Part shown: positions 1 through 64,000 of the stretch, in pieces
Numbering within the stretch: the first letter of the stretch is position 1
Layout of the letters: every line of letters starts with the position of its first letter
NCBI RefSeq assembly: GCF_011044495.1
Contig: NZ_CP049143.1
Coordinates: forward strand, 992,001-1,056,000
Source of the DNA: Roseimicrobium sp. ORNL1
GTDB taxonomy: Bacteria; Verrucomicrobiota; Verrucomicrobiia; Verrucomicrobiales; Verrucomicrobiaceae
Length of the DNA: 64,000 bases
Direction: 5' to 3'
Translations under genes and position numbers: made by a program
Notes under the pieces: generated by a model
Told to the model about the DNA's origin: nothing
The model's input: the letters and a program-made list of their open reading frames with translations, nothing else
Databases searched by the model: none

Positions 1-1
1 T

Positions 2-1030
2 GGTCATGTCACGCTGATGGCGGGTGCCGAGGCTACTGATACGCTCATGCGCGGCTTCACCACGGTGCGGGATCTGGGCGGGCCGGCCTTCGGATTGAAG
101 CGCGCGATTGACGAGGGTACTGTCGTTGGCCCTCGCATCTACCCATGCGGCGCGATCATCAGCATCACGGGAGGACATGGCGATTTCCGGCGTCCGTCGG
201 AGATTCCCCGCGAACTCGGAGGCAGGCTGGCACGCATGTCACAGGTGGGCGGCAGCATGATTGCCGATAATCCCGATGAGGTACGCTTGCGCGTCCGGGA
301 GCAATTGATGCTCGGCGCGACCCAAATCAAACTGACGGCCGGTGGCGGAGTGGCATCCCCACACAGTCCTTTGGACGTCTCCACCTTCAGCGAGGCTGAA
401 CTCCGGGCTGCCGTGGAAGCGGCGGAGAACTGGGGAACGTACGTCACCGTCCACGCCTACACACCTCAGTCCATCCAGCGCTCCATCAATGCCGGGGTGA
501 AGTGCATCGAACACGGCCATCTCATGGACGAGGAGACGGCGAAGTTGATCGCTGAGAAGGGCGTCTGGCTGAGCACGCAGCCTTTTCCTGATGAAATTGC
601 AAATGCCTTCCCTCCCGGTTCCTTTGAGCGTGAGAAGGCGATGAAGGTGCTGACCGGTGTGGAGACGGTGTATGGCTTCGTGAAGAAGTACAAGCTGAAG
701 ACCGCCTTCGGGACGGACGTCCTTTTCTCACGGGCACTGGCGCAGAAGCAGGGTGCGCTCCTGGCGAAGTTGTCACGCTGGTTCACACCGGCAGAAGCAT
801 TGAAGATGGCCACTTCCACCAATGCCGAACTCCTCTCACTCTGCGGGCTGAGGAATCCCTATCCGGGCAAGCTTGGCGTCGTGGAAGAGGGCGCACTGGC
901 AGACTTGCTTCTGGTCAATGGCGATCCACTGGTGAACCTCGAATTGATCGCGGATCCGGCGAAAAACTTCCTCGTGATCATGAAGGACGGAACGGTCCAC
1001 AAAAACACGCTCGGCGCCCGCGCGCAGTAG
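2..1030 (+). CDS. amidohydrolase family protein, 5' end cut by window edge
   Basis: The frame is open to the left edge: codons for GHVTL precede the first internal ATG at 17, so the true start lies outside. The product resembles imidazolonepropionase-like/prolidase-type metal-dependent amidohydrolases that cleave cyclic amides or X-Pro type peptides. Visible family features are the FTTVRDLGG segment following the missing N-terminal metal-binding strand, a KLTAGGG segment carrying the candidate carboxylated lysine, VHAY and IEHGH histidines for the second metal, and FGTD with the catalytic aspartate, followed by the ATSTNAELL and EEGALADLLLV segments typical of the family C-terminus. The substrate cannot be predicted. 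It converges with the oxidoreductase that ends at 1052. Confidence 0.9.
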   Translation, partial: GHVTLMAGAEATDTLMRGFTTVRDLGGPAFGLKRAIDEGTVVGPRIYPCGAIISITGGHGDFRRPSEIPRELGGRLARMSQVGGSMIADNPDEVRLRVREQLMLGATQIKLTAGGGVASPHSPLDVSTFSEAELRAAVEAAENWGTYVTVHAYTPQSIQRSINAGVKCIEHGHLMDEETAKLIAEKGVWLSTQPFPDEIANAFPPGSFEREKAMKVLTGVETVYGFVKKYKLKTAFGTDVLFSRALAQKQGALLAKLSRWFTPAEALKMATSTNAELLSLCGLRNPYPGKLGVVEEGALADLLLVNGDPLVNLELIADPAKNFLVIMKDGTVHKNTLGARAQ

Positions 1031-1051
1031 CTTAGCAGACGTGCTTGTGCT

Positions 1052-2749
1052 TCACGCGTACGTCCGCAGGACGTCGTGCACACCCTCCACGGCCATCCCG
1101 CCTTCACCCACGGCGGCAGCGCAGCGTTTCACGGAACCGGAGCGCACGTCCCCTGCGGCGAAGACTCCTGGTATGCTTGTCTCAAGCGCACCAGGTATCC
1201 GCTCTGCCCCTTTCCATGCGGGTGAATTCGCGACGGCCGCGCCGGTCTTGACGAAGCCTTTTTCGTCGCGCTCGATTTCGGGCGGCAGCCAGTCGGTGCA
1301 CGGCTTGGCGCCAATCATGGAAAAGACGGCGGGTGTTTGCACGGTGCGACGCTCGTGGGTGACCGTGTTCTCCAGTTCCACGGCTTCGAGAAGCTTTCCG
1401 CCCATCATCTTCCGAATCTCGGTGTGGCACAGCATCTCGATATTCTCTTTCGCCTCCACGCGCCGGGACAGGTAACTGGACATGGTGGAGGAAAGGCCCG
1501 CGCCACGGATCACCAGCACCACCTTCGCCGCATGTTCGGAGAGATACATCGCGGCCTGCCCGGCGGAGTTACCCGCTCCAGTCACCACCACCGTGGAGCC
1601 TTTGCAGAGGCGGGACTCACGCGCTGTTGCCGCGTAGTAGACACCGTTGCTCTCGAAGTCTTCACGACCCTCAGCATCGAGCCGGTGGTACTGCGCGCCC
1701 GTGGCGATGATAGCGCACTTGGCACGCAGGATGGCATGGCATCCATCCGACTGCAGGCTCACGCGATATTCGCCACTGCTGAAGCTCATGGTCAGCGCTC
1801 GCGAAGGCATGGAGAAGCTGGCACCGAACCGGTGCGCCTGAAGCTGCGCGCTGTACGTCAGATCTCCACCGCCGATGCCCGTGGGGAAGCCGAAGAAATT
1901 TTCGATCAACGACGAAGATCCCGCCTGCCCACCGGGCGCATAGCTCTCCAGGACGATGGTTTTGAGTCCTTCAGAAGCGGCATAGACCGCTGCGCCCAGC
2001 CCCGCCGGTCCTGCGCCTATGATGACGAGGTCACAGAAGACTTCGCTTTCGTCCTCGCCGACCGGAGCCCGCAACAGGCCGGCGATGCGGGCCGCCTCAC
2101 GAAGGGAAGGGCGGCGTAGGGGCATGCCGTTTCCCGTGATGAGCGCGGGTAGATCCTGCGAGGCCAGATGCAGGCGGGAGCACAACTGCTTTCCATGTTC
2201 CGACTCGAACGTGATCAGGCGGTGTGGGATGTGATTCTTGTCGAGGAAGTCATCGAGTTGCCGCCCTTCACGTGAACTCTCATGCGAAAGGATGCGCAAC
2301 CCTGCGAACTCCTTGTCCCGCTCCAGTCGCTGCCGCCGCATGATGAAGGAGCGCACGAGCATCTCGCTCACCCCGGGCAACTCCGCGAGCGCCTGCCGGA
2401 CTGCCTTGGCAGGCACCTGGAGGATCTCCGCTTCCTCGGACCGGCCGCGTGCACTCGCCAGGGATGCTGTGCCGGTGAGCATGCCTACTTCACCCATGTA
2501 TTCACGTGGCTCGGCGATTCCCAGAATCTGCTCCTCGTCCTCGCGTGTTTCAAACGCCTCCACCTCGCCTTGAAGGACGATGGTGAGTGGGACTTCCCGC
2601 TGTCCGGCCTTAAAAATGATTTCGCCGCGGCGCACAATGCGTTTTGTGCCCAATGGGGCCAGCATGGCGAGCTGCCGATCAGTCAGCTTCGGATGAGCCA
2701 CGCTCTCCGTGTCGCGGTAGAACTGCTCGTCACTTTCGTCGTCAGTCAT
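1052..2749 (-). CDS. cyclic nucleotide-binding domain fused to thioredoxin reductase-like FAD oxidoreductase
   Basis: 565 residues in three parts: a CRP-like cNMP-binding fold (about 1-140, with the EYMGEVGMLTG phosphate-binding cassette), a glutaredoxin/thioredoxin-like middle (about 145-225), and a pyridine-nucleotide oxidoreductase (about 235-565) with an FAD GxGPAG motif near 239 and an NADPH GAGNSAG motif near 387. The position that holds the CxxC redox pair in true thioredoxin reductases reads AATA, so thiol reduction by the classical mechanism is unlikely. This architecture recurs in several phyla as a presumed ligand-gated redox protein. The frame stays open upstream into the MFS gene, but conserved sequence starts at this ATG; an ATG at 2800 is an alternative. 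It lies 89 bp downstream of the MFS gene on the same strand. Confidence 0.85.
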   Translation of the reverse strand: MTDDESDEQFYRDTESVAHPKLTDRQLAMLAPLGTKRIVRRGEIIFKAGQREVPLTIVLQGEVEAFETREDEEQILGIAEPREYMGEVGMLTGTASLASARGRSEEAEILQVPAKAVRQALAELPGVSEMLVRSFIMRRQRLERDKEFAGLRILSHESSREGRQLDDFLDKNHIPHRLITFESEHGKQLCSRLHLASQDLPALITGNGMPLRRPSLREAARIAGLLRAPVGEDESEVFCDLVIIGAGPAGLGAAVYAASEGLKTIVLESYAPGGQAGSSSLIENFFGFPTGIGGGDLTYSAQLQAHRFGASFSMPSRALTMSFSSGEYRVSLQSDGCHAILRAKCAIIATGAQYHRLDAEGREDFESNGVYYAATARESRLCKGSTVVVTGAGNSAGQAAMYLSEHAAKVVLVIRGAGLSSTMSSYLSRRVEAKENIEMLCHTEIRKMMGGKLLEAVELENTVTHERRTVQTPAVFSMIGAKPCTDWLPPEIERDEKGFVKTGAAVANSPAWKGAERIPGALETSIPGVFAAGDVRSGSVKRCAAAVGEGGMAVEGVHDVLRTYA

Positions 2750-2838
2750 AGGCTTGGCGCTAGAGATGCCTCTTCTCTTCTTCGACGCGTCCCGCACCAT
2801 GTCAAGGCTGCTTGCGCAACTCTGGTGAGAGCGTTTCC

Positions 2839-4137
2839 CTACGTTTCCCCAACGACCACAGCAGGCACGGGCTGCTTCATGCAGAGCCGCCGGTGACTGT
2901 AGAGGAGCACACCCGCGCTGAGCCCAAAGAGAAGGCTTCCCCCGGCCATGGCCACACGCAAACCGACAAGGTCCGCGATCTCTGAAACCGCCAGCCCGGA
3001 GAACGGCAGTACGCCAAAGAAACTCAGCCCGAGGATCGCGGAGACTCTGCCGCGGATGGCATCCGGGGCGCGCTCCTGCACAATCGTATTGGCCAGGCCG
3101 AACATGGTGGAGGTGCCAAGCGTCAGCACGCTCATGGCTGCGATTGCCTGCCAGAAGTGCTGGGCGAGCGCCAGACTCAGCATGCACACACAAACCACCG
3201 CAGCACCCCAGCGCATGTACATGGCACGGCGATCCGATTTGATGGTGAGGAGCCAGAGGGAACCGAGAAAGGCGCCGATACCGGAGGAGGCCATCAGCAA
3301 ACCGTGCGACTGCGCATCGATGTGCAGGACGTGCCGCGAGTAGAGCGGCATGGTGATCATGAAGAAGGGCGAGATGCAGGTGGTAAGCGTGGCCAGCAGC
3401 CAGATCATGGCCAGCGTGGGCTTGTCCCTCCGCACATAGTCGAAGCCCTCCTTCATCCCCGTCTGCCGCATGGCTTCCTCTTCCTCGGTGCCGGGCGGGC
3501 GCGGATGCAGCGTGAGCATCGCCATAATGAGAGCCACGAAGCTCAGCGCATTTGCATAGAATGCGGAAGCCGTGCCCAGCCACCCAATGAGCCAGCCTCC
3601 GATGGCTGGCCCTGCGAGCCGGGTGGCGTGGAAGGTGGAGCGATCCACCGCGATGGCGGCCTTGAGCTGGCTACGCTCCACCAATTCCGGTACGAGCGCC
3701 GCTGCCGCCGGCATTTCAAAGGCGGTGCTGATTCCCAACAGCACGCCGGCCACCACCACATGCCAGACCGCGATCTGGCCGCTCCCGACCAGCCAGCCGA
3801 TGGAGATGGCCAGCACAATCTGGACGACCTGCGTGATGATGAGAATACGGCGCTTGTCATACCGATCCGCCGCGAGGCCGCCGTGCATGGTCAGGAGGAG
3901 CATGGGAATCCCTGAACAGAAATGGATCAGGCCGAGTGTGAACGCACTCGAGGTGAGTCCCGCTACCACCCAGCCCTGGGCCGTCTGCTGCATCCAGGTG
4001 CCCAGCATCGAGATTGTCTCGCCCGTCATGTACCGGCGGAAGGGAGCGTGGCGCAGGACATGCCAGGCCGGGCCGGATGGGGAAGAGGCGTGCTCGCTCA
4101 CAGAAAAGGAAGGCCGGCAGTCTGGATCAAAACGCAC
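2839..4137 (-). CDS. MFS transporter, EntS/DUF894-like exporter
   Basis: 432 residues with about 12 hydrophobic membrane segments and a short polar N-terminus. The loop between helices 2 and 3 reads GGLAADRYDKRRIL, matching the MFS signature G-x3-D-R-x-G/D-R-R. The sequence layout, including the APDAIRGRVSAI segment late in the protein, resembles EntS-like permeases that export small molecules such as siderophores or drugs. No siderophore genes are nearby, so the substrate is open. The gene precedes the FAD oxidoreductase on the same strand and may be co-transcribed with it. Confidence 0.85.
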   Translation of the reverse strand: MRFDPDCRPSFSVSEHASSPSGPAWHVLRHAPFRRYMTGETISMLGTWMQQTAQGWVVAGLTSSAFTLGLIHFCSGIPMLLLTMHGGLAADRYDKRRILIITQVVQIVLAISIGWLVGSGQIAVWHVVVAGVLLGISTAFEMPAAAALVPELVERSQLKAAIAVDRSTFHATRLAGPAIGGWLIGWLGTASAFYANALSFVALIMAMLTLHPRPPGTEEEEAMRQTGMKEGFDYVRRDKPTLAMIWLLATLTTCISPFFMITMPLYSRHVLHIDAQSHGLLMASSGIGAFLGSLWLLTIKSDRRAMYMRWGAAVVCVCMLSLALAQHFWQAIAAMSVLTLGTSTMFGLANTIVQERAPDAIRGRVSAILGLSFFGVLPFSGLAVSEIADLVGLRVAMAGGSLLFGLSAGVLLYSHRRLCMKQPVPAVVVGET

Positions 4138-4209
4138 CGGATTCCAACGATACGGCGCTCGTGCCGCGGTGGGCTGGACGGGCGAAAGCGAAGGGGACTG
4201 TATCCTGTC

Positions 4210-4863
4210 CTACTCGTGGCGGTGAATGATGTGCTCCGCGGCGAAGCGCACCTTGGGAAGGGTGGCGTAGCGGTCACTTTCAGAGCGGTAGCCCGCAGGG
4301 CAGAGCACCGTGGCCGTGTATCCGTCCGCGGCGAGCCCGAGTTCCTCGTCGTACTTGTCCGGCATGAAGCCCTCCATGGGACACGAGTCCACGCCCAGCA
4401 TGGCGCAGGAGGCCATGAACTGGCCCAAGGCGATGTAGGCCTGGCGGACGGCCCACTCCGTCACCATGTTGCTGCGTCCTCCCGTGACGATGTCTCCGAG
4501 AATGCCCTTGCGCATCTTCGCCAGGGAATCTGCCGTGCCGCCGCGCAGCTCGATAATGCGCTGAAGGAAGCGATCCACATGCGCCTCGTCCATGGTCTTC
4601 TTCACGCACATGATGACCAGGTGGGAGGAGTCCGCCACCTGGCGCTGCCGGTAGGTGAAGGGCACCAGCCGTTCCCGCAGTTCGGATTCCGTGATGACCA
4701 CAAACTTCCATGGCTGCAGGCCATAGGAAGAAGGCGTGAGAATCAGGGATGCCTCCAGCGCCGCCCAGGTTTCCGCAGGGATCTTCTTGGTCGGATCAAA
4801 GACCTGCGTGGCATAGCGCCACTCAAGCGCCTCAATGAGCTGGCTGGGCGGGATGGGAGTCAT
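4210..4863 (-). CDS. NAD(P)H-dependent nitroreductase family protein (NfsB-like)
   Basis: 217 residues, typical length for FMN-dependent nitroreductases. Family features include the N-terminal WRYATQVFD segment (the R-R/Y-S-x-R-x-F-D position), SSYGLQPWKFVV that contacts FMN, and the central EWAVRQAYIALGQFMASCAMLGVDSCPMEG helix region that forms the dimer and FMN site. It probably reduces nitroaromatics or quinones with NAD(P)H in the cytoplasm; the physiological substrate is unknown. It lies 73 bp upstream of the MFS gene's start region on the same strand and could belong to the same transcription unit. Confidence 0.9.
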   Translation of the reverse strand: MTPIPPSQLIEALEWRYATQVFDPTKKIPAETWAALEASLILTPSSYGLQPWKFVVITESELRERLVPFTYRQRQVADSSHLVIMCVKKTMDEAHVDRFLQRIIELRGGTADSLAKMRKGILGDIVTGGRSNMVTEWAVRQAYIALGQFMASCAMLGVDSCPMEGFMPDKYDEELGLAADGYTATVLCPAGYRSESDRYATLPKVRFAAEHIIHRHE

Positions 4864-5025
4864 GAAAAGGATTGATGGGAGTAACGACGTTCCATGAGTC
4901 GTTCAGGGGGCTTCTTTCGCCTGGGCACGCTAGCGAAGGGCCTCGCAGTCGGAAACTCTGAAGGAAACGATCTTCATCTCATACGGCGGAGATGTACATG
5001 CAGTCTTTGAATGTACTCGCGAAAG

Positions 5026-5730
5026 TCACCGTCGGGCGAGGCGGTTTTGCAGTCCCCATCCAATAAAAAGGCAGAACATAATGACGGCATACGTGAACAT
5101 GACTGCACCAACGACCCGACTCTTGGGATCGTAGGTCCAGCGCTTCTGGCCATCGGGAAGCTGGTCCGTGGAGAATACGTAGGAGGAAGCGATGATGAGG
5201 CCAATCAATCCGCCAGCTGTCGAGCTTACGAATCCAAAGATGGTCATCAAGGAATTCGCGGCTTTGAGACCGGGAAGGGGTTCTTGGTGGGAAGCAGGCC
5301 CTTCCGGTGCTCGCTCTTGCGCGGGCGCCTTCCGGTTGGTGGCGAAATAGCGCACCGGGGCCACCTCCCGGCCACGGTCCCGTAGGAGCTTCTCTGCCAC
5401 GGCTATCTCATAGGGACTCCATTCGGAGGGCTCAGCCAGGGTCTTTGTCAGATCCTCGTCGCTCCATGTCGTCATCGGGTGACTGGGATCGACTTCGCCC
5501 AGCGCTTCTTTCCGCGCGTTTTCCAGCAGCGCTTCACGAGCTTGGATCTCGGCGCTCTCCGGGATCAGAACGAGGCATGCCGGATTGGACGATCGTCCCA
5601 ACGCCGACACATCAGGCGTCAGGGAATCATCGGAGAGCCGGAATGAGATTCCGGCTTCCTGCAACACCTTCCCACAAACCGTTGCGGGTTCACGGTGGAA
5701 GAATCGGGCAATCTCGATTTCGCGATCCAT
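5026..5730 (-). CDS. conserved membrane protein with N-terminal DUF2007-like domain
   Basis: 234 residues of unknown function. The N-terminal ~80 residues (EIARFFHREPATVCGKVLQE and a VLIPESAEIQAREAL segment) resemble small DUF2007-type domains that occur in putative signal-transducing proteins; this match is tentative. A polar middle is followed by two hydrophobic segments (about 155-180 and 205-228), so the soluble part is probably cytoplasmic. The start is supported by a GAGGTGG sequence just before the ATG. It begins 16 bp after the citrate synthase stop on the same strand and is likely co-transcribed with it. Confidence 0.65.
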   Translation of the reverse strand: MDREIEIARFFHREPATVCGKVLQEAGISFRLSDDSLTPDVSALGRSSNPACLVLIPESAEIQAREALLENARKEALGEVDPSHPMTTWSDEDLTKTLAEPSEWSPYEIAVAEKLLRDRGREVAPVRYFATNRKAPAQERAPEGPASHQEPLPGLKAANSLMTIFGFVSSTAGGLIGLIIASSYVFSTDQLPDGQKRWTYDPKSRVVGAVMFTYAVIMFCLFIGWGLQNRLARR

Positions 5731-5746
5731 TCCACCTCAGGCTTGC

Positions 5747-6871
5747 CTACCGTTCATCCACCGGCACCACCTTCTGGCCGTACGCCTTGCCGACGTATTC
5801 GGAAAGCGGGCGGAAGAGGCGGTTGTCGCTCCACTGCTCCAGCACATGGGCAGTCCAGCCGCTCATGCGGGAGATGGCGAAGATGGGGGTGAAGAGGTCC
5901 GTCGGAATTCCGAGGCTGTGGTAGACGGTGGCGCTGTAGAAGTCCACGTTCGCATTCAGGCCCTTCTGCTCGCGCATGATGGTGGCGATGCGCTCGGACA
6001 TCTGGATCCACTTCGGCTCGCCAAGCTGCTCCGTGAGCTTGATGGCCATCTTCTGCAGGTGAGGCGCACGGGGGTCGAGCACCTTGTACACGCGGTGGCC
6101 GATGCCCATGATCTTCTTCTTCTGTGCGAGCGCGTCAGCGACCCAGGCGTCCACCGCGTCCGGGCTGCCGATTTCCTCAAGCATGTGGATGACGCCTTCG
6201 TTGGCGCCGCCGTGCAGCGGTCCCTTGAGCGCGCCGATGGCGGCGCTGATGGACGAATACATGTCGCTCAGGGTGCTGGCGACGACGCGGGCGGTGAAGG
6301 TGCTGGCATTAAAGCCGTGCTCGGCATGCAGCACATAGGCCACATCCAGCGTCTGTTCGGCTTCCTTGCTCGGGACCTCACCGCTCATGAGGTACAGGAA
6401 GTGGGCGGCTTCGCTCAGATCCTTGCGCACCGGGGGCAGGCTCAGGCCGTGGCGGGCGCGATGGAAATAGGCGGCAATGATACCGATCTGGGAGACGAGC
6501 TTGATGGCCGTGGCCCGGTGCTCTCCCATGTTCAGGTCGTGACGCAGGGTGTCGTAACAGCCGAGCATCGAGACCGCCGTGCGCATAACGTCGATGGGCT
6601 TGGCACTCTTCGGAGCGCTGGTGAGGAAGTCGATGACACCCTGGGGCAGTTCACGCTCGGCGCGCAGGGCAGTGGTCAGGGCGTCCAGTTCGGTGCGATT
6701 CGGCAGGTGCTGGTGGAAGAGCAGGTAGACCACTTCCTCATAGCTCACGTGGCCGGCCAGTTCATTGATGTCGTAGCCGCAGTAGAAGAGAATGCCTTCT
6801 GCGCCTTTTACTTCACCGAGGCGCGTTTCCGCTGCCACCACGCCTTCGAGTCCTTTGCTGACCAGTGCCAT
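5747..6871 (-). CDS. gltA: citrate synthase (citrate/2-methylcitrate synthase family)
   Basis: 374 residues, the short form of the family. It condenses acetyl-CoA with oxaloacetate to citrate at the entry to the TCA cycle. The catalytic triad is in place: the HAEHGFNAS histidine near 184, the GIGHRVYKVLDPRA histidine near 257, and the aspartate of NVDFYSATV near 308. The C-terminal arginine segment is also present. Distinguishing citrate synthase from 2-methylcitrate synthase by sequence alone is uncertain, but no prpB or prpD neighbours are present, which favours the TCA role. A promoter-like element lies at 6958-6986. Confidence 0.93.
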   Translation of the reverse strand: MALVSKGLEGVVAAETRLGEVKGAEGILFYCGYDINELAGHVSYEEVVYLLFHQHLPNRTELDALTTALRAERELPQGVIDFLTSAPKSAKPIDVMRTAVSMLGCYDTLRHDLNMGEHRATAIKLVSQIGIIAAYFHRARHGLSLPPVRKDLSEAAHFLYLMSGEVPSKEAEQTLDVAYVLHAEHGFNASTFTARVVASTLSDMYSSISAAIGALKGPLHGGANEGVIHMLEEIGSPDAVDAWVADALAQKKKIMGIGHRVYKVLDPRAPHLQKMAIKLTEQLGEPKWIQMSERIATIMREQKGLNANVDFYSATVYHSLGIPTDLFTPIFAISRMSGWTAHVLEQWSDNRLFRPLSEYVGKAYGQKVVPVDER

Positions 6872-6957
6872 GTCGAGTTTGGGATTTGAATTGAAAAGAA
6901 TGAGGACGGCGTCGTTCGGGAGCCGCTCAGGCAGTCACTCCGCAGTCGCAAGAGCGG

Positions 6958-6986
6958 TTGTTAGCGTCGGCCCCTGACCGGCTCAA
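6958..6986 (-). promoter_or_regulatory. candidate sigma-70-type promoter of citrate synthase
   Basis: Reading the minus strand, TTGAGC is followed after 17 bases by TAACAA, a good match to -35 and -10 spacing. It lies about 85 bases upstream of the citrate synthase ATG. Prediction from sequence only. Confidence 0.35.
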
Positions 6987-7161
6987 GCGAAATTGCAGAC
7001 TTCGCGCCAAGTGGCTCCCTGAAAAGAAACTAAGACTATTGCGTACGGGCGGGACCGGTACATTCCGGCCGGTTTGACCCGCCAGAGGTCATGGCTTGCC
7101 CCCCCCGTCACCACAGGTTCGTCAGCCCGATAGGCGTTAGCTTCATATCTGTCATGGATGT

Positions 7162-7425
7162 GTGTCCCGGAGGGACAGTGGCTGGTAGCCGGTCGGTGGA
7201 GGGAGTCTAGACGACCGCAACCACCGGATCACGTCGTCAAAAAGATGCTCCGTCCCGGATGGGACGGTGGAGGAAGGTCGCTCGGCAAATGAGGGTGCGG
7301 TCACCTTGGCAGACCTTCCGGCGTGCCCTCCGGGACGCCATCATGGTATCGCCATAGATCCGGTGGTTGCGGTCGCCGAGGCTCCCTCCACCGACCGGCT
7401 ACCAGCCGCGCTCCCTCCGGGAGCA
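7162..7425. repeat. ~264-bp nested palindromic element (REPIN/MITE-like)
   Basis: The left arm 7164-7230 and right arm 7357-7424 are inverted copies: a 26-base block (7180-7205 against 7382-7407) and a 19-base block (7212-7230 against 7357-7375) pair without mismatch. Inside lie a second inverted pair, GGAAGGTC (7272-7279) against GACCTTCC (near 7312-7319), and four short hairpins built on a TCCCGGAGGGA-like core near 7164, 7250, 7330 and 7411. The whole element can fold into one long cruciform. No coding capacity is evident, so it is probably a non-autonomous mobile or REP-derived sequence. Confidence 0.8.
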
Positions 7426-7493
7426 AATTCCATCGTGTCACACAAATCGAAACAAGCCGATACCATTTCAATCCTTAAGTTAGCTGGTGGCTG

Positions 7494-7868
7494 TCACCCA
7501 GCCCACGGTTCCGGCTCCCAGTCCTTCTTGCCGGCGCCTGCACCCACGAGCTCGCCGGCTTCCTCTTCTTCCTCGTCCTCCTGCACGGGGGCGAAGCGTT
7601 CTGAGCGGAAACCCAGCTCCTGCTTTACGCTGGAGTGCGGATCATCGGGGTTCACCAGTTCCTTCAGCAGGAGCATCAGGTCGAACTCTGCTCCGGTCAG
7701 CTTGATTTCCGCGTCCTCGTTCACTTCGAACTTCGGATTGGAGCGTCCTACGCCCACGGCGCGCACGGTGTAGATTTTGCCCTTCTTTGGGAGCGCGCGA
7801 TACAGGTCAAAGACCCACGGCGCGAAATCGTCGTTGATGCACACCACCTTCTGGCCAGTCTGGAACAT
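7494..7868 (-). CDS. small conserved protein of unknown function
   Basis: 124 residues from the chosen ATG; conserved-looking sequence begins at MFQTGQKVVCIND, so an in-frame ATG 57 bases further upstream (7925) is judged less likely. The first ~95 residues are compact, with a GKIYTVRAV strand, a LLLKELVNP segment and an ELGFRSERFAP end, matching in outline a family of short proteins scattered through bacteria and phages. The tail is a run of acidic residues followed by a glycine/proline-rich end, probably disordered. No function is known. It is divergent from the secreted protein at 7995. Confidence 0.7.
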   Translation of the reverse strand: MFQTGQKVVCINDDFAPWVFDLYRALPKKGKIYTVRAVGVGRSNPKFEVNEDAEIKLTGAEFDLMLLLKELVNPDDPHSSVKQELGFRSERFAPVQEDEEEEEAGELVGAGAGKKDWEPEPWAG

Positions 7869-7994
7869 GGGAGGATCGTAGAGAAAATGAAATTGGGGCG
7901 GTTTCTTTAGCACATCCCCGGGCAAACGGGAAGTCTTGTTTCATTTTACATCCCCTTTACGACGTCCGCCCGCGTGTTCCGCTAGACTGGCTTC

Positions 7995-9260
7995 ATGAAA
8001 GCGAAGCCGTGGTCAATGATGCTGATGCTGGGTGCCCTTGCCGCTTCCGCGGGAGCCCTGTTTGCGGAGGATCCCAAGCTCGAAGTGCACGAGTGGGGCA
8101 CCTTCACCGTGTTGAGCGGTTCTGACGGGGCCGCCCTGCAGTGGTACCAGCCGGGACAGGACCTGGATTTGCTGCCTGAGTTTGTGGAAGGCGGCATCGG
8201 CCCTTTCCAGAAAGGGGCCAACATCACCTCGATGGTCCGTATGGAGACCCCGGTGCTCTATTTCTACCCCGAGAAGGAGATGCCGGTAAAAGTGGAGGTC
8301 GCCTTCAACAATGGCAGGATCACGGAGTGGTTCCCCGCACCCGGTCTGCCGGAGAATGGCCGCACCGTATGGAACGGGAAACTTTTCCCACCGGATCATG
8401 CGGACGCCCTCAAGCGCATCCCTGAGGTGAAGAGCCGGGGAGACCACTATCGGCATGCCCGTGAGGTCCCCGCCGCCTGGATCTTCAAGGGACGCGCCTC
8501 CATGTTTGAAAACCCCGCTCCGCCCGTCGATGTGAACAAGGACTCTGACAAGTTCATCTTCTATCGCGGTGCCGGCGATGCCTTGCCGCCCTATTCGACA
8601 CGCGTAGATGACAAGGGTGTCTTTGAAATGAGGCACACGGTGGACGGTGGGGCCATCGAGGTGGCCTTTGCCTTGTCTGTGGATGGCAACCAAGCACGTT
8701 GGGCGCGCGTTCCGCGACTGCCCGCGACGAACCGCGAGGACATGACCACCTTTTCCGCGTTCAGTTACGTGGCCCTGGAAAAACCTGCAGAGGCCGTGGA
8801 CAAGGTCGCCACCGAGCTCAGCGCCGCCCTCGTGGATGAGTTGGACCGTGCTGGACTTACTCCCGAGGAGGCTCGTGCCATGGTCGCCACCTGGCAGGGA
8901 CACTGGTTCCGTGAACCCGGCACGCGCATTCTCGCCATCCTGCCACGGAAGTATGTGGACCAGGTGCTTCCCCTGACCATCACGCCCAAGCCCCAGAAGG
9001 TGGAGCGTGTGTTTGTGGCGCGCTTTGAAACCCTGGCTCCGGCGAAAGAAGATGCTCTGCTGGGTCTGCTGAATCGGGATCTGACGGTCAAACCTGATGG
9101 CAAGGAAGTCTCCGCCTTTGTCGCCTTGCAACTGGGCCGCTTCGGGAGCGGCGCGCTCACTCGGGTGCAAACACTGGAGAACTCCCGCCTGCTGAGCCGC
9201 TTTTGGGAGCTGAGGCGTTCTGAGCTGGCGACGGAAGGCAAAGCCACGGCATCACGATGA
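7995..9260 (+). CDS. secreted protein of unknown function
   Basis: 421 residues with a clear signal peptide (KPWSMMLMLGALAASAGALFA, cleavage near 24) and no later membrane segment, so it is probably periplasmic or released. The mature part begins with LEVHEWGTFTVLSG, a conserved opening in uncharacterised exported proteins of Planctomycetes and Verrucomicrobia as far as I recall. It has many beta-strand-like stretches and no catalytic motif I can identify. Neighbours on both sides are unrelated single genes, so context gives no clue. Confidence 0.75.
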   Translation: MKAKPWSMMLMLGALAASAGALFAEDPKLEVHEWGTFTVLSGSDGAALQWYQPGQDLDLLPEFVEGGIGPFQKGANITSMVRMETPVLYFYPEKEMPVKVEVAFNNGRITEWFPAPGLPENGRTVWNGKLFPPDHADALKRIPEVKSRGDHYRHAREVPAAWIFKGRASMFENPAPPVDVNKDSDKFIFYRGAGDALPPYSTRVDDKGVFEMRHTVDGGAIEVAFALSVDGNQARWARVPRLPATNREDMTTFSAFSYVALEKPAEAVDKVATELSAALVDELDRAGLTPEEARAMVATWQGHWFREPGTRILAILPRKYVDQVLPLTITPKPQKVERVFVARFETLAPAKEDALLGLLNRDLTVKPDGKEVSAFVALQLGRFGSGALTRVQTLENSRLLSRFWELRRSELATEGKATASR

Positions 9261-9350
9261 TCCTGTCCAGTTGGGTGCCGCCACCCGGATGATGGCTGGC
9301 GAATTGGATGTAGCCGGAATGTAACCAGGGCATCCAACCACACGCCTCCC

Positions 9351-9794
9351 ATGAGTACCGACACCTCATCCACGCCTGCGCCCGCGCCGCCTAGTGCCAT
9401 CCTGGAAACCTGCCTCAGTGTCTCCGACCTCACGCGGTCACGTGCATTCTACGAGGAAATATTTGGCTACTCGGCCATGGTAGCCGAAGAGCGCCTGTGT
9501 GCCTTCAATGTAGGAGGCACACAGGTGCTCATCCTTTTCAGCCGCGAGGAAGTGGCCAATCCCGTGCATCTCCCCTTTGGCACCATCCCCGCGCACGGAG
9601 CCCATGGCGAATCCCACGTCGGCTTCCGCGTTGCCGCAGAGAGCCTCGAGCTATGGCGCGCGAGATTGGAAGAGAAAGGCATCGCTATCGAAAGCACTCT
9701 CACCTGGCCTCTCGGCGGTACCAGCATGTACTTCCGCGATCCAGATGGACACTTGCTGGAACTGCTGACTCCCGGGGTATGGCCTATTTATTGA
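9351..9794 (+). CDS. VOC/glyoxalase superfamily protein
   Basis: 147 residues with the two beta-alpha-beta-beta-beta halves of the vicinal oxygen chelate fold: LETCLSVSDLTRSRAFYEEIFG at the start and an SHVGFRV...LEEKGI...FRDPDGHLLELLTPG second half. Likely metal positions are the histidine of ESHVGFRV and the glutamate of HLLELL. Members include glyoxalases, dioxygenases and antibiotic-resistance proteins; this one cannot be assigned more narrowly. Its 3' end overlaps the convergent downstream gene by 7 bases. Confidence 0.85.
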   Translation: MSTDTSSTPAPAPPSAILETCLSVSDLTRSRAFYEEIFGYSAMVAEERLCAFNVGGTQVLILFSREEVANPVHLPFGTIPAHGAHGESHVGFRVAAESLELWRARLEEKGIAIESTLTWPLGGTSMYFRDPDGHLLELLTPGVWPIY

Positions 9795-10630
9795 CTAGTC
9801 TCTCGGGGAGCGTCCGCGGGCGGTGGACCGCAGTCTTGTATCACAGCATATTGCTTCCGCATTTCAAAGCCGATGTCAGTCCACGTGTTGACATACTTCA
9901 CGATTGCATACTTGCCATGGTCGTAGTCGAGGCCGTTGATGCGACAATCACCCTGTGCTTCGTTGTCTTGTCTCATGCCGAAGAATCTGACCGCATGGAA
10001 TTTGCCGTCGTCCAGCATTGGCTGAAAGGCTTCCATGGTGCTGGTGAAGAAGCAGCAGGGACACATCGGGCCATGTTCCTCGGAATCGGGCAAAAACTCA
10101 GTGCGAGCCGTGAGTTGCACTGGGCCGAATAGGACGCGGCGGTGCCGGACAACTGGTGCGTCTTGAGAGGGCCACGGCATGTAGAGCATGCTGCAGCTTT
10201 CGGGCTTTTGGAGGACTGCATCACGCAAGACGGGAAGATCCAGTTTCGCCCAACCTTGAAATCCAGCGCCAAATGAAGCCTTCAAATTATCTCCAGTGCT
10301 GTGCTGGTATTCAAAGGTGCCTTCGGGAATTCCGCTTGGGTGATGAACTTCGATGGTGCTGGTAGTGCGTACGCTGCCGTCTTCCCTAGGTTCCAGGGAA
10401 AGCAATTGGGGGATGACGATGTGCCCTGTATCGAGCTCCAGCCAGCCACGGTGTCTTTTCAGACTGATGTTTTCCGCGCCGAGGACATCCGACAAGCATT
10501 CGACGAGATTGAGGTGCTCGGACCACGAGCGTTCGCCATTGGAAAACGTCGTGTTTAATTCAGGGCCCAGACCTGGATTTGTCTGTGAAGGCTTGGGTTC
10601 ACGTTTTTTGCGCGAGAATATTCCGAACAT
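9788..10630 (-). CDS. uncharacterised protein, possibly DUF6348-like
   Basis: 280 residues, soluble, starting with a basic MFGIFSRKKREPKP segment. The middle has a FGAGFQGWAKLDLPVLRDAVL stretch and later a CPCC motif and a FFGMRQDNE segment. The pattern (glycine-rich strand, then a helix with an Asp before a variable loop) resembles DUF6348 proteins, but I am not sure of this. Such proteins are often strain-variable. The local sequence is visibly less GC-rich than the flanking genes, which may suggest transfer. It stands alone, convergent with the VOC gene and divergent from the creatininase gene. Confidence 0.6.
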   Translation of the reverse strand: MFGIFSRKKREPKPSQTNPGLGPELNTTFSNGERSWSEHLNLVECLSDVLGAENISLKRHRGWLELDTGHIVIPQLLSLEPREDGSVRTTSTIEVHHPSGIPEGTFEYQHSTGDNLKASFGAGFQGWAKLDLPVLRDAVLQKPESCSMLYMPWPSQDAPVVRHRRVLFGPVQLTARTEFLPDSEEHGPMCPCCFFTSTMEAFQPMLDDGKFHAVRFFGMRQDNEAQGDCRINGLDYDHGKYAIVKYVNTWTDIGFEMRKQYAVIQDCGPPPADAPRETSQ

Positions 10631-10726
10631 CGAATGTCATATTGCCGCCATTGGGGGCACGAAATCAAGCCCGGGTGTCCCTGGTTCGCACTTGCATGAT
10701 TCAGTTTCGAAGTGCTTGTTTTGCCC

Positions 10727-11506
10727 ATGCCATCCTCACCCCGTCCCTGGGTCATCGCCGAAACAAACTGGAAGCAGGTGAAAGCCACCAAGTATGAGGT
10801 GGCGGTGCTGCCGATGGGGGCGACGGAGGCCCACAACTGGCACCTGCCGTATGGCACGGACAGTTATCAAAATGATGCCATGTGCGCGGAGGCGGGACGC
10901 ATCGCCTGGGAGCAGGGCGCGAAGGTGGGCATCCTGCCGAACATCCCCTTCGGCGTGCAGACGGGGCAGCTCGACATCCCGTTTTGCATCAACATGAATC
11001 CCAGCACGCAGTTGATGGTGATCAACGATGTGATTGCCTCACTGGTGGGCGTGGGCATTCCGAAGCTGGTGGTGTTTAATGGCCATGGCGGTAATGACTT
11101 CAAGCAGATGCTCCGCGAGTTGCAGGCGAAGTGGCCGCAGATCTTCCTGAGCACCGTCTTCTGGCCAAACGTGCACGATGGCTCCGGCATCATCGACATC
11201 CTCGGGGATCATGCGGACGAGCGGGAGACCGCGCTTATGATGCATCTGCATTCCGATCTGGTGCTGCCCAAGTCGGAGTGGGGGAGTGGCGAAGCGAATC
11301 CCTGGAAACTGAAAGCCATGCGTGAGAAGTGGGCCTGGGCCCAACGCGCCTGGACCCAGGCCACCCATGATACTGGCAGCGGTGATCCCCAGCATGCCAC
11401 GGCGGAGAAGGGGAAGGCGTACTTCGAAGCGATCACCACCAAGCTGGCCACCTACTTTGTGGAACTCGCTGCGGCGGATCCGAAGGCACTTTACGAGCGG
11501 GGTTGA
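10727..11506 (+). CDS. creatininase family amidohydrolase
   Basis: 259 residues from the ATG (a GTG 15 bases upstream is possible). The metal-site residues of the family are visible: PMGATEAHNWHLP with Glu and His, YGTDSYQ with Asp, FNGHGGND with His, and DHADERETALM with Glu. Members hydrolyse cyclic amides such as creatinine or 2-amino-5-formylamino-6-ribosylaminopyrimidinone (ArfB), or belong to mycofactocin-related MftE proteins. No mycofactocin or riboflavin genes are present in the window, so the substrate is unknown. Expected to be cytoplasmic. Confidence 0.88.
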   Translation: MPSSPRPWVIAETNWKQVKATKYEVAVLPMGATEAHNWHLPYGTDSYQNDAMCAEAGRIAWEQGAKVGILPNIPFGVQTGQLDIPFCINMNPSTQLMVINDVIASLVGVGIPKLVVFNGHGGNDFKQMLRELQAKWPQIFLSTVFWPNVHDGSGIIDILGDHADERETALMMHLHSDLVLPKSEWGSGEANPWKLKAMREKWAWAQRAWTQATHDTGSGDPQHATAEKGKAYFEAITTKLATYFVELAAADPKALYERG

Positions 11507-11538
11507 TTCACCCAACCGACTCAACACCCTCTTGCCCA

Positions 11539-12084
11539 TGACGGATTCACTCCAGTGTCGCCCTTGTCGCAAAACCTATTCGGCCGCGGAGGTGCAGGGG
11601 CGACGCTCTTGCCCTGTGTGCAAGGGGCCATTGATCAGCCAGAAACAGATCGAGAACTATCGAGCCATCACCCAGGCAACACTTGCTCGTCTGAAGAACC
11701 AGTCCGCCCTCGCGCTGGCTGGCGGAGCGATTCTGGCGATGATCGTGCAGGCGGCGATCCAATGGCACGATCGCAGTTCCGACTCCAGTTCCGATCTCAG
11801 CATTCTGACCTGGATGGTCTTTGCTGGAAGCCTTCAGTCTCGTGGCGACCGCCCTTTGGTGGAAGACGGGCACGCGTTCCACGATGCTCATGGCATCCTT
11901 GATTTTTCAACTCACGGCCATGGTCTATGGCCTTTCCGTCTTCGTCGCCTCCAGTCCCTTGCGGGAGCGGGTGCAGTCTCCATCGGCCACTTGGGCAATA
12001 TCGCTGGTGGCCTATTCGCCGCTGGCGCTCTCCCTGATGGCCTGGCACCTGTACCGCAATTACGTGCAGGTGTTGAAAGCCTGA
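11539..12084 (+). pseudogene. zinc-ribbon four-helix membrane protein, interrupted by a +1 frameshift near 11818-11822
   Basis: From ATG 11539 the frame encodes MTDSLQCRPCRKTYS with two CxxC pairs (Cys7/10 and SCPVC) typical of a zinc ribbon, then a membrane segment ALALAGGAILAMIV. Near 11815 coding potential moves to the next frame, which continues EAFSLVATALWW, then two more hydrophobic segments and a stop at 12084. Removing one T from the TTT after TGGATGGTC joins both halves into one ~181-residue protein with four membrane helices. The uninterrupted first frame instead runs on to 12206 as low-complexity sequence through the terminator, which is implausible. It may be a true mutation or a sequencing error. 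Confidence 0.65.
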
Positions 12085-12115
12085 GCGGTCTGCGCAGGAC
12101 AAAGCACCGGTCCAC

Positions 12116-12148
12116 AAAAAAAGCCGCCACATGGAGTGGCGGCTTTTT
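12116..12148. terminator. bidirectional intrinsic terminator
   Basis: An 8-bp perfect stem GCCGCCAC/GTGGCGGC with a 5-base loop is preceded by seven A and followed by five T, so it can work on both strands. It sits between the convergent membrane-protein gene and the cupredoxin gene. Confidence 0.9.
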
Positions 12149-12177
12149 CGAAAAGAATGGGATTAAGGGGAAGAAAC

Positions 12178-12843
12178 TTACTCAGCCTTCAGTACGCCCT
12201 GCATGATCATCGCGTGGCCGGGGTAAGTGCAAAGATAGGGATACTCGCCCGCTTCCGCAGGAAGGGTGAATTCAATGGTCTCCGATTCGCCCGGGTTCAC
12301 CAGTTTGGTGTGAGCGATGACATCGGGGGACTCTGGGATGAAGCCGGCAGCCATCCATTTGGCCATGTCGCTCATCATGCCATTGGAGGCATCGATGAGA
12401 CGCTGCTTGGAGCCGATCTTGCCGAGGATGAAGTTGTGCGGCAAGGGGGCCGTGGGATGCTTGTTTTCAAAGGTCAGCTTCACTTTCTGCCCAGCTTTGG
12501 CGGAGATGGACAGGGTTTCCCAGCTGATAGGATTGATCGAGCCCGGACGGAGCGTCACCGTCAGGGCGTCACCAGAAGCAGCCGGAGCGGAGGCTGAAGC
12601 TGCAGGTGAGGGTGCGGGTGCAGCGGCAGGGGCCGGTGCTGCAGCCGGAGCAGGAGCCGCCGCAGCGGGCGCTACTGCTTCCTCGGGCTTCTTTTTGCCC
12701 TCGGTGCCTTTGAAGATGCCGCCAAGGAAAAGACCGGCTCCGGCCAGCAAGGCGCAGAAGGCAAAACCGGCGCCGATAAAAACGTTGGCGCAGCCCCAGA
12801 AGCCGCTGCTTTCGTGATGGTGTGAGTCGTGTGGAGTAGCCAT
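12178..12843 (-). CDS. membrane-anchored azurin/plastocyanin-like cupredoxin
   Basis: 221 residues. A histidine-rich N-terminus (HDSHHH) precedes one membrane helix (about 21-44), an Ala/Pro linker (57-90), then a type-1 copper domain. Copper ligands fit the azurin/auracyanin spacing exactly: His136 (PHNF), Cys205, His210 and Met214 in CTYPGHAMIM. It should carry single electrons on the outer face of the cytoplasmic membrane, like auracyanin-type donors. The ATG at 12843 places the N-terminus correctly; a longer frame begins 30 bases upstream. No respiratory oxidase genes are adjacent. Confidence 0.9.
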   Translation of the reverse strand: MATPHDSHHHESSGFWGCANVFIGAGFAFCALLAGAGLFLGGIFKGTEGKKKPEEAVAPAAAAPAPAAAPAPAAAPAPSPAASASAPAASGDALTVTLRPGSINPISWETLSISAKAGQKVKLTFENKHPTAPLPHNFILGKIGSKQRLIDASNGMMSDMAKWMAAGFIPESPDVIAHTKLVNPGESETIEFTLPAEAGEYPYLCTYPGHAMIMQGVLKAE

Positions 12844-12966
12844 GAGAAGATGAGGGCGCGCAAAAAAGCACACCCCACCGGGAGGTCAATCGGGAATGGC
12901 CGCAGTAGCTCCTGCGTTCCGTTTTTAGGTCGAGATGCGAGGACCGGCCAAGAGCCTCTCGGTCTC

Positions 12967-13683
12967 TCAAACCTTCCCTGCAAGAGCCTCGGCCTCGGAG
13001 TGCCAGAGGAGCACCTGCTCTTGGTGGGACGGCAGGTGCTTGCGGAACCAGTCCGCCTGCTCTCGCGCGGTTGCCGACAGCAGCGCCACCTCACCTGCGA
13101 ACCGGGTTGCGGAAGCGGCGAGAATCTCACGGGCTTTTGCCGTGTCCAGATTTGAGGCAAGCACCTTTACCCTCAGGGCAGAGGTAGCGGCATCGTCAGG
13201 GAGATCCTCCCAGGCATCAAATTCGCGCTGGGCTTCAGCGGCCATGCCCAGTTCCAGAAATCCTTCGACCACGGAGCGCTCTGCCAGAGCTTCGTCCAAG
13301 GGTACAGGCTTGTCCTTCATCACCGTGCCCTGGAGCCGCTGGGTGATTGCCTTGGGCAGAGGTTTGCCATCCTTGCCGTCGGGTTCCTGCACCATCATGT
13401 AGACCCATCCATCCCCTTCCTTGTCCAGCCGGTGCTTGTTGATGGCCAGGACGACGAGCAGGCACAGCATGGCCACGGTACTCTCCAGGATGAAAGGCGT
13501 GGCGACAATCCCGAGCAGCGATCGCAGTGTCAGCACTGCCACTTCGCGGGCGGCTTCGCTGAAGACCAGCACAGCTGCCAGACAACCCACGGCCAGACCC
13601 ACCATCACTCCATAAGAGTGGCCCGCCCAAGGGGTGGACGGGGACAACGTGGTTTCGGAAGGAGTAGAGGACTCTGCGGACAT
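12967..13683 (-). CDS. uncharacterised membrane protein
   Basis: 238 residues. Two membrane helices (about 25-44 and 60-80) separate a Ser/Thr-rich N-terminus from a ~155-residue helical C-terminal part that has alternating short helices resembling TPR-type repeats (EGFLELGMAAEAQREFDAWEDLP). No enzyme motif is visible. It starts 12 bp after the RodZ-like gene's stop on the same strand, suggesting a common transcript with a possible role at the cell envelope. Confidence 0.65.
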   Translation of the reverse strand: MSAESSTPSETTLSPSTPWAGHSYGVMVGLAVGCLAAVLVFSEAAREVAVLTLRSLLGIVATPFILESTVAMLCLLVVLAINKHRLDKEGDGWVYMMVQEPDGKDGKPLPKAITQRLQGTVMKDKPVPLDEALAERSVVEGFLELGMAAEAQREFDAWEDLPDDAATSALRVKVLASNLDTAKAREILAASATRFAGEVALLSATAREQADWFRKHLPSHQEQVLLWHSEAEALAGKV

Positions 13684-13695
13684 GACAAAGACAGC

Positions 13696-14388
13696 TTACT
13701 CCACAAGCTGTGCTTTGGGTACCTGAGAAATTCTACGACGGCTGGAAGGCGCCGGAGCCTCGTCGGTCACAGGCAATGCCTTCGGAGGCGTGGTGGTGGT
13801 GGCGGAGTGCGCCCCGGCCTCCGATTCGACGCCCAGCTTCGCGTCATAGACTGAGAACTCAGGTTCCACCGGCTGACCCGGGAGGGCGGCAGGCTCGGCG
13901 TCGGGCGTGGGGATGGGATTGGTGACAATGGCTCCGGCAGCCGGGGTCTGTTCCGGTTGCTGCTGGCCGCGGAAGGCATTCCCAAGAAGTACCCCGCCCA
14001 CCAAAAGGACGCAGAAGGCGCTCACCGTGGCGGTAATGAGGGGGGACTTGCTGGAGGCTACCGTGGTCCGGTCTTGCGCCGGGTGCTCGGACTGGGTCAC
14101 CGACTTCAGGGGGCCGTAGCTTTCCACCAGATACCGGTAGTTCCGCGCCCCTCCCAGAGGTGGGGTCTTCAGCTGCTCCAACACATCACTAGCCTCTACA
14201 CCAAGGAGTTCCGCATAGGCGCGAAGGTGTCCCTTGGCATAGGTGACACTGCCTAGTGCATTAAAATTGTCTTCTTCCAGTTCTCGCAACCGGTGAACCG
14301 GGATGCGGGTCTGATGAGACACATCGGGTAGGGACAAACCTCGATGTTCACGCGCCTGCTGCAGGCGTTGGCCGAGGGTGGGAGGCAT
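13696..14388 (-). CDS. RodZ-like helix-turn-helix membrane protein
   Basis: 230 residues. The N-terminal third is a Cro/C1-type helix-turn-helix (TLGQRLQQAREHRGLSLPDV, then RIPVHRLRELEEDNF and YAKGHLRAYAELLGV), the form used by RodZ to bind MreB. A single membrane helix near 130-150 (ITATVSAFCVLLVGGVLLG) follows, then a Pro/Ala-rich periplasmic tail shorter than E. coli RodZ and without a clear DUF4115 domain. It probably links the cytoskeleton or the nucleoid to the envelope. The ATG at 14388 is preferred over an in-frame start at 14442. It lies 177 bp downstream of ftsK on the same strand. Confidence 0.75.
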   Translation of the reverse strand: MPPTLGQRLQQAREHRGLSLPDVSHQTRIPVHRLRELEEDNFNALGSVTYAKGHLRAYAELLGVEASDVLEQLKTPPLGGARNYRYLVESYGPLKSVTQSEHPAQDRTTVASSKSPLITATVSAFCVLLVGGVLLGNAFRGQQQPEQTPAAGAIVTNPIPTPDAEPAALPGQPVEPEFSVYDAKLGVESEAGAHSATTTTPPKALPVTDEAPAPSSRRRISQVPKAQLVE

Positions 14389-14565
14389 GGTGGGTTGAGG
14401 GGGGTTGGGGTAAACGATACCTCCCGGATAGAGGTGCCGCAAGCTAGTATCGGATGCGGTCCCCCTTAAGGAGGTTAGTGGGATACGATTAAGTTCTCGG
14501 ATGGGATTCGAAACGCCCTGCCAGGGTATCTTAAATCATGAAATAGATGTTCGGAAGAACAAATA

Positions 14566-17217
14566 TTACAATTCCACCAAAATTTCCCGCGGTTTGGCCC
14601 CATCGGCCGGGCCGATGATCCCTCGCTGTTCCAGAATGTCCATCATGCGCGCCGCGCGGGTGTATCCCAGGCGCAGGCGTCGCTGAATATGGCTGGTGCT
14701 GGCCTTCTTTTCCGTGCGCAGCACTTCGAGCACCTTTTCAAGGATCGCCTCGTCTTCAGGCGTGATGACTTCGCTTTCGCCGTCATCACCCATCTCATCC
14801 GCGTCGGCCAGCACGGCTTCAAAGCAGGGCGTGCCCTGATTGCAGGCGTGGTCCACGAGGTTCTGCAACTCGTCATCCGTGACCATGGTGCCCTGGGCAC
14901 GCATGAGCTGGCTGGTCCCGGGTGGGAGGTAGAGCATGTCCCCTTTGCCCACGAGCTTGTCTGCACCCTTGCGGTCGAGAATCACGCGGCTGTCGAGGGC
15001 GCTGTTCACCTGGAAGGCGATGCGGCAGGGCACGTTCGCTTTGATGATGCCGGTCACGACCTCGGCGCGCGGGGTTTGCGTCGCCAGAATGAGGTGGATG
15101 CCGGCGGCACGGGCCTTCTGGGCGATGCGGGCAATAGCAGACTCGATATCCGCAGGGGCCGTCTGCATGAGGTCCGCCAGCTCGTCCACAATCACCACGA
15201 TGTAGGGGAGGGAATCGGGAATCTCCAGCTCCGGTTCCTTGTGGGGAGGCGGCTCGCTGTTGCCGTCCCAGAGCGAGCCCTTGGACACATAGTAGCCGTC
15301 CTCTTCATCCAGCGCGTCCAGGCCATCCTTGTCCTCGATGGAATCCGGATGCGGGTCGCGCAGGCTCTTCTTGGGCGAGGGTGTCGGGCGTGGGGCGGAG
15401 GGAGCACTGGCTTGCAGCGCCTCTTCCATGGTAGTGCCACCGCCGACACGGGAGGTCACCTTGCCAAAGCTCTTGCCGGGGCCGCGGCCGTTGAAGCCGT
15501 CGAAGTTGCGCACGCCGACCTTGGCGAAGATCTGGTAGCGCTTCTCCATTTCATTCACTACCCAGCGCAGGGCCAGGATGGACTGCTTCGGATCCGTCAC
15601 CACCGGCAGGGCGAGGTGGGGCAGGTCTTTGTACCCCTGCATTTCCACCACCTTCGGGTCGATCATGATGAAGCGCAGCTCGTCCGGTGCGAACCGACAG
15701 AGCAGGCTGGTGATGATGCTGTTGATGCAGACGGACTTACCGGAGCCCGTGGTGCCGGCCACCAGCAGGTGTGGCATGGTGGCGAGGTCGGCGATGACCG
15801 CCTTGCCATACACATCCTTGCCCAGTGCGAGGGGGAGCTTGGCCTTGCCGTTCTGGAAGGTGTCGTCCTCCAGCAGCTCGCGGATGGGCACCACGATCTT
15901 GTCCTTGTTCGGCAGCTCGATGCCCACCGTGTCGCGGCCCGGAATGGGGGCGAGAATATTGATGCGCTCCGCCTTCGTGGCACGGGCGATGTCCGGCTCC
16001 AGGTTGGCGATGCGATTCACGCGCAGGCCCTTGCTGGGGTAGACCTCATACCGAGTGATGGCGGGACCCTTCGTGATGTCGCCGGCAGTGACCTGGATGT
16101 CGAAGGTGGCCAGCGTCTCGATGATGATGTCCTGCATGTCCCGCAGGGGAGCCTCATCCGTGGGCATGCGGCTGGCGGCATCCGGATAGTGCAGCAAGTC
16201 CATGGGGGGCACGGTGTAGTTCTTGTACCGGGCCGTGAGACTGGTGGGCTTCGCGAAGGCGATGCGCTCCTCTTTCTGCTCCTGGCGCTTCTTCCACACC
16301 TCAGCCAGTTGCGGCTTGGGCTTGGGAGGCTTGGGCGCGGAGGCGTCGATGATCTTGGGCAGGTGCTGCACGGTGGGCAGCTCGAGCTGGGTGCTCGCCG
16401 TGATCTCCTCGGAGGCATCTGAGGACGCAGCCTTCTTCTTTTTGGGAGACTTGGCCGTATCCGGCGGCGGCACGGTGAAGGGAAGCGTGGCACGCTCCTC
16501 GGCCAGGCGGCGGCGCTCAGCGCGGCGCACCCACCAGTTGACCACGGACTGGACCATCATGTCCTTGCTCTGGATGATGACCTGGATGGGATGCATCCCG
16601 GTCGCGAAGATCATGCCCACCAGGTAAGTGGTGCCCAGCAGCAGCAGCGAGCCCACCTCGCCGAAGATGTCCAGCATCAGCATGCCCCCCACCACATAGC
16701 CCAAGCCACCGCCTGCGCCGTAGGGGGTCACATTCTTGTCATCCCACTGCCAGAATGCCTGTAGATAGAAGATGGCGGAGGCGCTGATGACCATCAGGGC
16801 GAAGCCAATCCACGCGCGCAGGGTGATGGACGCCGGAGAGGCAAACTTGCACACGCCGAACCAGGTGAGGCACACGGGGATCACGTAGTTCGCCGCGCCG
16901 AACATCCAGAAGGTATAGCCTGCCAGCACGGCCCCGAGCTGGCCGATGAGGTTATGCGTGGTGACGGGCGGTGTGTCCGCAATGGCGAGGTGGGTCCACG
17001 CCGGGAGATCCGCCGGCTCATGGGAAATCAACGCCAGCAGGTAGAAGAGCGCGCTCCCCAGGAAAGCCAGCCCCAAGGCGGCATGCATGACACGATTGTC
17101 CACCACCGGCTCCGTGGTCCGGGCATGCTGCTTGCGCGTAAGCGCGGCTGAGCGAGAGGACATTGGCGTCTTTCGGCTGCTCTTTTCCGGGGTTGGTGGA
17201 ATAGTTGAGACTGGCAA
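14566..17217 (-). CDS. ftsK: DNA translocase FtsK/SpoIIIE
   Basis: 883 residues. N-terminal membrane helices (about four between 45 and 215) are followed by a short Lys/Pro-rich linker, an alpha-beta motor domain with Walker A GTTGSGKS near 485-492 and Walker B (VVIVDELADLM), and a C-terminal winged-helix gamma domain (HIQRRLRLGYTRAARMMDILE) that reads KOPS-type DNA signals. It pumps chromosomal DNA through the division septum and aids dimer resolution. An insertion rich in Gly, Ser and acidic residues sits within the motor between Walker A and B (about 575-660). ATG at 17163 is an alternative start. Confidence 0.95.
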   Translation of the reverse strand: MPVSTIPPTPEKSSRKTPMSSRSAALTRKQHARTTEPVVDNRVMHAALGLAFLGSALFYLLALISHEPADLPAWTHLAIADTPPVTTHNLIGQLGAVLAGYTFWMFGAANYVIPVCLTWFGVCKFASPASITLRAWIGFALMVISASAIFYLQAFWQWDDKNVTPYGAGGGLGYVVGGMLMLDIFGEVGSLLLLGTTYLVGMIFATGMHPIQVIIQSKDMMVQSVVNWWVRRAERRRLAEERATLPFTVPPPDTAKSPKKKKAASSDASEEITASTQLELPTVQHLPKIIDASAPKPPKPKPQLAEVWKKRQEQKEERIAFAKPTSLTARYKNYTVPPMDLLHYPDAASRMPTDEAPLRDMQDIIIETLATFDIQVTAGDITKGPAITRYEVYPSKGLRVNRIANLEPDIARATKAERINILAPIPGRDTVGIELPNKDKIVVPIRELLEDDTFQNGKAKLPLALGKDVYGKAVIADLATMPHLLVAGTTGSGKSVCINSIITSLLCRFAPDELRFIMIDPKVVEMQGYKDLPHLALPVVTDPKQSILALRWVVNEMEKRYQIFAKVGVRNFDGFNGRGPGKSFGKVTSRVGGGTTMEEALQASAPSAPRPTPSPKKSLRDPHPDSIEDKDGLDALDEEDGYYVSKGSLWDGNSEPPPHKEPELEIPDSLPYIVVIVDELADLMQTAPADIESAIARIAQKARAAGIHLILATQTPRAEVVTGIIKANVPCRIAFQVNSALDSRVILDRKGADKLVGKGDMLYLPPGTSQLMRAQGTMVTDDELQNLVDHACNQGTPCFEAVLADADEMGDDGESEVITPEDEAILEKVLEVLRTEKKASTSHIQRRLRLGYTRAARMMDILEQRGIIGPADGAKPREILVEL

Positions 17218-17409
17218 ACGTTCGACTTTAGCTGATTTCTATGAAAAACTCAACAAACTGTCGAGCCACCACTGCTTCGGGGGAGGTAATAGCGTTGGAT
17301 GTGAGGATCTGGCGGCGCGGGTTTCACTTGCTTCACATTGCTTTCGCTTGACCCGCGTTGCGATTTTCGCCACGGTTTGATCCTCACTGAAAATCCAACC
17401 CAACTGCCC

Positions 17410-17850
17410 ATGAAAAAGCCATTCATGCTCACGATGGCCGCCGCTTCGCTCGGCGGGCTCCTGTTCTCCCCGACTTCTGCCTCCGCAGAAGACAAGGTGG
17501 ACTTCGCCAAGCAAATCCTTCCCATTTTCGAGACCAAATGCATGAAGTGCCACGAAACCGAGCACACTGATGCGACTGGCAAGCTCAAGAAGCCCAAGAG
17601 CGGCTTCGTGATGGACACCGCCGAAGGCCTGAAGAAGGGCGGCAAGGAGCACAAGGAAAAGACCCTCGTGGCTGGCAAGGCGGCGGACAGCGCCCTCTAC
17701 ACCATGACCACCCTGGCCATCACTGATGAAATGGTGATGCCCCCGGACGGCAAGGCTGACCCGCTCACCGACGCTGAAAAGGAACTTCTGAAGAAGTGGA
17801 TCGACCAGGGCGCCGACTTCGGCACTTGGACGAAGCTGGAGAAGAAATAG
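17410..17850 (+). CDS. secreted c-type cytochrome domain protein (PSCyt1-like)
   Basis: 146 residues with a signal peptide (cleavage near 26, SASAED) and one heme-binding site Cys44-Met-Lys-Cys47-His48. The pattern ILPIFETKCMKCH...KPKSGFVMDT...MPP..LTDAEKELLKKWIDQGA is that of the planctomycete/verrucomicrobial cytochrome C1 (PSCyt1) domain, here as a free-standing protein rather than fused to DUF1549/DUF1553 domains. MPP supplies the distal methionine candidate. It is probably a periplasmic electron carrier. A longer frame opens 72 bases earlier, but this ATG gives the correct signal peptide. Confidence 0.9.
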   Translation: MKKPFMLTMAAASLGGLLFSPTSASAEDKVDFAKQILPIFETKCMKCHETEHTDATGKLKKPKSGFVMDTAEGLKKGGKEHKEKTLVAGKAADSALYTMTTLAITDEMVMPPDGKADPLTDAEKELLKKWIDQGADFGTWTKLEKK

Positions 17851-17869
17851 GCTCCCTAAAGTGGAGCCT
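17849..17869 (+). terminator. short hairpin at the end of the cytochrome gene
   Basis: AGGCTCC/GGAGCCT stem with a 7-base loop overlapping the stop codon of the cytochrome c gene. There is no strong T tract, so termination strength is uncertain. Confidence 0.4.
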
Positions 17870-17885
17870 CGGATTTGAATTTTGG

Positions 17886-17916
17886 ACATGGAGGAAGGCC
17901 TTGTCTTCCTCCATGT
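17886..17916. terminator. strong 12-bp hairpin between convergent genes
   Basis: ACATGGAGGAAG pairs perfectly with CTTCCTCCATGT around a 7-base loop. It lies between the stop codons of the convergent cytochrome c and CheD-like genes, the expected place for a shared terminator, though the flanking T runs are short. Confidence 0.6.
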
Positions 17917-17957
17917 TTACAATTGTTATTAGCGCGTCCTGCGCCACTGGCTTGGGC

Positions 17958-19223
17958 TCAGAATGAGCCGGAGCGGTTCTGTCTGCTCCCAATGGAGGGG
18001 CCACCTGCTCCGAGGCCTTCTGATGGGCCACCTCGTTTGTATTTTCCCAAGCCCAGCTCTTCCCCCACAGAGCGGCTTCTTGCTCTCGTGGCGACTTCCG
18101 GAATTTCGGGCCCTGGCAGATGCTCAGATGTGCCCGGCGGGGGTGGAGGCGCAAGGCCCGAGGTCGTAGCTGTTCCCGCTCCCATCGTCGACGTCACCAA
18201 CCCACCGGGTTTGAGCGTTGGAGTAGAAAGGTCCAGCAAGTCTGGAAGTTGCTCAGGCGTGCTTGGCGAAGGCGAAGGCGAAAGGGGCGGCGTATCCGGC
18301 ATCGGTGGGAGATACGCGGGTTTGGGTGGTGGAGGCGCAAAGCCCGATTCCGATCCTCCCGGTGAGCTTCCCACGCTCGATAGCGAAGGGCTCGTGCTTA
18401 GCCTCTCCGCTTCCGTGGTGGAGAACACGACGCCATCCCCGCGGAGTGTCAGCGTGGAGGAGGTGCGTCCCTCCCTGCTGAAGTCACGCACATTAGTGAT
18501 GCCCTCCATGGCAAGCTGCTCTCGCAGCACGGGGAGGTGGGCCATATTCACGCCATCGGCATTTCCGGGCATGAGCGTCACTTGCAGATTCCTCGGGTTG
18601 ATCTCCGGGGCCACGCCCTGCATGACCTTCAACGCGTGCGGGATGTCCGCCTTTTTGAAGACATGCATGACAGCGCAGACCTTGGTCACAGGGTCGTACA
18701 AACTCACTCCGGTGCAGCTCGCGAGTGCCATGGTTCCCACCGCTTCATTCGCGCGCAGTCTCGCTGCAGCCACGCCGTCCATGGGTGCCATGGGGCGCAC
18801 TACGGTAAATGAGGTCTCGGAGGCTTCCTGTAGCTTGATCGGGGATTCCCGGTCCTTGAGGATTGCCTCTTTCCGGTGTTGTTCCTTCTGCGCCTCGTAG
18901 GTCTCGACATCATCGAGTTCTGCGGAGGCCTCCTCCTTGATGTCTTGTTCGTGTCTCGCCACGGCCCTGCTCAGGCGACCCTTCATTTTGGCGCTCCAAT
19001 CTTCCGTGGTGGTCGGCCAGGTCTCTTCCCCGGATTCAACAGCGGACTGCCACGCCTTCAGTTCAGTCGTTACCAGGGCCTCCAATTGCATTCTCATCCC
19101 CGGGTTCGAATCCAGAAGCCCCAACTGCGCGTTGATGAGCTTTCGCATCTCGTCCACGGCCACTCTGTTCGCATCGTAGTCGAGCTCCAGTGCCGACGAG
19201 ATTTGCTCGGAAGTCAGTGCCAT
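17958..19223 (-). CDS. orphan protein with CheD-like deamidase core and long Pro/Ser-rich tail
   Basis: 421 residues. A charged helical N-terminal part (about 1-130) leads into a core (about 155-270) that matches CheD, the chemoreceptor glutamine deamidase. The segment TMALASCTGVSLYDPVTKV and MHVF places Thr164, Cys170 and His187 at the same spacing as the catalytic Thr21, Cys27 and His44 reported for Thermotoga CheD. The 280-421 tail is rich in Pro, Ser and Gly and ends with Ser/Arg/Gly-rich sequence, probably disordered. No chemotaxis gene is nearby. It could be a free-standing deamidase acting on other proteins; CNF1-type toxins share this fold. No signal peptide is seen. The chosen ATG is the first before conserved sequence. 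Confidence 0.7.
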   Translation of the reverse strand: MALTSEQISSALELDYDANRVAVDEMRKLINAQLGLLDSNPGMRMQLEALVTTELKAWQSAVESGEETWPTTTEDWSAKMKGRLSRAVARHEQDIKEEASAELDDVETYEAQKEQHRKEAILKDRESPIKLQEASETSFTVVRPMAPMDGVAAARLRANEAVGTMALASCTGVSLYDPVTKVCAVMHVFKKADIPHALKVMQGVAPEINPRNLQVTLMPGNADGVNMAHLPVLREQLAMEGITNVRDFSREGRTSSTLTLRGDGVVFSTTEAERLSTSPSLSSVGSSPGGSESGFAPPPPKPAYLPPMPDTPPLSPSPSPSTPEQLPDLLDLSTPTLKPGGLVTSTMGAGTATTSGLAPPPPPGTSEHLPGPEIPEVATRARSRSVGEELGLGKYKRGGPSEGLGAGGPSIGSRQNRSGSF

Positions 19224-19431
19224 GGGGCACGCTAGGAATGCGCGATCCGCTTGTAAATCCAAATCACCCTGACACATGACAGGATGTGAAAAAAAGCTTA
19301 TATTTAGCTCTTCATTTGCTTGGGTACCGCCTCATCGAGGCACGTGACGGCGCATGCATACCTTCACGGTGGCGTAAGGCTGGGCCTGGGTTGGGAGTAT
19401 GCGGAGCGGAAATCAGGGTGCAAAAAGACCT

Positions 19432-19459
19432 TGCGGATTGTTCCTTCTCCGCTACTCTC
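19432..19459 (+). promoter_or_regulatory. candidate promoter of the small basic protein gene
   Basis: TTGCGG and TACTCT are separated by 16 bases, about 40 bases upstream of the ATG. The -10 match is moderate. Confidence 0.25.
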
Positions 19460-19494
19460 TGCGCCCCTATCTCCAACCCTCTGAAGGTTACACC

Positions 19495-19653
19495 ATGTCC
19501 CAGCATCGCAGTCTCAAGTCCAAAGGCGGTTCCGTCGGAACCAAGCGCAGCGTCCTCAAGCGTGGTGAACGCGTGAAGCTTATGAAGGCTCGCGGTCAGT
19601 GGAAGGAAGGTCGCAGCCCCTACAACCTGCCCAAGACCAAGCCGGAGGCCTGA
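19495..19653 (+). CDS. small basic protein of the Verrucomicrobia/Chlamydiae type
   Basis: 52 residues, about a third Lys/Arg plus Ser and Gly (MSQHRSLKSKGGSVG, RSVLKRGERV). It matches a short family restricted, to my knowledge, to Verrucomicrobia, Chlamydiae and Planctomycetes and suspected to associate with rRNA or ribosomes; the role is not proven. The ATG is preceded by CTGAAGG, a reasonable ribosome-binding site, and an intrinsic terminator follows, so it is a single-gene transcript. An in-frame extension upstream (to 19399) is unlikely because homology begins at this methionine. Confidence 0.85.
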   Translation: MSQHRSLKSKGGSVGTKRSVLKRGERVKLMKARGQWKEGRSPYNLPKTKPEA

Positions 19654-19701
19654 TGGTACCGGGCCTTGCCGCCCAACCCCATCACCACTTCTGATTTCAG
19701 C

Positions 19702-19730
19702 AGCCGCGGTGTTTCCCATCGCGGCTTTTT
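19702..19730 (+). terminator. intrinsic terminator after the small basic protein gene
   Basis: AGCCGCG/CGCGGCT stem with an 11-base loop directly followed by TTTT, 49 bases after the stop codon. Confidence 0.85.
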
Positions 19731-19760
19731 CTTCACCATCATCCTGACCTGCCCACTTCC

Positions 19761-20654
19761 ATGCGACTGAACAAATTCCTCAGCAGTTGCGGCTTGGGCT
19801 CACGGCGCGGGGTGGAGGCCATCATCCTTGAAGGCCGCGTCCGCATCAACGGTACGGTCTGCACCGAGCTCGGTACCAAGGTGGAAGCCACCGATGACGT
19901 GGTGGTGGACACCCGGAAGGTGCGGCCGAACAAGCCAGTCGTCATCGCCCTGCACAAGCCCAAGGGCTATGTGTGCACCCGCGATGATGAGCACGCCCGC
20001 CACACCATCTACGACCTGCTTCCCGCGAAGCTGCGCACACTGGCTCACGTGGGCCGCCTGGACATGGACAGTGAGGGGCTCCTCCTCCTGACGAACCAGG
20101 GCGATCTGTCCCACCAACTCGCGCATCCTACCCATGGCCTCGAAAAGGAATACGAGGTGCAGTTGGAGAAGCCCTTCGACCCGGCCCTGCTGGAGAAGTT
20201 GACCCACGGTCTGCACATTGAAGAGGGATTCGCCAAGGCGGAACGCGCGTGGATCATCGGCCACTACAAGCTGGGCCTCGTGCTGAAGCAGGGCCTGAAG
20301 CGCCAGATCCGCCACATGCTCTACCGAGTGGGCTATGAAGTGAAGCGCCTCGTGCGCGTACGCATCGGCAATCTTCCTCTCACTGGTATTCCGGAAGGCG
20401 GCTTTCGCGAACTGAAGTCAGATGAGGTAGATCGCCTGCTGGTGCATCCCAAGGCCAAGGAGCGTCCCACGCTCAGCAAGTCTCGCACGGCTTCGGCTCG
20501 TAAGGCGATGACCGAACGCGTGGAGAAGGAAAAAGAATTCGAGCGCAAGACCAAGGCTGCCGAAGCCGCCGGCAAGCCTCTTCCCTCACGCAACCCTCGC
20601 AAACGTCCTGCTCGCAAGACGTCGCGTCGCGGTGGGGCGAGAGGTGGGTATTGA
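19761..20654 (+). CDS. 23S rRNA pseudouridine synthase, RsuA/RluB/E/F family
   Basis: 297 residues. An S4 RNA-binding domain (about 1-50, RLNKFLSSCGLGSRRGVE) precedes the catalytic domain, with GRLDMDSEGLLLLT carrying the catalytic Asp101, and KRQIRHMLYRVGYEVKRLVRVRIG at the family's third motif. It isomerises a specific uridine in rRNA. The last ~60 residues are very basic (RNPRKRPARKTSRRGG), as in many RluB proteins, and probably bind RNA. RluB is the closest guess by architecture, but RsuA or RluF cannot be excluded. Confidence 0.92.
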   Translation: MRLNKFLSSCGLGSRRGVEAIILEGRVRINGTVCTELGTKVEATDDVVVDTRKVRPNKPVVIALHKPKGYVCTRDDEHARHTIYDLLPAKLRTLAHVGRLDMDSEGLLLLTNQGDLSHQLAHPTHGLEKEYEVQLEKPFDPALLEKLTHGLHIEEGFAKAERAWIIGHYKLGLVLKQGLKRQIRHMLYRVGYEVKRLVRVRIGNLPLTGIPEGGFRELKSDEVDRLLVHPKAKERPTLSKSRTASARKAMTERVEKEKEFERKTKAAEAAGKPLPSRNPRKRPARKTSRRGGARGGY

Positions 20655-20665
20655 GCCAAACTCAG

Positions 20666-20685
20666 GCGGGTAAGAAAACCCGCCG
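20666..20685 (+). terminator. terminator-like hairpin after the pseudouridine synthase gene
   Basis: GGCGGGT/ACCCGCC stem with a 6-base AAGAAA loop 12 bases after the stop. No T tract follows, so a rho-independent role is not certain. Confidence 0.4.
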
Positions 20686-20843
20686 GACGCTGTCCGGTCT
20701 GGAGACCCGACTTCCTTCCTGAGGCAACCTTCTGTGCCTCTTGCGTCTTTTTGCGGCGAACTCTTCCTCTTTGAGTGGTGCATTCACTGGCGCGTTACTT
20801 TTCAGAAAGCCGCTCCACTGCTCCGGCGTTCATGCACTCCATC

Positions 20844-22214
20844 ATGAACCGCCGTCGCTTTCTCCAGCAGTCCGCTGCCGCCACTGCCTCCGCATCTGTT
20901 CTTGGATTTCCTGCAATCACCCGCAGTGCCTCGCCGAACTCCATGCTGCAGGTGGCCTGCATCGGTGTGGCTCGCATGGGCGGCAACACGATGCGCAGTG
21001 TGGCCACGCATCCGAAGGTGAAGATTGTTTCCATCTGCGACGTCGATGCGAACCACCTCAAGGAGGCCGCCACAGGCAAGGGCTCGGCACGCGCTGGTGG
21101 AGTCGGCTTTCCTGATGCCTCGCAGCACACGGACTGGCGGCAGATGCTGCGGGATCACAGCGACAAGTTTGATGCGGTCACCGTGGGTACTCCGGACCAC
21201 ATGCATGCACCGATGGCGGTGCAGGCCATGCGCTTGAAGAAGCATGTGTACCTGCAGAAGCCGATGGCGCCGACCATTCACGAATGCCGCGTCATCCAGC
21301 AGGAAGCGGTGAAGGCGGGTGTGGTCACCCAGCTTGGCAATCAGGGCCGCAGCAGCATCGAGGCACGCATGACGGTGGACCTGTTGCGCAATGGCGCCAT
21401 CGGCAAGATCAAGGAAGCGTGGTTCTGGGAAGGCAAACCCCTGAGTTGGTGGCCGAAGAATGAAGAACTTCGTACCAAGGGAGACAACGTTCCCGCAGAA
21501 CTCGATTGGGACGCCTGGATTGGCGTGCGTGATCCGCGGCCGTATCTTGTGGATACCTACCATCCCCAGACCTGGCGTGCATGGCGTGACTTTGGCGTGG
21601 GTGAACTCGGCGACATGGGGGTGCATTTCTTTGATGGTGTTTTCGATGCGCTGAAACTCCACGCGCCCAAGCGTGTGAAGCAGACCAACACAGGCGCCCT
21701 CGGCACCGGCCTCTGGGCGAAGAGCCGCACGGTGGAGTTTGAGTTTCCTGGCAACGAGCTCATCGCGGGAGACACCTTCAAACTCACGTGGTGCGATGGC
21801 GAAGACGCACGCCCTGCTCGTGAGGTTCCGATGCCCGCCGCGCTCAAGAACTTCCCGAAGAGCGGGCATCTTTGGGTGGGTGAGAAAGGCCAGATCTTCA
21901 AACCTTACGGTCAGCGTCCGTGGGTGTTGCCGGAAGATTCCTTCCCAGCAGAGAAGTATCCCCGCGACTATGGCAAGCAGGATCACTACCACGATTGGGT
22001 GGATGCCATCCTGAATGGCAAGAAGAGCTGTGCCGACTTCTCGCATGGCGGACCTCTCACCGAAACGGTCTTGATGGGCACGCTCGCGGAGAATTATCCG
22101 AACCAGTGGGTGGAATGGGAGCGCGAAGCCATGCGCGTGACGAATATCCCCGAGGCCAACAAGCTGCTGAAGCGCGAGTATCGCGACGGCTGGAAGGTGG
22201 AAGGTTTGGGCTGA
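20844..22214 (+). CDS. Tat-exported Gfo/Idh/MocA family oxidoreductase
   Basis: 456 residues. The N-terminus MNRRRFLQQSAAATA is a twin-arginine signal (RRxFLQ), so the folded enzyme is exported with its NAD(P) cofactor. A Rossmann fold follows (VACIGVARMGGNTMRS), then HVYLQKPMAPT in place of the usual EKP motif, a variation common in exported members of the family, and a C-terminal beta-sheet domain with GDMGVHFFDG and the QDHYHDWVDAI segment. Members oxidise sugars or sugar derivatives. In Verrucomicrobia and Planctomycetes these occur in many copies linked to polysaccharide use. Start chosen at the methionine that places the RR motif correctly; longer forms start at 20775 or 20832. Confidence 0.92.
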   Translation: MNRRRFLQQSAAATASASVLGFPAITRSASPNSMLQVACIGVARMGGNTMRSVATHPKVKIVSICDVDANHLKEAATGKGSARAGGVGFPDASQHTDWRQMLRDHSDKFDAVTVGTPDHMHAPMAVQAMRLKKHVYLQKPMAPTIHECRVIQQEAVKAGVVTQLGNQGRSSIEARMTVDLLRNGAIGKIKEAWFWEGKPLSWWPKNEELRTKGDNVPAELDWDAWIGVRDPRPYLVDTYHPQTWRAWRDFGVGELGDMGVHFFDGVFDALKLHAPKRVKQTNTGALGTGLWAKSRTVEFEFPGNELIAGDTFKLTWCDGEDARPAREVPMPAALKNFPKSGHLWVGEKGQIFKPYGQRPWVLPEDSFPAEKYPRDYGKQDHYHDWVDAILNGKKSCADFSHGGPLTETVLMGTLAENYPNQWVEWEREAMRVTNIPEANKLLKREYRDGWKVEGLG

Positions 22215-22273
22215 GGCAGAGGCGCCTTCGGGTGAAACGCAAGCAACGAAGCTGAGCAGAAAGCTTCGATCGA

Positions 22274-22301
22274 TACTCGCGCGTATTCCCTCGCGCGAGT
22301 A
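22274..22301. repeat. perfect 10-bp inverted repeat
   Basis: TACTCGCGCG and CGCGCGAGTA flank an 8-base loop in the gap between the dehydrogenase and the hybrid kinase. It lacks a T tract; it could be a factor-independent terminator, an operator for the kinase gene, or a REP-type relic. Confidence 0.55.
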
Positions 22302-22444
22302 GCGTTGCTCATGGCACGTCCTTGGCTTCTTTGGCGTGCCTCATTGATTCAAACTTGGATGACACATTCTGGTTTGAACGGTGATTTACTTTCCGCTTGC
22401 CAAACCGCTCAATTTCCAGCGATAGTCAAAATCACTGTACTTTC

Positions 22445-24763
22445 ATGGCTGACCGCGACCGCATACGAGTACTGATCGTTGAGAATGAAGGTCTCGTTGG
22501 GTGCGATCTCGCAGCCACTCTCGAGAGGCTGGGCTACATGGTCGCTGGTCTCTGCCGCACGGGTGAAGAGGCGCTGAACATGGTGGGCGATCTTCGTCCC
22601 GACGTGGTGCTCATGGATGTGCATCTCGGTGGAAAAATAGACGGCATCGAAACAGCCAAGGTTCTGAAGAAGCGCTTTCCTGTAGCCGTGGTTTATCTCA
22701 CCGCGTGTGTGGATGCAGAGACTGTGGCGCGCGCGAGGGAGACACATCCTTCCGGTTATCTGCTGAAGCCTTACAGCGAGACCGAACTGAGTGCCTCACT
22801 TGAGATGGCCGCTGTTCGCAATCGTGAAGAGCAACGCCGCCGGCGCTACGAAGAAAGCTTTTTCCATGCGTTCCAAAGTCTTGAGGACGGCGTCATCGGT
22901 GCGGATGTTGCGGGACGCATTCTCTTCGTAAATCCTGCCGCGGAACGTGTGTTGGGATGGAGTGTCGCGGAAGCTTCCGGCCGCACGCTGACCGAGGTGT
23001 ATGCCATTCACAACATCGAGGGCGAGATGATGCTTGTCCTGCCTGCGGATGACAAGGAGGACGCCATGCCGCGCCAGCTCCTGCTCACCACGAAGACGCG
23101 CGAGCGTGTGCTCATCGAAGACCGTGTAACGTCGGTGCATGATGAGCTGGGCAGCGTGGTGGGGATCGTGGTTCTTTTTCGTCCGTTGTCTCCCGTGGAG
23201 AAACCGGCGGTTGCCGCACCGCTTCCTCCACCTCCTCAAGCAATCAGTTCGAGCACCGCTCCGCTGGTGGACATCGTGGAGAGCATCTCGGATCCGCTCG
23301 TGGCGCTCGATGGCCAGTGGCGCTTCACGTATGTGAATGCGAGCGCGACCAAACTTTTCCGCCGCGACAAGCGTGCGCTCCTGGGCCAGTCCCTCTGGGA
23401 TGTGCTGCCGCCGAGCGTGCGCCTGAGCCACTACGAAGCGCTCGCCCGAGCACTGCTGCATCGCGAGCCAGTAACGCGTGAGATCTATCTGGAAGAATTT
23501 TCGGCATGGCATGAGGCACGCACCTATCCCTTCGCGAATGGATTGCTCCTTCTCATCAAGGATATCACCACGCGGAAGCTGGAAGTGGAGCGGAACAACC
23601 GGCTTGATCGCCTGGAGTCCCTCGGTCTGCTCGCGCGCGGATTTGCGCACGACTTCAACAACCTGCTCACCGTGCTGCTGGGCAATCTCGCACTCGCCGA
23701 GATGCGCTACACGAATGAGGCTGACAGGCCGCCGGAGATTACCACGGCCAAACAGGCCACCCTGCAGGCACAGGACCTCGTGCAGCAGCTCCTGACCTTT
23801 GCGCGCGGCGGTGCGCCCATCAAACGGCAGATCTCGCTCTCGGAGTTGGTGAAGACTTTCTTTGAGCATCACGCGCGCGTGCCGCATGTGCACTACTATG
23901 TGGAGGTGCAGGAGGATCTGCCTGAAGTGGCCGTGGATCCGAATCAGATCCGCCGCTTGCTGGGTAACCTGATTCGCAATGCGGAACAGGCCACCGTGCG
24001 TGGAGGCGATATTTATGTTCGTTGCGAAGTGGCGACCGAGGAGGAGATGTTCCCGCATGAGACACTTTCCGAATCACCGGGCGAATTCGCCGGTGTGACG
24101 CTGGAAGTGCGCGACGGTGGCGAGGGCATTGCCTCGGATCATCTCTCACGCATTTTCGAGCCCTACTTCTCCACGCGCAAATCGGAGAGTGCGACCGGCC
24201 TGGGCCTCACTGTGTGTGAGTCCATCGCGAAGTCGCACGGCGGCACCATTTCGGTGAATTCCCACAAGGGACAGGGCACGCGGGTACGCTTCTTTATTCC
24301 CGTAGATGGAGATGCAGAAGAGGCGGATGCGCTGGCGCTGGGCGCCACCTTCACCTCGCCGTCCACGAACTCCCGCATCCTGGTGCTGGAGGATGATCAC
24401 CTCGTGCGCGCCCTCATCGTGCGCGGCCTGCAGACGCAGAACTACGAGGTGGTGGAGACGGTGGATGGCAACGACACCGTGCGCCTCTACCAGCAGGCCA
24501 TGCAGGATGGGCGCCCTTTTGATCTCGTGGTGCTGGACCTCAGCATCCCGAATGGGATGGGTGGCCTGCGCACCATGGAAAAACTTCGTGCCCTGGAGCC
24601 GAACATTCTCGCGATCGTAAGCAGCGGCTACTCCGATGACCCGGTGATGGCCCAGCCTGTCGCCTACGGATTTACCGCCGCGCTGCCCAAGCCTTATGAG
24701 CCGGTGGAATTGATCCGCCTGGTGAAGAGCGTGTTGGTCTCGCGGATGCGGCCGGAGGTGTAA
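22445..24763 (+). CDS. hybrid histidine kinase with receiver domains at both ends and PAS domains
   Basis: 772 residues, cytoplasmic with no membrane segment. Order: receiver domain (about 8-120, phosphoacceptor Asp58 in VLMDVH, with Glu13-Asn14 at the acidic pocket and a YLLKPYS lysine), PAS (about 140-250), a second PAS (about 285-385), HisKA (His402 in GFAHDFNNLL), HATPase (GNLIRNAEQA N-box, VRDGGEGI, TGLGLTVCESI), and a second receiver domain (about 655-770, Asp698 in VVLDLS, KPYEP). The HDFNNLL H-box is that of NtrB-like or sensor/receiver hybrid kinases. The signal and output partner are not adjacent. A TTG 48 bases upstream is a less likely start. Confidence 0.92.
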   Translation: MADRDRIRVLIVENEGLVGCDLAATLERLGYMVAGLCRTGEEALNMVGDLRPDVVLMDVHLGGKIDGIETAKVLKKRFPVAVVYLTACVDAETVARARETHPSGYLLKPYSETELSASLEMAAVRNREEQRRRRYEESFFHAFQSLEDGVIGADVAGRILFVNPAAERVLGWSVAEASGRTLTEVYAIHNIEGEMMLVLPADDKEDAMPRQLLLTTKTRERVLIEDRVTSVHDELGSVVGIVVLFRPLSPVEKPAVAAPLPPPPQAISSSTAPLVDIVESISDPLVALDGQWRFTYVNASATKLFRRDKRALLGQSLWDVLPPSVRLSHYEALARALLHREPVTREIYLEEFSAWHEARTYPFANGLLLLIKDITTRKLEVERNNRLDRLESLGLLARGFAHDFNNLLTVLLGNLALAEMRYTNEADRPPEITTAKQATLQAQDLVQQLLTFARGGAPIKRQISLSELVKTFFEHHARVPHVHYYVEVQEDLPEVAVDPNQIRRLLGNLIRNAEQATVRGGDIYVRCEVATEEEMFPHETLSESPGEFAGVTLEVRDGGEGIASDHLSRIFEPYFSTRKSESATGLGLTVCESIAKSHGGTISVNSHKGQGTRVRFFIPVDGDAEEADALALGATFTSPSTNSRILVLEDDHLVRALIVRGLQTQNYEVVETVDGNDTVRLYQQAMQDGRPFDLVVLDLSIPNGMGGLRTMEKLRALEPNILAIVSSGYSDDPVMAQPVAYGFTAALPKPYEPVELIRLVKSVLVSRMRPEV

Positions 24764-24784
24764 GCTTGGGAGTTGGCTTGGGCC

Positions 24785-25300
24785 TCACCCTTCCTCATAA
24801 GCGAATCCCAGGTCTTCAAAGTCCTCCTGCTCCCAGAAGTGGGAAGTCCCTTTGGCATGTAGCAATCCCTCGATGAGGGCGGTGAAGGAGCGCGCGACTA
24901 CTCTGGAATCCGCAGTGGCGTAGACTTGGTGAAAACCATCATAGCACCTGCCCAGTCTCTCTGGATGGAGATCGATGACGATGGCTTCCGTCGGATTGTT
25001 TCCCTTCGCGATGAGATACCACCAAGCCGAGATGTCCTGATCGATTTCCTCCTGATGCTTGAGGTAGTGTGAACCGAGTAGAATGGGATTCGCCGGCATC
25101 AACTCCGAGGGAGGCACAATTGTGAAACCAGAGTTGCGACTAGAGAACAAGACCGCACTTCCACAGCGATCATAAAATTCACTCAAATCAGGTGGAAGTG
25201 ATGCTCCAGCGGAGATGGATGGTCTGCCGGCAGGCGGATACAGAACGCAGTGGGGGCTTCTGCTGATTTCGTGAATGAGCTGTGATACTTCCATGCTCAT
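24785..25300 (-). CDS. SMI1/KNR4 (SUKH) family-like protein
   Basis: 171 residues, soluble. The pattern SLPPDLSEFYDRCGSAVLFSS, then a FTIVPPSEL strand and WWYLIAKGNN...AIVIDL segment is that of SUKH superfamily proteins, which often serve as immunity proteins of toxin systems but also occur as housekeeping modules. No toxin gene is next to it: it is convergent with the hybrid kinase and shares its strand with the esterase gene, which ends at 25337. Two ATG codons (25300 and 25294) are possible starts. Confidence 0.65.
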   Translation of the reverse strand: MSMEVSQLIHEISRSPHCVLYPPAGRPSISAGASLPPDLSEFYDRCGSAVLFSSRNSGFTIVPPSELMPANPILLGSHYLKHQEEIDQDISAWWYLIAKGNNPTEAIVIDLHPERLGRCYDGFHQVYATADSRVVARSFTALIEGLLHAKGTSHFWEQEDFEDLGFAYEEG

Positions 25301-25336
25301 AAGCGGGTTATGAAAAGGAATGCGAAGTCGCCAAAG

Positions 25337-26728
25337 TTACTTGGAGTTCTCCTTCACATGCTTCTTCACCGCCTCTACCATGGCCGCGCTGGCTTGGGGT
25401 GAGTTCGCGTGTCCGCTGGGGATGTCATCGTAGATCGCTTTCGTGGAGAGCGGCAGGGCGTTGTAGGCGGCGTACACGCCCGTGGGAGGGCAGGTGGTAT
25501 CAATGAAGCCCACGGTGAGATAGGCGCCCTTCGCTTTAGTCTTGGCAGCGAAGTTCACGTTGTCGAAGTAGCGTGATGCTTCGAGCACCTTGGGGTCGGG
25601 TTTGCCGTCGGGAAGATTGGGCACAACTTTCGGCCATCCATTCACACGGTTCACCACGATGCCGGTGTGGTCGCAACCGGCAGGCACGCCGGCGGCGAGG
25701 AAGGTGACACGAGGATCGATTGCCGAGATGGCGAATCCCTGGAAGCCACCCTGGCTGCTGCCATACACCACGACCGTCTTGCCATCCCACTCGGGCTGTG
25801 AGCAGAGGAAGTCGAGGGCGCGCACTTCGCGCAGGAACATGCCGAGGAAGTACCAAGTATCGCGGGAGTCGCGTCCCACATTGCGATAGTCCTTCAAGTC
25901 CGCTTGTGCGAGGCTGCTGTAGAATTCCGGTGGTTTGCCATTGGGAATGCCATGGGCATTCATGTTAAAGGCCAGCATGCCGTTCTCCGCCCAAGATGCC
26001 GCGGACGGGAGGTTGGACGAGCTCACTCCAGCGCCGTGCACCATCAGAATGATGGGTAGGCTCTTCGGCTTGGCGTTCACCGGGCGCGCGAAGTAGCCGG
26101 ATACGGGTGCGCCGAGGGCATCCACCTTCACATCGAAGGTCTCAGCTTTCTTTGTGGGAGAAGGCACTGGAGTCAGGGTGGACTTCGCTGGCACGGCGGC
26201 GAGCTTCTTTTTCTGCGCATCCCAGAAGGCATCGAAGTCATCCGGCACCGGCAGGCTGGGTTTGATGAGCAGCGGATCCACCGCAGCCCCACCGAGGGAG
26301 TTGTGCACCTTTCCATCCTGATTCCAGCTCACGCGACAGAGGAGGAAGCCGGGCTCATTCAAGGAGGTGGTAGCGGTCGCCTTGCCATCCACCAGCTTGC
26401 CTTTGGCAGTCGTGACGGGAGGCACGCCATCTTTCGAAATGCTCCAGGAGATTTCGGCATCGCGCGGCGCAGGAGAGTCCTTGGCGAGCGTGATGGTGAA
26501 GGTCACCTGCTCGCCGGTCTTGTAGGTGGCGTTCTCCTTCTCCGCATGCACGACGAAGGGATTCAGCGGCTTGGCGGGAGTGGGCGCTGGAGCTGGAACT
26601 GGAGCTGCCGCCGGCTTCGTCGGCGCGGGCTTGGGCGCGGCAGGAGTCGTGGAGGTGGCGGGAGCGGCGGCGGAGACAACGGTGGTCAGCGCCAGCGTGG
26701 CAGCGAAAAGGGAAATGCGAGGAGACAT
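25337..26728 (-). CDS. secreted acetylxylan esterase-like alpha/beta hydrolase
   Basis: 463 residues with a signal peptide (about 1-20), a Pro/Ala linker, a beta-sandwich-like N-terminal module (about 55-150), then an acetyl-xylan esterase/cephalosporin deacetylase (AXE1) domain. Catalytic residues visible: Ser in GSSQGG, Asp in FIDTTCPP, and His in SGHANSP. The PVPDDFDAFWDAQ opening is diagnostic of the family. It likely removes acetyl groups from plant or algal polysaccharides in the periplasm. Start chosen at MSPRISLF; an upstream in-frame ATG at 26800 would spoil the signal peptide. Divergent from the epimerase gene. Confidence 0.88.
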   Translation of the reverse strand: MSPRISLFAATLALTTVVSAAAPATSTTPAAPKPAPTKPAAAPVPAPAPTPAKPLNPFVVHAEKENATYKTGEQVTFTITLAKDSPAPRDAEISWSISKDGVPPVTTAKGKLVDGKATATTSLNEPGFLLCRVSWNQDGKVHNSLGGAAVDPLLIKPSLPVPDDFDAFWDAQKKKLAAVPAKSTLTPVPSPTKKAETFDVKVDALGAPVSGYFARPVNAKPKSLPIILMVHGAGVSSSNLPSAASWAENGMLAFNMNAHGIPNGKPPEFYSSLAQADLKDYRNVGRDSRDTWYFLGMFLREVRALDFLCSQPEWDGKTVVVYGSSQGGFQGFAISAIDPRVTFLAAGVPAGCDHTGIVVNRVNGWPKVVPNLPDGKPDPKVLEASRYFDNVNFAAKTKAKGAYLTVGFIDTTCPPTGVYAAYNALPLSTKAIYDDIPSGHANSPQASAAMVEAVKKHVKENSK

Positions 26729-26851
26729 GATGCCGGAGAAATGAATGGAAATGGGAGTCGAAAGGAACGCACGCATGGCGCAGCTTTTTCTTTGCGCCAA
26801 AGAAAATGACGCCGGGCTTTGGCGATGGGGCAGGTGCGATTACCTTGATGC

Positions 26852-27856
26852 ATGACGAGTGACCAGCCCCTGCGCGTGGAATTGAAGACTCTGCATCTCA
26901 CGGAGCCCTTCCGGATTGCGCATGGGACTTCCACCGAGCGACAGGTATTGCGACTGCACTGGGGCGATGCGGTGGGTGAGGCGCCGTTTGTTCCCTACTA
27001 CGGGGAGAATCCCGAAGACACACTGCGCTGGGTTCAAGGTCTCGCGTGGCAGGGGAGTCCTGTGCCGGAGGCAGGTCCGCGCGCGGGAAGACTCGCCCTG
27101 GATGTGCTGTGGCATGATGCCGTGGGGAAGCAGCGTGGTCTGCCACTCTGGAAGCTGTGGGAACTCGATGCGACGAAGCTGCCGCCCGCGTGCCGCTCCT
27201 TCAGCATTCCCACGGATCTGGATGCTTTCGCGGAAAAGGTGCGCGAGACGCATCGCCAGTTCCGCGTGCTGAAGCTGAAGCTTGGCAGCGGGAATGCGGA
27301 GTTCGATGAAGCCATCACGGCCAAGGCGCGTGAAGCGGCCCCGCAGGCGACCATCTTTGCGGATGCGAATGGTGGCTGGAGTGTGGAAACGGCCGCAGCG
27401 CTTATACCGAAGCTGGCGCGGTATGATTTGGCCTTCGTCGAGCAGCCGCTGCATCACTCTGGTGGGGTGGCTGCGTGGCGTGAACTGCGCAAGGCGATGC
27501 CGCACTCTCCGCTCCCGCTCTATGCGGATGAGAGCGCGCAGAATGTCGATGATGCGCGGGCTTTGTCTGGCTTGGTCGATGGCGTGAATGTGAAACTCCT
27601 GAAGAGCGGCAGCCTCAAAGAGGCGCGGGAGATGATTCACACAGCGCGTGTGCTGAAGATGCGCGTGCTGTTGGGATGTATGATCGAGAGCAGCATCGGT
27701 GTCACTGCGGCTGCCCATCTCGCGCCCCTGGCGGATTTGGTGGATCTCGATGGCCACCTTTATGTGGCGGATGACGACTACAGTGGTGTGAAGTTTGGCG
27801 ACGCAGGAGAAGTTTTGCTGCCCGAAGGTGCGGGACTTGGAGTGGCACCCAGCTAG
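26852..27856 (+). CDS. enolase-superfamily dipeptide epimerase (L-Ala-D/L-Glu epimerase type)
   Basis: 334 residues, the length of dipeptide epimerases. Catalytic residues are in place: the KLKLGSG lysine pair near 141-143, the metal ligands in FADANGGW, FVEQP and YADES, the second lysine in NVKLLKSG, and GCMIESSIG plus DLDGHLYVADD at the C-terminus. The IESSIG and DxD features are typical of the Ala-Glu epimerase group, which recycles murein peptides, although specificity varies between members. It is divergent from the esterase gene; no murein-recycling genes are adjacent. Confidence 0.88.
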   Translation: MTSDQPLRVELKTLHLTEPFRIAHGTSTERQVLRLHWGDAVGEAPFVPYYGENPEDTLRWVQGLAWQGSPVPEAGPRAGRLALDVLWHDAVGKQRGLPLWKLWELDATKLPPACRSFSIPTDLDAFAEKVRETHRQFRVLKLKLGSGNAEFDEAITAKAREAAPQATIFADANGGWSVETAAALIPKLARYDLAFVEQPLHHSGGVAAWRELRKAMPHSPLPLYADESAQNVDDARALSGLVDGVNVKLLKSGSLKEAREMIHTARVLKMRVLLGCMIESSIGVTAAAHLAPLADLVDLDGHLYVADDDYSGVKFGDAGEVLLPEGAGLGVAPS

Positions 27857-27914
27857 AAGAATGCTCCCCAAGCGATTTCGGCGTAATTACGGCCAGGGTT
27901 CTAGCTAAAACGCT

Positions 27915-28724
27915 CTACACTCTGCTGGTGTGTTTGCCGTTGGCGGAGGGAGTGACCTGCTGCTCCAACAGCAACTTCTCCAACCTCTCCACCGTGGCTT
28001 GCAGGTTCTCCATTTTCTCTTCCATGGAAGAAAGTTTGTGAATCTCCGCCTTGGAGGTGGGACCGGTGAACATGCTTCCGACGTACCCCGCAAGTGTGCC
28101 AAAGAGGCCGACTCCCAAGGTCATGAGGACCACGGCGGTGATGCGCCCCTCGGTGGTCACGGGATAGTAGTCGCCGTAGCCCACCGTGGTGACGGTGCAG
28201 AAGGCCCACCAAATGGCGTCGGAAGGTTCGTTGATGCGAGAGGCGGAATCGCGCTCAAACTCCATCACGATGATGGCGGAGAACACCGTGGCCACGAAGG
28301 TGGTGGTGGCCACCACGGCAAAGGTGTTCTGCGCACGCTTGCGGTAGAGCAGGCCCACGATGTTGCGGGAGGAGCGGAAGGCGCGCAGGATGCGAATGAC
28401 GCGGACGAGGCGGTAGATTCTCCCGGCGCGGAAGGCGTCCACCATGGGAATGCAGGACAGCAGATCGATCCAGCCCCACTTCATGTAGCCCAGCTTCGAG
28501 CGGGCGCGGACGAACCGCCGTACGAAGTCGATGAAGAAGATGCCGCACACAATCCAGTCTGAATAGGCCAGGATGACCTTCGTGTCTTCGGAGAGCTTGA
28601 AGAGGTACTCCGCGATGAGGGCAATCAGCACATACACTGAGAGCCAGAAGGTGACGACGTCCAGAAAGGTCAGCGGTTCCTGATTGGTATCGTGGTCAGC
28701 GGGGGCATTGGCAGGTTTGGACAT
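27915..28724 (-). CDS. voltage-gated-type potassium channel with C-terminal coiled coil
   Basis: 269 residues. S1-S6 hydrophobic segments are visible, S4 carries a run of arginines (about 99-120: GRIYRLVRVIRILRAFR), and the selectivity filter is Thr180-Val-Gly-Tyr-Gly-Asp185. After S6 a ~45-residue helical region (about 220-255, MEEKMENLQATVERLEKLLLE) has heptad spacing and should assemble the tetramer. It conducts K+ through the cytoplasmic membrane, resembling KvAP/Kch-like bacterial channels. The gene follows metG on the same strand across a ~170-bp gap with hairpins. Confidence 0.92.
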   Translation of the reverse strand: MSKPANAPADHDTNQEPLTFLDVVTFWLSVYVLIALIAEYLFKLSEDTKVILAYSDWIVCGIFFIDFVRRFVRARSKLGYMKWGWIDLLSCIPMVDAFRAGRIYRLVRVIRILRAFRSSRNIVGLLYRKRAQNTFAVVATTTFVATVFSAIIVMEFERDSASRINEPSDAIWWAFCTVTTVGYGDYYPVTTEGRITAVVLMTLGVGLFGTLAGYVGSMFTGPTSKAEIHKLSSMEEKMENLQATVERLEKLLLEQQVTPSANGKHTSRV

Positions 28725-28847
28725 GGAGCGGCGGACTTGGCCGCCGCCCCTTTACTGATGATGTCGACGAACTCAAGCAGAAGGCCGTTTCATCAACGGA
28801 TCGTGCAAATCGCGAGGCGGGTCGGGGAAAACCGCCGCGCGAAATAC

Positions 28848-28874
28848 GAGCCTCCCGCTTGGGGCTTGAGGCTC
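28848..28874. terminator. hairpin between metG and the potassium-channel gene
   Basis: GAGCCTC/GAGGCTC stem with a 13-base loop, 22 bases after the metG stop on the minus strand. A second short GC stem lies near the channel gene start. Possible metG terminator; no clear T tract on the minus strand. Confidence 0.4.
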
Positions 28875-28895
28875 GAAGCTTGAGGATGGGACAGA

Positions 28896-30470
28896 TTATT
28901 TTTTGTCGCCTTCGAGCTCGATTCTGGGGAAGAGAATCTTCGGCTCGTTCAGCTGGTGACCGGCGGGTAGCAGGCCCCACTTCAGGTCATTCACCGTAAA
29001 GCCATCCGGCATCTGCCAGTTAAGCTGGCGACGAATTTCCGCGCACGCATCAGGCATGATGGGACTAAGCAGCACGCTGACATGGGCCACCGCTTCGGCG
29101 AGGTGGGCCAGAATACTGTCGAGACGCGCCGCCTGTTCCGGATCCTTGGCGAGTTTGAATGGGGCAGTGTCTTCCACGAACTTGTTGCCGTGGTCGACAA
29201 TCTTCCACGCCTCGGCAATGCCTTCGTGGATGGCCCATGCGTTCATCTTCTCGGAATACCGGGCAGGAGCCTCCGCTACCGTTTGTCTCAGAGCCTTGTT
29301 GAGGTCATCATCGTAGGAAGACGCCGCAAGCAGGCCGCTGCGGTACTTCTGCGCCATGTTGACGGCGCGATTCAGCAGATTGCCCAGACCTTTGAGAAGC
29401 TCGCCGGTATAGACATCGATGATCATGCGGTCGACGCTCAAATCAGCGTCGTAGCCAGTGGCCATGCTCCTCATGAGGTAGAAGCGCAGGCCGTCCACGG
29501 TGACGAGATCGGCCAGTTCGGCAGGTCCCACCACGTTGCCGACGCTCTTGCTCATCTTCGCGCCCTTGATGTTCCACCAGCCGTGCACAATCAGGCGGGG
29601 AATCTGCTCATCGCTGAAGCCGAGGGCATGCAGCATGATGGGCCAGTAGATGGCATGGGCGGGCACGAGGATGTCCTTGCCGATCACGTGGGCATCGGCA
29701 GGCCAGAGCTTGGCGAAGTCGGGCATACCTTCGTTGCCTACTTCATCCGCGAGGTAGCCGGCGAAGCTGATGTAGTTCGTGAGTGCATCGAACCACACAT
29801 AGTTCACAAAACGCTCATCAAAGGGCAGGGGAATGCCCCAGCTCAGGCGCTCGACAGGGCGGGAGATGCAGAGGTCCTGACCGCCTTCGAGGGCGTTCAG
29901 CACGTCATTCGCGCGGAAGGCGGGGAAGATGAAATCGGGATGGCTCTTGATGTAGCCACGCAACCACTCCACGTGCTCGCTGAGGCGGAAGTACCAGTTC
30001 TCCTCCTGAAGTTCCACTACCTCGCCCCATTCCTCGCCGAAGTTGCCATCGGGACCGCGTTCCTTGTCGGTAAGGAATTGCTCCTGGCGCACGCTGTAGA
30101 AGCCGCCGTAGCTTTGCTTGTAGAGCTGGCCGCAGTCATGCAGCTTCTGCAGCATGGCCTGCACGACCTTCTTGTGCTTCGGGTCGACCGTCTGCGCATA
30201 GTGGTCGTAGCGCACGTTCAGGCGATCCCACATGGCGATGAATTTCGCCGTGATGTCATCCACGAACTGGGCCGGGCTTACACCCTCCTTCTCCGCACTC
30301 TTCTGCACCTTCTGGCCGTGCTGGTCCGCGCCGGTCAGGAAATAGGCTTCACGGCCTGCGAGGCGCTGGAAGCGCACCATCACATCCGCCAGGATTTTTT
30401 CGTAGGCATGGCCGATATGCGGGGGCGCATTCGTGTAATCAATGGCGGTGGTGAGGTAGTACGGTTTCAC
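28896..30470 (-). CDS. metG: methionyl-tRNA synthetase
   Basis: 524 residues from a GTG start. The family begins (M/V)KPYYLTTAIDYTN, so this GTG fits homology, although no good ribosome-binding site precedes it; a TTG at 30515 with GAGAAG just upstream is an alternative. The HIGH motif is His18-Ile-Gly-His21 and the KMSKS motif is near 303. The knuckle region (FLTDKERGPDGNFGEE) lacks the zinc-binding cysteine pairs of the E. coli-type enzyme, as in the Bacillus/Mycobacterium type. There is no C-terminal EMAP/Trbp111-like tRNA-binding domain. It attaches methionine to tRNA and is essential. It lies 77 bp downstream of the sulfatase. Confidence 0.94.
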   Translation of the reverse strand: MKPYYLTTAIDYTNAPPHIGHAYEKILADVMVRFQRLAGREAYFLTGADQHGQKVQKSAEKEGVSPAQFVDDITAKFIAMWDRLNVRYDHYAQTVDPKHKKVVQAMLQKLHDCGQLYKQSYGGFYSVRQEQFLTDKERGPDGNFGEEWGEVVELQEENWYFRLSEHVEWLRGYIKSHPDFIFPAFRANDVLNALEGGQDLCISRPVERLSWGIPLPFDERFVNYVWFDALTNYISFAGYLADEVGNEGMPDFAKLWPADAHVIGKDILVPAHAIYWPIMLHALGFSDEQIPRLIVHGWWNIKGAKMSKSVGNVVGPAELADLVTVDGLRFYLMRSMATGYDADLSVDRMIIDVYTGELLKGLGNLLNRAVNMAQKYRSGLLAASSYDDDLNKALRQTVAEAPARYSEKMNAWAIHEGIAEAWKIVDHGNKFVEDTAPFKLAKDPEQAARLDSILAHLAEAVAHVSVLLSPIMPDACAEIRRQLNWQMPDGFTVNDLKWGLLPAGHQLNEPKILFPRIELEGDKK

Positions 30471-30547
30471 GGGGGAGTCAGGGTTGCCGGAGACGGTGCT
30501 GCGGTCAACTGGCAATCGCTTCTCAGTCGCGCCCGTGGCGGCCGGAC

Positions 30548-31930
30548 TTACGGCTTCTCCTTGGGCTTCCGCGCCGCCTCTGTCTCCAGTCCTTTGTCGC
30601 CCTGTTCTTCCATCCACTGGTCGAGTTCGGCGCGCAGTTCGGCCAGGGGTTCTGCGGCTTTTGGATCCTGGGCGAGGTTGTGCAGCTCATCTGGATCCTC
30701 AACCAGATCGTACAATTCCTCCGCGGGCCGGACATGGTAGCGTTTTACGATGGCGGCGGCCTTGGGATCCTGCCGCGCGGCGGCTTCCCATGAGGTCCAG
30801 TAGCTGCGTCCATCGCCGCCCTGGGCCTTGTCGATGTGAGAGGTGAATTCCGTGTCCGGTTTTAGATTGCGGATGTACTTCCAGAATCGGGTGCGCACGG
30901 AGCGCGTGGGGTACTCGTTCATCTTCCCGTCGCCGCTGTGCGTGGTGAAGATGTGTTCGCGTACCCGGACGTAATTTCCCGAGAGGGCGGGGAGGAGCGA
31001 CTTGCCGCTCAGGGTGCCCTCCGGGGGTAGCGCCGCTCCAGCGGCTTCCAGGCAGGTGGGCAGGATGTCCACCCAACTCACCAGGACATCCGAAGTGGAA
31101 CCTGGAGCCACTTTTCCCGGCCACACGACGAGGAACGGAGTGCGGATGCCAGCGTCATAGCAGTTCCATTTTCCAAAGGGAAACTGCGCTCCGTGATCGG
31201 CGGTGAAGATGAAGAGGGTGTTTTCGCCGAGCAGCTTGCGCGCGGCGTCGTACACCACACCCAGGTCATGATCCGCGTTGCTCACGGCTTCTGCATATTT
31301 CGCACGCGCCTGGTGGGTCTCAGGTGTGTTTACCTGGGATGCGGGCAGGGTAGCCTCGCCGGGCTTGTAGCTGGTCTTCTCCGGCCACGGCACGTGAGGC
31401 CAGTTGGTGCCGACCATGAGACACAGTGGCTTGTCCTGTTTGTCTTTTTCTTTCTGCCGATTTTCCAACCACGAGACGGCAGCGGTGATGCAGTCGTCCT
31501 CGTGGTACTTGAAGTGGCTGGCGTGGTCGAATCCGTACTCCTGCACCTGCGCGTAGTGCGCGACCTTGCCGATGGCGGCAGTTTCGTAGCCGGCTTCCTT
31601 GAACCATGCAGGCCACTTCTTGTGCTGCGGATCCGGGCGCTGGTGGTTGAACATGGAGCCATTCCGCGCGGGATAGAGACCGGTGAGCAGCGCGGCGCGG
31701 CTCGGCGCGCAGGAAGGCGACGCCACGAACGCGAGCGGGAAGTTCATCCCATCCTTCGCGATGCGCTCCATGTTCGGCGTGCGAATGCCGCTCTTCGCAT
31801 TGTAGATGGAGCAGTCGCCCCAGCTCAGGTCATCGGCGAGAAAGACGACGATGTTTGGCTTCGATGCACGTGCTGAGGCAACGCTGGAGACCAGGCACAG
31901 CAGGACAAGCAGGAAACGACGCGTCATCAT
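30548..31930 (-). CDS. secreted sulfatase (arylsulfatase family)
   Basis: 460 residues with a signal peptide (about 1-22, SVASARAS). The active-site cysteine that becomes formylglycine is Cys74 in SPSCAPSRAALLTG (CxPSR), with calcium ligands in FLADDLSWGD (Asp33, Asp34) and FTADHG. C-terminal sequence has the LYDLVEDPDELHNLA motif common to family S1. It removes sulfate esters from polysaccharides or steroids outside the cytoplasm. It needs an anaerobic-type or copper-type maturation enzyme encoded elsewhere. It begins 2 bp after the DUF1080 stop, so the two genes form one operon for processing a sulfated glycan. Confidence 0.93.
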   Translation of the reverse strand: MMTRRFLLVLLCLVSSVASARASKPNIVVFLADDLSWGDCSIYNAKSGIRTPNMERIAKDGMNFPLAFVASPSCAPSRAALLTGLYPARNGSMFNHQRPDPQHKKWPAWFKEAGYETAAIGKVAHYAQVQEYGFDHASHFKYHEDDCITAAVSWLENRQKEKDKQDKPLCLMVGTNWPHVPWPEKTSYKPGEATLPASQVNTPETHQARAKYAEAVSNADHDLGVVYDAARKLLGENTLFIFTADHGAQFPFGKWNCYDAGIRTPFLVVWPGKVAPGSTSDVLVSWVDILPTCLEAAGAALPPEGTLSGKSLLPALSGNYVRVREHIFTTHSGDGKMNEYPTRSVRTRFWKYIRNLKPDTEFTSHIDKAQGGDGRSYWTSWEAAARQDPKAAAIVKRYHVRPAEELYDLVEDPDELHNLAQDPKAAEPLAELRAELDQWMEEQGDKGLETEAARKPKEKP

Positions 31931-31932
31931 GT

Positions 31933-32778
31933 TCAGGACTTTGGCTCGTCATTTTTCAACGGCAAGACCCAGATGTTCCGGTAGCGCACGGGGTTCAGGT
32001 GATCCTGCAGGGTGATGTCGCCTTCCATGGTGCGGGTGTCGAGTTCCACCTTGTCATGTACCACCACGCCATTGTGCTTCACCGTGAGGCGAGCCTTGCG
32101 GACCACCTTGCCGTTTTCCACCTTCGCGCGCTCGGCGATGATGTCGTAGCTCTGCCATTCGCCAGGTTTCTTGGAGGCATTCACCGCGGGCGGGTAGTTG
32201 CCGTAGAGTGCCGCAGCCTGGCCATCCGCGTACGTCTCGTTTTCGTAGGAATCGAGCACTTGAATCTCCGGAAAGCCTCCGAGATACACGCCGCTGTTGC
32301 CGCGACCCTGACCCTTGCCCACGATTTCAGCAGGCGTGGCCCACTCGATGTGCAGATGCACGTCACCCTTGATGGTCTCTTTGGATTTCAGTGAGCCGGC
32401 GCGTCCGACGATTTCCGCATAACCATCCTGCACTTTCCATTTCGGTGCCTCGCTCTGGTCGGGCGAATCTTTGCGCGGTGAGCCCTTCCATTGGGAGAGG
32501 TCCTTTCCATTGAAAAGCACTTTCGCACCTTGGGGTGGTGGCACGGGCTGACCATCATACTTCGGCTCCACCACGGATGGCTTCGGGCGGGTCATGCTGT
32601 GCACCTCCCATTTTCCGTCGGGAGTCATGCGCTTTTCTTTTTCCTTCTCGTTGGGTTTCTTCGCCTCGGCTGTCGGACTGGGAGCCTGCGCGTAGGTAAC
32701 ACCTGAGATAAAGCCGATGCATGCGATGCCGAGCATGCTGCAGGAGAATTTCAAAGCTGGAGATGCATGCCTTTTCAT
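31933..32778 (-). CDS. secreted DUF1080 (3-keto-disaccharide hydrolase) protein
   Basis: 281 residues with a signal peptide (about 1-30), a charged linker, then a DUF1080 jelly-roll domain: AKVLFNGKDLSQWKG, HLHIEWATP, GNSGVYLGGFPEIQVLDSYEN, and GEWQSYDIIAERAKVENGK. DUF1080 proteins include 3-ketoglycoside hydrolases and are frequent in Planctomycetes and Verrucomicrobia. It is immediately upstream of the sulfatase and likely co-expressed with it. The ATG at 32778 was preferred because the longer frame (to 32805) disturbs the signal peptide. Confidence 0.9.
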   Translation of the reverse strand: MKRHASPALKFSCSMLGIACIGFISGVTYAQAPSPTAEAKKPNEKEKEKRMTPDGKWEVHSMTRPKPSVVEPKYDGQPVPPPQGAKVLFNGKDLSQWKGSPRKDSPDQSEAPKWKVQDGYAEIVGRAGSLKSKETIKGDVHLHIEWATPAEIVGKGQGRGNSGVYLGGFPEIQVLDSYENETYADGQAAALYGNYPPAVNASKKPGEWQSYDIIAERAKVENGKVVRKARLTVKHNGVVVHDKVELDTRTMEGDITLQDHLNPVRYRNIWVLPLKNDEPKS

Positions 32779-32857
32779 ATCGGCACTATCAACGCTGTGC
32801 TCCACGAAAAAAAATCATCAACATGACGGCTAGGCTACGATGCTGCATGCGGTTCGC

Positions 32858-32938
32858 GTGTCGCTTCGCGACACAACTGAGTGGTGCGGCGACCCGGCCT
32901 TGAAAGGCCGGGCTAAGACACGGACGTCGCTCCGCGAC
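32858..32938. repeat. triple-hairpin REP-like element
   Basis: Three palindromes stand in series: GTGTCGC-TTC-GCGACAC (32858-32874, 7-bp stem), CCCGGCCT-TGAA-AGGCCGGG (32893-32912, 8-bp stem) and GTCGC-TCC-GCGAC (32926-32938, 5-bp stem). The first and third share the CGC-loop-GCG core. It lies in the 195-bp gap downstream of the beta-propeller gene. This is typical of bacterial REP clusters, which can also act in transcript termination and mRNA protection. Confidence 0.7.
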
Positions 32939-32973
32939 TAAGCTTCCGGAGAAAAGGAACTGCCTACCAGGCT

Positions 32974-34095
32974 TCAGCTCCCCTTCTCAAACCGCACGCA
33001 GAACACCGGCGGCAACTCCGCGCTGAGGCGCGTCCATGAGTCGCCACTGTCCTCGCTGATCCATACGGAACCAGTAGTGGAGCCCATGGCGAGGGTGCGG
33101 CCATCTGGAGATACATCCAGGCAGTGGCGGTAGATGAGGTGGTAGGCGTGCTCCTGCGGCAGTCCTTTGCGCAGGGGTTCGAAGGTCTTGCCGTCATCTT
33201 GGGTGCGCATCACGCACAGCGCGCCATCTACGGGCACGCGCATTTCATCCTTCACGCCGGGCACGAACCACGCGGTCTCCGGCTTCTGCGGATGCACCGC
33301 CACGGCGAAACCGAAGACGGCGGGGTTCCCGTTGTCAAAGCGTTGCCAGGTGTGGCCGCCGTCCTTGGAGCGGTAGATGCCGCAATGATGCTGCATCCAG
33401 ACAGTATTGGGATCGGTGACACAGGCGTCGATGCGGTGAGGATCCTGGGAATCCCAATCTTCCTCCTGACCGGGAGGCATGAAGTCTGCAACGAGTCCCT
33501 TGCCATAGCGATCCCATGTTTCGCCACCATCGAGGGTCTCCCACACGCCTCCGCAGGAGATGGCGAGGACCACACGCTTGCTGTTGCGGGGATCCACGCA
33601 GATGGAATGGATGCCGGGCCAATCGTAGCCACCGCCGAACCACTTGGCTCGCTCGGGGCGGTTCCACAGACTCTCCACCAGGTTCCAGCTGGCTCCGCCA
33701 TCGGTGGACTTGAAGAGACCACCGGGGATTGTCCCACACCATAATACACCCGGCTCATCTGCGCCGCCGGCTTCCAGCGACCAGATCTTTTCCAGGTTCC
33801 ACGGCACCGGCGTCTGGCGCATCGGACAGAGAATGTCGGGAGTCCCTTCCGGCTTGGGTGGGTAGGTAGGGCAGGCGCGCTCCTCCCACGTGGCACCGCT
33901 GTCGGAGGACGTGTGTATCTTTGTGCCGAAGTGGCCGTGCTCAACGGCGGCGTGGAGTTTGCTGTCCCGCGCATCCGGCAGCAGCATGGGCACCTGCACG
34001 CCGAGGAAAGAGCTGTGCGCCACCTTCCAGCCTTTGCCATTCTTCTCGATGGCGAAGTGTCCCTTGCGTGTGCCGAGATGAAGTGTCGTGCTCAT
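32974..34095 (-). CDS. BNR/VPS10-type beta-propeller protein
   Basis: 373 residues without signal peptide. Repeated S-x-D-x-G-x-T-W sialidase-type boxes (for example SSDSGATWEE, STDGGASWN, TLDGGETWD, SKDGGHTWQ, TQDDGKTFE, SEDSGDSWT) mark about six propeller blades. Such intracellular WD40/YVTN/BNR-like proteins occur widely without a known enzyme function. It starts 25 bp after a MoaD/ThiS-like gene on the same strand, a pairing I believe recurs in other genomes. Start set at the first conserved residues; the frame upstream is antisense noise. Confidence 0.82.
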   Translation of the reverse strand: MSTTLHLGTRKGHFAIEKNGKGWKVAHSSFLGVQVPMLLPDARDSKLHAAVEHGHFGTKIHTSSDSGATWEERACPTYPPKPEGTPDILCPMRQTPVPWNLEKIWSLEAGGADEPGVLWCGTIPGGLFKSTDGGASWNLVESLWNRPERAKWFGGGYDWPGIHSICVDPRNSKRVVLAISCGGVWETLDGGETWDRYGKGLVADFMPPGQEEDWDSQDPHRIDACVTDPNTVWMQHHCGIYRSKDGGHTWQRFDNGNPAVFGFAVAVHPQKPETAWFVPGVKDEMRVPVDGALCVMRTQDDGKTFEPLRKGLPQEHAYHLIYRHCLDVSPDGRTLAMGSTTGSVWISEDSGDSWTRLSAELPPVFCVRFEKGS

Positions 34096-34120
34096 GGGGG
34101 GCGGTTGTGGGTGTGTTGGT

Positions 34121-34390
34121 TCAGCCGCCCGAAAGGGCCTGCATGATGAAGATCTCCGAGTCTGGCTGCACGGAATCGGAGAGCGTGCGCCGGTCTTTGA
34201 TGGCGGCGCCGTCCACGAACACCACCACGTGATGCCGCACGGCCCCTTGATCATCTAGAAGGTAGCTGCGCAGACCGGGTTGTTTCGCAAAGACGGCCTG
34301 GAGAGACTCACCGACCGTCGCGCCCTCCACCCGGCAGGCTTGCGCCGAGGTCTGACTTGCGAGATTCGGAGTGAACTCCACCAGAGGCAT
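34121..34390 (-). CDS. MoaD/ThiS-like small sulfur-carrier (ubiquitin-fold) protein
   Basis: 89 residues, beta-grasp length, ending in Leu-Ser-Gly-Gly, the diglycine tail that is adenylated and thiocarboxylated in MoaD and ThiS. Fold markers include GATVGESL and the central HHVVVFVDG strand followed by DSEIFIMQALSGG. No moaE, thiG, mec or moeB/thiF gene is nearby. Together with the beta-propeller gene it forms a two-gene unit; the target could be a sulfur donor reaction or protein conjugation. The ATG at 34390 fits the fold; longer frames are spurious. Confidence 0.8.
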   Translation of the reverse strand: MPLVEFTPNLASQTSAQACRVEGATVGESLQAVFAKQPGLRSYLLDDQGAVRHHVVVFVDGAAIKDRRTLSDSVQPDSEIFIMQALSGG

Positions 34391-34501
34391 CAAGAGGAAG
34401 GCTATCGGGAGGTCTGGAATTGCACAAGACTGCAGGCGTGAACTTTTCACCCCGCCGGCCTGCCAGGGCTGGACGGTTTGCATTTTTCCATCGGATGTTC
34501 C

Positions 34502-35203
34502 ATGATGGCGCCGATGTTCCTTCCCGGCAAATCGACCGCCGCCATCCTGCTGATGCTGCTGCTCCAGTGCGGTGCTGCGGTGTGCCTGTCTGCGGAAATG
34601 CGTTCCTTCACCAGCAAGGATGGATTCACCACGAAGGCAGAGTTCGTCAGTGTGAAGGGCGACTACGTCACACTGAAGCGTGAGGACGGGCAGGAAATCA
34701 CGGTGAAGGTGGATGTCTTTGCGCGGGTGGATATTGATTACATCCGCGAGCAGGCAGTGAAAGCAGGCGTGCCCATCACGGGCCTGCTGGTTCCTCCTCC
34801 GGTGGAGACGCTGGTGGTGGAAGCACACATCGACGGTCCCTCGGAGTTCCGTGTGAAAAAGGGCGCGGTGTATTGGATCAATGGTCCGAATGCCAAGCCA
34901 GGACGGCACGACGGGAAAAACCTGCCCACGTATCTCAATGGCAAGGAGTGGAAGCCTGTGTGGCAGATCCCGGACAAGGATCGCGGACGCGATACCTGCG
35001 CTGAGGAAGCCGTGTCGGGCATCGATCCGAATGCTTTCACGTTCACGCTGATCTCCGTGGGCGAGACACGCGAAGCAACCGGCATCGAGAAGCGTGACGG
35101 GATTGAGGTGAGCACGAAGGAGGGAGAACTCGCGATTCGTATTCCGGATTCCCAGGGGGGGTCACGGTGGTACAAGTTCGAGCTCAGGAAGGTGAAGAAG
35201 TAG
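34502..35203 (+). CDS. secreted protein with SHD1-like domain
   Basis: 233 residues. A signal peptide (about 1-31, ending CLSAEM) precedes a segment RSFTSKDGFTTKAEFVSVKGDYVTLKRE plus DYIREQ, resembling the SLA1 homology domain 1 (SHD1) that is common in exported planctomycete and verrucomicrobial proteins. The remaining 120 residues have no known motif. Function unknown. Start is ATG 34502 or 34505. Its 3' end overlaps the convergent phosphopantetheinyl transferase gene by 20 bases. Confidence 0.75.
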   Translation: MMAPMFLPGKSTAAILLMLLLQCGAAVCLSAEMRSFTSKDGFTTKAEFVSVKGDYVTLKREDGQEITVKVDVFARVDIDYIREQAVKAGVPITGLLVPPPVETLVVEAHIDGPSEFRVKKGAVYWINGPNAKPGRHDGKNLPTYLNGKEWKPVWQIPDKDRGRDTCAEEAVSGIDPNAFTFTLISVGETREATGIEKRDGIEVSTKEGELAIRIPDSQGGSRWYKFELRKVKK

Positions 35204-35999
35204 CAACTCCCCGCGTGGGATGAGTGCTGGCCAGCAGTGCCGGACTTTGCTCAGTGGTGCGTTCACCCACCAGGGGCACATACCACTTTGACTGGAGTGC
35301 TGGCGTCGTCTCCCTGACGAAGCGGGTGACCAGCGAAAGGTAGTGCTCGGGAGTGGGCTGCATGAGGCGGAACTCCCAGCTTCCGGGCTTGTCTTCCACT
35401 TCGGCGGGACATCCGAAGTGAATGGTGTGGCCGTTCACAAAGAAGCTGAGCTTCTCCACCGGTAGATTGAGGCCGAGTCCACGAGCCTTGGTGAATGCCT
35501 CCTTCAGCGTCCAGAGTGAGAGGAATTGCTTCCGCTGTACCGCCGCAGACGCGGACTGAAAGCGAGCGAGCTCCGAAGGAGACATGATCCGCGGCGCGAG
35601 CGTGGCCGTGTCGAGGTTCCTGCTTTCCGCTTCTGCATCAACACCGACATCGGCATTGCTGGCCACCACGCAAGCCGCGAGCCCGTGTGTGTGTGTGAGA
35701 CTGAAATGCATGCCGGGCGCTCCGTCTTCCTGCATGATGCGCGGGCGTCCGTAGGCATTCGTCTCGAAGCGCCACGCGGCGGGATGGACGGATACATCCG
35801 CAGCGAAATCTGAGAGCGCCGTGCGCACTAGAGCGTGGGAGACCAGGAACAGGCGCGCATCCCGCTCGAACTTGAAGCGGGCATGACGCGCTTTTTCTTC
35901 CTCGTCGAGCAGGTCGTGGCAGCGGGCCAGATGATCGGGATCGGTCACCCAATGAGGGCGGCACAGGTACAGATGCATGCGCTCGCCGCCTTCGCTCAT
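35184..35999 (-). CDS. 4'-phosphopantetheinyl transferase, Sfp type
   Basis: 271 residues, the Sfp length class. Magnesium ligands Asp121 and Glu123 sit in VGVDAE; the second motif is Trp163-x2-Lys166-Glu167-Ala-x-x-Lys171 (WTLKEAFTK). It converts apo carrier proteins to holo form using coenzyme A. The gene overlaps its upstream neighbour by four bases (ATGA), which fixes the start and suggests translational coupling. With an NRPS/FAAL cluster beginning at 60.3 kb, this enzyme is a plausible activator of those carrier domains, although it may serve fatty acid synthesis or other clusters too. Confidence 0.92.
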   Translation of the reverse strand: MSEGGERMHLYLCRPHWVTDPDHLARCHDLLDEEEKARHARFKFERDARLFLVSHALVRTALSDFAADVSVHPAAWRFETNAYGRPRIMQEDGAPGMHFSLTHTHGLAACVVASNADVGVDAEAESRNLDTATLAPRIMSPSELARFQSASAAVQRKQFLSLWTLKEAFTKARGLGLNLPVEKLSFFVNGHTIHFGCPAEVEDKPGSWEFRLMQPTPEHYLSLVTRFVRETTPALQSKWYVPLVGERTTEQSPALLASTHPTRGVATSSPS

Positions 36000-36700
36000 C
36001 GGCGGCTTTCAGCCTGCACTTTCTCGAACTCCTTGCGGGCGAAGGAGCTCAACTGCTCCATGCTGGCGTTGGGATTCTGCTCGCGATACTGGCGCATCGT
36101 GTCACGGAACTTGTCCCGCACATTGTCGGGAAGGGAGTAGTATTTCTCACGACCGTCATCTCCCAGCAGGGAGGAGGTGCGAAAGCGCGGATCGTAGCCA
36201 CCGGGAGGGCCTCCTGGGGGAGGCGGACCACCGGGGGGACCCTGGCTGGGTGGAGCGGGTTTCTTCGCGCCGGGAGTGAGTTGGTCTTCACCGTAGCGCA
36301 CGGTCACGATCTCCGCGCCCAACATGATTTTCACCTCGGCGCGTTGCAGGTTTTTGCTGGCGTTGGTTTCCGCGAGCTTCCAGCCTTGGGCATTGGGCTC
36401 TTCGGACACGACAAAACTCTGCTTCGTTTCCCGGTTCAGAATCGTAGCCACGGGCTTGCCCTCCACATACGCGATACCGGTGAGCGCGAGGGAATCCGAA
36501 AGGTTCAGCGTGCGGGTGAAAGGTGGATTCGTCACCAGCGACTGCACATCCTGAGCATCGACGGGTTGCGGCAGTTCGGGATCGGCCGACTTGGCGGCGG
36601 TTGTTGGAGGTGCCGGCGCGGTGGGAGCCTCGGCCAATGCGGCGAAGGGTGCTCCCAGGCAGAGCATCAAGGCTGTGGCGGTGTGTCGTGGGTCAGGCAT
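35996..36700 (-). CDS. secreted protein of unknown function
   Basis: 234 residues. A signal peptide (about 1-23) is followed by an Ala/Pro linker, a beta-rich domain (about 50-140, with LNLSDSLALTGIAYVEGKPVATILNRE), a Pro/Gly-rich stretch (about 145-175), and a C-terminal helical region (YYSLPDNVRDKF...MEQLSSFARKEFEKV). It resembles general secretion-system accessory proteins in its single-strand domain layout, but I cannot assign it. The ATG follows a good GGAGG site at 8-base spacing. Its stop overlaps the phosphopantetheinyl transferase start. Confidence 0.7.
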   Translation of the reverse strand: MPDPRHTATALMLCLGAPFAALAEAPTAPAPPTTAAKSADPELPQPVDAQDVQSLVTNPPFTRTLNLSDSLALTGIAYVEGKPVATILNRETKQSFVVSEEPNAQGWKLAETNASKNLQRAEVKIMLGAEIVTVRYGEDQLTPGAKKPAPPSQGPPGGPPPPGGPPGGYDPRFRTSSLLGDDGREKYYSLPDNVRDKFRDTMRQYREQNPNASMEQLSSFARKEFEKVQAESRR

Positions 36701-36796
36701 CCCAATACCTCCAGGTGAATGGTACGGCCCCATCATGCGGAGTTCCCGGCGCCCTGTAAAGCACAATGGCGGCACAGGGCGACGGTCCCGTCTGGC

Positions 36797-37534
36797 TTAT
36801 CGATATCGCGTGAGTGTTTCCAGAAACTCCCTCGCCGTGGCGTGCGCGGGTGCTGCGAAGAAGCCGTGGGCAGGCGCGGATTCCACCACCTTGCCCTGCT
36901 CCAGGAAAAGCACCCAATCGGCCACTTGTTTGGCAAAGGAGATCTCATGAGTGGAGAGCACAATGCGCTGGCCGCCCTCCGCGAGTTCGCGAATGAGGTC
37001 CAGCACATCCTGCGTCATCACGGGATCGAGCGCGGAGGTGGGCTCATCCAGCAGCAGGAGCTTGGGGCCGGGAGCGATGGCGCGCGCCAGGGCCACGCGT
37101 TGCTGCTGGCCGCCGCTGAGTTCTGAAGGGCGCTTCTCCACGTGCGCGGCAAGACCGAAACGGTCGAGCACTTCCAATGCCGTGGTGCGTGCGGCGTCCG
37201 GGGATTTGTCATGCACCTCACGCAGGGGCAGGGCCACATTCTCCAGCGCGGTCAGATGCGGAAAGAGATTGAAGTTCTGAAACACGAACCCATTCACGCG
37301 GCGCTGGCGCAGCGTGGCCTGCTCCGTCCATTCCAGCACGCGATCCTGCACGCGCACTTCGCCGGAATCCGGAACCAGCAGGGATCCCAGCACACGGAGC
37401 AGGGTGCTCTTGCCGCTGCCCGAGGCTCCAATGAGGACGAGGCACCCGGTGTCCGCCGGCACCGTGAAGGTGGCGCCGTCCAGCGCGGAGTGCACGCCGT
37501 AGCGTTTCACGATGGAGCGGCCTTCGAGTTTCAT
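36797..37534 (-). CDS. polar amino acid ABC transporter ATP-binding protein
   Basis: 245 residues. Walker A GASGSGKS (36-43), Q-loop FQNFNLFPH, signature LSGGQQQR near 137, Walker B LLLLDEPTSALDP, and switch STHE. The length and the FNLFPHLTALENV segment match GlnQ/HisP-type importers of polar amino acids. The partner permease gene is 35 bp upstream on the same strand. No periplasmic binding protein gene is adjacent. Confidence 0.92.
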   Translation of the reverse strand: MKLEGRSIVKRYGVHSALDGATFTVPADTGCLVLIGASGSGKSTLLRVLGSLLVPDSGEVRVQDRVLEWTEQATLRQRRVNGFVFQNFNLFPHLTALENVALPLREVHDKSPDAARTTALEVLDRFGLAAHVEKRPSELSGGQQQRVALARAIAPGPKLLLLDEPTSALDPVMTQDVLDLIRELAEGGQRIVLSTHEISFAKQVADWVLFLEQGKVVESAPAHGFFAAPAHATAREFLETLTRYR

Positions 37535-37569
37535 GGGGGAAAGATCTAAGTGTTCAGGCACTCTCCATC

Positions 37570-38334
37570 TCACGTCTCATACTTGTACCGCTCCTCGAGC
37601 CTTCTCGCCCACCACGAGATGGGAAGGGTGAGCACGAGGTAGAGCACGGCGAGGGGCACATAACCTTCCAGCGCGGTGTAGGCTTGGGCATTCGCGGAGC
37701 GCACGGCCTGGGTGAGTTCCTGCACGGCGATGACAGAGAGCAGGGAGGAATCTTTTACCAGGGACACGAGCTGTCCTGCGGTGCCGGGAAGGGCGCGGCG
37801 CAGGGCCTGGGGGAAGATGACGTAACGCCACGTCTGGTAGCGGTCAAAACCGACAGCCCGCGCCGCTTCGATCTGCGAGGCACCGATAGATTCCCACGCA
37901 CCGCGGAAAATCTCCGCGAGATACGCACCTTCGAAGAGCGCGAGCAGCACAATCGCGACGGGAAGGGCCTGGTTGATTTTGAAGGCATTCGCCACGCCGT
38001 AGTAGCCCAGCAACAGAAGCACCAGCAGCGGCGTGCCACGCACGAGCTCCACGATGGCGCGCGAGAGTTGCCGCACGGGAATGAAGGGACTGCGCTGCCC
38101 GAGCATCAGCGCCATGCCGATGATGATGCTGCCTACCAGCGCCACCGCGGCAACCAGCACGGTGGTGCCCCAGCCTTTGAGAATCAGGATGCGCCGCAGC
38201 CAGATGGCATCCCACTGCCAGCGGTACTGGATGATGGTGAATACACCATACACCACCAAGATACATACCACGCTGAGTACCACGGCCCATGCCAGTTCGC
38301 GCAGGGGCTGGCGTCGGGCGGAGGGGGCATTCAT
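37570..38334 (-). CDS. polar amino acid ABC transporter permease (HisM/GlnP type)
   Basis: 254 residues with five or six membrane helices. The EAA loop reads EAARAVGFDRYQTWRYVIFPQALR, the expected contact with the ATPase. The ELVRGTPLLVLLLL segment is characteristic of the HisMQ/GlnP subfamily. It imports a polar amino acid with the ATP-binding protein encoded just downstream; the substrate-binding protein must be encoded elsewhere. The ATG at 38334 follows the amidase stop by 45 bp. Same strand as the amidase, so one transcript is possible. Confidence 0.9.
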   Translation of the reverse strand: MNAPSARRQPLRELAWAVVLSVVCILVVYGVFTIIQYRWQWDAIWLRRILILKGWGTTVLVAAVALVGSIIIGMALMLGQRSPFIPVRQLSRAIVELVRGTPLLVLLLLGYYGVANAFKINQALPVAIVLLALFEGAYLAEIFRGAWESIGASQIEAARAVGFDRYQTWRYVIFPQALRRALPGTAGQLVSLVKDSSLLSVIAVQELTQAVRSANAQAYTALEGYVPLAVLYLVLTLPISWWARRLEERYKYET

Positions 38335-38379
38335 GTGGTGGACGTGCGGTGTATTGCCCCGACCGCGAGCTCTGGTCAA

Positions 38380-39213
38380 TCAGGGATTGCCGTCATGCAG
38401 AGCGGGTGCAGGCATGGCCACGGTCATGGAGTTGCGCTCAATGCCGCGACGCGGGTTCATCCGCGTTGCGAGCAGGAACTTCTCCAAGCCTGCAGCCACG
38501 GCAGTGGCAAGTTTCTCCTGGTGTGCTTCATCCTGGAGGCGGCGCGCCTCGTCCGTATTCGTCAGGTAGCCACACTCAATGAGGACGGCGGGGCACTCTG
38601 TGTGCATCACCACGAGGTAGTTGCTGTCGCGCGTGCCGCGGTCCTCCGAGCCAGTCGCCTTGCGGATGTCGTGGTGCAGGATGTCCGCCAGCCACTGGCT
38701 GCGTTTGTCACGGATATTTTCCTCCTTGGGCACGCCCAGGCGCTCGCGCAGGCGCATCATGTCCCCGAGGCGTTTGCGGGAGCAGTAGTAGGTCTCCAGC
38801 CCGGAAGTCTCTCCAGAGTTGGCGTCGGCATTCAGATGGATGCTCACAAAGGCATCCGGTTGGTGGCGGTTTGCGAAGTCAGTCCGCTTCTCCAGCGAAA
38901 CGTAGGTGTCGTCCCGGCGAGTCAGCACGGTGCGAATGCCTGCGGCGGCGAGGTGCTTTTCCAACCGCTTGGTGATGGCGAGCGACAGATTCTTTTCCAG
39001 GATGCCCTCTCCCTGCGTGCCGCCGTCCACCCCGCCGTGCCCAGCATCCAGCACCACGGTGAATTCATGCATCGCGCGGCTCTCATCCGTGGGCACGTAA
39101 GTCAGTGCGGCGGTTTGCTTTGCCCAGATGGAGGGGATCTGCATGAGGCAGATCACCGCCCCGGCGTAGGCGGCATAGGCGGCTGCATAGCGGATGGCCA
39201 GGCCCAAGCTCAT
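38380..39213 (-). CDS. N-acetylmuramoyl-L-alanine amidase (Amidase_3 family)
   Basis: 277 residues. An N-terminal hydrophobic segment (about 10-28) exports or anchors the protein. The catalytic domain shows zinc ligands in LDAGHGGVDGG, the following glutamate (ILEKNLSL), VSIHLNAD, and the catalytic glutamate in LIECGYLTN. It cleaves the bond between muramic acid and the stem peptide, usually for daughter cell separation. It is divergent from a gene for a five-LysM protein, so a shared regulatory region of 88 bp serves two cell-wall proteins. A longer frame to 39249 is possible. Confidence 0.92.
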   Translation of the reverse strand: MSLGLAIRYAAAYAAYAGAVICLMQIPSIWAKQTAALTYVPTDESRAMHEFTVVLDAGHGGVDGGTQGEGILEKNLSLAITKRLEKHLAAAGIRTVLTRRDDTYVSLEKRTDFANRHQPDAFVSIHLNADANSGETSGLETYYCSRKRLGDMMRLRERLGVPKEENIRDKRSQWLADILHHDIRKATGSEDRGTRDSNYLVVMHTECPAVLIECGYLTNTDEARRLQDEAHQEKLATAVAAGLEKFLLATRMNPRRGIERNSMTVAMPAPALHDGNP

Positions 39214-39301
39214 AACTCGAATCAACGGAGAAAATAAACCAACGCTCAACAGGTATGAAATTTCCAGTGGATTTAATGGTAAATGTTATTAAATTGCGGG
39301 C

Positions 39302-40570
39302 ATGCGCACGCTTTTTTCGAAGAGCGGGGGCGGCATTGCCCTCACAAGACTCCTGCTGGGTGGTTTGCTGTTCACGGCGTGCACTGCCAGTGACGTGGTT
39401 TTTGCGGCTGCCGCCACGCCCACATCCAAAGGAAAGCCGCAGACCCCGGCACCCGCCTATGTAGAGCACAAGGTGACCCGTGGAGAGACGCTCTGGCGTG
39501 TCGCGCAGAAGCACAAGACCAGTGTGGGCGCCATCATGGACTACAACCGCATGCCCAACGAGACGGTGCGGGAAGGCATGACGCTGCGCATTCCCACCGC
39601 CCAGGCGAAGGACACCAGCGCTCCGCGCCAGCAAATCCATGTCGTGAAGAGCCGGGAAACCTTTTGGAGCATCGCGGATGACTACAAGATTTCCCCCAAA
39701 GCCCTGGCCCAGGCGAATCCGAACGTGAATCCCAACAAGATTCATGAAGACATGGAATTGGTGATTCCCGTGGATGAGCGTCCGGAGATTCCCGCTTCCG
39801 GATCTGGAGCGGCATCTGCCTCTGCGCCAGCTCCTACGTCTGGGGCTTCCGGTGCACCCGTGCAGTCCGGCATGGTGGCGCACAAGGTGGATGACAACGA
39901 GACTTACTACTCCATCGCCAAGCGCTACGGCGTCACCATGGAAGCCATGGTGGCGGCCAATCCCCAGGTGAAACCTGAACGTCTCCGGCCGGGCATGACG
40001 GTGCAGGTGCCGATGAAGACCTCTCCTTCCCGCCCGACTCCTCAAAGCACACCTCCCTCAGGCGGGTCCGGTGCGGGAACTAGCTCGCCCAGCTTGGCGG
40101 CTAGCGCGTCTCCACGCACCTACAAGATTCGCGAAGGCGATACCATGGGAGGCATCGCCCAGAGGTATGGGGTGACGGAGACTGCGTTGCTCAAGGAGAA
40201 CAAGCTCGCCGCCAGCGATCCCTTTTATGTGGATGATGTGCTGAAGATTCCCGCCGCCAGTGGCCAGACCACAGCGCGTGCCAATAGCGGGAACAACAAG
40301 ACCGTGACGCAGCCGGGAGAAAAAACTGGCAGTACACCTGCGCCGCCGTCCCGCCAACAGCAGCAGTCAGCGCCCGCTTCCGAAGACAAAGGCAAGGAGA
40401 AGGGCAAGAAGGGTTCCGTTCCCTCCTACATTGTCAGTGCGGGAGAGGATATCGGCACCATTTGCGATGCCTTTGGCATCACGCGTCAGCAGCTTCTGGA
40501 CTACAACCACCTTCCCGCGAATGCGCGGCTGAAAACCGGGGATGAAATCATGATCCCGAAGTCGCGATAG
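39302..40570 (+). CDS. exported protein with five LysM domains
   Basis: 422 residues. N-terminal signal with a possible lipobox (FTAC, Cys27). Five LysM modules lie at about 54-97, 112-156, 196-238, 274-317 and 378-421, each of the G-E/D-T-x2-x-I-A type followed by an L-x-x-x-N segment, separated by Pro/Ser/Thr-rich linkers. No enzymatic domain is present, so it may act as a peptidoglycan-binding scaffold or an activator of the divergently encoded amidase. The last LysM is followed directly by the end of the protein. Confidence 0.9.
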   Translation: MRTLFSKSGGGIALTRLLLGGLLFTACTASDVVFAAAATPTSKGKPQTPAPAYVEHKVTRGETLWRVAQKHKTSVGAIMDYNRMPNETVREGMTLRIPTAQAKDTSAPRQQIHVVKSRETFWSIADDYKISPKALAQANPNVNPNKIHEDMELVIPVDERPEIPASGSGAASASAPAPTSGASGAPVQSGMVAHKVDDNETYYSIAKRYGVTMEAMVAANPQVKPERLRPGMTVQVPMKTSPSRPTPQSTPPSGGSGAGTSSPSLAASASPRTYKIREGDTMGGIAQRYGVTETALLKENKLAASDPFYVDDVLKIPAASGQTTARANSGNNKTVTQPGEKTGSTPAPPSRQQQQSAPASEDKGKEKGKKGSVPSYIVSAGEDIGTICDAFGITRQQLLDYNHLPANARLKTGDEIMIPKSR

Positions 40571-40636
40571 TAAGCGACTGGGAACGTGCCGGGTGGAATA
40601 CGCCGACAAGACGCTGTTCCACCCCGCGAAGCATTG

Positions 40637-41845
40637 TCACTGCCCTGCTGTTTGTGTCGTATTCTTTGCTCTTGGATCCAGGGCCATCCAGGTGCTTTCG
40701 GACCAGTAGCTCCCATCCCATCGTGTGGGTTGCGGGCGGATATAGAAAGAGTTCCGGTCGAACAAGACGAGGGGTGCATAGCGAGGGCCCGCTTCGGAGA
40801 TTGTCAGCAGCCGTTGGGCGCCGTTTGCGCCTTCGGTAGGTTCCAGAAGGTATTCAGTGTTATCCAGCCGGACCACCACCCAGGCATGGCCGCCGCCTCC
40901 AGGTCCTAAGAGAAGGCCCAGTGCCACGCGCGCATCGAAACCGCGGGCGAGCAGCCAATCTGTCAGTAGGATGGCGGAATCCTCACAGTCACCGCGACCA
41001 AGCTTCTCGGTCTCGCGGGCGGTTTGCCAGATCTCCCTGGCAGGACCGCCTTTACTGCTGTGCTGGATGGAACCGATATCCGTCGTGTACCGGCAGCCCG
41101 CGGTGACAGTTTGCCAGATGGTCATGAGTTCGACCCGCCGCGAGGGGTCGTTGAGATGCTTCACGGGCGGCTTGTAGCCTTCCAGGAACTCATTCACATA
41201 GCGATAGCGTCCATCCATTCCGGGCGCGACCATGGCGTAGATGCGCGAGCAGCGCGTACACTGCAGACCCAGGACGTATCCCTGCTTGGCAGCTCTGCAG
41301 GCCTGGAGCTTTCCACAGAGGACGCAATGGCTGGCATAAAGCATTTCCGGATTGTCGTTGAGAGCCTCGAGAGTGAAGGGCGGCAGGCGCTGACCCACCA
41401 CCACACACGCGTGCAAGCCAAAGTTACCGGGAGTGGGACGGACAATCACGGCAAGGTGGGTGTAGCCATTGCCTCCGATTTCGGACCACTTTTCTAGCCC
41501 GCTGAAGACTTCCTCTTCAGTGGGCGCCGACTTGTGCATGACCGCCATGTGTTGGTACTGCGGAAAGGCCTCCCGCGCGTTTTGGATTAGCGTATCCATG
41601 TCCGGCGCTTCCAGGTCGGCGTGCTCTCGGAGCCACTTTTGGAGTTCGTCATCGACCCCGAATTCCCCGACCGTTTTCATTTGCTGGGCGATCACGAGTC
41701 GCCTGGCCAGAGTCTTCTCCAGATTTGAGGTCGCCTGAGCGCCACCCGCGTACAGTTGCATCCACGTCTCCACGCTTCCAAGCATGTTCGTACGCCAGCC
41801 CATTACCAGAAGGGCTGCGGCTAGGGCAAAAATCAAGAATCGCAT
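40637..41845 (-). CDS. membrane-anchored transglutaminase-like protein with CxxC ribbon
   Basis: 402 residues. One N-terminal membrane segment (about 1-17), a variable middle with two CxxC pairs (CVLC and CTRC, about 187-220) resembling a zinc ribbon, and a C-terminal transglutaminase-like core with the triad Cys in GRGDCEDSA near 284, His in GGGHAWVVV near 319 and an acidic residue in LLEPTEG. It probably acts as a papain-fold peptidase or amide hydrolase on the outer face of the membrane. Single gene, divergent from the hypothetical gene at 42024. Confidence 0.78.
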   Translation of the reverse strand: MRFLIFALAAALLVMGWRTNMLGSVETWMQLYAGGAQATSNLEKTLARRLVIAQQMKTVGEFGVDDELQKWLREHADLEAPDMDTLIQNAREAFPQYQHMAVMHKSAPTEEEVFSGLEKWSEIGGNGYTHLAVIVRPTPGNFGLHACVVVGQRLPPFTLEALNDNPEMLYASHCVLCGKLQACRAAKQGYVLGLQCTRCSRIYAMVAPGMDGRYRYVNEFLEGYKPPVKHLNDPSRRVELMTIWQTVTAGCRYTTDIGSIQHSSKGGPAREIWQTARETEKLGRGDCEDSAILLTDWLLARGFDARVALGLLLGPGGGGHAWVVVRLDNTEYLLEPTEGANGAQRLLTISEAGPRYAPLVLFDRNSFYIRPQPTRWDGSYWSESTWMALDPRAKNTTQTAGQ

Positions 41846-42023
41846 TATTGCGATAATAAACGGCAGCGGCTGCCTGTCCGCAACTCCTTAGGGTTGAGTC
41901 TTAGGAAAACGCCGAAAAATCCGAATCCTCGCTTCCGCAATTTTTTGGCAACCTGCTCCGCGAGTTTGTGTTAAATTGGTATTCACCCGAACCGCTCCAT
42001 GACAGCTGGCATGGGGAGGGGCG

Positions 42024-42356
42024 TTGTCAGAGGCAGACCAGCTCAACCTCAAGCATGTTCCCGTTATGCCGCAGGTTGCTTCGCCGCTGTTGTCCATCCT
42101 GCTTGAGGCCAGAGAACTCCTGGCCCGGCCGGGGAATGAATTTGCCTGGTCCAAGTGGAAATCAGCCGCGGAAGCTCTGGCGGAAATCGACCGCCACATC
42201 GCGATTGTGGACCAGGGGCAGCCGCTGGAAAAATTCCGCCTGAACCTCCTTTTCGCTCCGACCGGCAGCATCCAGGAAGTGAGCATGAGCAGCGGGTGGA
42301 GCCGGCATTTCATGGACCTGGCCACCCGCTTCGATGATGTGATGGAGCGCGGCTGA
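42024..42356 (+). CDS. small conserved-type hypothetical protein
   Basis: 110 residues, soluble, helical. A TTG start is chosen because a strong GGGGAGGGG lies just before it, while the first ATG (42066) has no ribosome-binding site. The sequence has LLSILLEARELLARPGNEFAWSKWKSAAEAL and a FAPTGSIQEVSMSSGW segment; I do not recognise a family. The GC content and codon use are like the neighbours. It lies between divergent transglutaminase-like and convergent DUF4139 genes. Confidence 0.6.
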   Translation: MSEADQLNLKHVPVMPQVASPLLSILLEARELLARPGNEFAWSKWKSAAEALAEIDRHIAIVDQGQPLEKFRLNLLFAPTGSIQEVSMSSGWSRHFMDLATRFDDVMERG

Positions 42357-42390
42357 CTGACCACCCGAGTGCGTGCAGTCAGCCGGGAGA

Positions 42391-43932
42391 TCACCACGTG
42401 TAGTGCACGGTGTAGGTGACCGTCTTCTCCTCATCCGGCTTCAAAGAGACGCGGTACTCGATGGTTTGGGCGTCCTTCTTGGTGAAGGGGAGTGCAGGCT
42501 GGCGGATTTCCCAGTTCACCCAGCGGAAGAGGTGCTCCACCACGCGGATTTCCACAGGTTCCTTCTTGTGGTTGCGCACCTTGATTTCAAAAGATTCATC
42601 CAGCCAGTGGTTGGAGCTGTCGATCTTGAAGTCCGTGCGACGGCGTTCGCCCACCAGGTCGAAGGCATTGCCCGTGTTCACGCGGATGAACTCGTCCTTG
42701 GGGGTGTGATCGATGAGGTCTTCACCTACAAACTGCAGCCGGCCGTCCTCGTCGTCGCGGCGGTAGAAGCGCACGCGGCCCTTGGGCAGGGCCATGCCCA
42801 GCTTGTTCTGCTCGGAGTTCTTGAACTCGCGCATCACCCACACCTTGGCCTGGCTTTCACTGCCGAAGTCCTCGCGCTGGCGCAGGTAGACCATGCTCTG
42901 ACCGCGCCATTGATTCGGGTCGATGTAGAGACCGTCATAGACATAGATGCGCTTGGATTTCATCTCGGAAGCGCGGACAAACTCCACCTGCTTCGTTTCG
43001 CGATCATGCAGCGTTGTCGCGAGGGGGAGCGTGTAGAGGTGATACTCGTCGAAGGACTTTTCGCTGACTTGAGGAGCCATCGGTTGATTGGCCTTCATGG
43101 CGCCTGCGAACGATCCGTTCATCGCGTAGCCGTTCATATCCATCCTTGGGTCCACAATCTTTGCCACGTCGCCCGCGACGAGTTGGATCTTTGCATCACG
43201 GAAGTTTTTGCCGCTCTGGTTGTCCATGGTGACCCAGCCGGTGATGTCGAGGTCATCGCTCTTCTCCGGGGAGATCACGTTGTAGCTCGCGTCCCAACTC
43301 ATGCCGCCGGTGACGTAGGAGAGTTCGGCATTGAGCTTCGCCACCTTGTCCGAGTGGAGGTGCCAGGCGAGCGTAGGTTTCAGGATGGTGTCATCCGCGA
43401 GGGCAGGAAAACGGGGCTGGCCGGGCAGGGTGAACTGGAGCTGGCCCTCAACCTCGATGATGGGTGACATGGCGGTGCTGCCATAAGACAGGGCCATCTG
43501 GTTTTGATAGAAGAGCTGCCCATAGCGCCGCATCGCATTGGCATTGTGAGGCACGTAACCGCTCCGAATGACCTTGCCCTTCACCACGCGGTCGGGCTTG
43601 TTCTCCTCGCGCACAAAGAACTCGATCTCCTTGCCCTCATGCATGGAGAGCAGCAGCGCCTCGCTGATGGGATCGGCGCGATAGTTCTGCTCCAGGATGG
43701 TGAGCTTGGTATTCCCTGCCGGGTCGCGCAGCATCACGGAGTCGGGCTCCACATGCGCCGTGGTGTCGGTGAACTGAATGCGGTTCTCGCCCTGCTGGAG
43801 GTCGAGCGGCACCGAGTCGCGTACAACAGCGAAACTCTGGTTGTAGATGGTGAGCGAGGTGTCGGCGAAGACCGCGGCCACGGAGAAGGGGAGCAGCGCG
43901 GCGTACAAAAGGGAGCGTGAGAGCGGGTTCAT
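42391..43932 (-). CDS. secreted DUF4139 domain protein
   Basis: 513 residues with a signal peptide (about 1-23, AVFADTSL). The N-terminal part (LTIYNQSFAVVRDSVPLDLQQGENRIQF) and the long C-terminal beta-rich part match DUF4139 exported proteins of unknown role. A central WDASYNVISPEKSDDLDITGWVTMDNQSGKNF segment is strongly conserved in that family. It may be an outer-envelope assembly factor, but this is conjecture. It ends close to the convergent small gene; the 178-bp upstream region holds an imperfect hairpin. Confidence 0.85.
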   Translation of the reverse strand: MNPLSRSLLYAALLPFSVAAVFADTSLTIYNQSFAVVRDSVPLDLQQGENRIQFTDTTAHVEPDSVMLRDPAGNTKLTILEQNYRADPISEALLLSMHEGKEIEFFVREENKPDRVVKGKVIRSGYVPHNANAMRRYGQLFYQNQMALSYGSTAMSPIIEVEGQLQFTLPGQPRFPALADDTILKPTLAWHLHSDKVAKLNAELSYVTGGMSWDASYNVISPEKSDDLDITGWVTMDNQSGKNFRDAKIQLVAGDVAKIVDPRMDMNGYAMNGSFAGAMKANQPMAPQVSEKSFDEYHLYTLPLATTLHDRETKQVEFVRASEMKSKRIYVYDGLYIDPNQWRGQSMVYLRQREDFGSESQAKVWVMREFKNSEQNKLGMALPKGRVRFYRRDDEDGRLQFVGEDLIDHTPKDEFIRVNTGNAFDLVGERRRTDFKIDSSNHWLDESFEIKVRNHKKEPVEIRVVEHLFRWVNWEIRQPALPFTKKDAQTIEYRVSLKPDEEKTVTYTVHYTW

Positions 43933-44018
43933 ACAGCGAGCATAACGGCCGCTGCGCCATCCCATTGTAAATTGAGTGCAAAGACAATTCCCCCAAAGGG
44001 ATTTGCACTGCTCAGCTG

Positions 44019-44096
44019 TTCTTGCTCATGCTCGTGCTTTTAATCTTGCTCCTCAGTTTCCTGATTCACGAGAAAGAGCAGGGGTATGAGCAAGAA
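44019..44096. repeat. long imperfect inverted repeat (78 bp)
   Basis: TTCTTGCTCAT (44019-44029) pairs with ATGAGCAAGAA (44086-44096); inside, GCTCGTG (44030) and CACGAG (44068) continue the symmetry with bulges. It lies between the phosphoesterase stop and the DUF4139 start. It has a REP- or IR-type look; a transcript hairpin could end the phosphoesterase mRNA. Confidence 0.55.
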
Positions 44097-44110
44097 GGGA
44101 GGGGGACATG

Positions 44111-44869
44111 TCAGCCACTGCGGCTCTCATTCTCGCGTGTGCTGGCATCAGTCACCCGCATGATTCTTGTGCGATGCACCGCGTAGAGCTGGGTACCGTC
44201 ATTCGTCTTCGGGATGCGGGCGCCGCTGGCCCAGGGGGAGAAGGCGGGGAGCACCCAGCATTCTGGCGAGGTCTCTGCCTCATCACCCGGGAAATCAAAG
44301 CGCGCCTGCATGAAAGCGGGCATCTTCAGTCGCAGGCCAGCGCCATCGGAGAAAAGATAGGCGGGATGCAGGTGTCCCGTGATGTGGATGCAGTGCCGCT
44401 CCTCCGGGGCGAGCCAGCCGTACATTTCCGCCATGCGGTGGCCGTGGTGGAAGTAGAAGCCCTCCTCCATGTGGCTTTCCACAAATCCAGATTTACGCCG
44501 CAGCACGGGGGCATCGTGATTCCCCATGATGCAGATGAGCTCACACACCTTGGAAAGCCGGTCCACGAGGGTCAGCGTCTCGTCCACCGAGCCGCTGCCG
44601 TCCATGACATCCCCCACCAGAATGACCCGCTCAGGCTGGTAGTGGGTGATGAGCTCGCGCATGCGCTGCTCCACGGTATCCATGCCCCACAGGGGGTAGA
44701 GACCGCCGTGGCGGTTGCGGTTCAGCTCATAGCCAAAATGCAGGTCAGACACCGCCAGCCAGCGCTGGGACTCGTGCCAGAGGGCGAGCCGGCTGTCGAG
44801 CCAGACCTCGGATGCCACCTTTACAGTGGCAAATGAGGTAGTACTGGCTACAGATGCGATCCCGCTCAC
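44111..44869 (-). CDS. metallophosphoesterase (DNA ligase-associated PdeM type)
   Basis: 252 residues. The five calcineurin-type metal motifs are visible: SDLHFG, LVGDVMDG, MGNHDA, HHGH and GHLHP. The WLAVSDLHFGYE opening and the central GNHD spacing resemble YkuE/PdeM-like phosphoesterases linked to DNA ligases. No ligase or helicase gene is nearby. The start is a GTG because no in-frame ATG precedes the conserved strands; it lies 23 bp from the divergent lysS start, so the two promoters must overlap coding sequence. Confidence 0.82.
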   Translation of the reverse strand: MSGIASVASTTSFATVKVASEVWLDSRLALWHESQRWLAVSDLHFGYELNRNRHGGLYPLWGMDTVEQRMRELITHYQPERVILVGDVMDGSGSVDETLTLVDRLSKVCELICIMGNHDAPVLRRKSGFVESHMEEGFYFHHGHRMAEMYGWLAPEERHCIHITGHLHPAYLFSDGAGLRLKMPAFMQARFDFPGDEAETSPECWVLPAFSPWASGARIPKTNDGTQLYAVHRTRIMRVTDASTRENESRSG

Positions 44870-44892
44870 GCGGGCATATTTGAATAATACCC

Positions 44893-46356
44893 ATGCAAGG
44901 ACAAGAACAATCCGAAAGCGAACTGCTCCAAAACCGCCGCGAAAAGCTCGAAGCTCTTCGCGCCAAGGGCATTGATCCCTTTGGCGCCCGGTTTGAAACG
45001 ACCCACCAGCCCGGAGCGCTTCGAAAAGAGTTCGTGCCGGATCTTTCCGTGCAGATTGCAGGCCGCATCACGGCCCGCCGCACCATGGGCAAGGCGGTAT
45101 TCTTTGATCTCTCCGACTTCACGGGGCGCATCCAGTGCTACATCAACAAGAAGGAAGTGGGTGACGATGTCTTCGTGCTCATCACCGAACTGCTCGACAT
45201 CGGCGACTGGCTGGGCGTCGTGGGCAAGACCTTCGTGACCAAGACGGGCGAGCCCAGCGTGCAGGTGGAAACCATGCAGGTGCAGGGTAAGTCGCTGCGC
45301 CCGCTGCCGGACAAGTACCACGGCGTGCAGGATCGTGAGATCAAATACCGCCAGCGCTACCTCGACCTCATTTCGAATGCCAAGAGCCGCGACACCTTCG
45401 TGACCCGCAGCCTCATCATCGCGGAAATGCGCCGCTGGATGCAGGACCGTGGCTTCCTGGAAGTGGAAACGCCGATGATGCAGGACGTGCCCGGGGGCGC
45501 GGCTGCGAAGCCCTTCGAGACCTTCTTCCATGCGCTGAACCAGCCCATGTACCTGCGCATTGCGCCGGAGCTTTTCCTGAAGCGCCTGCTCGTGGGCGGC
45601 TTTACGAAGATCTTCGAGATGAACCGGAACTTCCGCAACGAAGGTCTTAGCCGTCGTCACAACCCGGAGTTCACCATGTTGGAGGCGTATTGGGCCTTCT
45701 CCGACTTCGAGCAGATGGCGGACCTCGTGGAGAGCCTCGTGTGCCATCTCGCGGAGAAGTTCTGCGGCACCCTGCTCATCGAGCACAAGGATGAAGAGGG
45801 CAATGTGACCCGCACCATCAATCTCGCGCGTCCGTGGAAGCGCACGCCGTTCCGCGATTTGATCCGCGGGGTGGCGGGAGAAAACTGGTTCGACCTCACC
45901 ACGGATGAGAAGAAGGCCCGCTGCGCCGAACTTGGCGTGGAAGTGAGCCCGCAGATGGAGGACTACGAGATCAGCCAGCAGGTGTTTGAGAAGCTCATCG
46001 AAGAGAAGAGCTTCGACCCGCTCTTCGTCACGCATGTGCCGAAGGAACTCGTGCCGCTCGCCAAGCAGAACACCTCCGACGACAGCGTGGTGGATGTGTA
46101 TGAGTTGGTGATCAACGGCGTGGAAATCTCGCCTGGCTACAGCGAGCTGAACGATCCCATCGTGCAGCGCGATCGCCTCGAGCATCAGGCCGGCGAAGAA
46201 ACGCAGAAGCTGGATGAAGAGTTCCTCCTCGCCCTCGAATACGGCATGCCCTCGGCAGGCGGCATCGGGATTGGCATCGATCGTCTCGTGATGATGCTCA
46301 CGGGTGCGGAGAGCATTCGTGACGTGGTGCTGTTCCCGCAGTTGAAGAGGAAGTAG
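44893..46356 (+). CDS. lysS: lysyl-tRNA synthetase, class II
   Basis: 487 residues. An OB-fold anticodon-binding domain (about 50-150) precedes a class II core with motif 2 FRNEGLSRRHNPEFTMLEAY and motif 3 GIGIGIDRLVMMLTG, ending in RDVVLFPQLKRK. It charges tRNA with lysine. Length and order match bacterial LysS. The N-terminal extension is short. Divergent from the phosphoesterase gene with only 23 bp between starts; a REP-type hairpin follows 50 bp after the stop and may act as the transcript end. Confidence 0.95.
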   Translation: MQGQEQSESELLQNRREKLEALRAKGIDPFGARFETTHQPGALRKEFVPDLSVQIAGRITARRTMGKAVFFDLSDFTGRIQCYINKKEVGDDVFVLITELLDIGDWLGVVGKTFVTKTGEPSVQVETMQVQGKSLRPLPDKYHGVQDREIKYRQRYLDLISNAKSRDTFVTRSLIIAEMRRWMQDRGFLEVETPMMQDVPGGAAAKPFETFFHALNQPMYLRIAPELFLKRLLVGGFTKIFEMNRNFRNEGLSRRHNPEFTMLEAYWAFSDFEQMADLVESLVCHLAEKFCGTLLIEHKDEEGNVTRTINLARPWKRTPFRDLIRGVAGENWFDLTTDEKKARCAELGVEVSPQMEDYEISQQVFEKLIEEKSFDPLFVTHVPKELVPLAKQNTSDDSVVDVYELVINGVEISPGYSELNDPIVQRDRLEHQAGEETQKLDEEFLLALEYGMPSAGGIGIGIDRLVMMLTGAESIRDVVLFPQLKRK

Positions 46357-46406
46357 CTCTTCGGCAATCTTGGCGGTGCCATTGCCCTTGAGCGATGCAC
46401 CGCCTT

Positions 46407-46436
46407 CAAGGAGTGGGGGCATTCCTGCCCCCATTT
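46407..46436 (+). repeat. REP sequence, left copy
   Basis: CAAGGAG followed by TGGGGGCA-TTCC-TGCCCCCA (perfect 8-bp stem, 46414-46433). An inverted near-copy lies at 47212-47236 on the other side of the transposase gene. It may double as the lysS terminator, with a TTTT just after. Confidence 0.8.
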
Positions 46437-46496
46437 TGCGTTCCATCACCCCTGATGCATCCAGTCAGCCGAGGTTAGTCCTTCACGAAGACTTGC

Positions 46497-47147
46497 CTAC
46501 CGTCGCTCAGCAAAGAGCTTGGCCAGATCGCTTTCGTAAAGGGTATATTCCCCTTCACGGAGCTTTGCCTTTTCGGGATTCCTTCGAATATAGCGGACAC
46601 AACTCGCGAAGTGATCGCCGTCACGAACCAGACGATCAAAGTAGTCATCCTGCCACAATTTTCCTGAGCGCTGCATCAGCCGATTGATTGCCCAAGTCGA
46701 CGTTCCCTTCCACGGTCCGATCAATTCCTTCAGGGAGATGTCCACGTGAACGGTGGCCAGAATGTGGACATGGTTAGGCATCAACACCCAAGCGTGATGC
46801 ACATACCGTTCTCCATCGAATTTGGTAATGACCTCCTGCACCAAGCGCCTTCGTGCGAAGTCTCTGAGTAGGCATTCACCGTGACCCGCATCGAGCCATG
46901 CATCGATGCGAGCGCTGAAGCGTAGATGGTATTCTCTTTCGGTTTTGGCGTCCCAAGGCTTTGGATGGTGGTTTAGCCAGATTTTTCTTTCTTCGAGCCA
47001 CTGCCGACGCAGGCTTGCGGGAACGGCATCTGAGAGGCGATAGGTAATGAAGTAGGTGGCGCTTGGCTGGTTCCAGTGAGGCAGGCGGTTTGCGGACTTT
47101 TCCGTGTTGGCGAACGGGTTGAAGTAGACGAGGTCCTCCTCCTTCAT
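46497..47147 (-). CDS. REP-associated tyrosine transposase (RAYT, TnpA_REP)
   Basis: 216 residues, a Y1-type HUH single-strand transposase domestic to bacterial genomes. Metal-binding HUH motif is His126-Val-His128 in VLMPNHVHIL and the nucleophile is Tyr186 in VRYIRRNPEKA. RAYTs move or maintain REP/REPIN palindromes and are not flanked by IS ends. Here the gene lies between two inverted REP copies (46407-46436 and 47212-47236), the classic REP-RAYT-REP arrangement. All catalytic residues are intact, so it could be active. Confidence 0.93.
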   Translation of the reverse strand: MKEEDLVYFNPFANTEKSANRLPHWNQPSATYFITYRLSDAVPASLRRQWLEERKIWLNHHPKPWDAKTEREYHLRFSARIDAWLDAGHGECLLRDFARRRLVQEVITKFDGERYVHHAWVLMPNHVHILATVHVDISLKELIGPWKGTSTWAINRLMQRSGKLWQDDYFDRLVRDGDHFASCVRYIRRNPEKAKLREGEYTLYESDLAKLFAERR

Positions 47148-47211
47148 GAATGGAGGTTGTCTCGATAGATACTCAAATCAAGTTTTAGATCGCGGAGCTT
47201 GGCGGCCTAAA

Positions 47212-47236
47212 TGGGGCAGGAATGCCCCACTCCTTG
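47212..47236 (-). repeat. REP sequence, right copy (inverted)
   Basis: TGGGGCA-GGAA-TGCCCCA (7-bp stem) followed by CTCCTTG, the reverse complement of the left copy apart from one base pair fewer in the stem. Together with the left copy it forms the inverted pair expected of a RAYT-mobilised REPIN. Confidence 0.8.
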
Positions 47237-47361
47237 AAGTGCTAGCCACGTTTTGTGGCGGGATGTCATTCAGTAAGTTGCCAAGAAAAATTCTTGTTTC
47301 CCGTAGTGCCCATGACTGCGCTTTTCCAAAGCTTGCTAAAAACCGCGCGTTCCTGATAGCC

Positions 47362-47389
47362 TTTCCAAAATTTACGGTCGGTTTACATA
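47362..47389 (+). promoter_or_regulatory. candidate promoter of the giant-protein operon
   Basis: TTTCCA and TACATA are separated by 16 bases, 37 bases upstream of the first giant gene. Moderate match only; an AT-richer patch around 47340-47390 supports a promoter region. Confidence 0.3.
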
Positions 47390-47426
47390 CCGCACCGCGT
47401 GTTTCCGCTACGCTCCCCCCAACGAT

Positions 47427-50400
47427 ATGACACGTCGCAGCTTTCCCGTCATCGTAGCTTCCCTGCTGGGTCTCGTCTTTGCTCTTGTGGTGCAAGGGCA
47501 AACTCCCGGAGTTCCCGAGGCTGTACCTGCACCTGTGCCCGCGGCTCCTGTACCAACTCCAACGCCCCCCGCTGTTACTCCGCCTCCCAACGCGTCATCT
47601 CCTGCGGCTTCGTCATCGAATACTCCTGCTGCTGCCCCACCGGCGGAGGCTCCTCCTCGGTTTGAGCGACCTCCACTTCCGAGGAACGTCTTCACTGGCC
47701 CGCTTCAGTCACCACCCGAACCGGCTCCATCGATAACCACAGCTCCGACCCCGACTCCGCCGCGACCCGAGCCCGTGATTCGCGAACGCGAGCGTACTAT
47801 TTATGTGCCCTATGAGGAACTTGAGAAGGTCTTCACAGATGACGGCAAGGGCGTCTTCCTCCCCTACAAGGAATTTCTCGAGCTCTGGCAGGAGCTGAAT
47901 CTCAAGCGGGCGAAGGATGAAACGAAACCGCCGCAGGAAGGCGTGGTGTCGCGTGCTGAATACACCGGAAGCGTGGAGGGTGATGTGCTCACTATCGACG
48001 CGAAGATCACGGTGGAGTCCTTCAAGGATGGCTGGCTCACGATTCCGCTCTCGCGTGGCGTGAACCTTCCCGGTGTGACTGATGTCGATGCGGGCAAGGC
48101 CACCTTGTCGAGCAAACCGGAGGGTTATGATCTCATCGTTCCTGACAAGGGCGTGTATGAGCTCAAGATGAAGCTGCATGCGGGCATCGGCCGCAGTGGT
48201 GGGAAGTCCCGGCTCGTGTTGGCGCTGCCCTCGGCAGCAGTGTCCCGCTTCACGGCGACGGTTCCGGGAAATGGATGGGACTTTGAGGTGAATCCGGCGG
48301 CGGCCTTCACTTCGCGCCCTGCCGGAGATAAGACGGAATTGTCCTTCTTCTTTGGCAGCGGTTCCAAATTCGATGTTGCGTGGAGCAAGCCGGAAGCGGC
48401 GGTGGCATTGAAGCCGCTGATCCTCGCTTCCAACAAGGTGACCAGCGAAGTGCGCGGTGGCTCGCTTGCGACGAATGCGGCGATCGACCTGCGCATCCTG
48501 CGCGCACCGGTGAGTGAGTTTGTCATCAGCATTCCCGCAGGACAGTCCGTGCTCTCCGTGACGGGGGATGATGTGAAGGAGTGGAAACTGGATGGTGCGG
48601 ATGCTCCTGCGGGTGGCGCGCCGCAGAAGTTGACCATCGTGCTCAATGAACCTGCCAAGGAGAAGTGGGCTGGGACGGTGTCCCTGGAAGTGCCTCTGCC
48701 AAAACTTCCGGCGGATGCTCCTGTGCCACTCATTCAGATCACCGGCGCGGCGCAGGACCGTGGTGATCTCACCGTGGTGGCTGAGCCGCAGTTGGATGTG
48801 ATTCCGAAAACGGGAGAGGGACTCATTCAACAGACTGCTGCCGGAGATGCTGCTGCCGGGCTGGTAAATGTGACCGGCTATCGTTATCTGAAACATCCCG
48901 CGCAGCTTTCCTTGTCCGTGAGCGAAGCGAAGCCGCAGGTGGACGTGGAGAGTCGCACAACTTTCACCGTAGAGCGCGACCGCAGCCGCCTGGAGACGGT
49001 ATTCAACTATCAGGTGCGGCGTGTGGGCATCTTCGATGCGAGGGTGCAGCTTCCTGCTGGATGGACCGGTTGGGAAGTGGTGGGCGTCAACGCGGATGCC
49101 TGGACGGTGGAGAAGAGTGGAAACGTCGAGACGCTTGCCTTGAAGTTTCCGAAGCAGACGCTCGGCTCCACCAGCTTCACCGTGCGAGGCCAGCAACTCC
49201 GCGCGAATGCCACGGACGACGCCACGGTGCCGGTCTTCACTCCGCAGAACGTGGCGCGCCATGACGCGAAGATTGGTGTTTCCGTGCACTCCAGCCTGGA
49301 GGTGAATACCAAGGACCGCGGCTCACTCAGCCTCGAGGATGTGAATGCCCTGAGAGCGGTGATGACGCAGTATCCCAATGACCCTGAACCGCAGCAGCAA
49401 CTGGCGAGAGTGTCGCCTCCCACGGAGGTGATGCTGGCCTTCCGCCACCGGGATGCGGTGCAGACGCCGGCGACGCTTTCCTTCAAACCGCGCCCGCCGC
49501 AGGTGAATGTGCAGGTGCTCACGCTCGCGCAGGTGAAGGAGCAATCCACGCTGCACCAGTGGACACTGGTCTTTGATGTGGGGTACGCAGCCATCGACAA
49601 ATTCATTCTCGCTGTGCCCAAGGCCGTGGCGGGAGACATCCGCCTTGTGGATCCACAGGTGAAGGAGATTCGCAAGGATTACCAGGCTCCGGCAAATGCC
49701 GCGCAGCCGCCCCTGCCGAATGCAGAGGCGTATGCGCTCTGGGAAGTGGTACTGCGCAGTGAGCGGATGGGGCAGTTCACCCTCTCCCTCAGTCATGAGC
49801 AGCCGGGCACCGGGGCGCAGTCAGTTGCGGTGGATCTGCTGCAGGTGCATGTGCCGGGCGCCTTCCAGGAGACAGGACAGGTCGCCGTGCTCAAGGACGA
49901 CAACCTGGAGATCGTGAAATCCACGGCGGAGAGCATGGAGGAAATCGATCCGCGTGAATTGAGCAACAGCCTGCAGCGCTCGGGTGTGTTCCTGGCCTAC
50001 AAGTACAAGGCGCAGCCGCTCAGTCTGAAGCTGGAGATCGCCCGCAATGCCTACATCAGTGTGCCGCAGGCAGTGATCACGCACGCGGTGCTCACCTCTG
50101 CAGTGGCCACGGATCGCGCGCAGACCACCGAAGCCATCTACTGGGTGAAGAACAACGCGCAGCAGTTCCTTACCGTGCGACTGCCGAAAACGGCGAGGCT
50201 GGTGAGTGATGTCTTCGTGAAAGGCCAGACACAGCAGCCCATGAAGCGTGAAGGCGCGGATGATCTGCTGATTCGCCTGCCTTCGGATGCTGCTTCGCGC
50301 CGCGCGGCGTTCCCCGTGCGTTTTGTGTATGAAGTGCCCAGCGAAAAAGCCGGGGAGAAAATCGGCTGGTGGGGTGGCATTCACATCGATCCTCCCGCCC

Positions 50401-51161
50401 TGCTCGATGTGACCAAGGTGCTGGAGGCGCATCACGCGCTCTACCTGCCCGAGAGTCATGACTATACCGGGTTCACGGGTCCCATGACGTTGAGTGTGCG
50501 TGACCGCGGCTGGATGCGCTTCCGCAGCATGGTGAATGCGCTGGTGCCTGCCTTTGGACCTTCCCTCACGCAGAGTTCGGGAGATTGGAACACCGTGCCC
50601 GCGATTCCCCCGGATCAGAAGGCGGCGTTCGATTTCCAGGTTCCCACTCAGGGGCGCAATGTGGTGCTGCATCGCCTGGGTGAGCCGGCGGCCATCGATG
50701 TCTCCTTCCGGTCTCGTGGCTTCTCTTATTTCCTGGAAGGGGTGATGTTCTTTGTGGTGCTCGCGCTTGGCGTGGCGCGGTGGAAGGCGCCGCTGCGTGA
50801 GAAGTTCCGCTACCTGCTCATCTTTGGATTGGGCGGCATCCTGCTCACCGGAATCCTGAGCCCTGCCAATGGACAGGTGGCCAAGGGGTCCGTCTTTGCC
50901 GCAGGCATCATGGCAGTGGCCTGGACGGTCTGTGGATTTTTCCGTGGGGTGAAGAACTGGATGCAACGACCGAAGCATCGTCCGCCGCCCCTCGGTGGTG
51001 GTGGTGGCAGCGGTGGTCCACCGAATCCGGGTGGAGGTAGTCCCAAGCCGGAAAGTCCGGAACTCGTGACTGCGAAGGTGCCGGTGCATCCTCCGGTTTC
51101 TGAACCTGCAATCACCGCCCGGACGACCAGCCCTCCCGGCGGTGGCAATGAGGTGAAATGA
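47427..51161 (+). CDS. giant exported protein 1 of a paralogous trio
   Basis: 1244 residues, function unknown. Signal peptide about 1-25; Pro/Ala/Thr-rich linker to ~110; conserved module (about 123-160: IYVPYEELEKVF and FLPYKEFLELW), then a long beta-rich body, a core block near 850-960 with QFLTVRLPKTARLVSDVFVKG, an aromatic/proline part (YLPESHDYTGFTGPM), a VPTQGRNVVLHRLG segment near 1070, three membrane helices (about 1098-1116, 1128-1145, 1152-1170) and a Gly/Pro-rich cytoplasmic tail. All four blocks recur in the next two proteins. It should span the periplasm, anchored by its C-terminus. Related large proteins occur in Planctomycetes to my knowledge. It heads an operon with 27 bp to the next gene. 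Confidence 0.85.
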   Translation: MTRRSFPVIVASLLGLVFALVVQGQTPGVPEAVPAPVPAAPVPTPTPPAVTPPPNASSPAASSSNTPAAAPPAEAPPRFERPPLPRNVFTGPLQSPPEPAPSITTAPTPTPPRPEPVIRERERTIYVPYEELEKVFTDDGKGVFLPYKEFLELWQELNLKRAKDETKPPQEGVVSRAEYTGSVEGDVLTIDAKITVESFKDGWLTIPLSRGVNLPGVTDVDAGKATLSSKPEGYDLIVPDKGVYELKMKLHAGIGRSGGKSRLVLALPSAAVSRFTATVPGNGWDFEVNPAAAFTSRPAGDKTELSFFFGSGSKFDVAWSKPEAAVALKPLILASNKVTSEVRGGSLATNAAIDLRILRAPVSEFVISIPAGQSVLSVTGDDVKEWKLDGADAPAGGAPQKLTIVLNEPAKEKWAGTVSLEVPLPKLPADAPVPLIQITGAAQDRGDLTVVAEPQLDVIPKTGEGLIQQTAAGDAAAGLVNVTGYRYLKHPAQLSLSVSEAKPQVDVESRTTFTVERDRSRLETVFNYQVRRVGIFDARVQLPAGWTGWEVVGVNADAWTVEKSGNVETLALKFPKQTLGSTSFTVRGQQLRANATDDATVPVFTPQNVARHDAKIGVSVHSSLEVNTKDRGSLSLEDVNALRAVMTQYPNDPEPQQQLARVSPPTEVMLAFRHRDAVQTPATLSFKPRPPQVNVQVLTLAQVKEQSTLHQWTLVFDVGYAAIDKFILAVPKAVAGDIRLVDPQVKEIRKDYQAPANAAQPPLPNAEAYALWEVVLRSERMGQFTLSLSHEQPGTGAQSVAVDLLQVHVPGAFQETGQVAVLKDDNLEIVKSTAESMEEIDPRELSNSLQRSGVFLAYKYKAQPLSLKLEIARNAYISVPQAVITHAVLTSAVATDRAQTTEAIYWVKNNAQQFLTVRLPKTARLVSDVFVKGQTQQPMKREGADDLLIRLPSDAASRRAAFPVRFVYEVPSEKAGEKIGWWGGIHIDPPALLDVTKVLEAHHALYLPESHDYTGFTGPMTLSVRDRGWMRFRSMVNALVPAFGPSLTQSSGDWNTVPAIPPDQKAAFDFQVPTQGRNVVLHRLGEPAAIDVSFRSRGFSYFLEGVMFFVVLALGVARWKAPLREKFRYLLIFGLGGILLTGILSPANGQVAKGSVFAAGIMAVAWTVCGFFRGVKNWMQRPKHRPPPLGGGGGSGGPPNPGGGSPKPESPELVTAKVPVHPPVSEPAITARTTSPPGGGNEVK

Positions 51162-51188
51162 AGTGATCTGAACCCCACCAGGCCAGCC

Positions 51189-54100
51189 ATGGGACGATAC
51201 TTCACCTTCACCGAAGGCACCCTCGCGTGTGCGGCTCTCGCATGCAGCGTGCTCCTTGCCGTGCCCTTGCGCGCCGAGGACGCACCTGCACCCGCGCCAA
51301 CACTTGAACCCACACGACACGAATTATGGGTGCCCACCAAGGATCTCAAGGAGGTCCTGGAGAAGCATCCGAATGCCGTCGTGCTCGACCGCGAGCAGTA
51401 CATGGCGCTCATCCGTGATGCCGGAAGGGTGGGAGCGCTCAAGGAGCAGGCAGCGCCGGTCGATGCGGTGATCGAAGATGTGAAGGTCACGGCCCGAGTG
51501 TCTGAGGACGTGTCCACGGCGACGCTGACGTATGAGTTTCACGTCCACAATCTGAAGGATGGGTGGAGCGAGGTGAGTCTGCCTTTCGCCCTGGGGAGCA
51601 TCCGCAGTACCCTGTCTCCGCAACCTCCGGCATGGGCAGGCCCACCGGAGGTCATGCTCACCGACCTGGCTGCGGAAAAGCCGATCATGGTGAACTCTGA
51701 TGAGAAAGCCTGGAAGACCACGGTGCTCTCCCAAGGGAAGGGCAGGCATGTGCTGCGAGTAGTCTTTGTCGCCCAAGTGTCCCAGGGACCTGTGAAGGGT
51801 AGCGCCTTGGGGATTACAGGACCCAAACCGAGGGCTGTCGCCATGACGGCAGGTCCCAAAGGACCGCAGTATACCGGTTCTTCGGCAGCGACGCCCGTCC
51901 GGCTGGAGTTGCCTCCTGGGTGGAAGCCTGCATCCACGGATGTTGCCACGCGTGTTGCAGACGGAGCTTGGGACGTGATGGCAAATGCTTATTCGTGGAG
52001 CACTGGCATCCAGGCACACTTGCGCACCTTTTTCATGTTCAGGCTGGATTTGGAGCCTGCCGAAAACCTTGCGAAGGGTGCGGAGGCGATCACGCAGTCC
52101 CAGGTTTCGATCCTTTATGGCATCTCAACGGATCGAGTATCGGCAGCCGCAGAATTGGCGTGGTCAGGGGCGCAGCCGCGTGGTTCTGAAAAGCTTCGTG
52201 TCTCCTTGCCAAAGGAGGCCCGCGTGTTGCATGCCACCACCTATGGCTCCGCTTTGGATGTCATGAAGTGGGAGCCGGTCGAGGGCGGCGTAGAGTTTCA
52301 ATCTCCTGCCGTGGCCAGAAATGCAGGGAAGGTGCTGGTGGAGTTCGAGGTACCATGGGCAGGCGCATCTGATGCTGTGCACCTGCTGGAACTGCCAGCG
52401 GCACGGATTGACGGAGCGGTGATCACCAGGTGGGATACCGCCATCATGGCAGAATCAGACGTCGGCGTGCGTCTCAACAAGCTGCTCCCTTTCGCCAGAC
52501 CGGTGAAAGAAACGGACAAGTACCCGCTGCGGACACTGGCGAAGGTGGCGATCAAGGGCGTGGGAGTTGGTGCCCTGATTCAATCTGCACCGGCGGAAGA
52601 TCTCTTCCGTCATCCGCGATTTGTTGGCGGATTCAGTTTCGATGCCCTGCCCGACAAACCACTGGTCGAAGTGCAGATGGTGCCGGACCGCTTCAGCGTG
52701 GATGCCGATGCTCTTGTGGAGGTGGCTTCGCATGAAGTCAGTGTGGTGCGCACCTTGGTGTTTCACGGCGAAGCAGGCAGTACCTCTCGCGCGGTGGTCA
52801 CACTCCCGGAGTCAGAAGTGTTTCTGGAAATACCAGTGACCTCTGGAGAGCACGTGCTGTGGAAGCAGGTAAGCCGTGATATCGAAGTCACGTGGCCGCA
52901 GGGGCTTGGCAAGGGGGAGCAGACTTCGCTCACCATACGTACGCGGCGCGACATTCCTCCCAATGCAGCGGATGGCACGGCCAGTGAGAAGGTGGCCATT
53001 GCGAGTCTTCCGGTCTCGGGCGCGAGTCGTGTGTCGGGCTATGCTGCGCTGAAGTTTGACGAATCATGGAAGGTCAACGTCACGGACACTACGGGACTTG
53101 AGATGCGTGATGCCAGGGCCACGCCCGTGCGCGGGCGTATGGCGTGGTTTGGGCTGAAGGAGTGGAAGCTTGGCTTCGATTTGAGCCGTCGCTCGCCGGT
53201 GCATGATGCCACCATCACCGCATATGCGTTGCCACGTGCGAAGCAGGTGGAAATCGAAGGGCAGATTGCCCTGAGCGTATCAGGCGCGCCGTTGCGCAAG
53301 TTTGAGGTGAAGCTGCCAGTCTCGATTGCGCCGTTGCTGCGTGTGACGTCCCCTCTGGTGGGTGAGCAGTCGCTGGATGCGGCCACCGGCGTCTGGACCT
53401 TGACCTTGGGACGAGAGCTCATTGGTGCGGCCAATGTGCGCTTCCGCATGAGCCTTCCTGCGGATAAGGCTCCTGAAGGTTCCGCAGAAGGCACGCTCAC
53501 CACGGCGCTGCCAGACATCACTGTTCCAGGTGCGCGCCGCACGGCGGGCCGCTGGGTGGTGGAGGCGAACACGGACACGGAACTAGCCTTCGCGACGCGT
53601 GGTGTGCAGCCCCTTGACTCGCGTCGTCCCCCGTCGGTGCAGGGCTACAGCCCGCAGCATCGCGTTATTGCCGCGTATAGTCACGGGGGAGGGGAGCATG
53701 AGATCCGCCTCACGGCCACGAGGCATGATCCGGCGTCGCTTGCAGGCATGGTGCTCATTCACCTGCGCATGACCAGTGTGCTCGGCCAGGATGGTTCCGC
53801 CCGGCATGAGGCCGTCTTCACCCTGCGGCACAATGGCCGGCAGTTTGCCACCATTCGCCTGCCAGAAGGAGTGGGCCTGCTCAGCACCATGGTGGACGGC
53901 AAGGTGGTGAAGCCGGTGAAAGCCGGCACGAACGAGGTGCGTCTGCCGCTGAGCTCCCGCATCGGTGACTCGGCCCCGATTGAGGTGAAAGTGATTTATG
54001 ATACACCCTCCGGCGAATGGGGCGGCAGCGGGAGGGTGGCTCTCACTCCGCCAACTCTTGGAGATGAAGTGCCGGTGATGGAAACGCAGTGGAAGGTCTA

Positions 54101-55982
54101 CACTCCGGGTGGCTTCACCCTGGCGCATGCTGGCAGCGGGTTGGTGGAAGATGAGAGGGGTGGCTCGATTTCGCCGCGCGCTCCTGGATTCTGGGAGAAT
54201 CTGTTTGGCAGGACCGTGGTGGGGAAGGTCATGGGGACCCCTGCGGAAGCTCCGGTGGACTTCCTGTCTGGAGGAGGCAGCTTTGACGACCTTGCAAAAA
54301 ATGAGGAGCACGCGCGGATGGTCGCGGAGCGGCTCAATAAGATCATCCTGCCTTCAGTGCAGTTTGCCGGAGCATCGTTGACACAGGCCATCGATTTCCT
54401 TCGCATCGAGAGCAAGCGCTACGACCACGCCGAGCCGGATCCGGCGAAGCGAGGCGTGAACCTTGTGGTGAAACCTGAGGCTGCATCATCCACGGCAACC
54501 ATTTCCCTGGACCTCAAGGATGTTTCGCTTCTCGATGCACTGCGATACGTCACGGAACTGAGTGGGGCCAAGTACAGGATCGAGTCCTTCGGCATTACCA
54601 TCGTTCCCATAAGTGATGTCCGTTCAGAGATGTACTCACGGAAGTTCAAACTGACGCTCGCGCAGATGCTCGCCTATAAGGAGAAATCGATGGGCATGCA
54701 TGCGCCGAGTGCGCCGCGGGATCCCTTCGCGCCTGCGGGAGGGGATGAGAGGAAGCCTTCCACAGGGGAGTTTTCGCTCGAGGCTGCCCTCAAGGCGGAA
54801 GGCATTCCGTTTCCAGAGGGGGCCGTGGCTGTGTACGACCGTGATGCGCAGATGCTGCTGGTCAGGAATACACAACCCAGCCTGGATCTGGTGGATAGCT
54901 TGCTTGATTCATTGAGGCCTGACGAGGTCATGGTCGACAACGATGACCCGAATGCGGGTACGGAGAACTACGGACAGGTCGAGAGCCCGGGAGACTACTA
55001 CATTAAAAAGATGTCGCGGATCATCTTTCCGTTCGTGGAATTCAACGGCATTTCCGTGGAGGAGGCGATTGAGTATCTTCGTATCAAGAGCAAGGACTAT
55101 GACCAGGTGGAATCCGATCGCGCCAAGAGGGGCGTGAATCTCATCGTCAAGCCTGGCGCTGCACCATCCACAGCGACCATCAGCCTGGATCTCAAGGACG
55201 TTCCGATGTCGGAAGCGCTGCGCTACGTCACTGAGCTCGGCGGAATGAAATACAAGGTGGAGCCCTATGCGGTGGTGGTGGTGCCCATCTCGGATGTAGG
55301 CACAGAGATGTACACCCGCACCTTCAAGGTGCCGCCAGATTTCCTCACCCATCAAGAGGTGAGTCCTCCCGCTGGAGGGCCAGACGCCGGACTCGCCGCC
55401 AGACCCGCCGCGAATAGTATGCTCACGTCAAACGGCATCCCCTTTCCCGAAGGAGGCTCGGCTACATTTATTCCCGCGACCAGTCAGCTCATTGTGCGCA
55501 ATACCCAGTCCAGTCTCGATCTTGTGGAGAGTTATGTGAATGCATTGATGAAGGACTACATTGAGAACCGTCGCAATGCGTCGCTCAATCGCGCGAAGTC
55601 GGGTCTTGTGCCCCTGGAACTGGAGTTGCCCACGAGTGGCCAGGTGCTTGTCCTTCACGGACATCAGCGACCGAAGGAGTTTGCCCTGCATTACCTTTCG
55701 TGGGAGCGGCAGGCAACGCGCACCAGTTTGCTGGTGCTGTTGGGCGCGACGTTGTTCTGGGTTTTGCGAAACGTGCGCATCTGGTTCTACACTTTTGTCG
55801 TGGTGTTAGTCCTGGTGTGTGGACCGATCCTGATTTTGCCCTCGTGGACCGCAGAGTTCTCCGCCTTGTTGGCTGGTTGGATGATGGCCCTTGGAGTCTG
55901 GCTCCTTTGGAAAATCGCGGAGTGGTGGAGAGAGCGTACAAGGCCGTTGGAAAACTCGAACGAAAAGGAGGTGGTGGCGTGA
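51189..55982 (+). CDS. giant exported protein 2 of the trio, with tandem STN/N0-like modules
   Basis: 1597 residues. Signal peptide about 1-27; N-terminal motif block about 43-78 (LWVPTKDLKEVL, VLDREQYMALIRDA); long beta-rich body; shared core block near 850-900 (QFATIRLPEGVGLLSTMVDG); then two tandem copies of a secretin-type STN/N0-like module (about 1046-1242 and 1275-1454), each with an FLRIKSKxYD segment, ISLDLKDV, ALRYVTEL and a following VRNTQxSLDLV strand. A LPTSGQVLVLHG segment near 1478 and three membrane helices (about 1511-1575) close the protein. The STN-like modules suggest contact with another envelope component such as a secretin or pilus base, but no secretin beta-barrel is present. 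It overlaps the third gene by 4 bases. Confidence 0.85.
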   Translation: MGRYFTFTEGTLACAALACSVLLAVPLRAEDAPAPAPTLEPTRHELWVPTKDLKEVLEKHPNAVVLDREQYMALIRDAGRVGALKEQAAPVDAVIEDVKVTARVSEDVSTATLTYEFHVHNLKDGWSEVSLPFALGSIRSTLSPQPPAWAGPPEVMLTDLAAEKPIMVNSDEKAWKTTVLSQGKGRHVLRVVFVAQVSQGPVKGSALGITGPKPRAVAMTAGPKGPQYTGSSAATPVRLELPPGWKPASTDVATRVADGAWDVMANAYSWSTGIQAHLRTFFMFRLDLEPAENLAKGAEAITQSQVSILYGISTDRVSAAAELAWSGAQPRGSEKLRVSLPKEARVLHATTYGSALDVMKWEPVEGGVEFQSPAVARNAGKVLVEFEVPWAGASDAVHLLELPAARIDGAVITRWDTAIMAESDVGVRLNKLLPFARPVKETDKYPLRTLAKVAIKGVGVGALIQSAPAEDLFRHPRFVGGFSFDALPDKPLVEVQMVPDRFSVDADALVEVASHEVSVVRTLVFHGEAGSTSRAVVTLPESEVFLEIPVTSGEHVLWKQVSRDIEVTWPQGLGKGEQTSLTIRTRRDIPPNAADGTASEKVAIASLPVSGASRVSGYAALKFDESWKVNVTDTTGLEMRDARATPVRGRMAWFGLKEWKLGFDLSRRSPVHDATITAYALPRAKQVEIEGQIALSVSGAPLRKFEVKLPVSIAPLLRVTSPLVGEQSLDAATGVWTLTLGRELIGAANVRFRMSLPADKAPEGSAEGTLTTALPDITVPGARRTAGRWVVEANTDTELAFATRGVQPLDSRRPPSVQGYSPQHRVIAAYSHGGGEHEIRLTATRHDPASLAGMVLIHLRMTSVLGQDGSARHEAVFTLRHNGRQFATIRLPEGVGLLSTMVDGKVVKPVKAGTNEVRLPLSSRIGDSAPIEVKVIYDTPSGEWGGSGRVALTPPTLGDEVPVMETQWKVYTPGGFTLAHAGSGLVEDERGGSISPRAPGFWENLFGRTVVGKVMGTPAEAPVDFLSGGGSFDDLAKNEEHARMVAERLNKIILPSVQFAGASLTQAIDFLRIESKRYDHAEPDPAKRGVNLVVKPEAASSTATISLDLKDVSLLDALRYVTELSGAKYRIESFGITIVPISDVRSEMYSRKFKLTLAQMLAYKEKSMGMHAPSAPRDPFAPAGGDERKPSTGEFSLEAALKAEGIPFPEGAVAVYDRDAQMLLVRNTQPSLDLVDSLLDSLRPDEVMVDNDDPNAGTENYGQVESPGDYYIKKMSRIIFPFVEFNGISVEEAIEYLRIKSKDYDQVESDRAKRGVNLIVKPGAAPSTATISLDLKDVPMSEALRYVTELGGMKYKVEPYAVVVVPISDVGTEMYTRTFKVPPDFLTHQEVSPPAGGPDAGLAARPAANSMLTSNGIPFPEGGSATFIPATSQLIVRNTQSSLDLVESYVNALMKDYIENRRNASLNRAKSGLVPLELELPTSGQVLVLHGHQRPKEFALHYLSWERQATRTSLLVLLGATLFWVLRNVRIWFYTFVVVLVLVCGPILILPSWTAEFSALLAGWMMALGVWLLWKIAEWWRERTRPLENSNEKEVVA
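54325..54915 (+). repeat. intragenic repeat unit A (STN/N0-like module)
   Basis: Encodes residues about 1046-1242 of giant protein 2. Unit B at 55012-55551 encodes a homologous stretch: LNKIILPSVQF versus MSRIIFPFVEF, VNLVVKPEAASSTATISLDLKDV versus VNLIVKPGAAPSTATISLDLKDV style matches, and QPSLDLV versus QSSLDLV. The DNA has diverged but the protein duplication is plain. Confidence 0.85.
55012..55551 (+). repeat. intragenic repeat unit B (STN/N0-like module)
   Basis: Second copy of the duplicated module in giant protein 2 (residues about 1275-1454); the linker between units is acidic (VDNDDPNAG). Unit B is shorter in the segment before the LVRNTQ strand. Confidence 0.85.
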
Positions 55983-58900
55983 GAACGTTCGTTGAGATGA
56001 TGCAAAAGATGCGTGTGGCAGCAATGACGATCAGCGCATGGTGCGTGGCTGGAATCGGGCATGCACAGCAACAGACACCACCGCCACCGCCGGATGGCGC
56101 AGCGCATACGGTGATCATCCCGTTCGATGCCACGAAGCCGATCAGGGAGCAGTCGGCGAACAGGTTCTATCTCGACTATGATGTATTCCAGGAACTCTGG
56201 GCGAAGGCCAAGGAGAGGCGGCAGCCAGATCAGGCGGAGAAGGACACTGACACTGGTGTGGCAGTGAATCTCGCCATGCATGATGTGGCCGTGGAAGATG
56301 CCGCTTTCACGGTAAAGAGCCGGTTCCAGATTGGCTCCCGTGGCGAGTGGCAGCGGGTGGAGCTTCCGTTGTCCGCGGCAGGAAACGCAGTAGTTGGCTG
56401 GACGTTGGACGGTCGCCCTGCGCCTCTCAAGGATGGCGGCATTCTTCTTGAGGAGCCGGGAGCGCATCAACTGGAAGCGATGGTGAGCGTGGGCCTGTCT
56501 CGTGGCTGGCAGGATGCCGCGTTGAAAATTCCTCCAGCGGTCGCAAGCGTGTTGCGAGTCTCCGTACCGCTTACGGACGGATTGCCGGATATCACGCCCC
56601 GGAAGCAGACCTCACTGGTGTCCGAAGAAGTGCGCGAGGGCAGACGTGTCTTCACCTTAGTGCTCAATACCAGCCAGGGCGATGAACTGACGCTGAAACG
56701 GCAGGCCATGCGCCGCTCCGTGGAGCAGGCAGTCGCGGCGGCTTGCGACGTCAGGACTGATGTCACCGCACGCCAGAAGTCGGACCAGGTGCAGGCACGG
56801 TTCAATTTCACCTTCTCTGGCGCGGAGAGATCCGCGTTCGTCGTTACGATGGATGAAGATGTGCGGCCGGTGAGTTGGAACGTCACCGGTATGCGGGAGG
56901 CGATCCTACGCCGTGAAGGCGGGCAGATGGTGGCGGAGATACGGCTGCTCAAGCCGGTCCGGGATGCGTTCGCTTTCTCCATGTCGGCGTTGCGTGCGCG
57001 GGATACCGTGGATGGTGAGCGCAAGACACCACACGTGGGAGCGCAGGCGGCGCGTGTGGAGCGCGTGGTGCAGATCCTTGCCTCGCCGGCGTTGAAAGTG
57101 ACAGTGGCATCCACGGGAGCGCAGCGTGTTCCCGCAGTCTTTCCCGTGGAGGGCGCTGATTCGATCCTCAGCTCCTGGAAACTGCGCGGTGATGATACAC
57201 TGTCCTACACCGTGGCAGTCGCGGAGGACATCGTGAGTGCCACGGTGGAGGCACTGGCTCAGGTGGGCGTGAGCAAGCTGGAGATCATGATTGCCGCCAC
57301 ACTTCATGCAGGGCGGTTGCCGTTGAGCGAGGCGTACTTGAGGCTGCCACCAGGATATGAGGTGCAGAGTGTGCAGGGCTCAGGCCTGCGAGACTGGCAG
57401 CGGGATGCGGGTGGTGTATTCGTGCAGTTTGACGGTGGAGTCGTCAAAGAAGCCCGCTTCGTGTTGAATGCAGCCACCACGCGTGCCCCGGGTGAAACGG
57501 CCGCCAGCCTCCCGGTGGTGTTCTTTGAAGGGATGGCGAAACAAAGGGCGCGTGTGGCCCTTGCGGTGAATGCCGCCATGGATGTGAGGCTGCAGTTTGA
57601 TCGTGCCTGGAGTGAGACGGATCCTGCCTCCTGGCACTCAGTCTTTACGGTATCGCCTCCCTGGGTGACGAAGCGTGAGCTGCTCTGGGAGCCTGATGCG
57701 GCTTCTGCCAAGCAGCCTCCCGCTGCCCCGACAGTGACATTGATTCCCCAACCGCCGAAGCTCAGTGCGGATACGGTGCTCCTCGTGCGCTCGGCGGATG
57801 AGATGCTTGCCTTCTCCCAGCAGGTGGGCATTTCGGTGGACCAGGGAGCCGTGAGCGGGCTGAAGGTACGCCTGCCAGCCTCCGCACCGGAGGCTCGCGT
57901 GAGCGGGCCGGATGTGCGCGATGTGCAGGTAACCACGCAAGGTGAGACAAGGGAATACAACGTCACCTTCCAGGGAGAGATCCTCGGCGCTGCTTCTGTC
58001 ACGCTGGATTGGGAGCAGCCGCCCGCTGCCGAAGCGGCGCTGCCTCTCGCGGTGGTGGACGGCGCGTCGCGTTCGCGGCGGTTCTTCATCCTGGAGAACA
58101 GTTCCTCCCGCGAGGTGAAGACGACTCTCAAGCAGGTGGAGAAGTCGGTGGCCTCCGCGGTACCGTGGCTGCCCGAGGGGCTGGCTTCGCCCGAGCTGTA
58201 CCAGGCGCGCAGCGCAGACGCCGAGATGAAGCTCACCTTCTCCAACACGCAGGCCACTGCGGCGAACGCCGCCATCGTCACGCTCGCGGAAATCACCACC
58301 GCCCTGCGTCCCAATGGAGAGCGCTGGGAAACGGTGGTGTATTCCCTGGCGAATCGATCCCTGCAATTCCTGCCGGTGCGTCTCCCGAAGGATGCGGAAC
58401 TGGTGACGGTGATGGTCGGTGAGGAAATGGTGCGCGCCGACCGGGGCACACCAGCCACCACAGCCGGTGAAAAAGCCGAGCTCTGCCACCTTGTGCCGCT
58501 CCTCCAGATGCGTGCGGGTGAACTCTCACAGCAGGTGAGGCTCACGTACTTTGTCCCGGCGAAGGATGGTGCGTCGATCAAGGATGCCGCGGCGATGGAT
58601 GATCCCGAACTCGTGGGGCTCTCTGTGGAACGGACCTTGTGGAATGTATGGGTGCCCCAAGGCTACGAGCTCAATGAGTTCGATGGCAACATGGAGGAGG
58701 TGGTCGAGGAAGTGATCGAGGACGAGAAGGTGCAGCAGAAACTGAGTGACGTGCTCCGCCTGAACCGCATCGTTTCTACGAGCAGCAGCAGCGAGTATGA
58801 CGTCAAGGAGGCACTCGGCAATGCGACCAAGGCATTGGAAGAAGTGAACCGGTATCAGGAGAGCAAGAAGTCCAAGTTCTCTCGCAGCAGCGGCGACAGC

Positions 58901-60166
58901 AAGCCTGCCGTCACCAAACGCGCGACGCTGAAGGAAGGTGACGAGGAAGTGCGCTTCAAAAGCAATGCCCAGCTGGAGCAACAACTGAAGCAGCAGGAGG
59001 TTCTGCTCAAGGACAATAGAGTGCGTGTTGGAAAGCTGAGCAAGAGCGGCAGCGGCACATGGCAGGTCCAGATGGAGCAAGGTGCCTTCACAGGCACGGG
59101 CTCCGTGAACAGCAACACCTGGAACTACAACAAGGATGCTGCGGCGCCAAAAGCCAAGGAAGGCAAGGTGATGCTGCAGGGAGCCAACACCGTGCTCAAC
59201 GATAACGTTGCCGTGAGCAATGATTTCCTCACTCGGGGAGATGCCCCGGTGGCGCTGCCTTCCGCCCCTGCTGCGAAGGCGGCCACACCGCAGATGGAGC
59301 AGCCGCAGATGCCATCGCTCCAGGGGAACGTCACGCTCAACAACGCGCGTGGTGCTGCCAATTTCCTGCAGGCCGACGGTGGATACAGGGTTGGCCAGGA
59401 GATGGTGGTGCCCGCACAGTCGGCATCCGGCGGGAGCTTCAATTCTTCGAGCGGCCTCGGCGCTTCAGTACCTCCCAACATGAGCCTCGCTCCCGCCGCA
59501 CCTGCAGCCCCGGCGGATTCGTTTGCTCCCGTGCCTCCCGCTTCTTCTGTACCTGCGGGGGCTGATCCGTTTGCCCCTGCTCCATCCAATTCGCCTTTGG
59601 GTGCAGCTCAGCCTGGAGCAGCGCGGAGGTATCAGGATCTAAATGAGCCGGCGGTGACACCGTCCCGGGTGGAGCAAGTGCAGGGGATCGAAAAGAATCT
59701 CCAGCTGGGATACAGCTACCTCAACCTCGGAAACATGGATCAGGCGAGTGCGGCATTCCAAGAAGTGCTTCGTGTGGATCCCAACAACAGGGCTGCACGT
59801 CGCGGCCAGGAAGACACGGAGCGCGCCCGCGCTGAGTATTTCAGGACGACCAGAGATCACACCCGCGCCCGCATGCTCAATGAGGTCAATCGAGGATGGG
59901 AGGACCCGGTGCCGGTGCAGTTGACGACTACTCCGCAGTTGAAGCCTCAGGGGCGTGTGTCACTGCCCGTGGATGTGCCACTGAATGGGACGGTGTATCA
60001 CTTCCGCAAGTTAAAGGATCATGCCGCGCTTGAGTTGGAAATCGACAAGCCGCTCGAACCGCAGCGGAAGGTGGCGTTGTGGATCCTGGCCGGTGGCGCG
60101 GTGGTGATTGCAGGTGTGGAGTGGGCCGGACGGAAGCGTCGCTCAAGAATTCAGCAGGCCGCGTGA
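55979..60166 (+). CDS. giant exported protein 3 of the trio, with coiled coil and TPR-like C-terminus
   Basis: 1395 residues from a GTG that follows AAGGAGGT and overlaps the stop of the previous gene (GTGA), showing translational coupling. Signal peptide about 1-29; motif block about 43-82 (VIIPFDATKPI, FYLDYDVFQELWAKA); beta-rich body; core block near 793 (QFLPVRLPKDAELVTVMVGEE) and a VWVPQGYELNEFDGNM segment; an acidic/coiled-coil region about 900-1000 (EEVVEEVIEDEKV); an Asn/Gln/Ala-rich stretch; a TPR-like repeat (about 1231-1309, LQLGYSYLNLGNMDQA); VPLNGTVYHFRKL near 1332; one C-terminal membrane helix (about 1364-1383). The open frame extends 5' inside gene 2, but the GTG is the coupled start. 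Function unknown. Confidence 0.85.
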   Translation: MRTFVEMMQKMRVAAMTISAWCVAGIGHAQQQTPPPPPDGAAHTVIIPFDATKPIREQSANRFYLDYDVFQELWAKAKERRQPDQAEKDTDTGVAVNLAMHDVAVEDAAFTVKSRFQIGSRGEWQRVELPLSAAGNAVVGWTLDGRPAPLKDGGILLEEPGAHQLEAMVSVGLSRGWQDAALKIPPAVASVLRVSVPLTDGLPDITPRKQTSLVSEEVREGRRVFTLVLNTSQGDELTLKRQAMRRSVEQAVAAACDVRTDVTARQKSDQVQARFNFTFSGAERSAFVVTMDEDVRPVSWNVTGMREAILRREGGQMVAEIRLLKPVRDAFAFSMSALRARDTVDGERKTPHVGAQAARVERVVQILASPALKVTVASTGAQRVPAVFPVEGADSILSSWKLRGDDTLSYTVAVAEDIVSATVEALAQVGVSKLEIMIAATLHAGRLPLSEAYLRLPPGYEVQSVQGSGLRDWQRDAGGVFVQFDGGVVKEARFVLNAATTRAPGETAASLPVVFFEGMAKQRARVALAVNAAMDVRLQFDRAWSETDPASWHSVFTVSPPWVTKRELLWEPDAASAKQPPAAPTVTLIPQPPKLSADTVLLVRSADEMLAFSQQVGISVDQGAVSGLKVRLPASAPEARVSGPDVRDVQVTTQGETREYNVTFQGEILGAASVTLDWEQPPAAEAALPLAVVDGASRSRRFFILENSSSREVKTTLKQVEKSVASAVPWLPEGLASPELYQARSADAEMKLTFSNTQATAANAAIVTLAEITTALRPNGERWETVVYSLANRSLQFLPVRLPKDAELVTVMVGEEMVRADRGTPATTAGEKAELCHLVPLLQMRAGELSQQVRLTYFVPAKDGASIKDAAAMDDPELVGLSVERTLWNVWVPQGYELNEFDGNMEEVVEEVIEDEKVQQKLSDVLRLNRIVSTSSSSEYDVKEALGNATKALEEVNRYQESKKSKFSRSSGDSKPAVTKRATLKEGDEEVRFKSNAQLEQQLKQQEVLLKDNRVRVGKLSKSGSGTWQVQMEQGAFTGTGSVNSNTWNYNKDAAAPKAKEGKVMLQGANTVLNDNVAVSNDFLTRGDAPVALPSAPAAKAATPQMEQPQMPSLQGNVTLNNARGAANFLQADGGYRVGQEMVVPAQSASGGSFNSSSGLGASVPPNMSLAPAAPAAPADSFAPVPPASSVPAGADPFAPAPSNSPLGAAQPGAARRYQDLNEPAVTPSRVEQVQGIEKNLQLGYSYLNLGNMDQASAAFQEVLRVDPNNRAARRGQEDTERARAEYFRTTRDHTRARMLNEVNRGWEDPVPVQLTTTPQLKPQGRVSLPVDVPLNGTVYHFRKLKDHAALELEIDKPLEPQRKVALWILAGGAVVIAGVEWAGRKRRSRIQQAA

Positions 60167-60197
60167 AGCAGCAGACGCCTGTTTTATGGGTGTGGGT

Positions 60198-60227
60198 TTG
60201 CGGCCCTGAGGGGTTTTGCGATTATAT
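60198..60227 (+). promoter_or_regulatory. candidate promoter upstream of the P450/FAAL cluster
   Basis: TTGCGG and TTATAT are separated by 18 bases in the gap between the giant-protein operon and the P450 gene. Weak support. Confidence 0.3.
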
Positions 60228-60313
60228 TGTCACTTAGGGTTTGCCGCCGCCTTATAGACCCGCATAATTTGCGTGTCGGGTTTCACCGGCCTTTGCCCCC
60301 ACGCAAGCAACGC

Positions 60314-61633
60314 ATGCTGGCCTCACTCCCCCAGACCACGCCATCACTGGAAGCGGAGCCTGACCCCTTGGGTCATCTTCTGAAAATGATTCACGAGCAG
60401 GGTGACATCGTGCGGTACCACAGTGGCTATGGTCTTGTGCATCTGTTCAATCATCCGGATCACGTGCAGGCCATCGTGCAGAATGCCAACTTCGAGAGGA
60501 CAGCACTCATGAGGATGGTGCTGGGTGATGGACTACTCGCGAGCGATGGCCGCTACTGGCAGCAGCAGCGCCGGCTGTTGCAACCCTCGTTCCACGAGAA
60601 ATGCATTCACGGATTTGGTCACGTGATCGTGCAATCCACTCTGGGCATGCTCCGTCGCTGGGAGAAAGAAGGTGCAACAGGGGAAGTGTTGGAATTGTGT
60701 GCTGAGGCGCGAAGACTGACCTTGGAAATTATTCTCAGCGTATTGTTTGGAGAAGTGCCGCAGGAGGATGTGGTCCGGATGGTCGATGCTGCCCAGGTGA
60801 TCATGGCGCATGTGGGCGATCTTTCCGATGTCGTATTCAACGTGCCGCTGATCATCGACCCCCAACTCAGGGAACGTTTCCTATCAGCGATGGAGGTCAT
60901 GGATTCCATCGTTGCGGAGCTCACGCAAAAGGCTGAGTCGGGTCCGAGGAGTGCACGAGGCATCGTGTCCTCCCTGTTGCAGGCGCGGGACGAGGGCGTG
61001 CTTACCGCGCGACAGGTGCGGGACGAAATCGTCACCATGATCATCGCCGGCCATGAGACCACGGCCATCGCACTCTCATGGGCGATGGCACTTCTCTCCG
61101 CCCATGCAGATGTCTACGAACGGCTCGTGGAAGAGGTGGATCGCGTGCTCGATTCACGCACTCCGGTGGTGGACGATCTCTCACAGCTCACCTACCTGCG
61201 CATGGTGCTGGATGAGTCCATGCGTCTCTATCCACCCGTGAGTGTGGCGGTACGGCAGGCCGTGAAGGAAGATACCGTCGCAGGAGTTCGCATTCCCGCT
61301 GGAGGGTTGGTCCTCGTTTGTTCCTTTACCACCCACCGGCATCCGGATTTTTGGAGAGAGCCTGAACGATTTGATCCCGAGCGTTTCCTTCCTGAACGCA
61401 GTCGTGATCGCCACCGTTATGCGTTTTTCCCATTCTTGGGTGGCAGGCATCAGTGCATCGGCCAGGGGTTGGTGATGATTGAAGCGCCGTTGATTCTGGC
61501 CCTTCTGCTCAAGCATGTGAAGATGCACATGCCGTCGGGTATCAGGCGATATCCGCTTCCCGGTACAGCCTTGCGTCTGAAGGAGGGGTTTCCCATTACA
61601 GTGGAATTTAGGAAACCTCTGCCTGCATGCTGA
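60314..61633 (+). CDS. cytochrome P450
   Basis: 439 residues. I-helix motif AGHETT, ExxR motif ESMR, and heme-binding loop FPFLGGRHQCIG with the thiolate ligand Cys381. No N-terminal membrane anchor, so it is soluble as most bacterial P450s. The layout (ERFLPERS, HRYAFFPFLGG) resembles CYP families acting on fatty acids or lipids. It overlaps the FAAL gene by 7 bases, suggesting it hydroxylates or desaturates the lipid chain used by the cluster; redox partners are not encoded here. The upstream TTG start at 60227 is less likely because the ATG gives the family's usual length. Confidence 0.9.
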   Translation: MLASLPQTTPSLEAEPDPLGHLLKMIHEQGDIVRYHSGYGLVHLFNHPDHVQAIVQNANFERTALMRMVLGDGLLASDGRYWQQQRRLLQPSFHEKCIHGFGHVIVQSTLGMLRRWEKEGATGEVLELCAEARRLTLEIILSVLFGEVPQEDVVRMVDAAQVIMAHVGDLSDVVFNVPLIIDPQLRERFLSAMEVMDSIVAELTQKAESGPRSARGIVSSLLQARDEGVLTARQVRDEIVTMIIAGHETTAIALSWAMALLSAHADVYERLVEEVDRVLDSRTPVVDDLSQLTYLRMVLDESMRLYPPVSVAVRQAVKEDTVAGVRIPAGGLVLVCSFTTHRHPDFWREPERFDPERFLPERSRDRHRYAFFPFLGGRHQCIGQGLVMIEAPLILALLLKHVKMHMPSGIRRYPLPGTALRLKEGFPITVEFRKPLPAC

Positions 61634-63441
61634 CCCCGCAGCACAGCATCCGGGGAGAGGCCGCACTCGGCGCGGGAACTGGCGTGCCGCACCGCGTGCA
61701 GACCTTGATGGATCTGGTGGAGCATCATGCTGCGACGGGTGGACAAAGCAGGGCCTTTGTATTCCTGCAGGACGGTGTTCAGGAAACGGCATTCCTCACG
61801 TACCCGGAATTGGATCGGCAGGCGCGATCCGTCGCCGCGTGGTTGCAATCACAAGGACTCGAAGGGCAGCGTGCGCTGCTGCTGTTTCCTTCCGGGCTGG
61901 AGTTTGTGGTGGCGTTTCTGGGTTGTCTTTATGCCAGTGTGATTGCTGTCCCGGCCAATCCTCCGCGCTTGAATCGCAAGGCACACCGGCTGCGCGCCAT
62001 GGTGGAGGATTCGCAGGCGGCATTGGCTCTCACCACCTCGCGCATGCAGGAGCGCATTCGTCCTGCATTGGTAGAGGCAGGCATAGAGGGACTGGCTTTT
62101 GCCTCCGTGGATTCCCTAACTGCAGGATTGGAGAGCCAGTGGCGACGACCTGCGGTGAACAGTGAATCACTTGCGTTTCTGCAATACACTTCAGGCTCTA
62201 CGTCGCAGCCCAAGGGCGTCATGGTCAGTCATGGAAATCTCCTGGCCAATCATCGCATGATGCAGGAGGCCTTTGGTCAGACGAAGGACACACGCATTGT
62301 CACCTGGCTGCCGCTGTTTCATGACATGGGTTTGATCGGCAATGTGCTCCAAGCCCTCTATCTAGGCACCGAGTGCGCCATCATTCCTCCCGAGGTCTTT
62401 CTCATGAAACCAGTCTGCTGGCTGCAGGCGATGGCGCAACGACGTGCCACCTTCAGCGGTGCTCCGAACTTCGCCTACGAACTGTGCGCGCAAAAGATCT
62501 CGGGGGAGCAGTGCCTTGGCCTGGACCTTGGCAGCTGGGAGACCGCGTTCTGCGGTGCGGAACCGGTGCGTCATGCCACCATGGAACGGTTTGCCGCAAC
62601 ATTCGCCTCGTGCGGTTTTCGAAAGCAGGCGTTGTATCCCTGTTATGGACTCGCGGAGGGGACGCTGTTTGTCGCGGGAGCAGGCAAGTCCACAGGTGCG
62701 CATGCGGCGTGTTTCAGCGCTGCGAGTTTGGAGAATCATCGCGCGCAGGAGGTGTCAGTCGCTGAAGCGGGCACTCCCTCACGCATCCTTGTAAGCTGCG
62801 GTCACACGTGGGGACAGCAACAGATCGTGATCGTGGATCCAGAGACAAGGGAACGCTGCGCACCGGGAATGATTGGAGAAATTTGGATCTCGGGCCCGAA
62901 CGTGGCGCAGGGATATTGGCTAGGTGGGATGAAGACGACGCATGGCTTTGATGCCTCTCTGCCTGACGTGGAAGGCGCGCATTTCTTTCGCACCGGTGAT
63001 CTGGGTTTCATCCATGACGGTGGGTTGTATGTCTCCGGTCGTATCAAAGACCTGATCATCATTGCCGGTCGCAATCACGATCCCGGCGACATCGAGCACA
63101 CGGTGTGCGCGAGCCATCCGTCGATTCGCTCATCAGGTTGCGCGGCCTTCCAGGCGGAAGTGGAGGATGATGCGAAACTCATCATCGCAGTGGAACTGGA
63201 GAGAACCAGCGACGGGCAGAATGGTGCCGCCACGTTGATATCTCCGATTGCATCCGCCTTGCAAACCATCGTTAAGCACATTCGCGAAGCGGTCGCGGCG
63301 CAACATGACCTATCCGTTCACGAAGTGGTGTTGCTGCGTCCAGCTGCCCTGCCGAAGACATCGAGCGGAAAAATACAACGCCATGCAACCAAGGTAGCGT
63401 GGATGGATCGATCTTTGAAGCTATGGCAATCAAGGAAGTGA
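61627..63441 (+). CDS. fatty acyl-AMP ligase (FAAL)
   Basis: 604 residues. AMP-binding signature YTSGSTSQPKGVM, WLPLFHDMGLIGNVLQ, SGAPNFAYELC, YPCYGLAEGTLF, and RTGDLGFIHDGGLYVSGRIKDLIIIAGRNHDPGDIE. The DMGLIGNVLQALYLG and SGAPNFAYELC segments are typical of FAALs, which activate fatty acids as adenylates and pass them to a carrier protein, rather than to CoA. A C-terminal K-x-Q-R segment (SSGKIQRHATK) is present. The next gene begins inside its last 19 bases, so both are coupled. It should start a lipopeptide or similar product by loading the acyl chain onto the adjacent ACP. Confidence 0.95.
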   Translation: MLTPQHSIRGEAALGAGTGVPHRVQTLMDLVEHHAATGGQSRAFVFLQDGVQETAFLTYPELDRQARSVAAWLQSQGLEGQRALLLFPSGLEFVVAFLGCLYASVIAVPANPPRLNRKAHRLRAMVEDSQAALALTTSRMQERIRPALVEAGIEGLAFASVDSLTAGLESQWRRPAVNSESLAFLQYTSGSTSQPKGVMVSHGNLLANHRMMQEAFGQTKDTRIVTWLPLFHDMGLIGNVLQALYLGTECAIIPPEVFLMKPVCWLQAMAQRRATFSGAPNFAYELCAQKISGEQCLGLDLGSWETAFCGAEPVRHATMERFAATFASCGFRKQALYPCYGLAEGTLFVAGAGKSTGAHAACFSAASLENHRAQEVSVAEAGTPSRILVSCGHTWGQQQIVIVDPETRERCAPGMIGEIWISGPNVAQGYWLGGMKTTHGFDASLPDVEGAHFFRTGDLGFIHDGGLYVSGRIKDLIIIAGRNHDPGDIEHTVCASHPSIRSSGCAAFQAEVEDDAKLIIAVELERTSDGQNGAATLISPIASALQTIVKHIREAVAAQHDLSVHEVVLLRPAALPKTSSGKIQRHATKVAWMDRSLKLWQSRK

Positions 63442-64000
63442 CTCAGAGCGACATCCGGGACTGGCTCATTGCAAAGGTGGCAGACACCCTGAAGTGTGCA
63501 CCGGAAGACATTGGGCTGGAGGAGTCCTTCACCAGCCTGGGTCTGGATTCCCTGTCGATGCTGATGCTCACGGGGGATCTTGCCGCATGGCTGGGACGTG
63601 ATCTCCATGCCACGGTGCTGCTCAAGCATCCGTCGATCGAAGAAGTGGCGGAGTTGCTGGCGAGGTCCGGGCAGGGCGAGCTGGAACTGCAGAAGCCCAG
63701 TTCCTCTCGCGAGCATCCGCTGCCTGCCACACTGGCCCAGGAACGTCTTCTGAAACATGCCAGCCTTCCGCCCGAGCGCGACGCGAACATCGTGAATCCA
63801 CGGTTTATCCTGAAAGGGAATCTCGATGTGGAAGCCCTGCGCCGCGCGCTCGCTGAAATGGTCAGCCGGCATGAAATGCTGCGCACCACGTTTGCTCTGC
63901 ATGAGGGCACCTATGTCCAGATCGTGCATCCCACCGGGCCAGCGATAGTGGAAGAGGTGGATTGGACAGCGGAGGACTCGACGCAAACCGAGGAACAATT
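63423..64000 (+). CDS. NRPS starter: ACP domain plus condensation domain, cut by right window edge
   Basis: The first 190 or so residues are visible. An acyl carrier domain (about 8-85) has the phosphopantetheine site in LGLDSLSM (Ser near 45). After a short linker a condensation domain begins (LPATLAQERLL, GNLDVEALRRALAEMVSRHEMLRTTF), the N-terminal part before the HHxxxDG motif, which must lie beyond the edge. An ACP-C starter directly after a FAAL is the layout of lipo-initiated NRPS lines, where the C domain condenses a fatty acid with the first amino acid. The frame runs open to the edge; start ATG overlaps the FAAL end by 19 bases. Confidence 0.9.
   Translation, partial: MAIKEVTQSDIRDWLIAKVADTLKCAPEDIGLEESFTSLGLDSLSMLMLTGDLAAWLGRDLHATVLLKHPSIEEVAELLARSGQGELELQKPSSSREHPLPATLAQERLLKHASLPPERDANIVNPRFILKGNLDVEALRRALAEMVSRHEMLRTTFALHEGTYVQIVHPTGPAIVEEVDWTAEDSTQTEEQ

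Follow-up and report, generated by a model that had tools for sequence, protein, structure and literature searches.

Three giant paralogous genes of Verrucomicrobiota and Planctomycetota encode predicted envelope proteins, with type IV pilus secretin domains in the tails of two of them in many Verrucomicrobiota

Three giant neighbouring genes in Roseimicrobium sp. ORNL1 raise the question of what envelope structure they encode and what it might be attached to. Within the window, the whole stretch of 64,000 nucleotides that was analysed, the genes follow one another on the + strand, and their coordinates confirm the arrangement given in an earlier note made from the sequence. Gene A (47427..51161; ATG start, 1244 aa) is separated by 27 bp from gene B (51189..55982; ATG, 1597 aa), while the GTG start of gene C (55979..60166; 1395 aa) overlaps the B stop by 4 bases (GTGA) and is preceded by the ribosome-binding site AAGGAGGT (55965..55972, + strand), which that note had also pointed out. 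Judged from the sequence, all three products have signal-like N termini. In A this is followed by a Pro-rich linker, a beta core, three C-terminal membrane helices and a Pro/Gly-rich tail; in B by a core, two secretin N0-N1 module pairs and C-terminal membrane helices; and in C by a core, a low-complexity stretch, a secretin TPR module and one C-terminal membrane helix.

The cores of A (47778..50489, residues 118-1021; profile and model), B (51315..54143, residues 43-985) and C (56105..58693, residues 43-905) were delimited by profile comparison. The earlier note had attributed the trio to duplication, and the profile similarity on which this idea hinges was found at E values of 4e-33 to 4e-47 (hhalign: A-B 3.8e-47 over 816 columns, A-C 1.3e-44 over 838, B-C 3.8e-33 over 847), each pair being collinear across more than 800 columns. 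BLASTP gave 3e-19 for A-B, 2e-16 for A-C and 4e-8 for B-C. The shared elements listed in the note were located in all three proteins: the paired N-terminal boxes start at A127, B48 and C47 (in A, VPYEELEKVF / FLPYKEFLELW, 47805..47888, residues 127-154, conserved in alignment A1), the QFxx[VI]RLPxxxxL core motif lies at A913, B885 and C796, and the juxtamembrane element at A1076, B1484 and C1337. In a tree, A, B and C formed three clades, each with members from both Verrucomicrobiota and Planctomycetota. By these sequence comparisons it is strongly supported that the three are true paralogues from an old duplication, and equally strongly that they are kin to uncharacterised Planctomycete proteins. 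The A core also contains three internal repeats that the note had not registered (D2-D4, 48390..49982, residues ~322-852, from hhalign of segments), with mutual hhalign probabilities of 98-99% and E values of 3e-14 to 4e-20.

No Pfam or NCBIfam family matched the window cores above cut-off; for A, Pfam yielded nothing up to an E value of 1 and NCBIfam a single match far under the cut-off. Apart from TPR, STN and Secretin_N, the weak Pfam matches in the three proteins were below cut-off and were set aside. PDB sequence searches returned no match for the A profile or for B, and TPR proteins only for C. Since the cores belong to no family above cut-off, a large envelope structure seems to be undescribed in the sources searched; a description of the trio was likewise not found among the literature matches listed, as far as the excerpts of these sources go.

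In the structural model (pTM 0.38), A forms a chain of beta domains. Its best structural match, which may reflect tandem saddle-type beta domains, was Ost1/ribophorin I of the oligosaccharyltransferase (Z 13.2, 308 residues aligned, rmsd 10.5, for a model of pTM 0.38), from which A differs by ~10% identity, its bacterial origin and its larger number of domains; even a common fold would show no function. Residues 212-382 of A resemble the N-terminal beta domain of M1 aminopeptidases (LTA4H, ERAP1; Z 12, rmsd 3.7 over ~160 residues), but the HExxH zinc motif of these enzymes was not found in A, B or C. Foldseek matches to integrins and complement proteins scored low in TM, and we read them as no more than a common beta architecture. 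The trio might form a layer with a structural or adhesive role and no connection to pili, in which the tails are mere spacers. The missing HExxH motif and the weak likeness of the beta-domain chains to integrin ectodomains (Foldseek TM 0.15 or less) fit such a layer, which we nevertheless regard as very improbable: the predicted topology puts the cores in the periplasm, and the lineage-matched secretin modules described below would go unexplained.

C-terminal membrane segments, another feature named in the earlier note, were recovered in all three proteins. There are three in A (50721..50933, residues 1099-1169; hydropathy and model), two by hydropathy and three helices by model in B (55701..55940, residues ~1505-1584), and one in C (60071..60127, residues 1365-1383; hydropathy). 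The hydropathy of the window proteins suggests a location in the inner membrane rather than a secretin-like one in the outer membrane. In several other species (e.g. L047, L050-L052, L059) C had no C-terminal segment at the hydropathy threshold. Among 16 fused B-C proteins, hydropathy placed four segments between the cores in seven, a number that would bring the C core back into the periplasm; at the threshold used, there were three segments in six proteins, whose C core would then end up on the cytoplasmic side, and two in the remaining three. The fold and membrane topology of A, B and C given here are predictions.

Gene order was highly consistent across loci. A was followed by B in 51 of 51 testable loci, and C adjoined B (20) or was fused to it (20) in all 40 loci with at least 9 kb downstream, so that the B-C fusion accounts for 20 of the 40 complete loci; 14 loci repeating contigs already included stand outside these counts and outside those of secretin-free loci given below (L063, L064, L066-L069, L071, L073, L077-L079, L083, L096, L097). 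The orthologues are therefore linked, and this constancy lends indirect support to the earlier suggestion that the three proteins form one complex, which might plausibly span the periplasm. The trio was also present in four MAG loci whose titles name Akkermansia muciniphila (L070, L085, L087, L099). Genus g12 gave 0 matches among the 17 genomes listed. A giant frame of 24,471 residues after A in G054 proved to be mostly a run of N and was rejected as a gene.

The earlier note had stated that no function was known, and in doing so it overlooked what we consider the best lead: the tails of B (residues 1049-1453) and C (residues 1227-1312) contain domains of the genome's own type IV pilus secretin. 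Both matched the NCBIfam Amuc_1098 family (NF042912; B 4.9e-108, 362.2 bits; C 1.5e-32, 112.5 bits), in its periplasmic half only and far under the curated whole-protein cut-off of 750 bits; along the profile of 805 positions, the B match stops near 458 and the C match at 240. B carries two pairs of N0 and N1 periplasmic domains. Pair 1 (54333..54914; N0/STN 1049-1142, N1/Secretin_N 1147-1242) is older and more divergent than pair 2 (55008..55547; N0/STN 1274-1368, N1 1373-1453). The model of the B tail matched the solved N0-N1 structures of InvG, XcpQ, PilQ, EscC and GspD. C contains the TPR region of the Amuc_1098 secretin (59657..59914; profile matches), and no match to the secretin barrel was found in the window proteins. 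Between them, the tails of B and C hold the TPR, N0 and N1 domains that make up the periplasmic half of Amuc_1098/PilQ, the type IV pilus secretin, but not the barrel. They resemble this secretin in the C-borne TPR, the two N0-N1 pairs of B and the modelled N0-N1 fold, whereas the missing barrel, the C-terminal membrane helices and the three paralogous cores, which are unrelated to secretins, set them apart. In another genome (G009) the B tail matched NF042912 from profile position 18 to 459, and short barrel-side stretches were seen in B or C of some other species (L047, L050, L076). Amuc_1098 itself was placed in the Akkermansia outer membrane by immunogold, according to an excerpt of the report (PMC4960237).

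In several lineages the secretin pieces of B and C grouped with the secretin of their own lineage and not with each other, and a single capture followed by descent was rejected by AU tests, both for 16 TPR modules (p 5.8e-50) and for 11 last-module rows, a group picked after a first tree (p 1.6e-64). The careful N0 tree was built without L057, L108, L076, L133, L062, L008 and L044, and its own-lineage groups G012/G018 and G029/G032/G035 are not starred. At the DNA level, the genome's own secretin was the best match in 9 of the 10 genomes with any match. Ties, or a preference for another genome's secretin, occurred for the window TPR, for module 1 of the window, L043, L048 and L055, and for L052.

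In the window's genome, the DNA of B module 2 (55008-55348) is 80% identical to a secretin outside the pilus operon (L001), its nearest DNA match, and 81% identical over 292 nt to the secretin located in the Amuc_1101-1100-1099-1098 operon (L002); in map coordinates this pilus operon lies ~5 Mb from the trio. Against L002, module 2 shows 85% protein identity over 117 residues with only 22 of 50 fourfold sites agreeing, which indicates that the protein sequence was held. Third codon positions are near-saturated while the amino acids are conserved, the former agreeing in only 50% of codons. The exchange is therefore old, and conversion, recapture and parallel change are indistinguishable; a recent gene conversion leaving a plain DNA signature was rejected on the same grounds.

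Such exchange might be passive, gene conversion overwriting the secretin-like tails through mere resemblance of the copies and without any contact with a secretin. Secretin-type matches are indeed frequent in the window's genome, which has 35 of them if the trio and the full secretins are counted, and the full secretins of one genome can likewise be close paralogues (N0 identity 93% for L001-L002, 91% for L114-L124). We consider a purely passive origin quite unlikely, as the 85% protein identity with 22 of 50 agreeing fourfold sites argues that the protein stayed under selection well after the exchange took place; moreover, in four of these genomes the secretin fragments located in other proteins showed no own-secretin match of the trio kind and were at most 52% identical to their own secretin, barring one barrel fragment. 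Fragments of this type also occur in unrelated proteins of the window's genome, e.g. in M56-like ones, which means that secretin domains spread without known docking.

The secretin parts appear to be a later addition. They were absent from all eight Planctomycetota loci and from 14 of the 41 verrucomicrobial loci with tails in view, which argues that an older function of the trio is independent of them; G010 has the trio without modules despite two Amuc_1098 secretins in its genome. We tentatively propose, at somewhat under an even chance, that A-B-C is a periplasmic scaffold anchored in the inner membrane, which many Verrucomicrobiota would link to the pilus secretin by docking of the borrowed, matched domains. 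The anciently duplicated proteins would keep their cores, each a chain of beta domains, in the periplasm and their C-terminal helices in the inner membrane, and would work jointly as one complex whose older function, common to Planctomycetota, needs no secretin parts. The B and C tails next to the membrane would then, in many members of the Verrucomicrobiota, have taken up TPR, N0 and N1 of the cell's own secretin, leaving out the barrel. These domains might lie against their counterparts in the secretin or occupy subunit positions within or beneath its ring; either would connect the scaffold in the inner membrane with the channel in the outer one. Complex formation, docking and any effect on pili are what we infer from these patterns. 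GspC and PilP are inner-membrane proteins that contact the N0 ring of secretins; their likeness to the trio lies in the proposed job only. A Pfam scan of the three proteins up to an E value of 1 gave no HR or PilP match, a level at which homology below the reach of HMMs may be missed.

A more specific version, which we hold as doubtful, makes B and C anchored, barrel-less hetero-subunits that enter or cap the periplasmic ring of their own secretin, with N0, N1 and TPR kept matched in each lineage by repeated exchange. The same features, tails that keep TPR, N0 and N1 without a barrel and modules matched to the own secretin, could serve a decoy or assembly regulator that binds secretin protomers and limits or times their assembly with no bridging of the membranes. 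We give this little credence, because it leaves the giant conserved cores and A unexplained and because the trio is retained where the modules are absent.

A different role is hinted at by relatives of the trio. It is kin to a widespread two-core giant, homologous to the B-C pair, that lies beside a VWA/YfbK-like protein, often with an ECF sigma factor; the scaffold could thus belong to a sensing complex that reads the state of the envelope or secretin and signals inward, the secretin parts reading the pilus channel. Of 18 loci without A, 16 had a VWA gene near the two-core giant (three of these seeded the VWA model, and in L153 the gene is 2.8 kb away), ECF sigma factors made up 7 of the 10 scanned ORFs near that gene, and pieces of secretin TPR or N0 are present in a few such VWA proteins (L062, L159; weakly L060, L157, L155). 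An excerpt of PMC12204202 describes YfbK-like VWA inner-membrane proteins of the PVC group; the partner gene of the giants is likewise YfbK-like and may be the same. The window operon, however, lacks the VWA gene: no match to the VWA model was found in window ORFs of at least 150 aa or in the trio loci examined, and sigma factors numbered 0 of 6 among the window neighbours scanned. Among 395 flanking ORFs compared, no family was common to more than four trio loci, the largest shared sets coming mainly from close relatives. Sensing is therefore an unlikely role for the trio.

Returning to the docking scaffold, an operon of two phyla encodes ~4,200 residues of predicted envelope protein, and the lineage-by-lineage match of its tails names a sharp candidate partner, Amuc_1098/PilQ. 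The trio is also an unusual evolutionary case in which separate proteins were kept matched in several lineages via exchanged domains, and a second route to function runs through the kindred arrangement of giant, VWA protein and ECF sigma factor. If the hetero-subunit reading is true, B and C would constitute a new link between the inner membrane and the secretin, added onto a scaffold common to Verrucomicrobiota and Planctomycetota.

The three same-strand genes described in the earlier note were present in the window on the forward strand, with their coordinates and overlap confirmed: A (47427-51161), B (51189-55982) and C (55979-60166), the last opening with GTG, overlapping the stop of B by 4 bases and preceded by AAGGAGGT at 55965. 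Three elements that it had listed, namely the paired boxes, QFxx[VI]RLP and a juxtamembrane segment, were recovered in each of A, B and C. No Pfam or NCBIfam family matched the window cores above cut-off; A had no Pfam family at E-values up to 1, all Pfam matches of B and C fell under the cut-off, and a PDB sequence search gave no match for the A profile or for B. Neighbours encoded in the window include a class II (D, K, N) tRNA synthetase and, upstream of A (46497-47147), a divergently oriented gene for a Y1 (IS200-like) transposase family protein. Downstream of C (60227-63441) come genes for a cytochrome P450 and for an AMP-binding enzyme, a pair that was not conserved beside the trio.

The proposal that A, B and C are paralogues held for all three pairs, both by BLASTP (A-B 3e-19; A-C 2e-16; B-C 4e-8) and by comparison of profiles built from orthologue alignments (18, 13 and 11 rows for A, B and C). 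The latter aligned the cores collinearly, with E-values of 3.8e-47 over 816 columns (A-B), 1.3e-44 over 838 (A-C) and 3.8e-33 over 847 (B-C). Three consecutive segments of the A core were mutual repeats (probability 98-99%), and its first and last segments had no clear repeat relation to the others. When 129 cores (48 from A, 44 from B and 37 from C, three-core loci being labelled by order) were placed in a FastTree phylogeny, A, B and C resolved as three exact clades with support of 0.991, 0.833 and 0.987. Each clade includes both Planctomycetota and Verrucomicrobiota, so the triplication predates the divergence of the planctomycetal from the verrucomicrobial sequences; the whole operon may have been transferred from one phylum to the other.

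With an A fragment as query, 29 of 57 relatives matched at E 1e-3, and 23 of these, a figure that counts the own genome, scored more than 350 bits. A scan of named genomes yielded 51 loci, 41 titled Verrucomicrobiota or members and 10 Planctomycetota or members. The trio occurs in MAG records titled Akkermansia muciniphila (loci L070, L085, L087 and L099), titles that may misstate the species. Gene order was compared in 60 loci, repeat contigs being left out, and A was present in all except L112. A second core followed A on the same strand in all 51 testable loci, eight being too short or broken (L072, L074, L086, L092, L094, L095, L102 and L104). The gap ranged from -691 to +87 bp, negative values arising because ORFs were called from the most upstream start. 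A third core was present in all 40 loci with at least 9 kb downstream (L058 excluded for a run of N), fused to the second in 20 and in a separate frame in 20; the latter include L111, where the two frames overlap and may represent a broken fusion. B and C were named by position in Planctomycetota and in L160-L164; the core tree backs these names for Planctomycetota, and L160-L164 lie outside it. L112 (CP070806.1, Phycisphaerales) encodes a 427-aa protein that matches only the start of the A core, in a locus without a further core. Separate proteins of about 557-614 aa matching only the N-terminal part of the A core were seen in genomes G001, G002, G012, G016, G017, G042 and G050 and represent a smaller member of the family. 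A 24,471-aa open frame at L140-L143 (G054 C152) proved to be spurious, produced by an extended stretch of N.

Hydropathy placed three C-terminal membrane segments in A, two in B and one in C of the window, versus three C-terminal helices in the structure model of B; in several species the C-terminal segment of C itself fell under the threshold. Among 16 fused B-C proteins, seven had their cores separated by four segments (L053, L057, L105-L107, L110 and L113), as expected if the signal of C became a membrane helix returning the C core to the periplasm. At the threshold used, six had three (L054, L056, L070, L089, L100 and L103) and three had two (L085, L101 and L109). The cores are thus likely periplasmic and anchored to the inner membrane. 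The A model (1073 residues, pLDDT 76.7, pTM 0.38) is a chain of beta-domains with C-terminal helices. Its best structural matches were Ost1/ribophorin I, with Z about 13 and an rmsd of 10 over about 300 residues, and the M1 peptidase N-terminal domain, with Z 12 and an rmsd of 3.7 over about 160. The trio proteins have no HExxH motif, and such likeness of a predicted fold carries no functional assignment.

The tails of B and C carry parts of the type IV pilus secretin. The NCBIfam Amuc_1098 secretin family matched B in two stretches (4.9e-108) and C (1.5e-32). B holds two successive N0-N1 pairs (modules 1 and 2) and C a TPR part; no secretin barrel was found in the window's A, B or C. The B-tail model fits solved N0-N1 structures of secretins. 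Elsewhere the TPR part sits in B (L049, L051-L054), the B tail of G009 covers secretin profile positions 18-459, and L047, L050 and L076 contain short pieces (about 50-57 residues) from the barrel side. Among the 41 Verrucomicrobiota trio loci whose B or C tails could be inspected, 27 had secretin modules; none of the eight Planctomycetota trio loci did. The window's genome (G000) has three secretins above the family cut-off, of which L002 belongs to an Amuc_1101-1100-1099-1098 operon and L001 is a near copy outside it. Amuc_1098 is reported to be the most abundant protein in the outer membrane of Akkermansia, to which it was localised by immunogold (PMC4960237).

These modules repeatedly grouped with secretins of their own lineage. 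In a careful N0(-N1) tree of 51 modules (27 trio, 24 secretin), nine changes of trio label were needed, at least six of them forced by starred branches. Starred groups joined module 2 of the window and G001 with the secretins of that genus (99/92), the G006 module with the G006 secretin (100/99) and the G009/G016 modules with the G009 secretin (100/93); own-lineage groups for G012/G018 (97/77) and G029/G032/G035 (92/93) were less sure. A single clade was rejected for the 11 last-module rows (p-AU 1.6e-64) and for all 27 trio rows (2e-111). The TPR tree (16 trio and 26 secretin modules) gave the same pattern, with ten label changes, at least eight forced, one clade rejected (5.8e-50), and starred own-lineage groups for G000/G001, G012/G018, G006, G009 and G004. 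At the DNA level, the best match was the own genome's secretin in nine of the ten genomes with any match; the G029 module was closest to the secretin of its relative G032, and in G010 the trio had no DNA match to a secretin. B module 1 of the window, G001, G012/G018 and some others formed a trio-only group (97/92, starred), which indicates that module 1 is older. Module 2 and L002 share 85% of residues over 117 residues but agree at only 22 of 50 fourfold sites, so the exchange is old and selection has since preserved the protein sequence.

As a control, we applied the same comparison to sixteen other secretin-fragment loci in G000, G006, G009 and G012 (L175 and L181 overlap). Identity of these fragments to the own secretin did not exceed 52%, except for L170 (88%, a barrel fragment), and favoured it by at most 4 bits (L170: 16) or else favoured another genome's secretin; L180 included one stretch without any other match. 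The margin of trio modules for the own secretin reached 136 bits (L051) and 209 bits (L057). It was 12 bits for window module 2, because the competing secretin comes from the same genus and is almost identical. Ties or reversals occurred for module 1 (window +1 bit, L043 and L048 0, L055 -4), the window TPR part (-3 bits, toward the same genus) and the L052 modules (-15 and -8 bits, toward G032), and the L043 TPR part favoured its own secretin by 1 bit only. L170 (G012 2283693-2284157) is a 197-aa frame that lies about 8 kb from secretin L124 and shares 88% identity with its C-terminal barrel part. Two G000 proteins appeared M56-like by eye: L192 (5033000-5037500; 572 aa, M56/BlaR1-like) has two C-terminal secretin N0-type modules, and in L007 (421970-425302; 951 aa) the fused part is degenerate sequence of a secretin N1 domain and barrel.

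A sister arrangement lacks A. In the broad-profile search (1e-30), 29 of 194 sampled Verrucomicrobiota genomes matched, by frame length seven A-type and 22 with only two-core giants, whose cores are homologous to the B-C pair. Eighteen loci without A were inspected, 15 from those 22 genomes plus L060-L062, which seeded the VWA model. A VWA/YfbK-like gene lay near the giant in 16 (L149-L155, L157-L159, L165-L167 and L060-L062), the exceptions being L148 and L156. ECF sigma factors made up seven of ten scanned ORFs near it, and a few of the VWA proteins themselves include TPR or N0 parts of a secretin (L062 and L159; weakly L060, L157 and L155). L160-L164 combine A with a fused two-core protein without VWA, and no trio locus examined had a VWA gene. 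The two-core giant with VWA/YfbK, often with an ECF sigma factor, is widespread in Verrucomicrobiota and looks like envelope signalling. For the PVC group, a role as force transducers has been proposed for YfbK-like vWA proteins (PMC12204202).

Several observations speak against contact between the trio and a secretin: many trio loci lack secretin parts, G010 has secretins yet its trio carries no such parts, the trio and the pilus operon are at separate places in the genome, and other proteins also carry secretin fragments. The best-supported reading is that the trio would form a scaffold at the inner membrane whose secretin parts would, as we infer, contact the own pilus secretin in many Verrucomicrobiota. 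Among the matches listed in open-licence literature there was no description of the trio, which does not imply its absence from print. Although the predicted folds and the borrowed domains are known ones, in our judgement the system itself lies outside the known kinds. What recurs is an envelope giant built of beta-domains together with N-terminal parts of a secretin, which sit in the trio or, more rarely, in a partner VWA gene.
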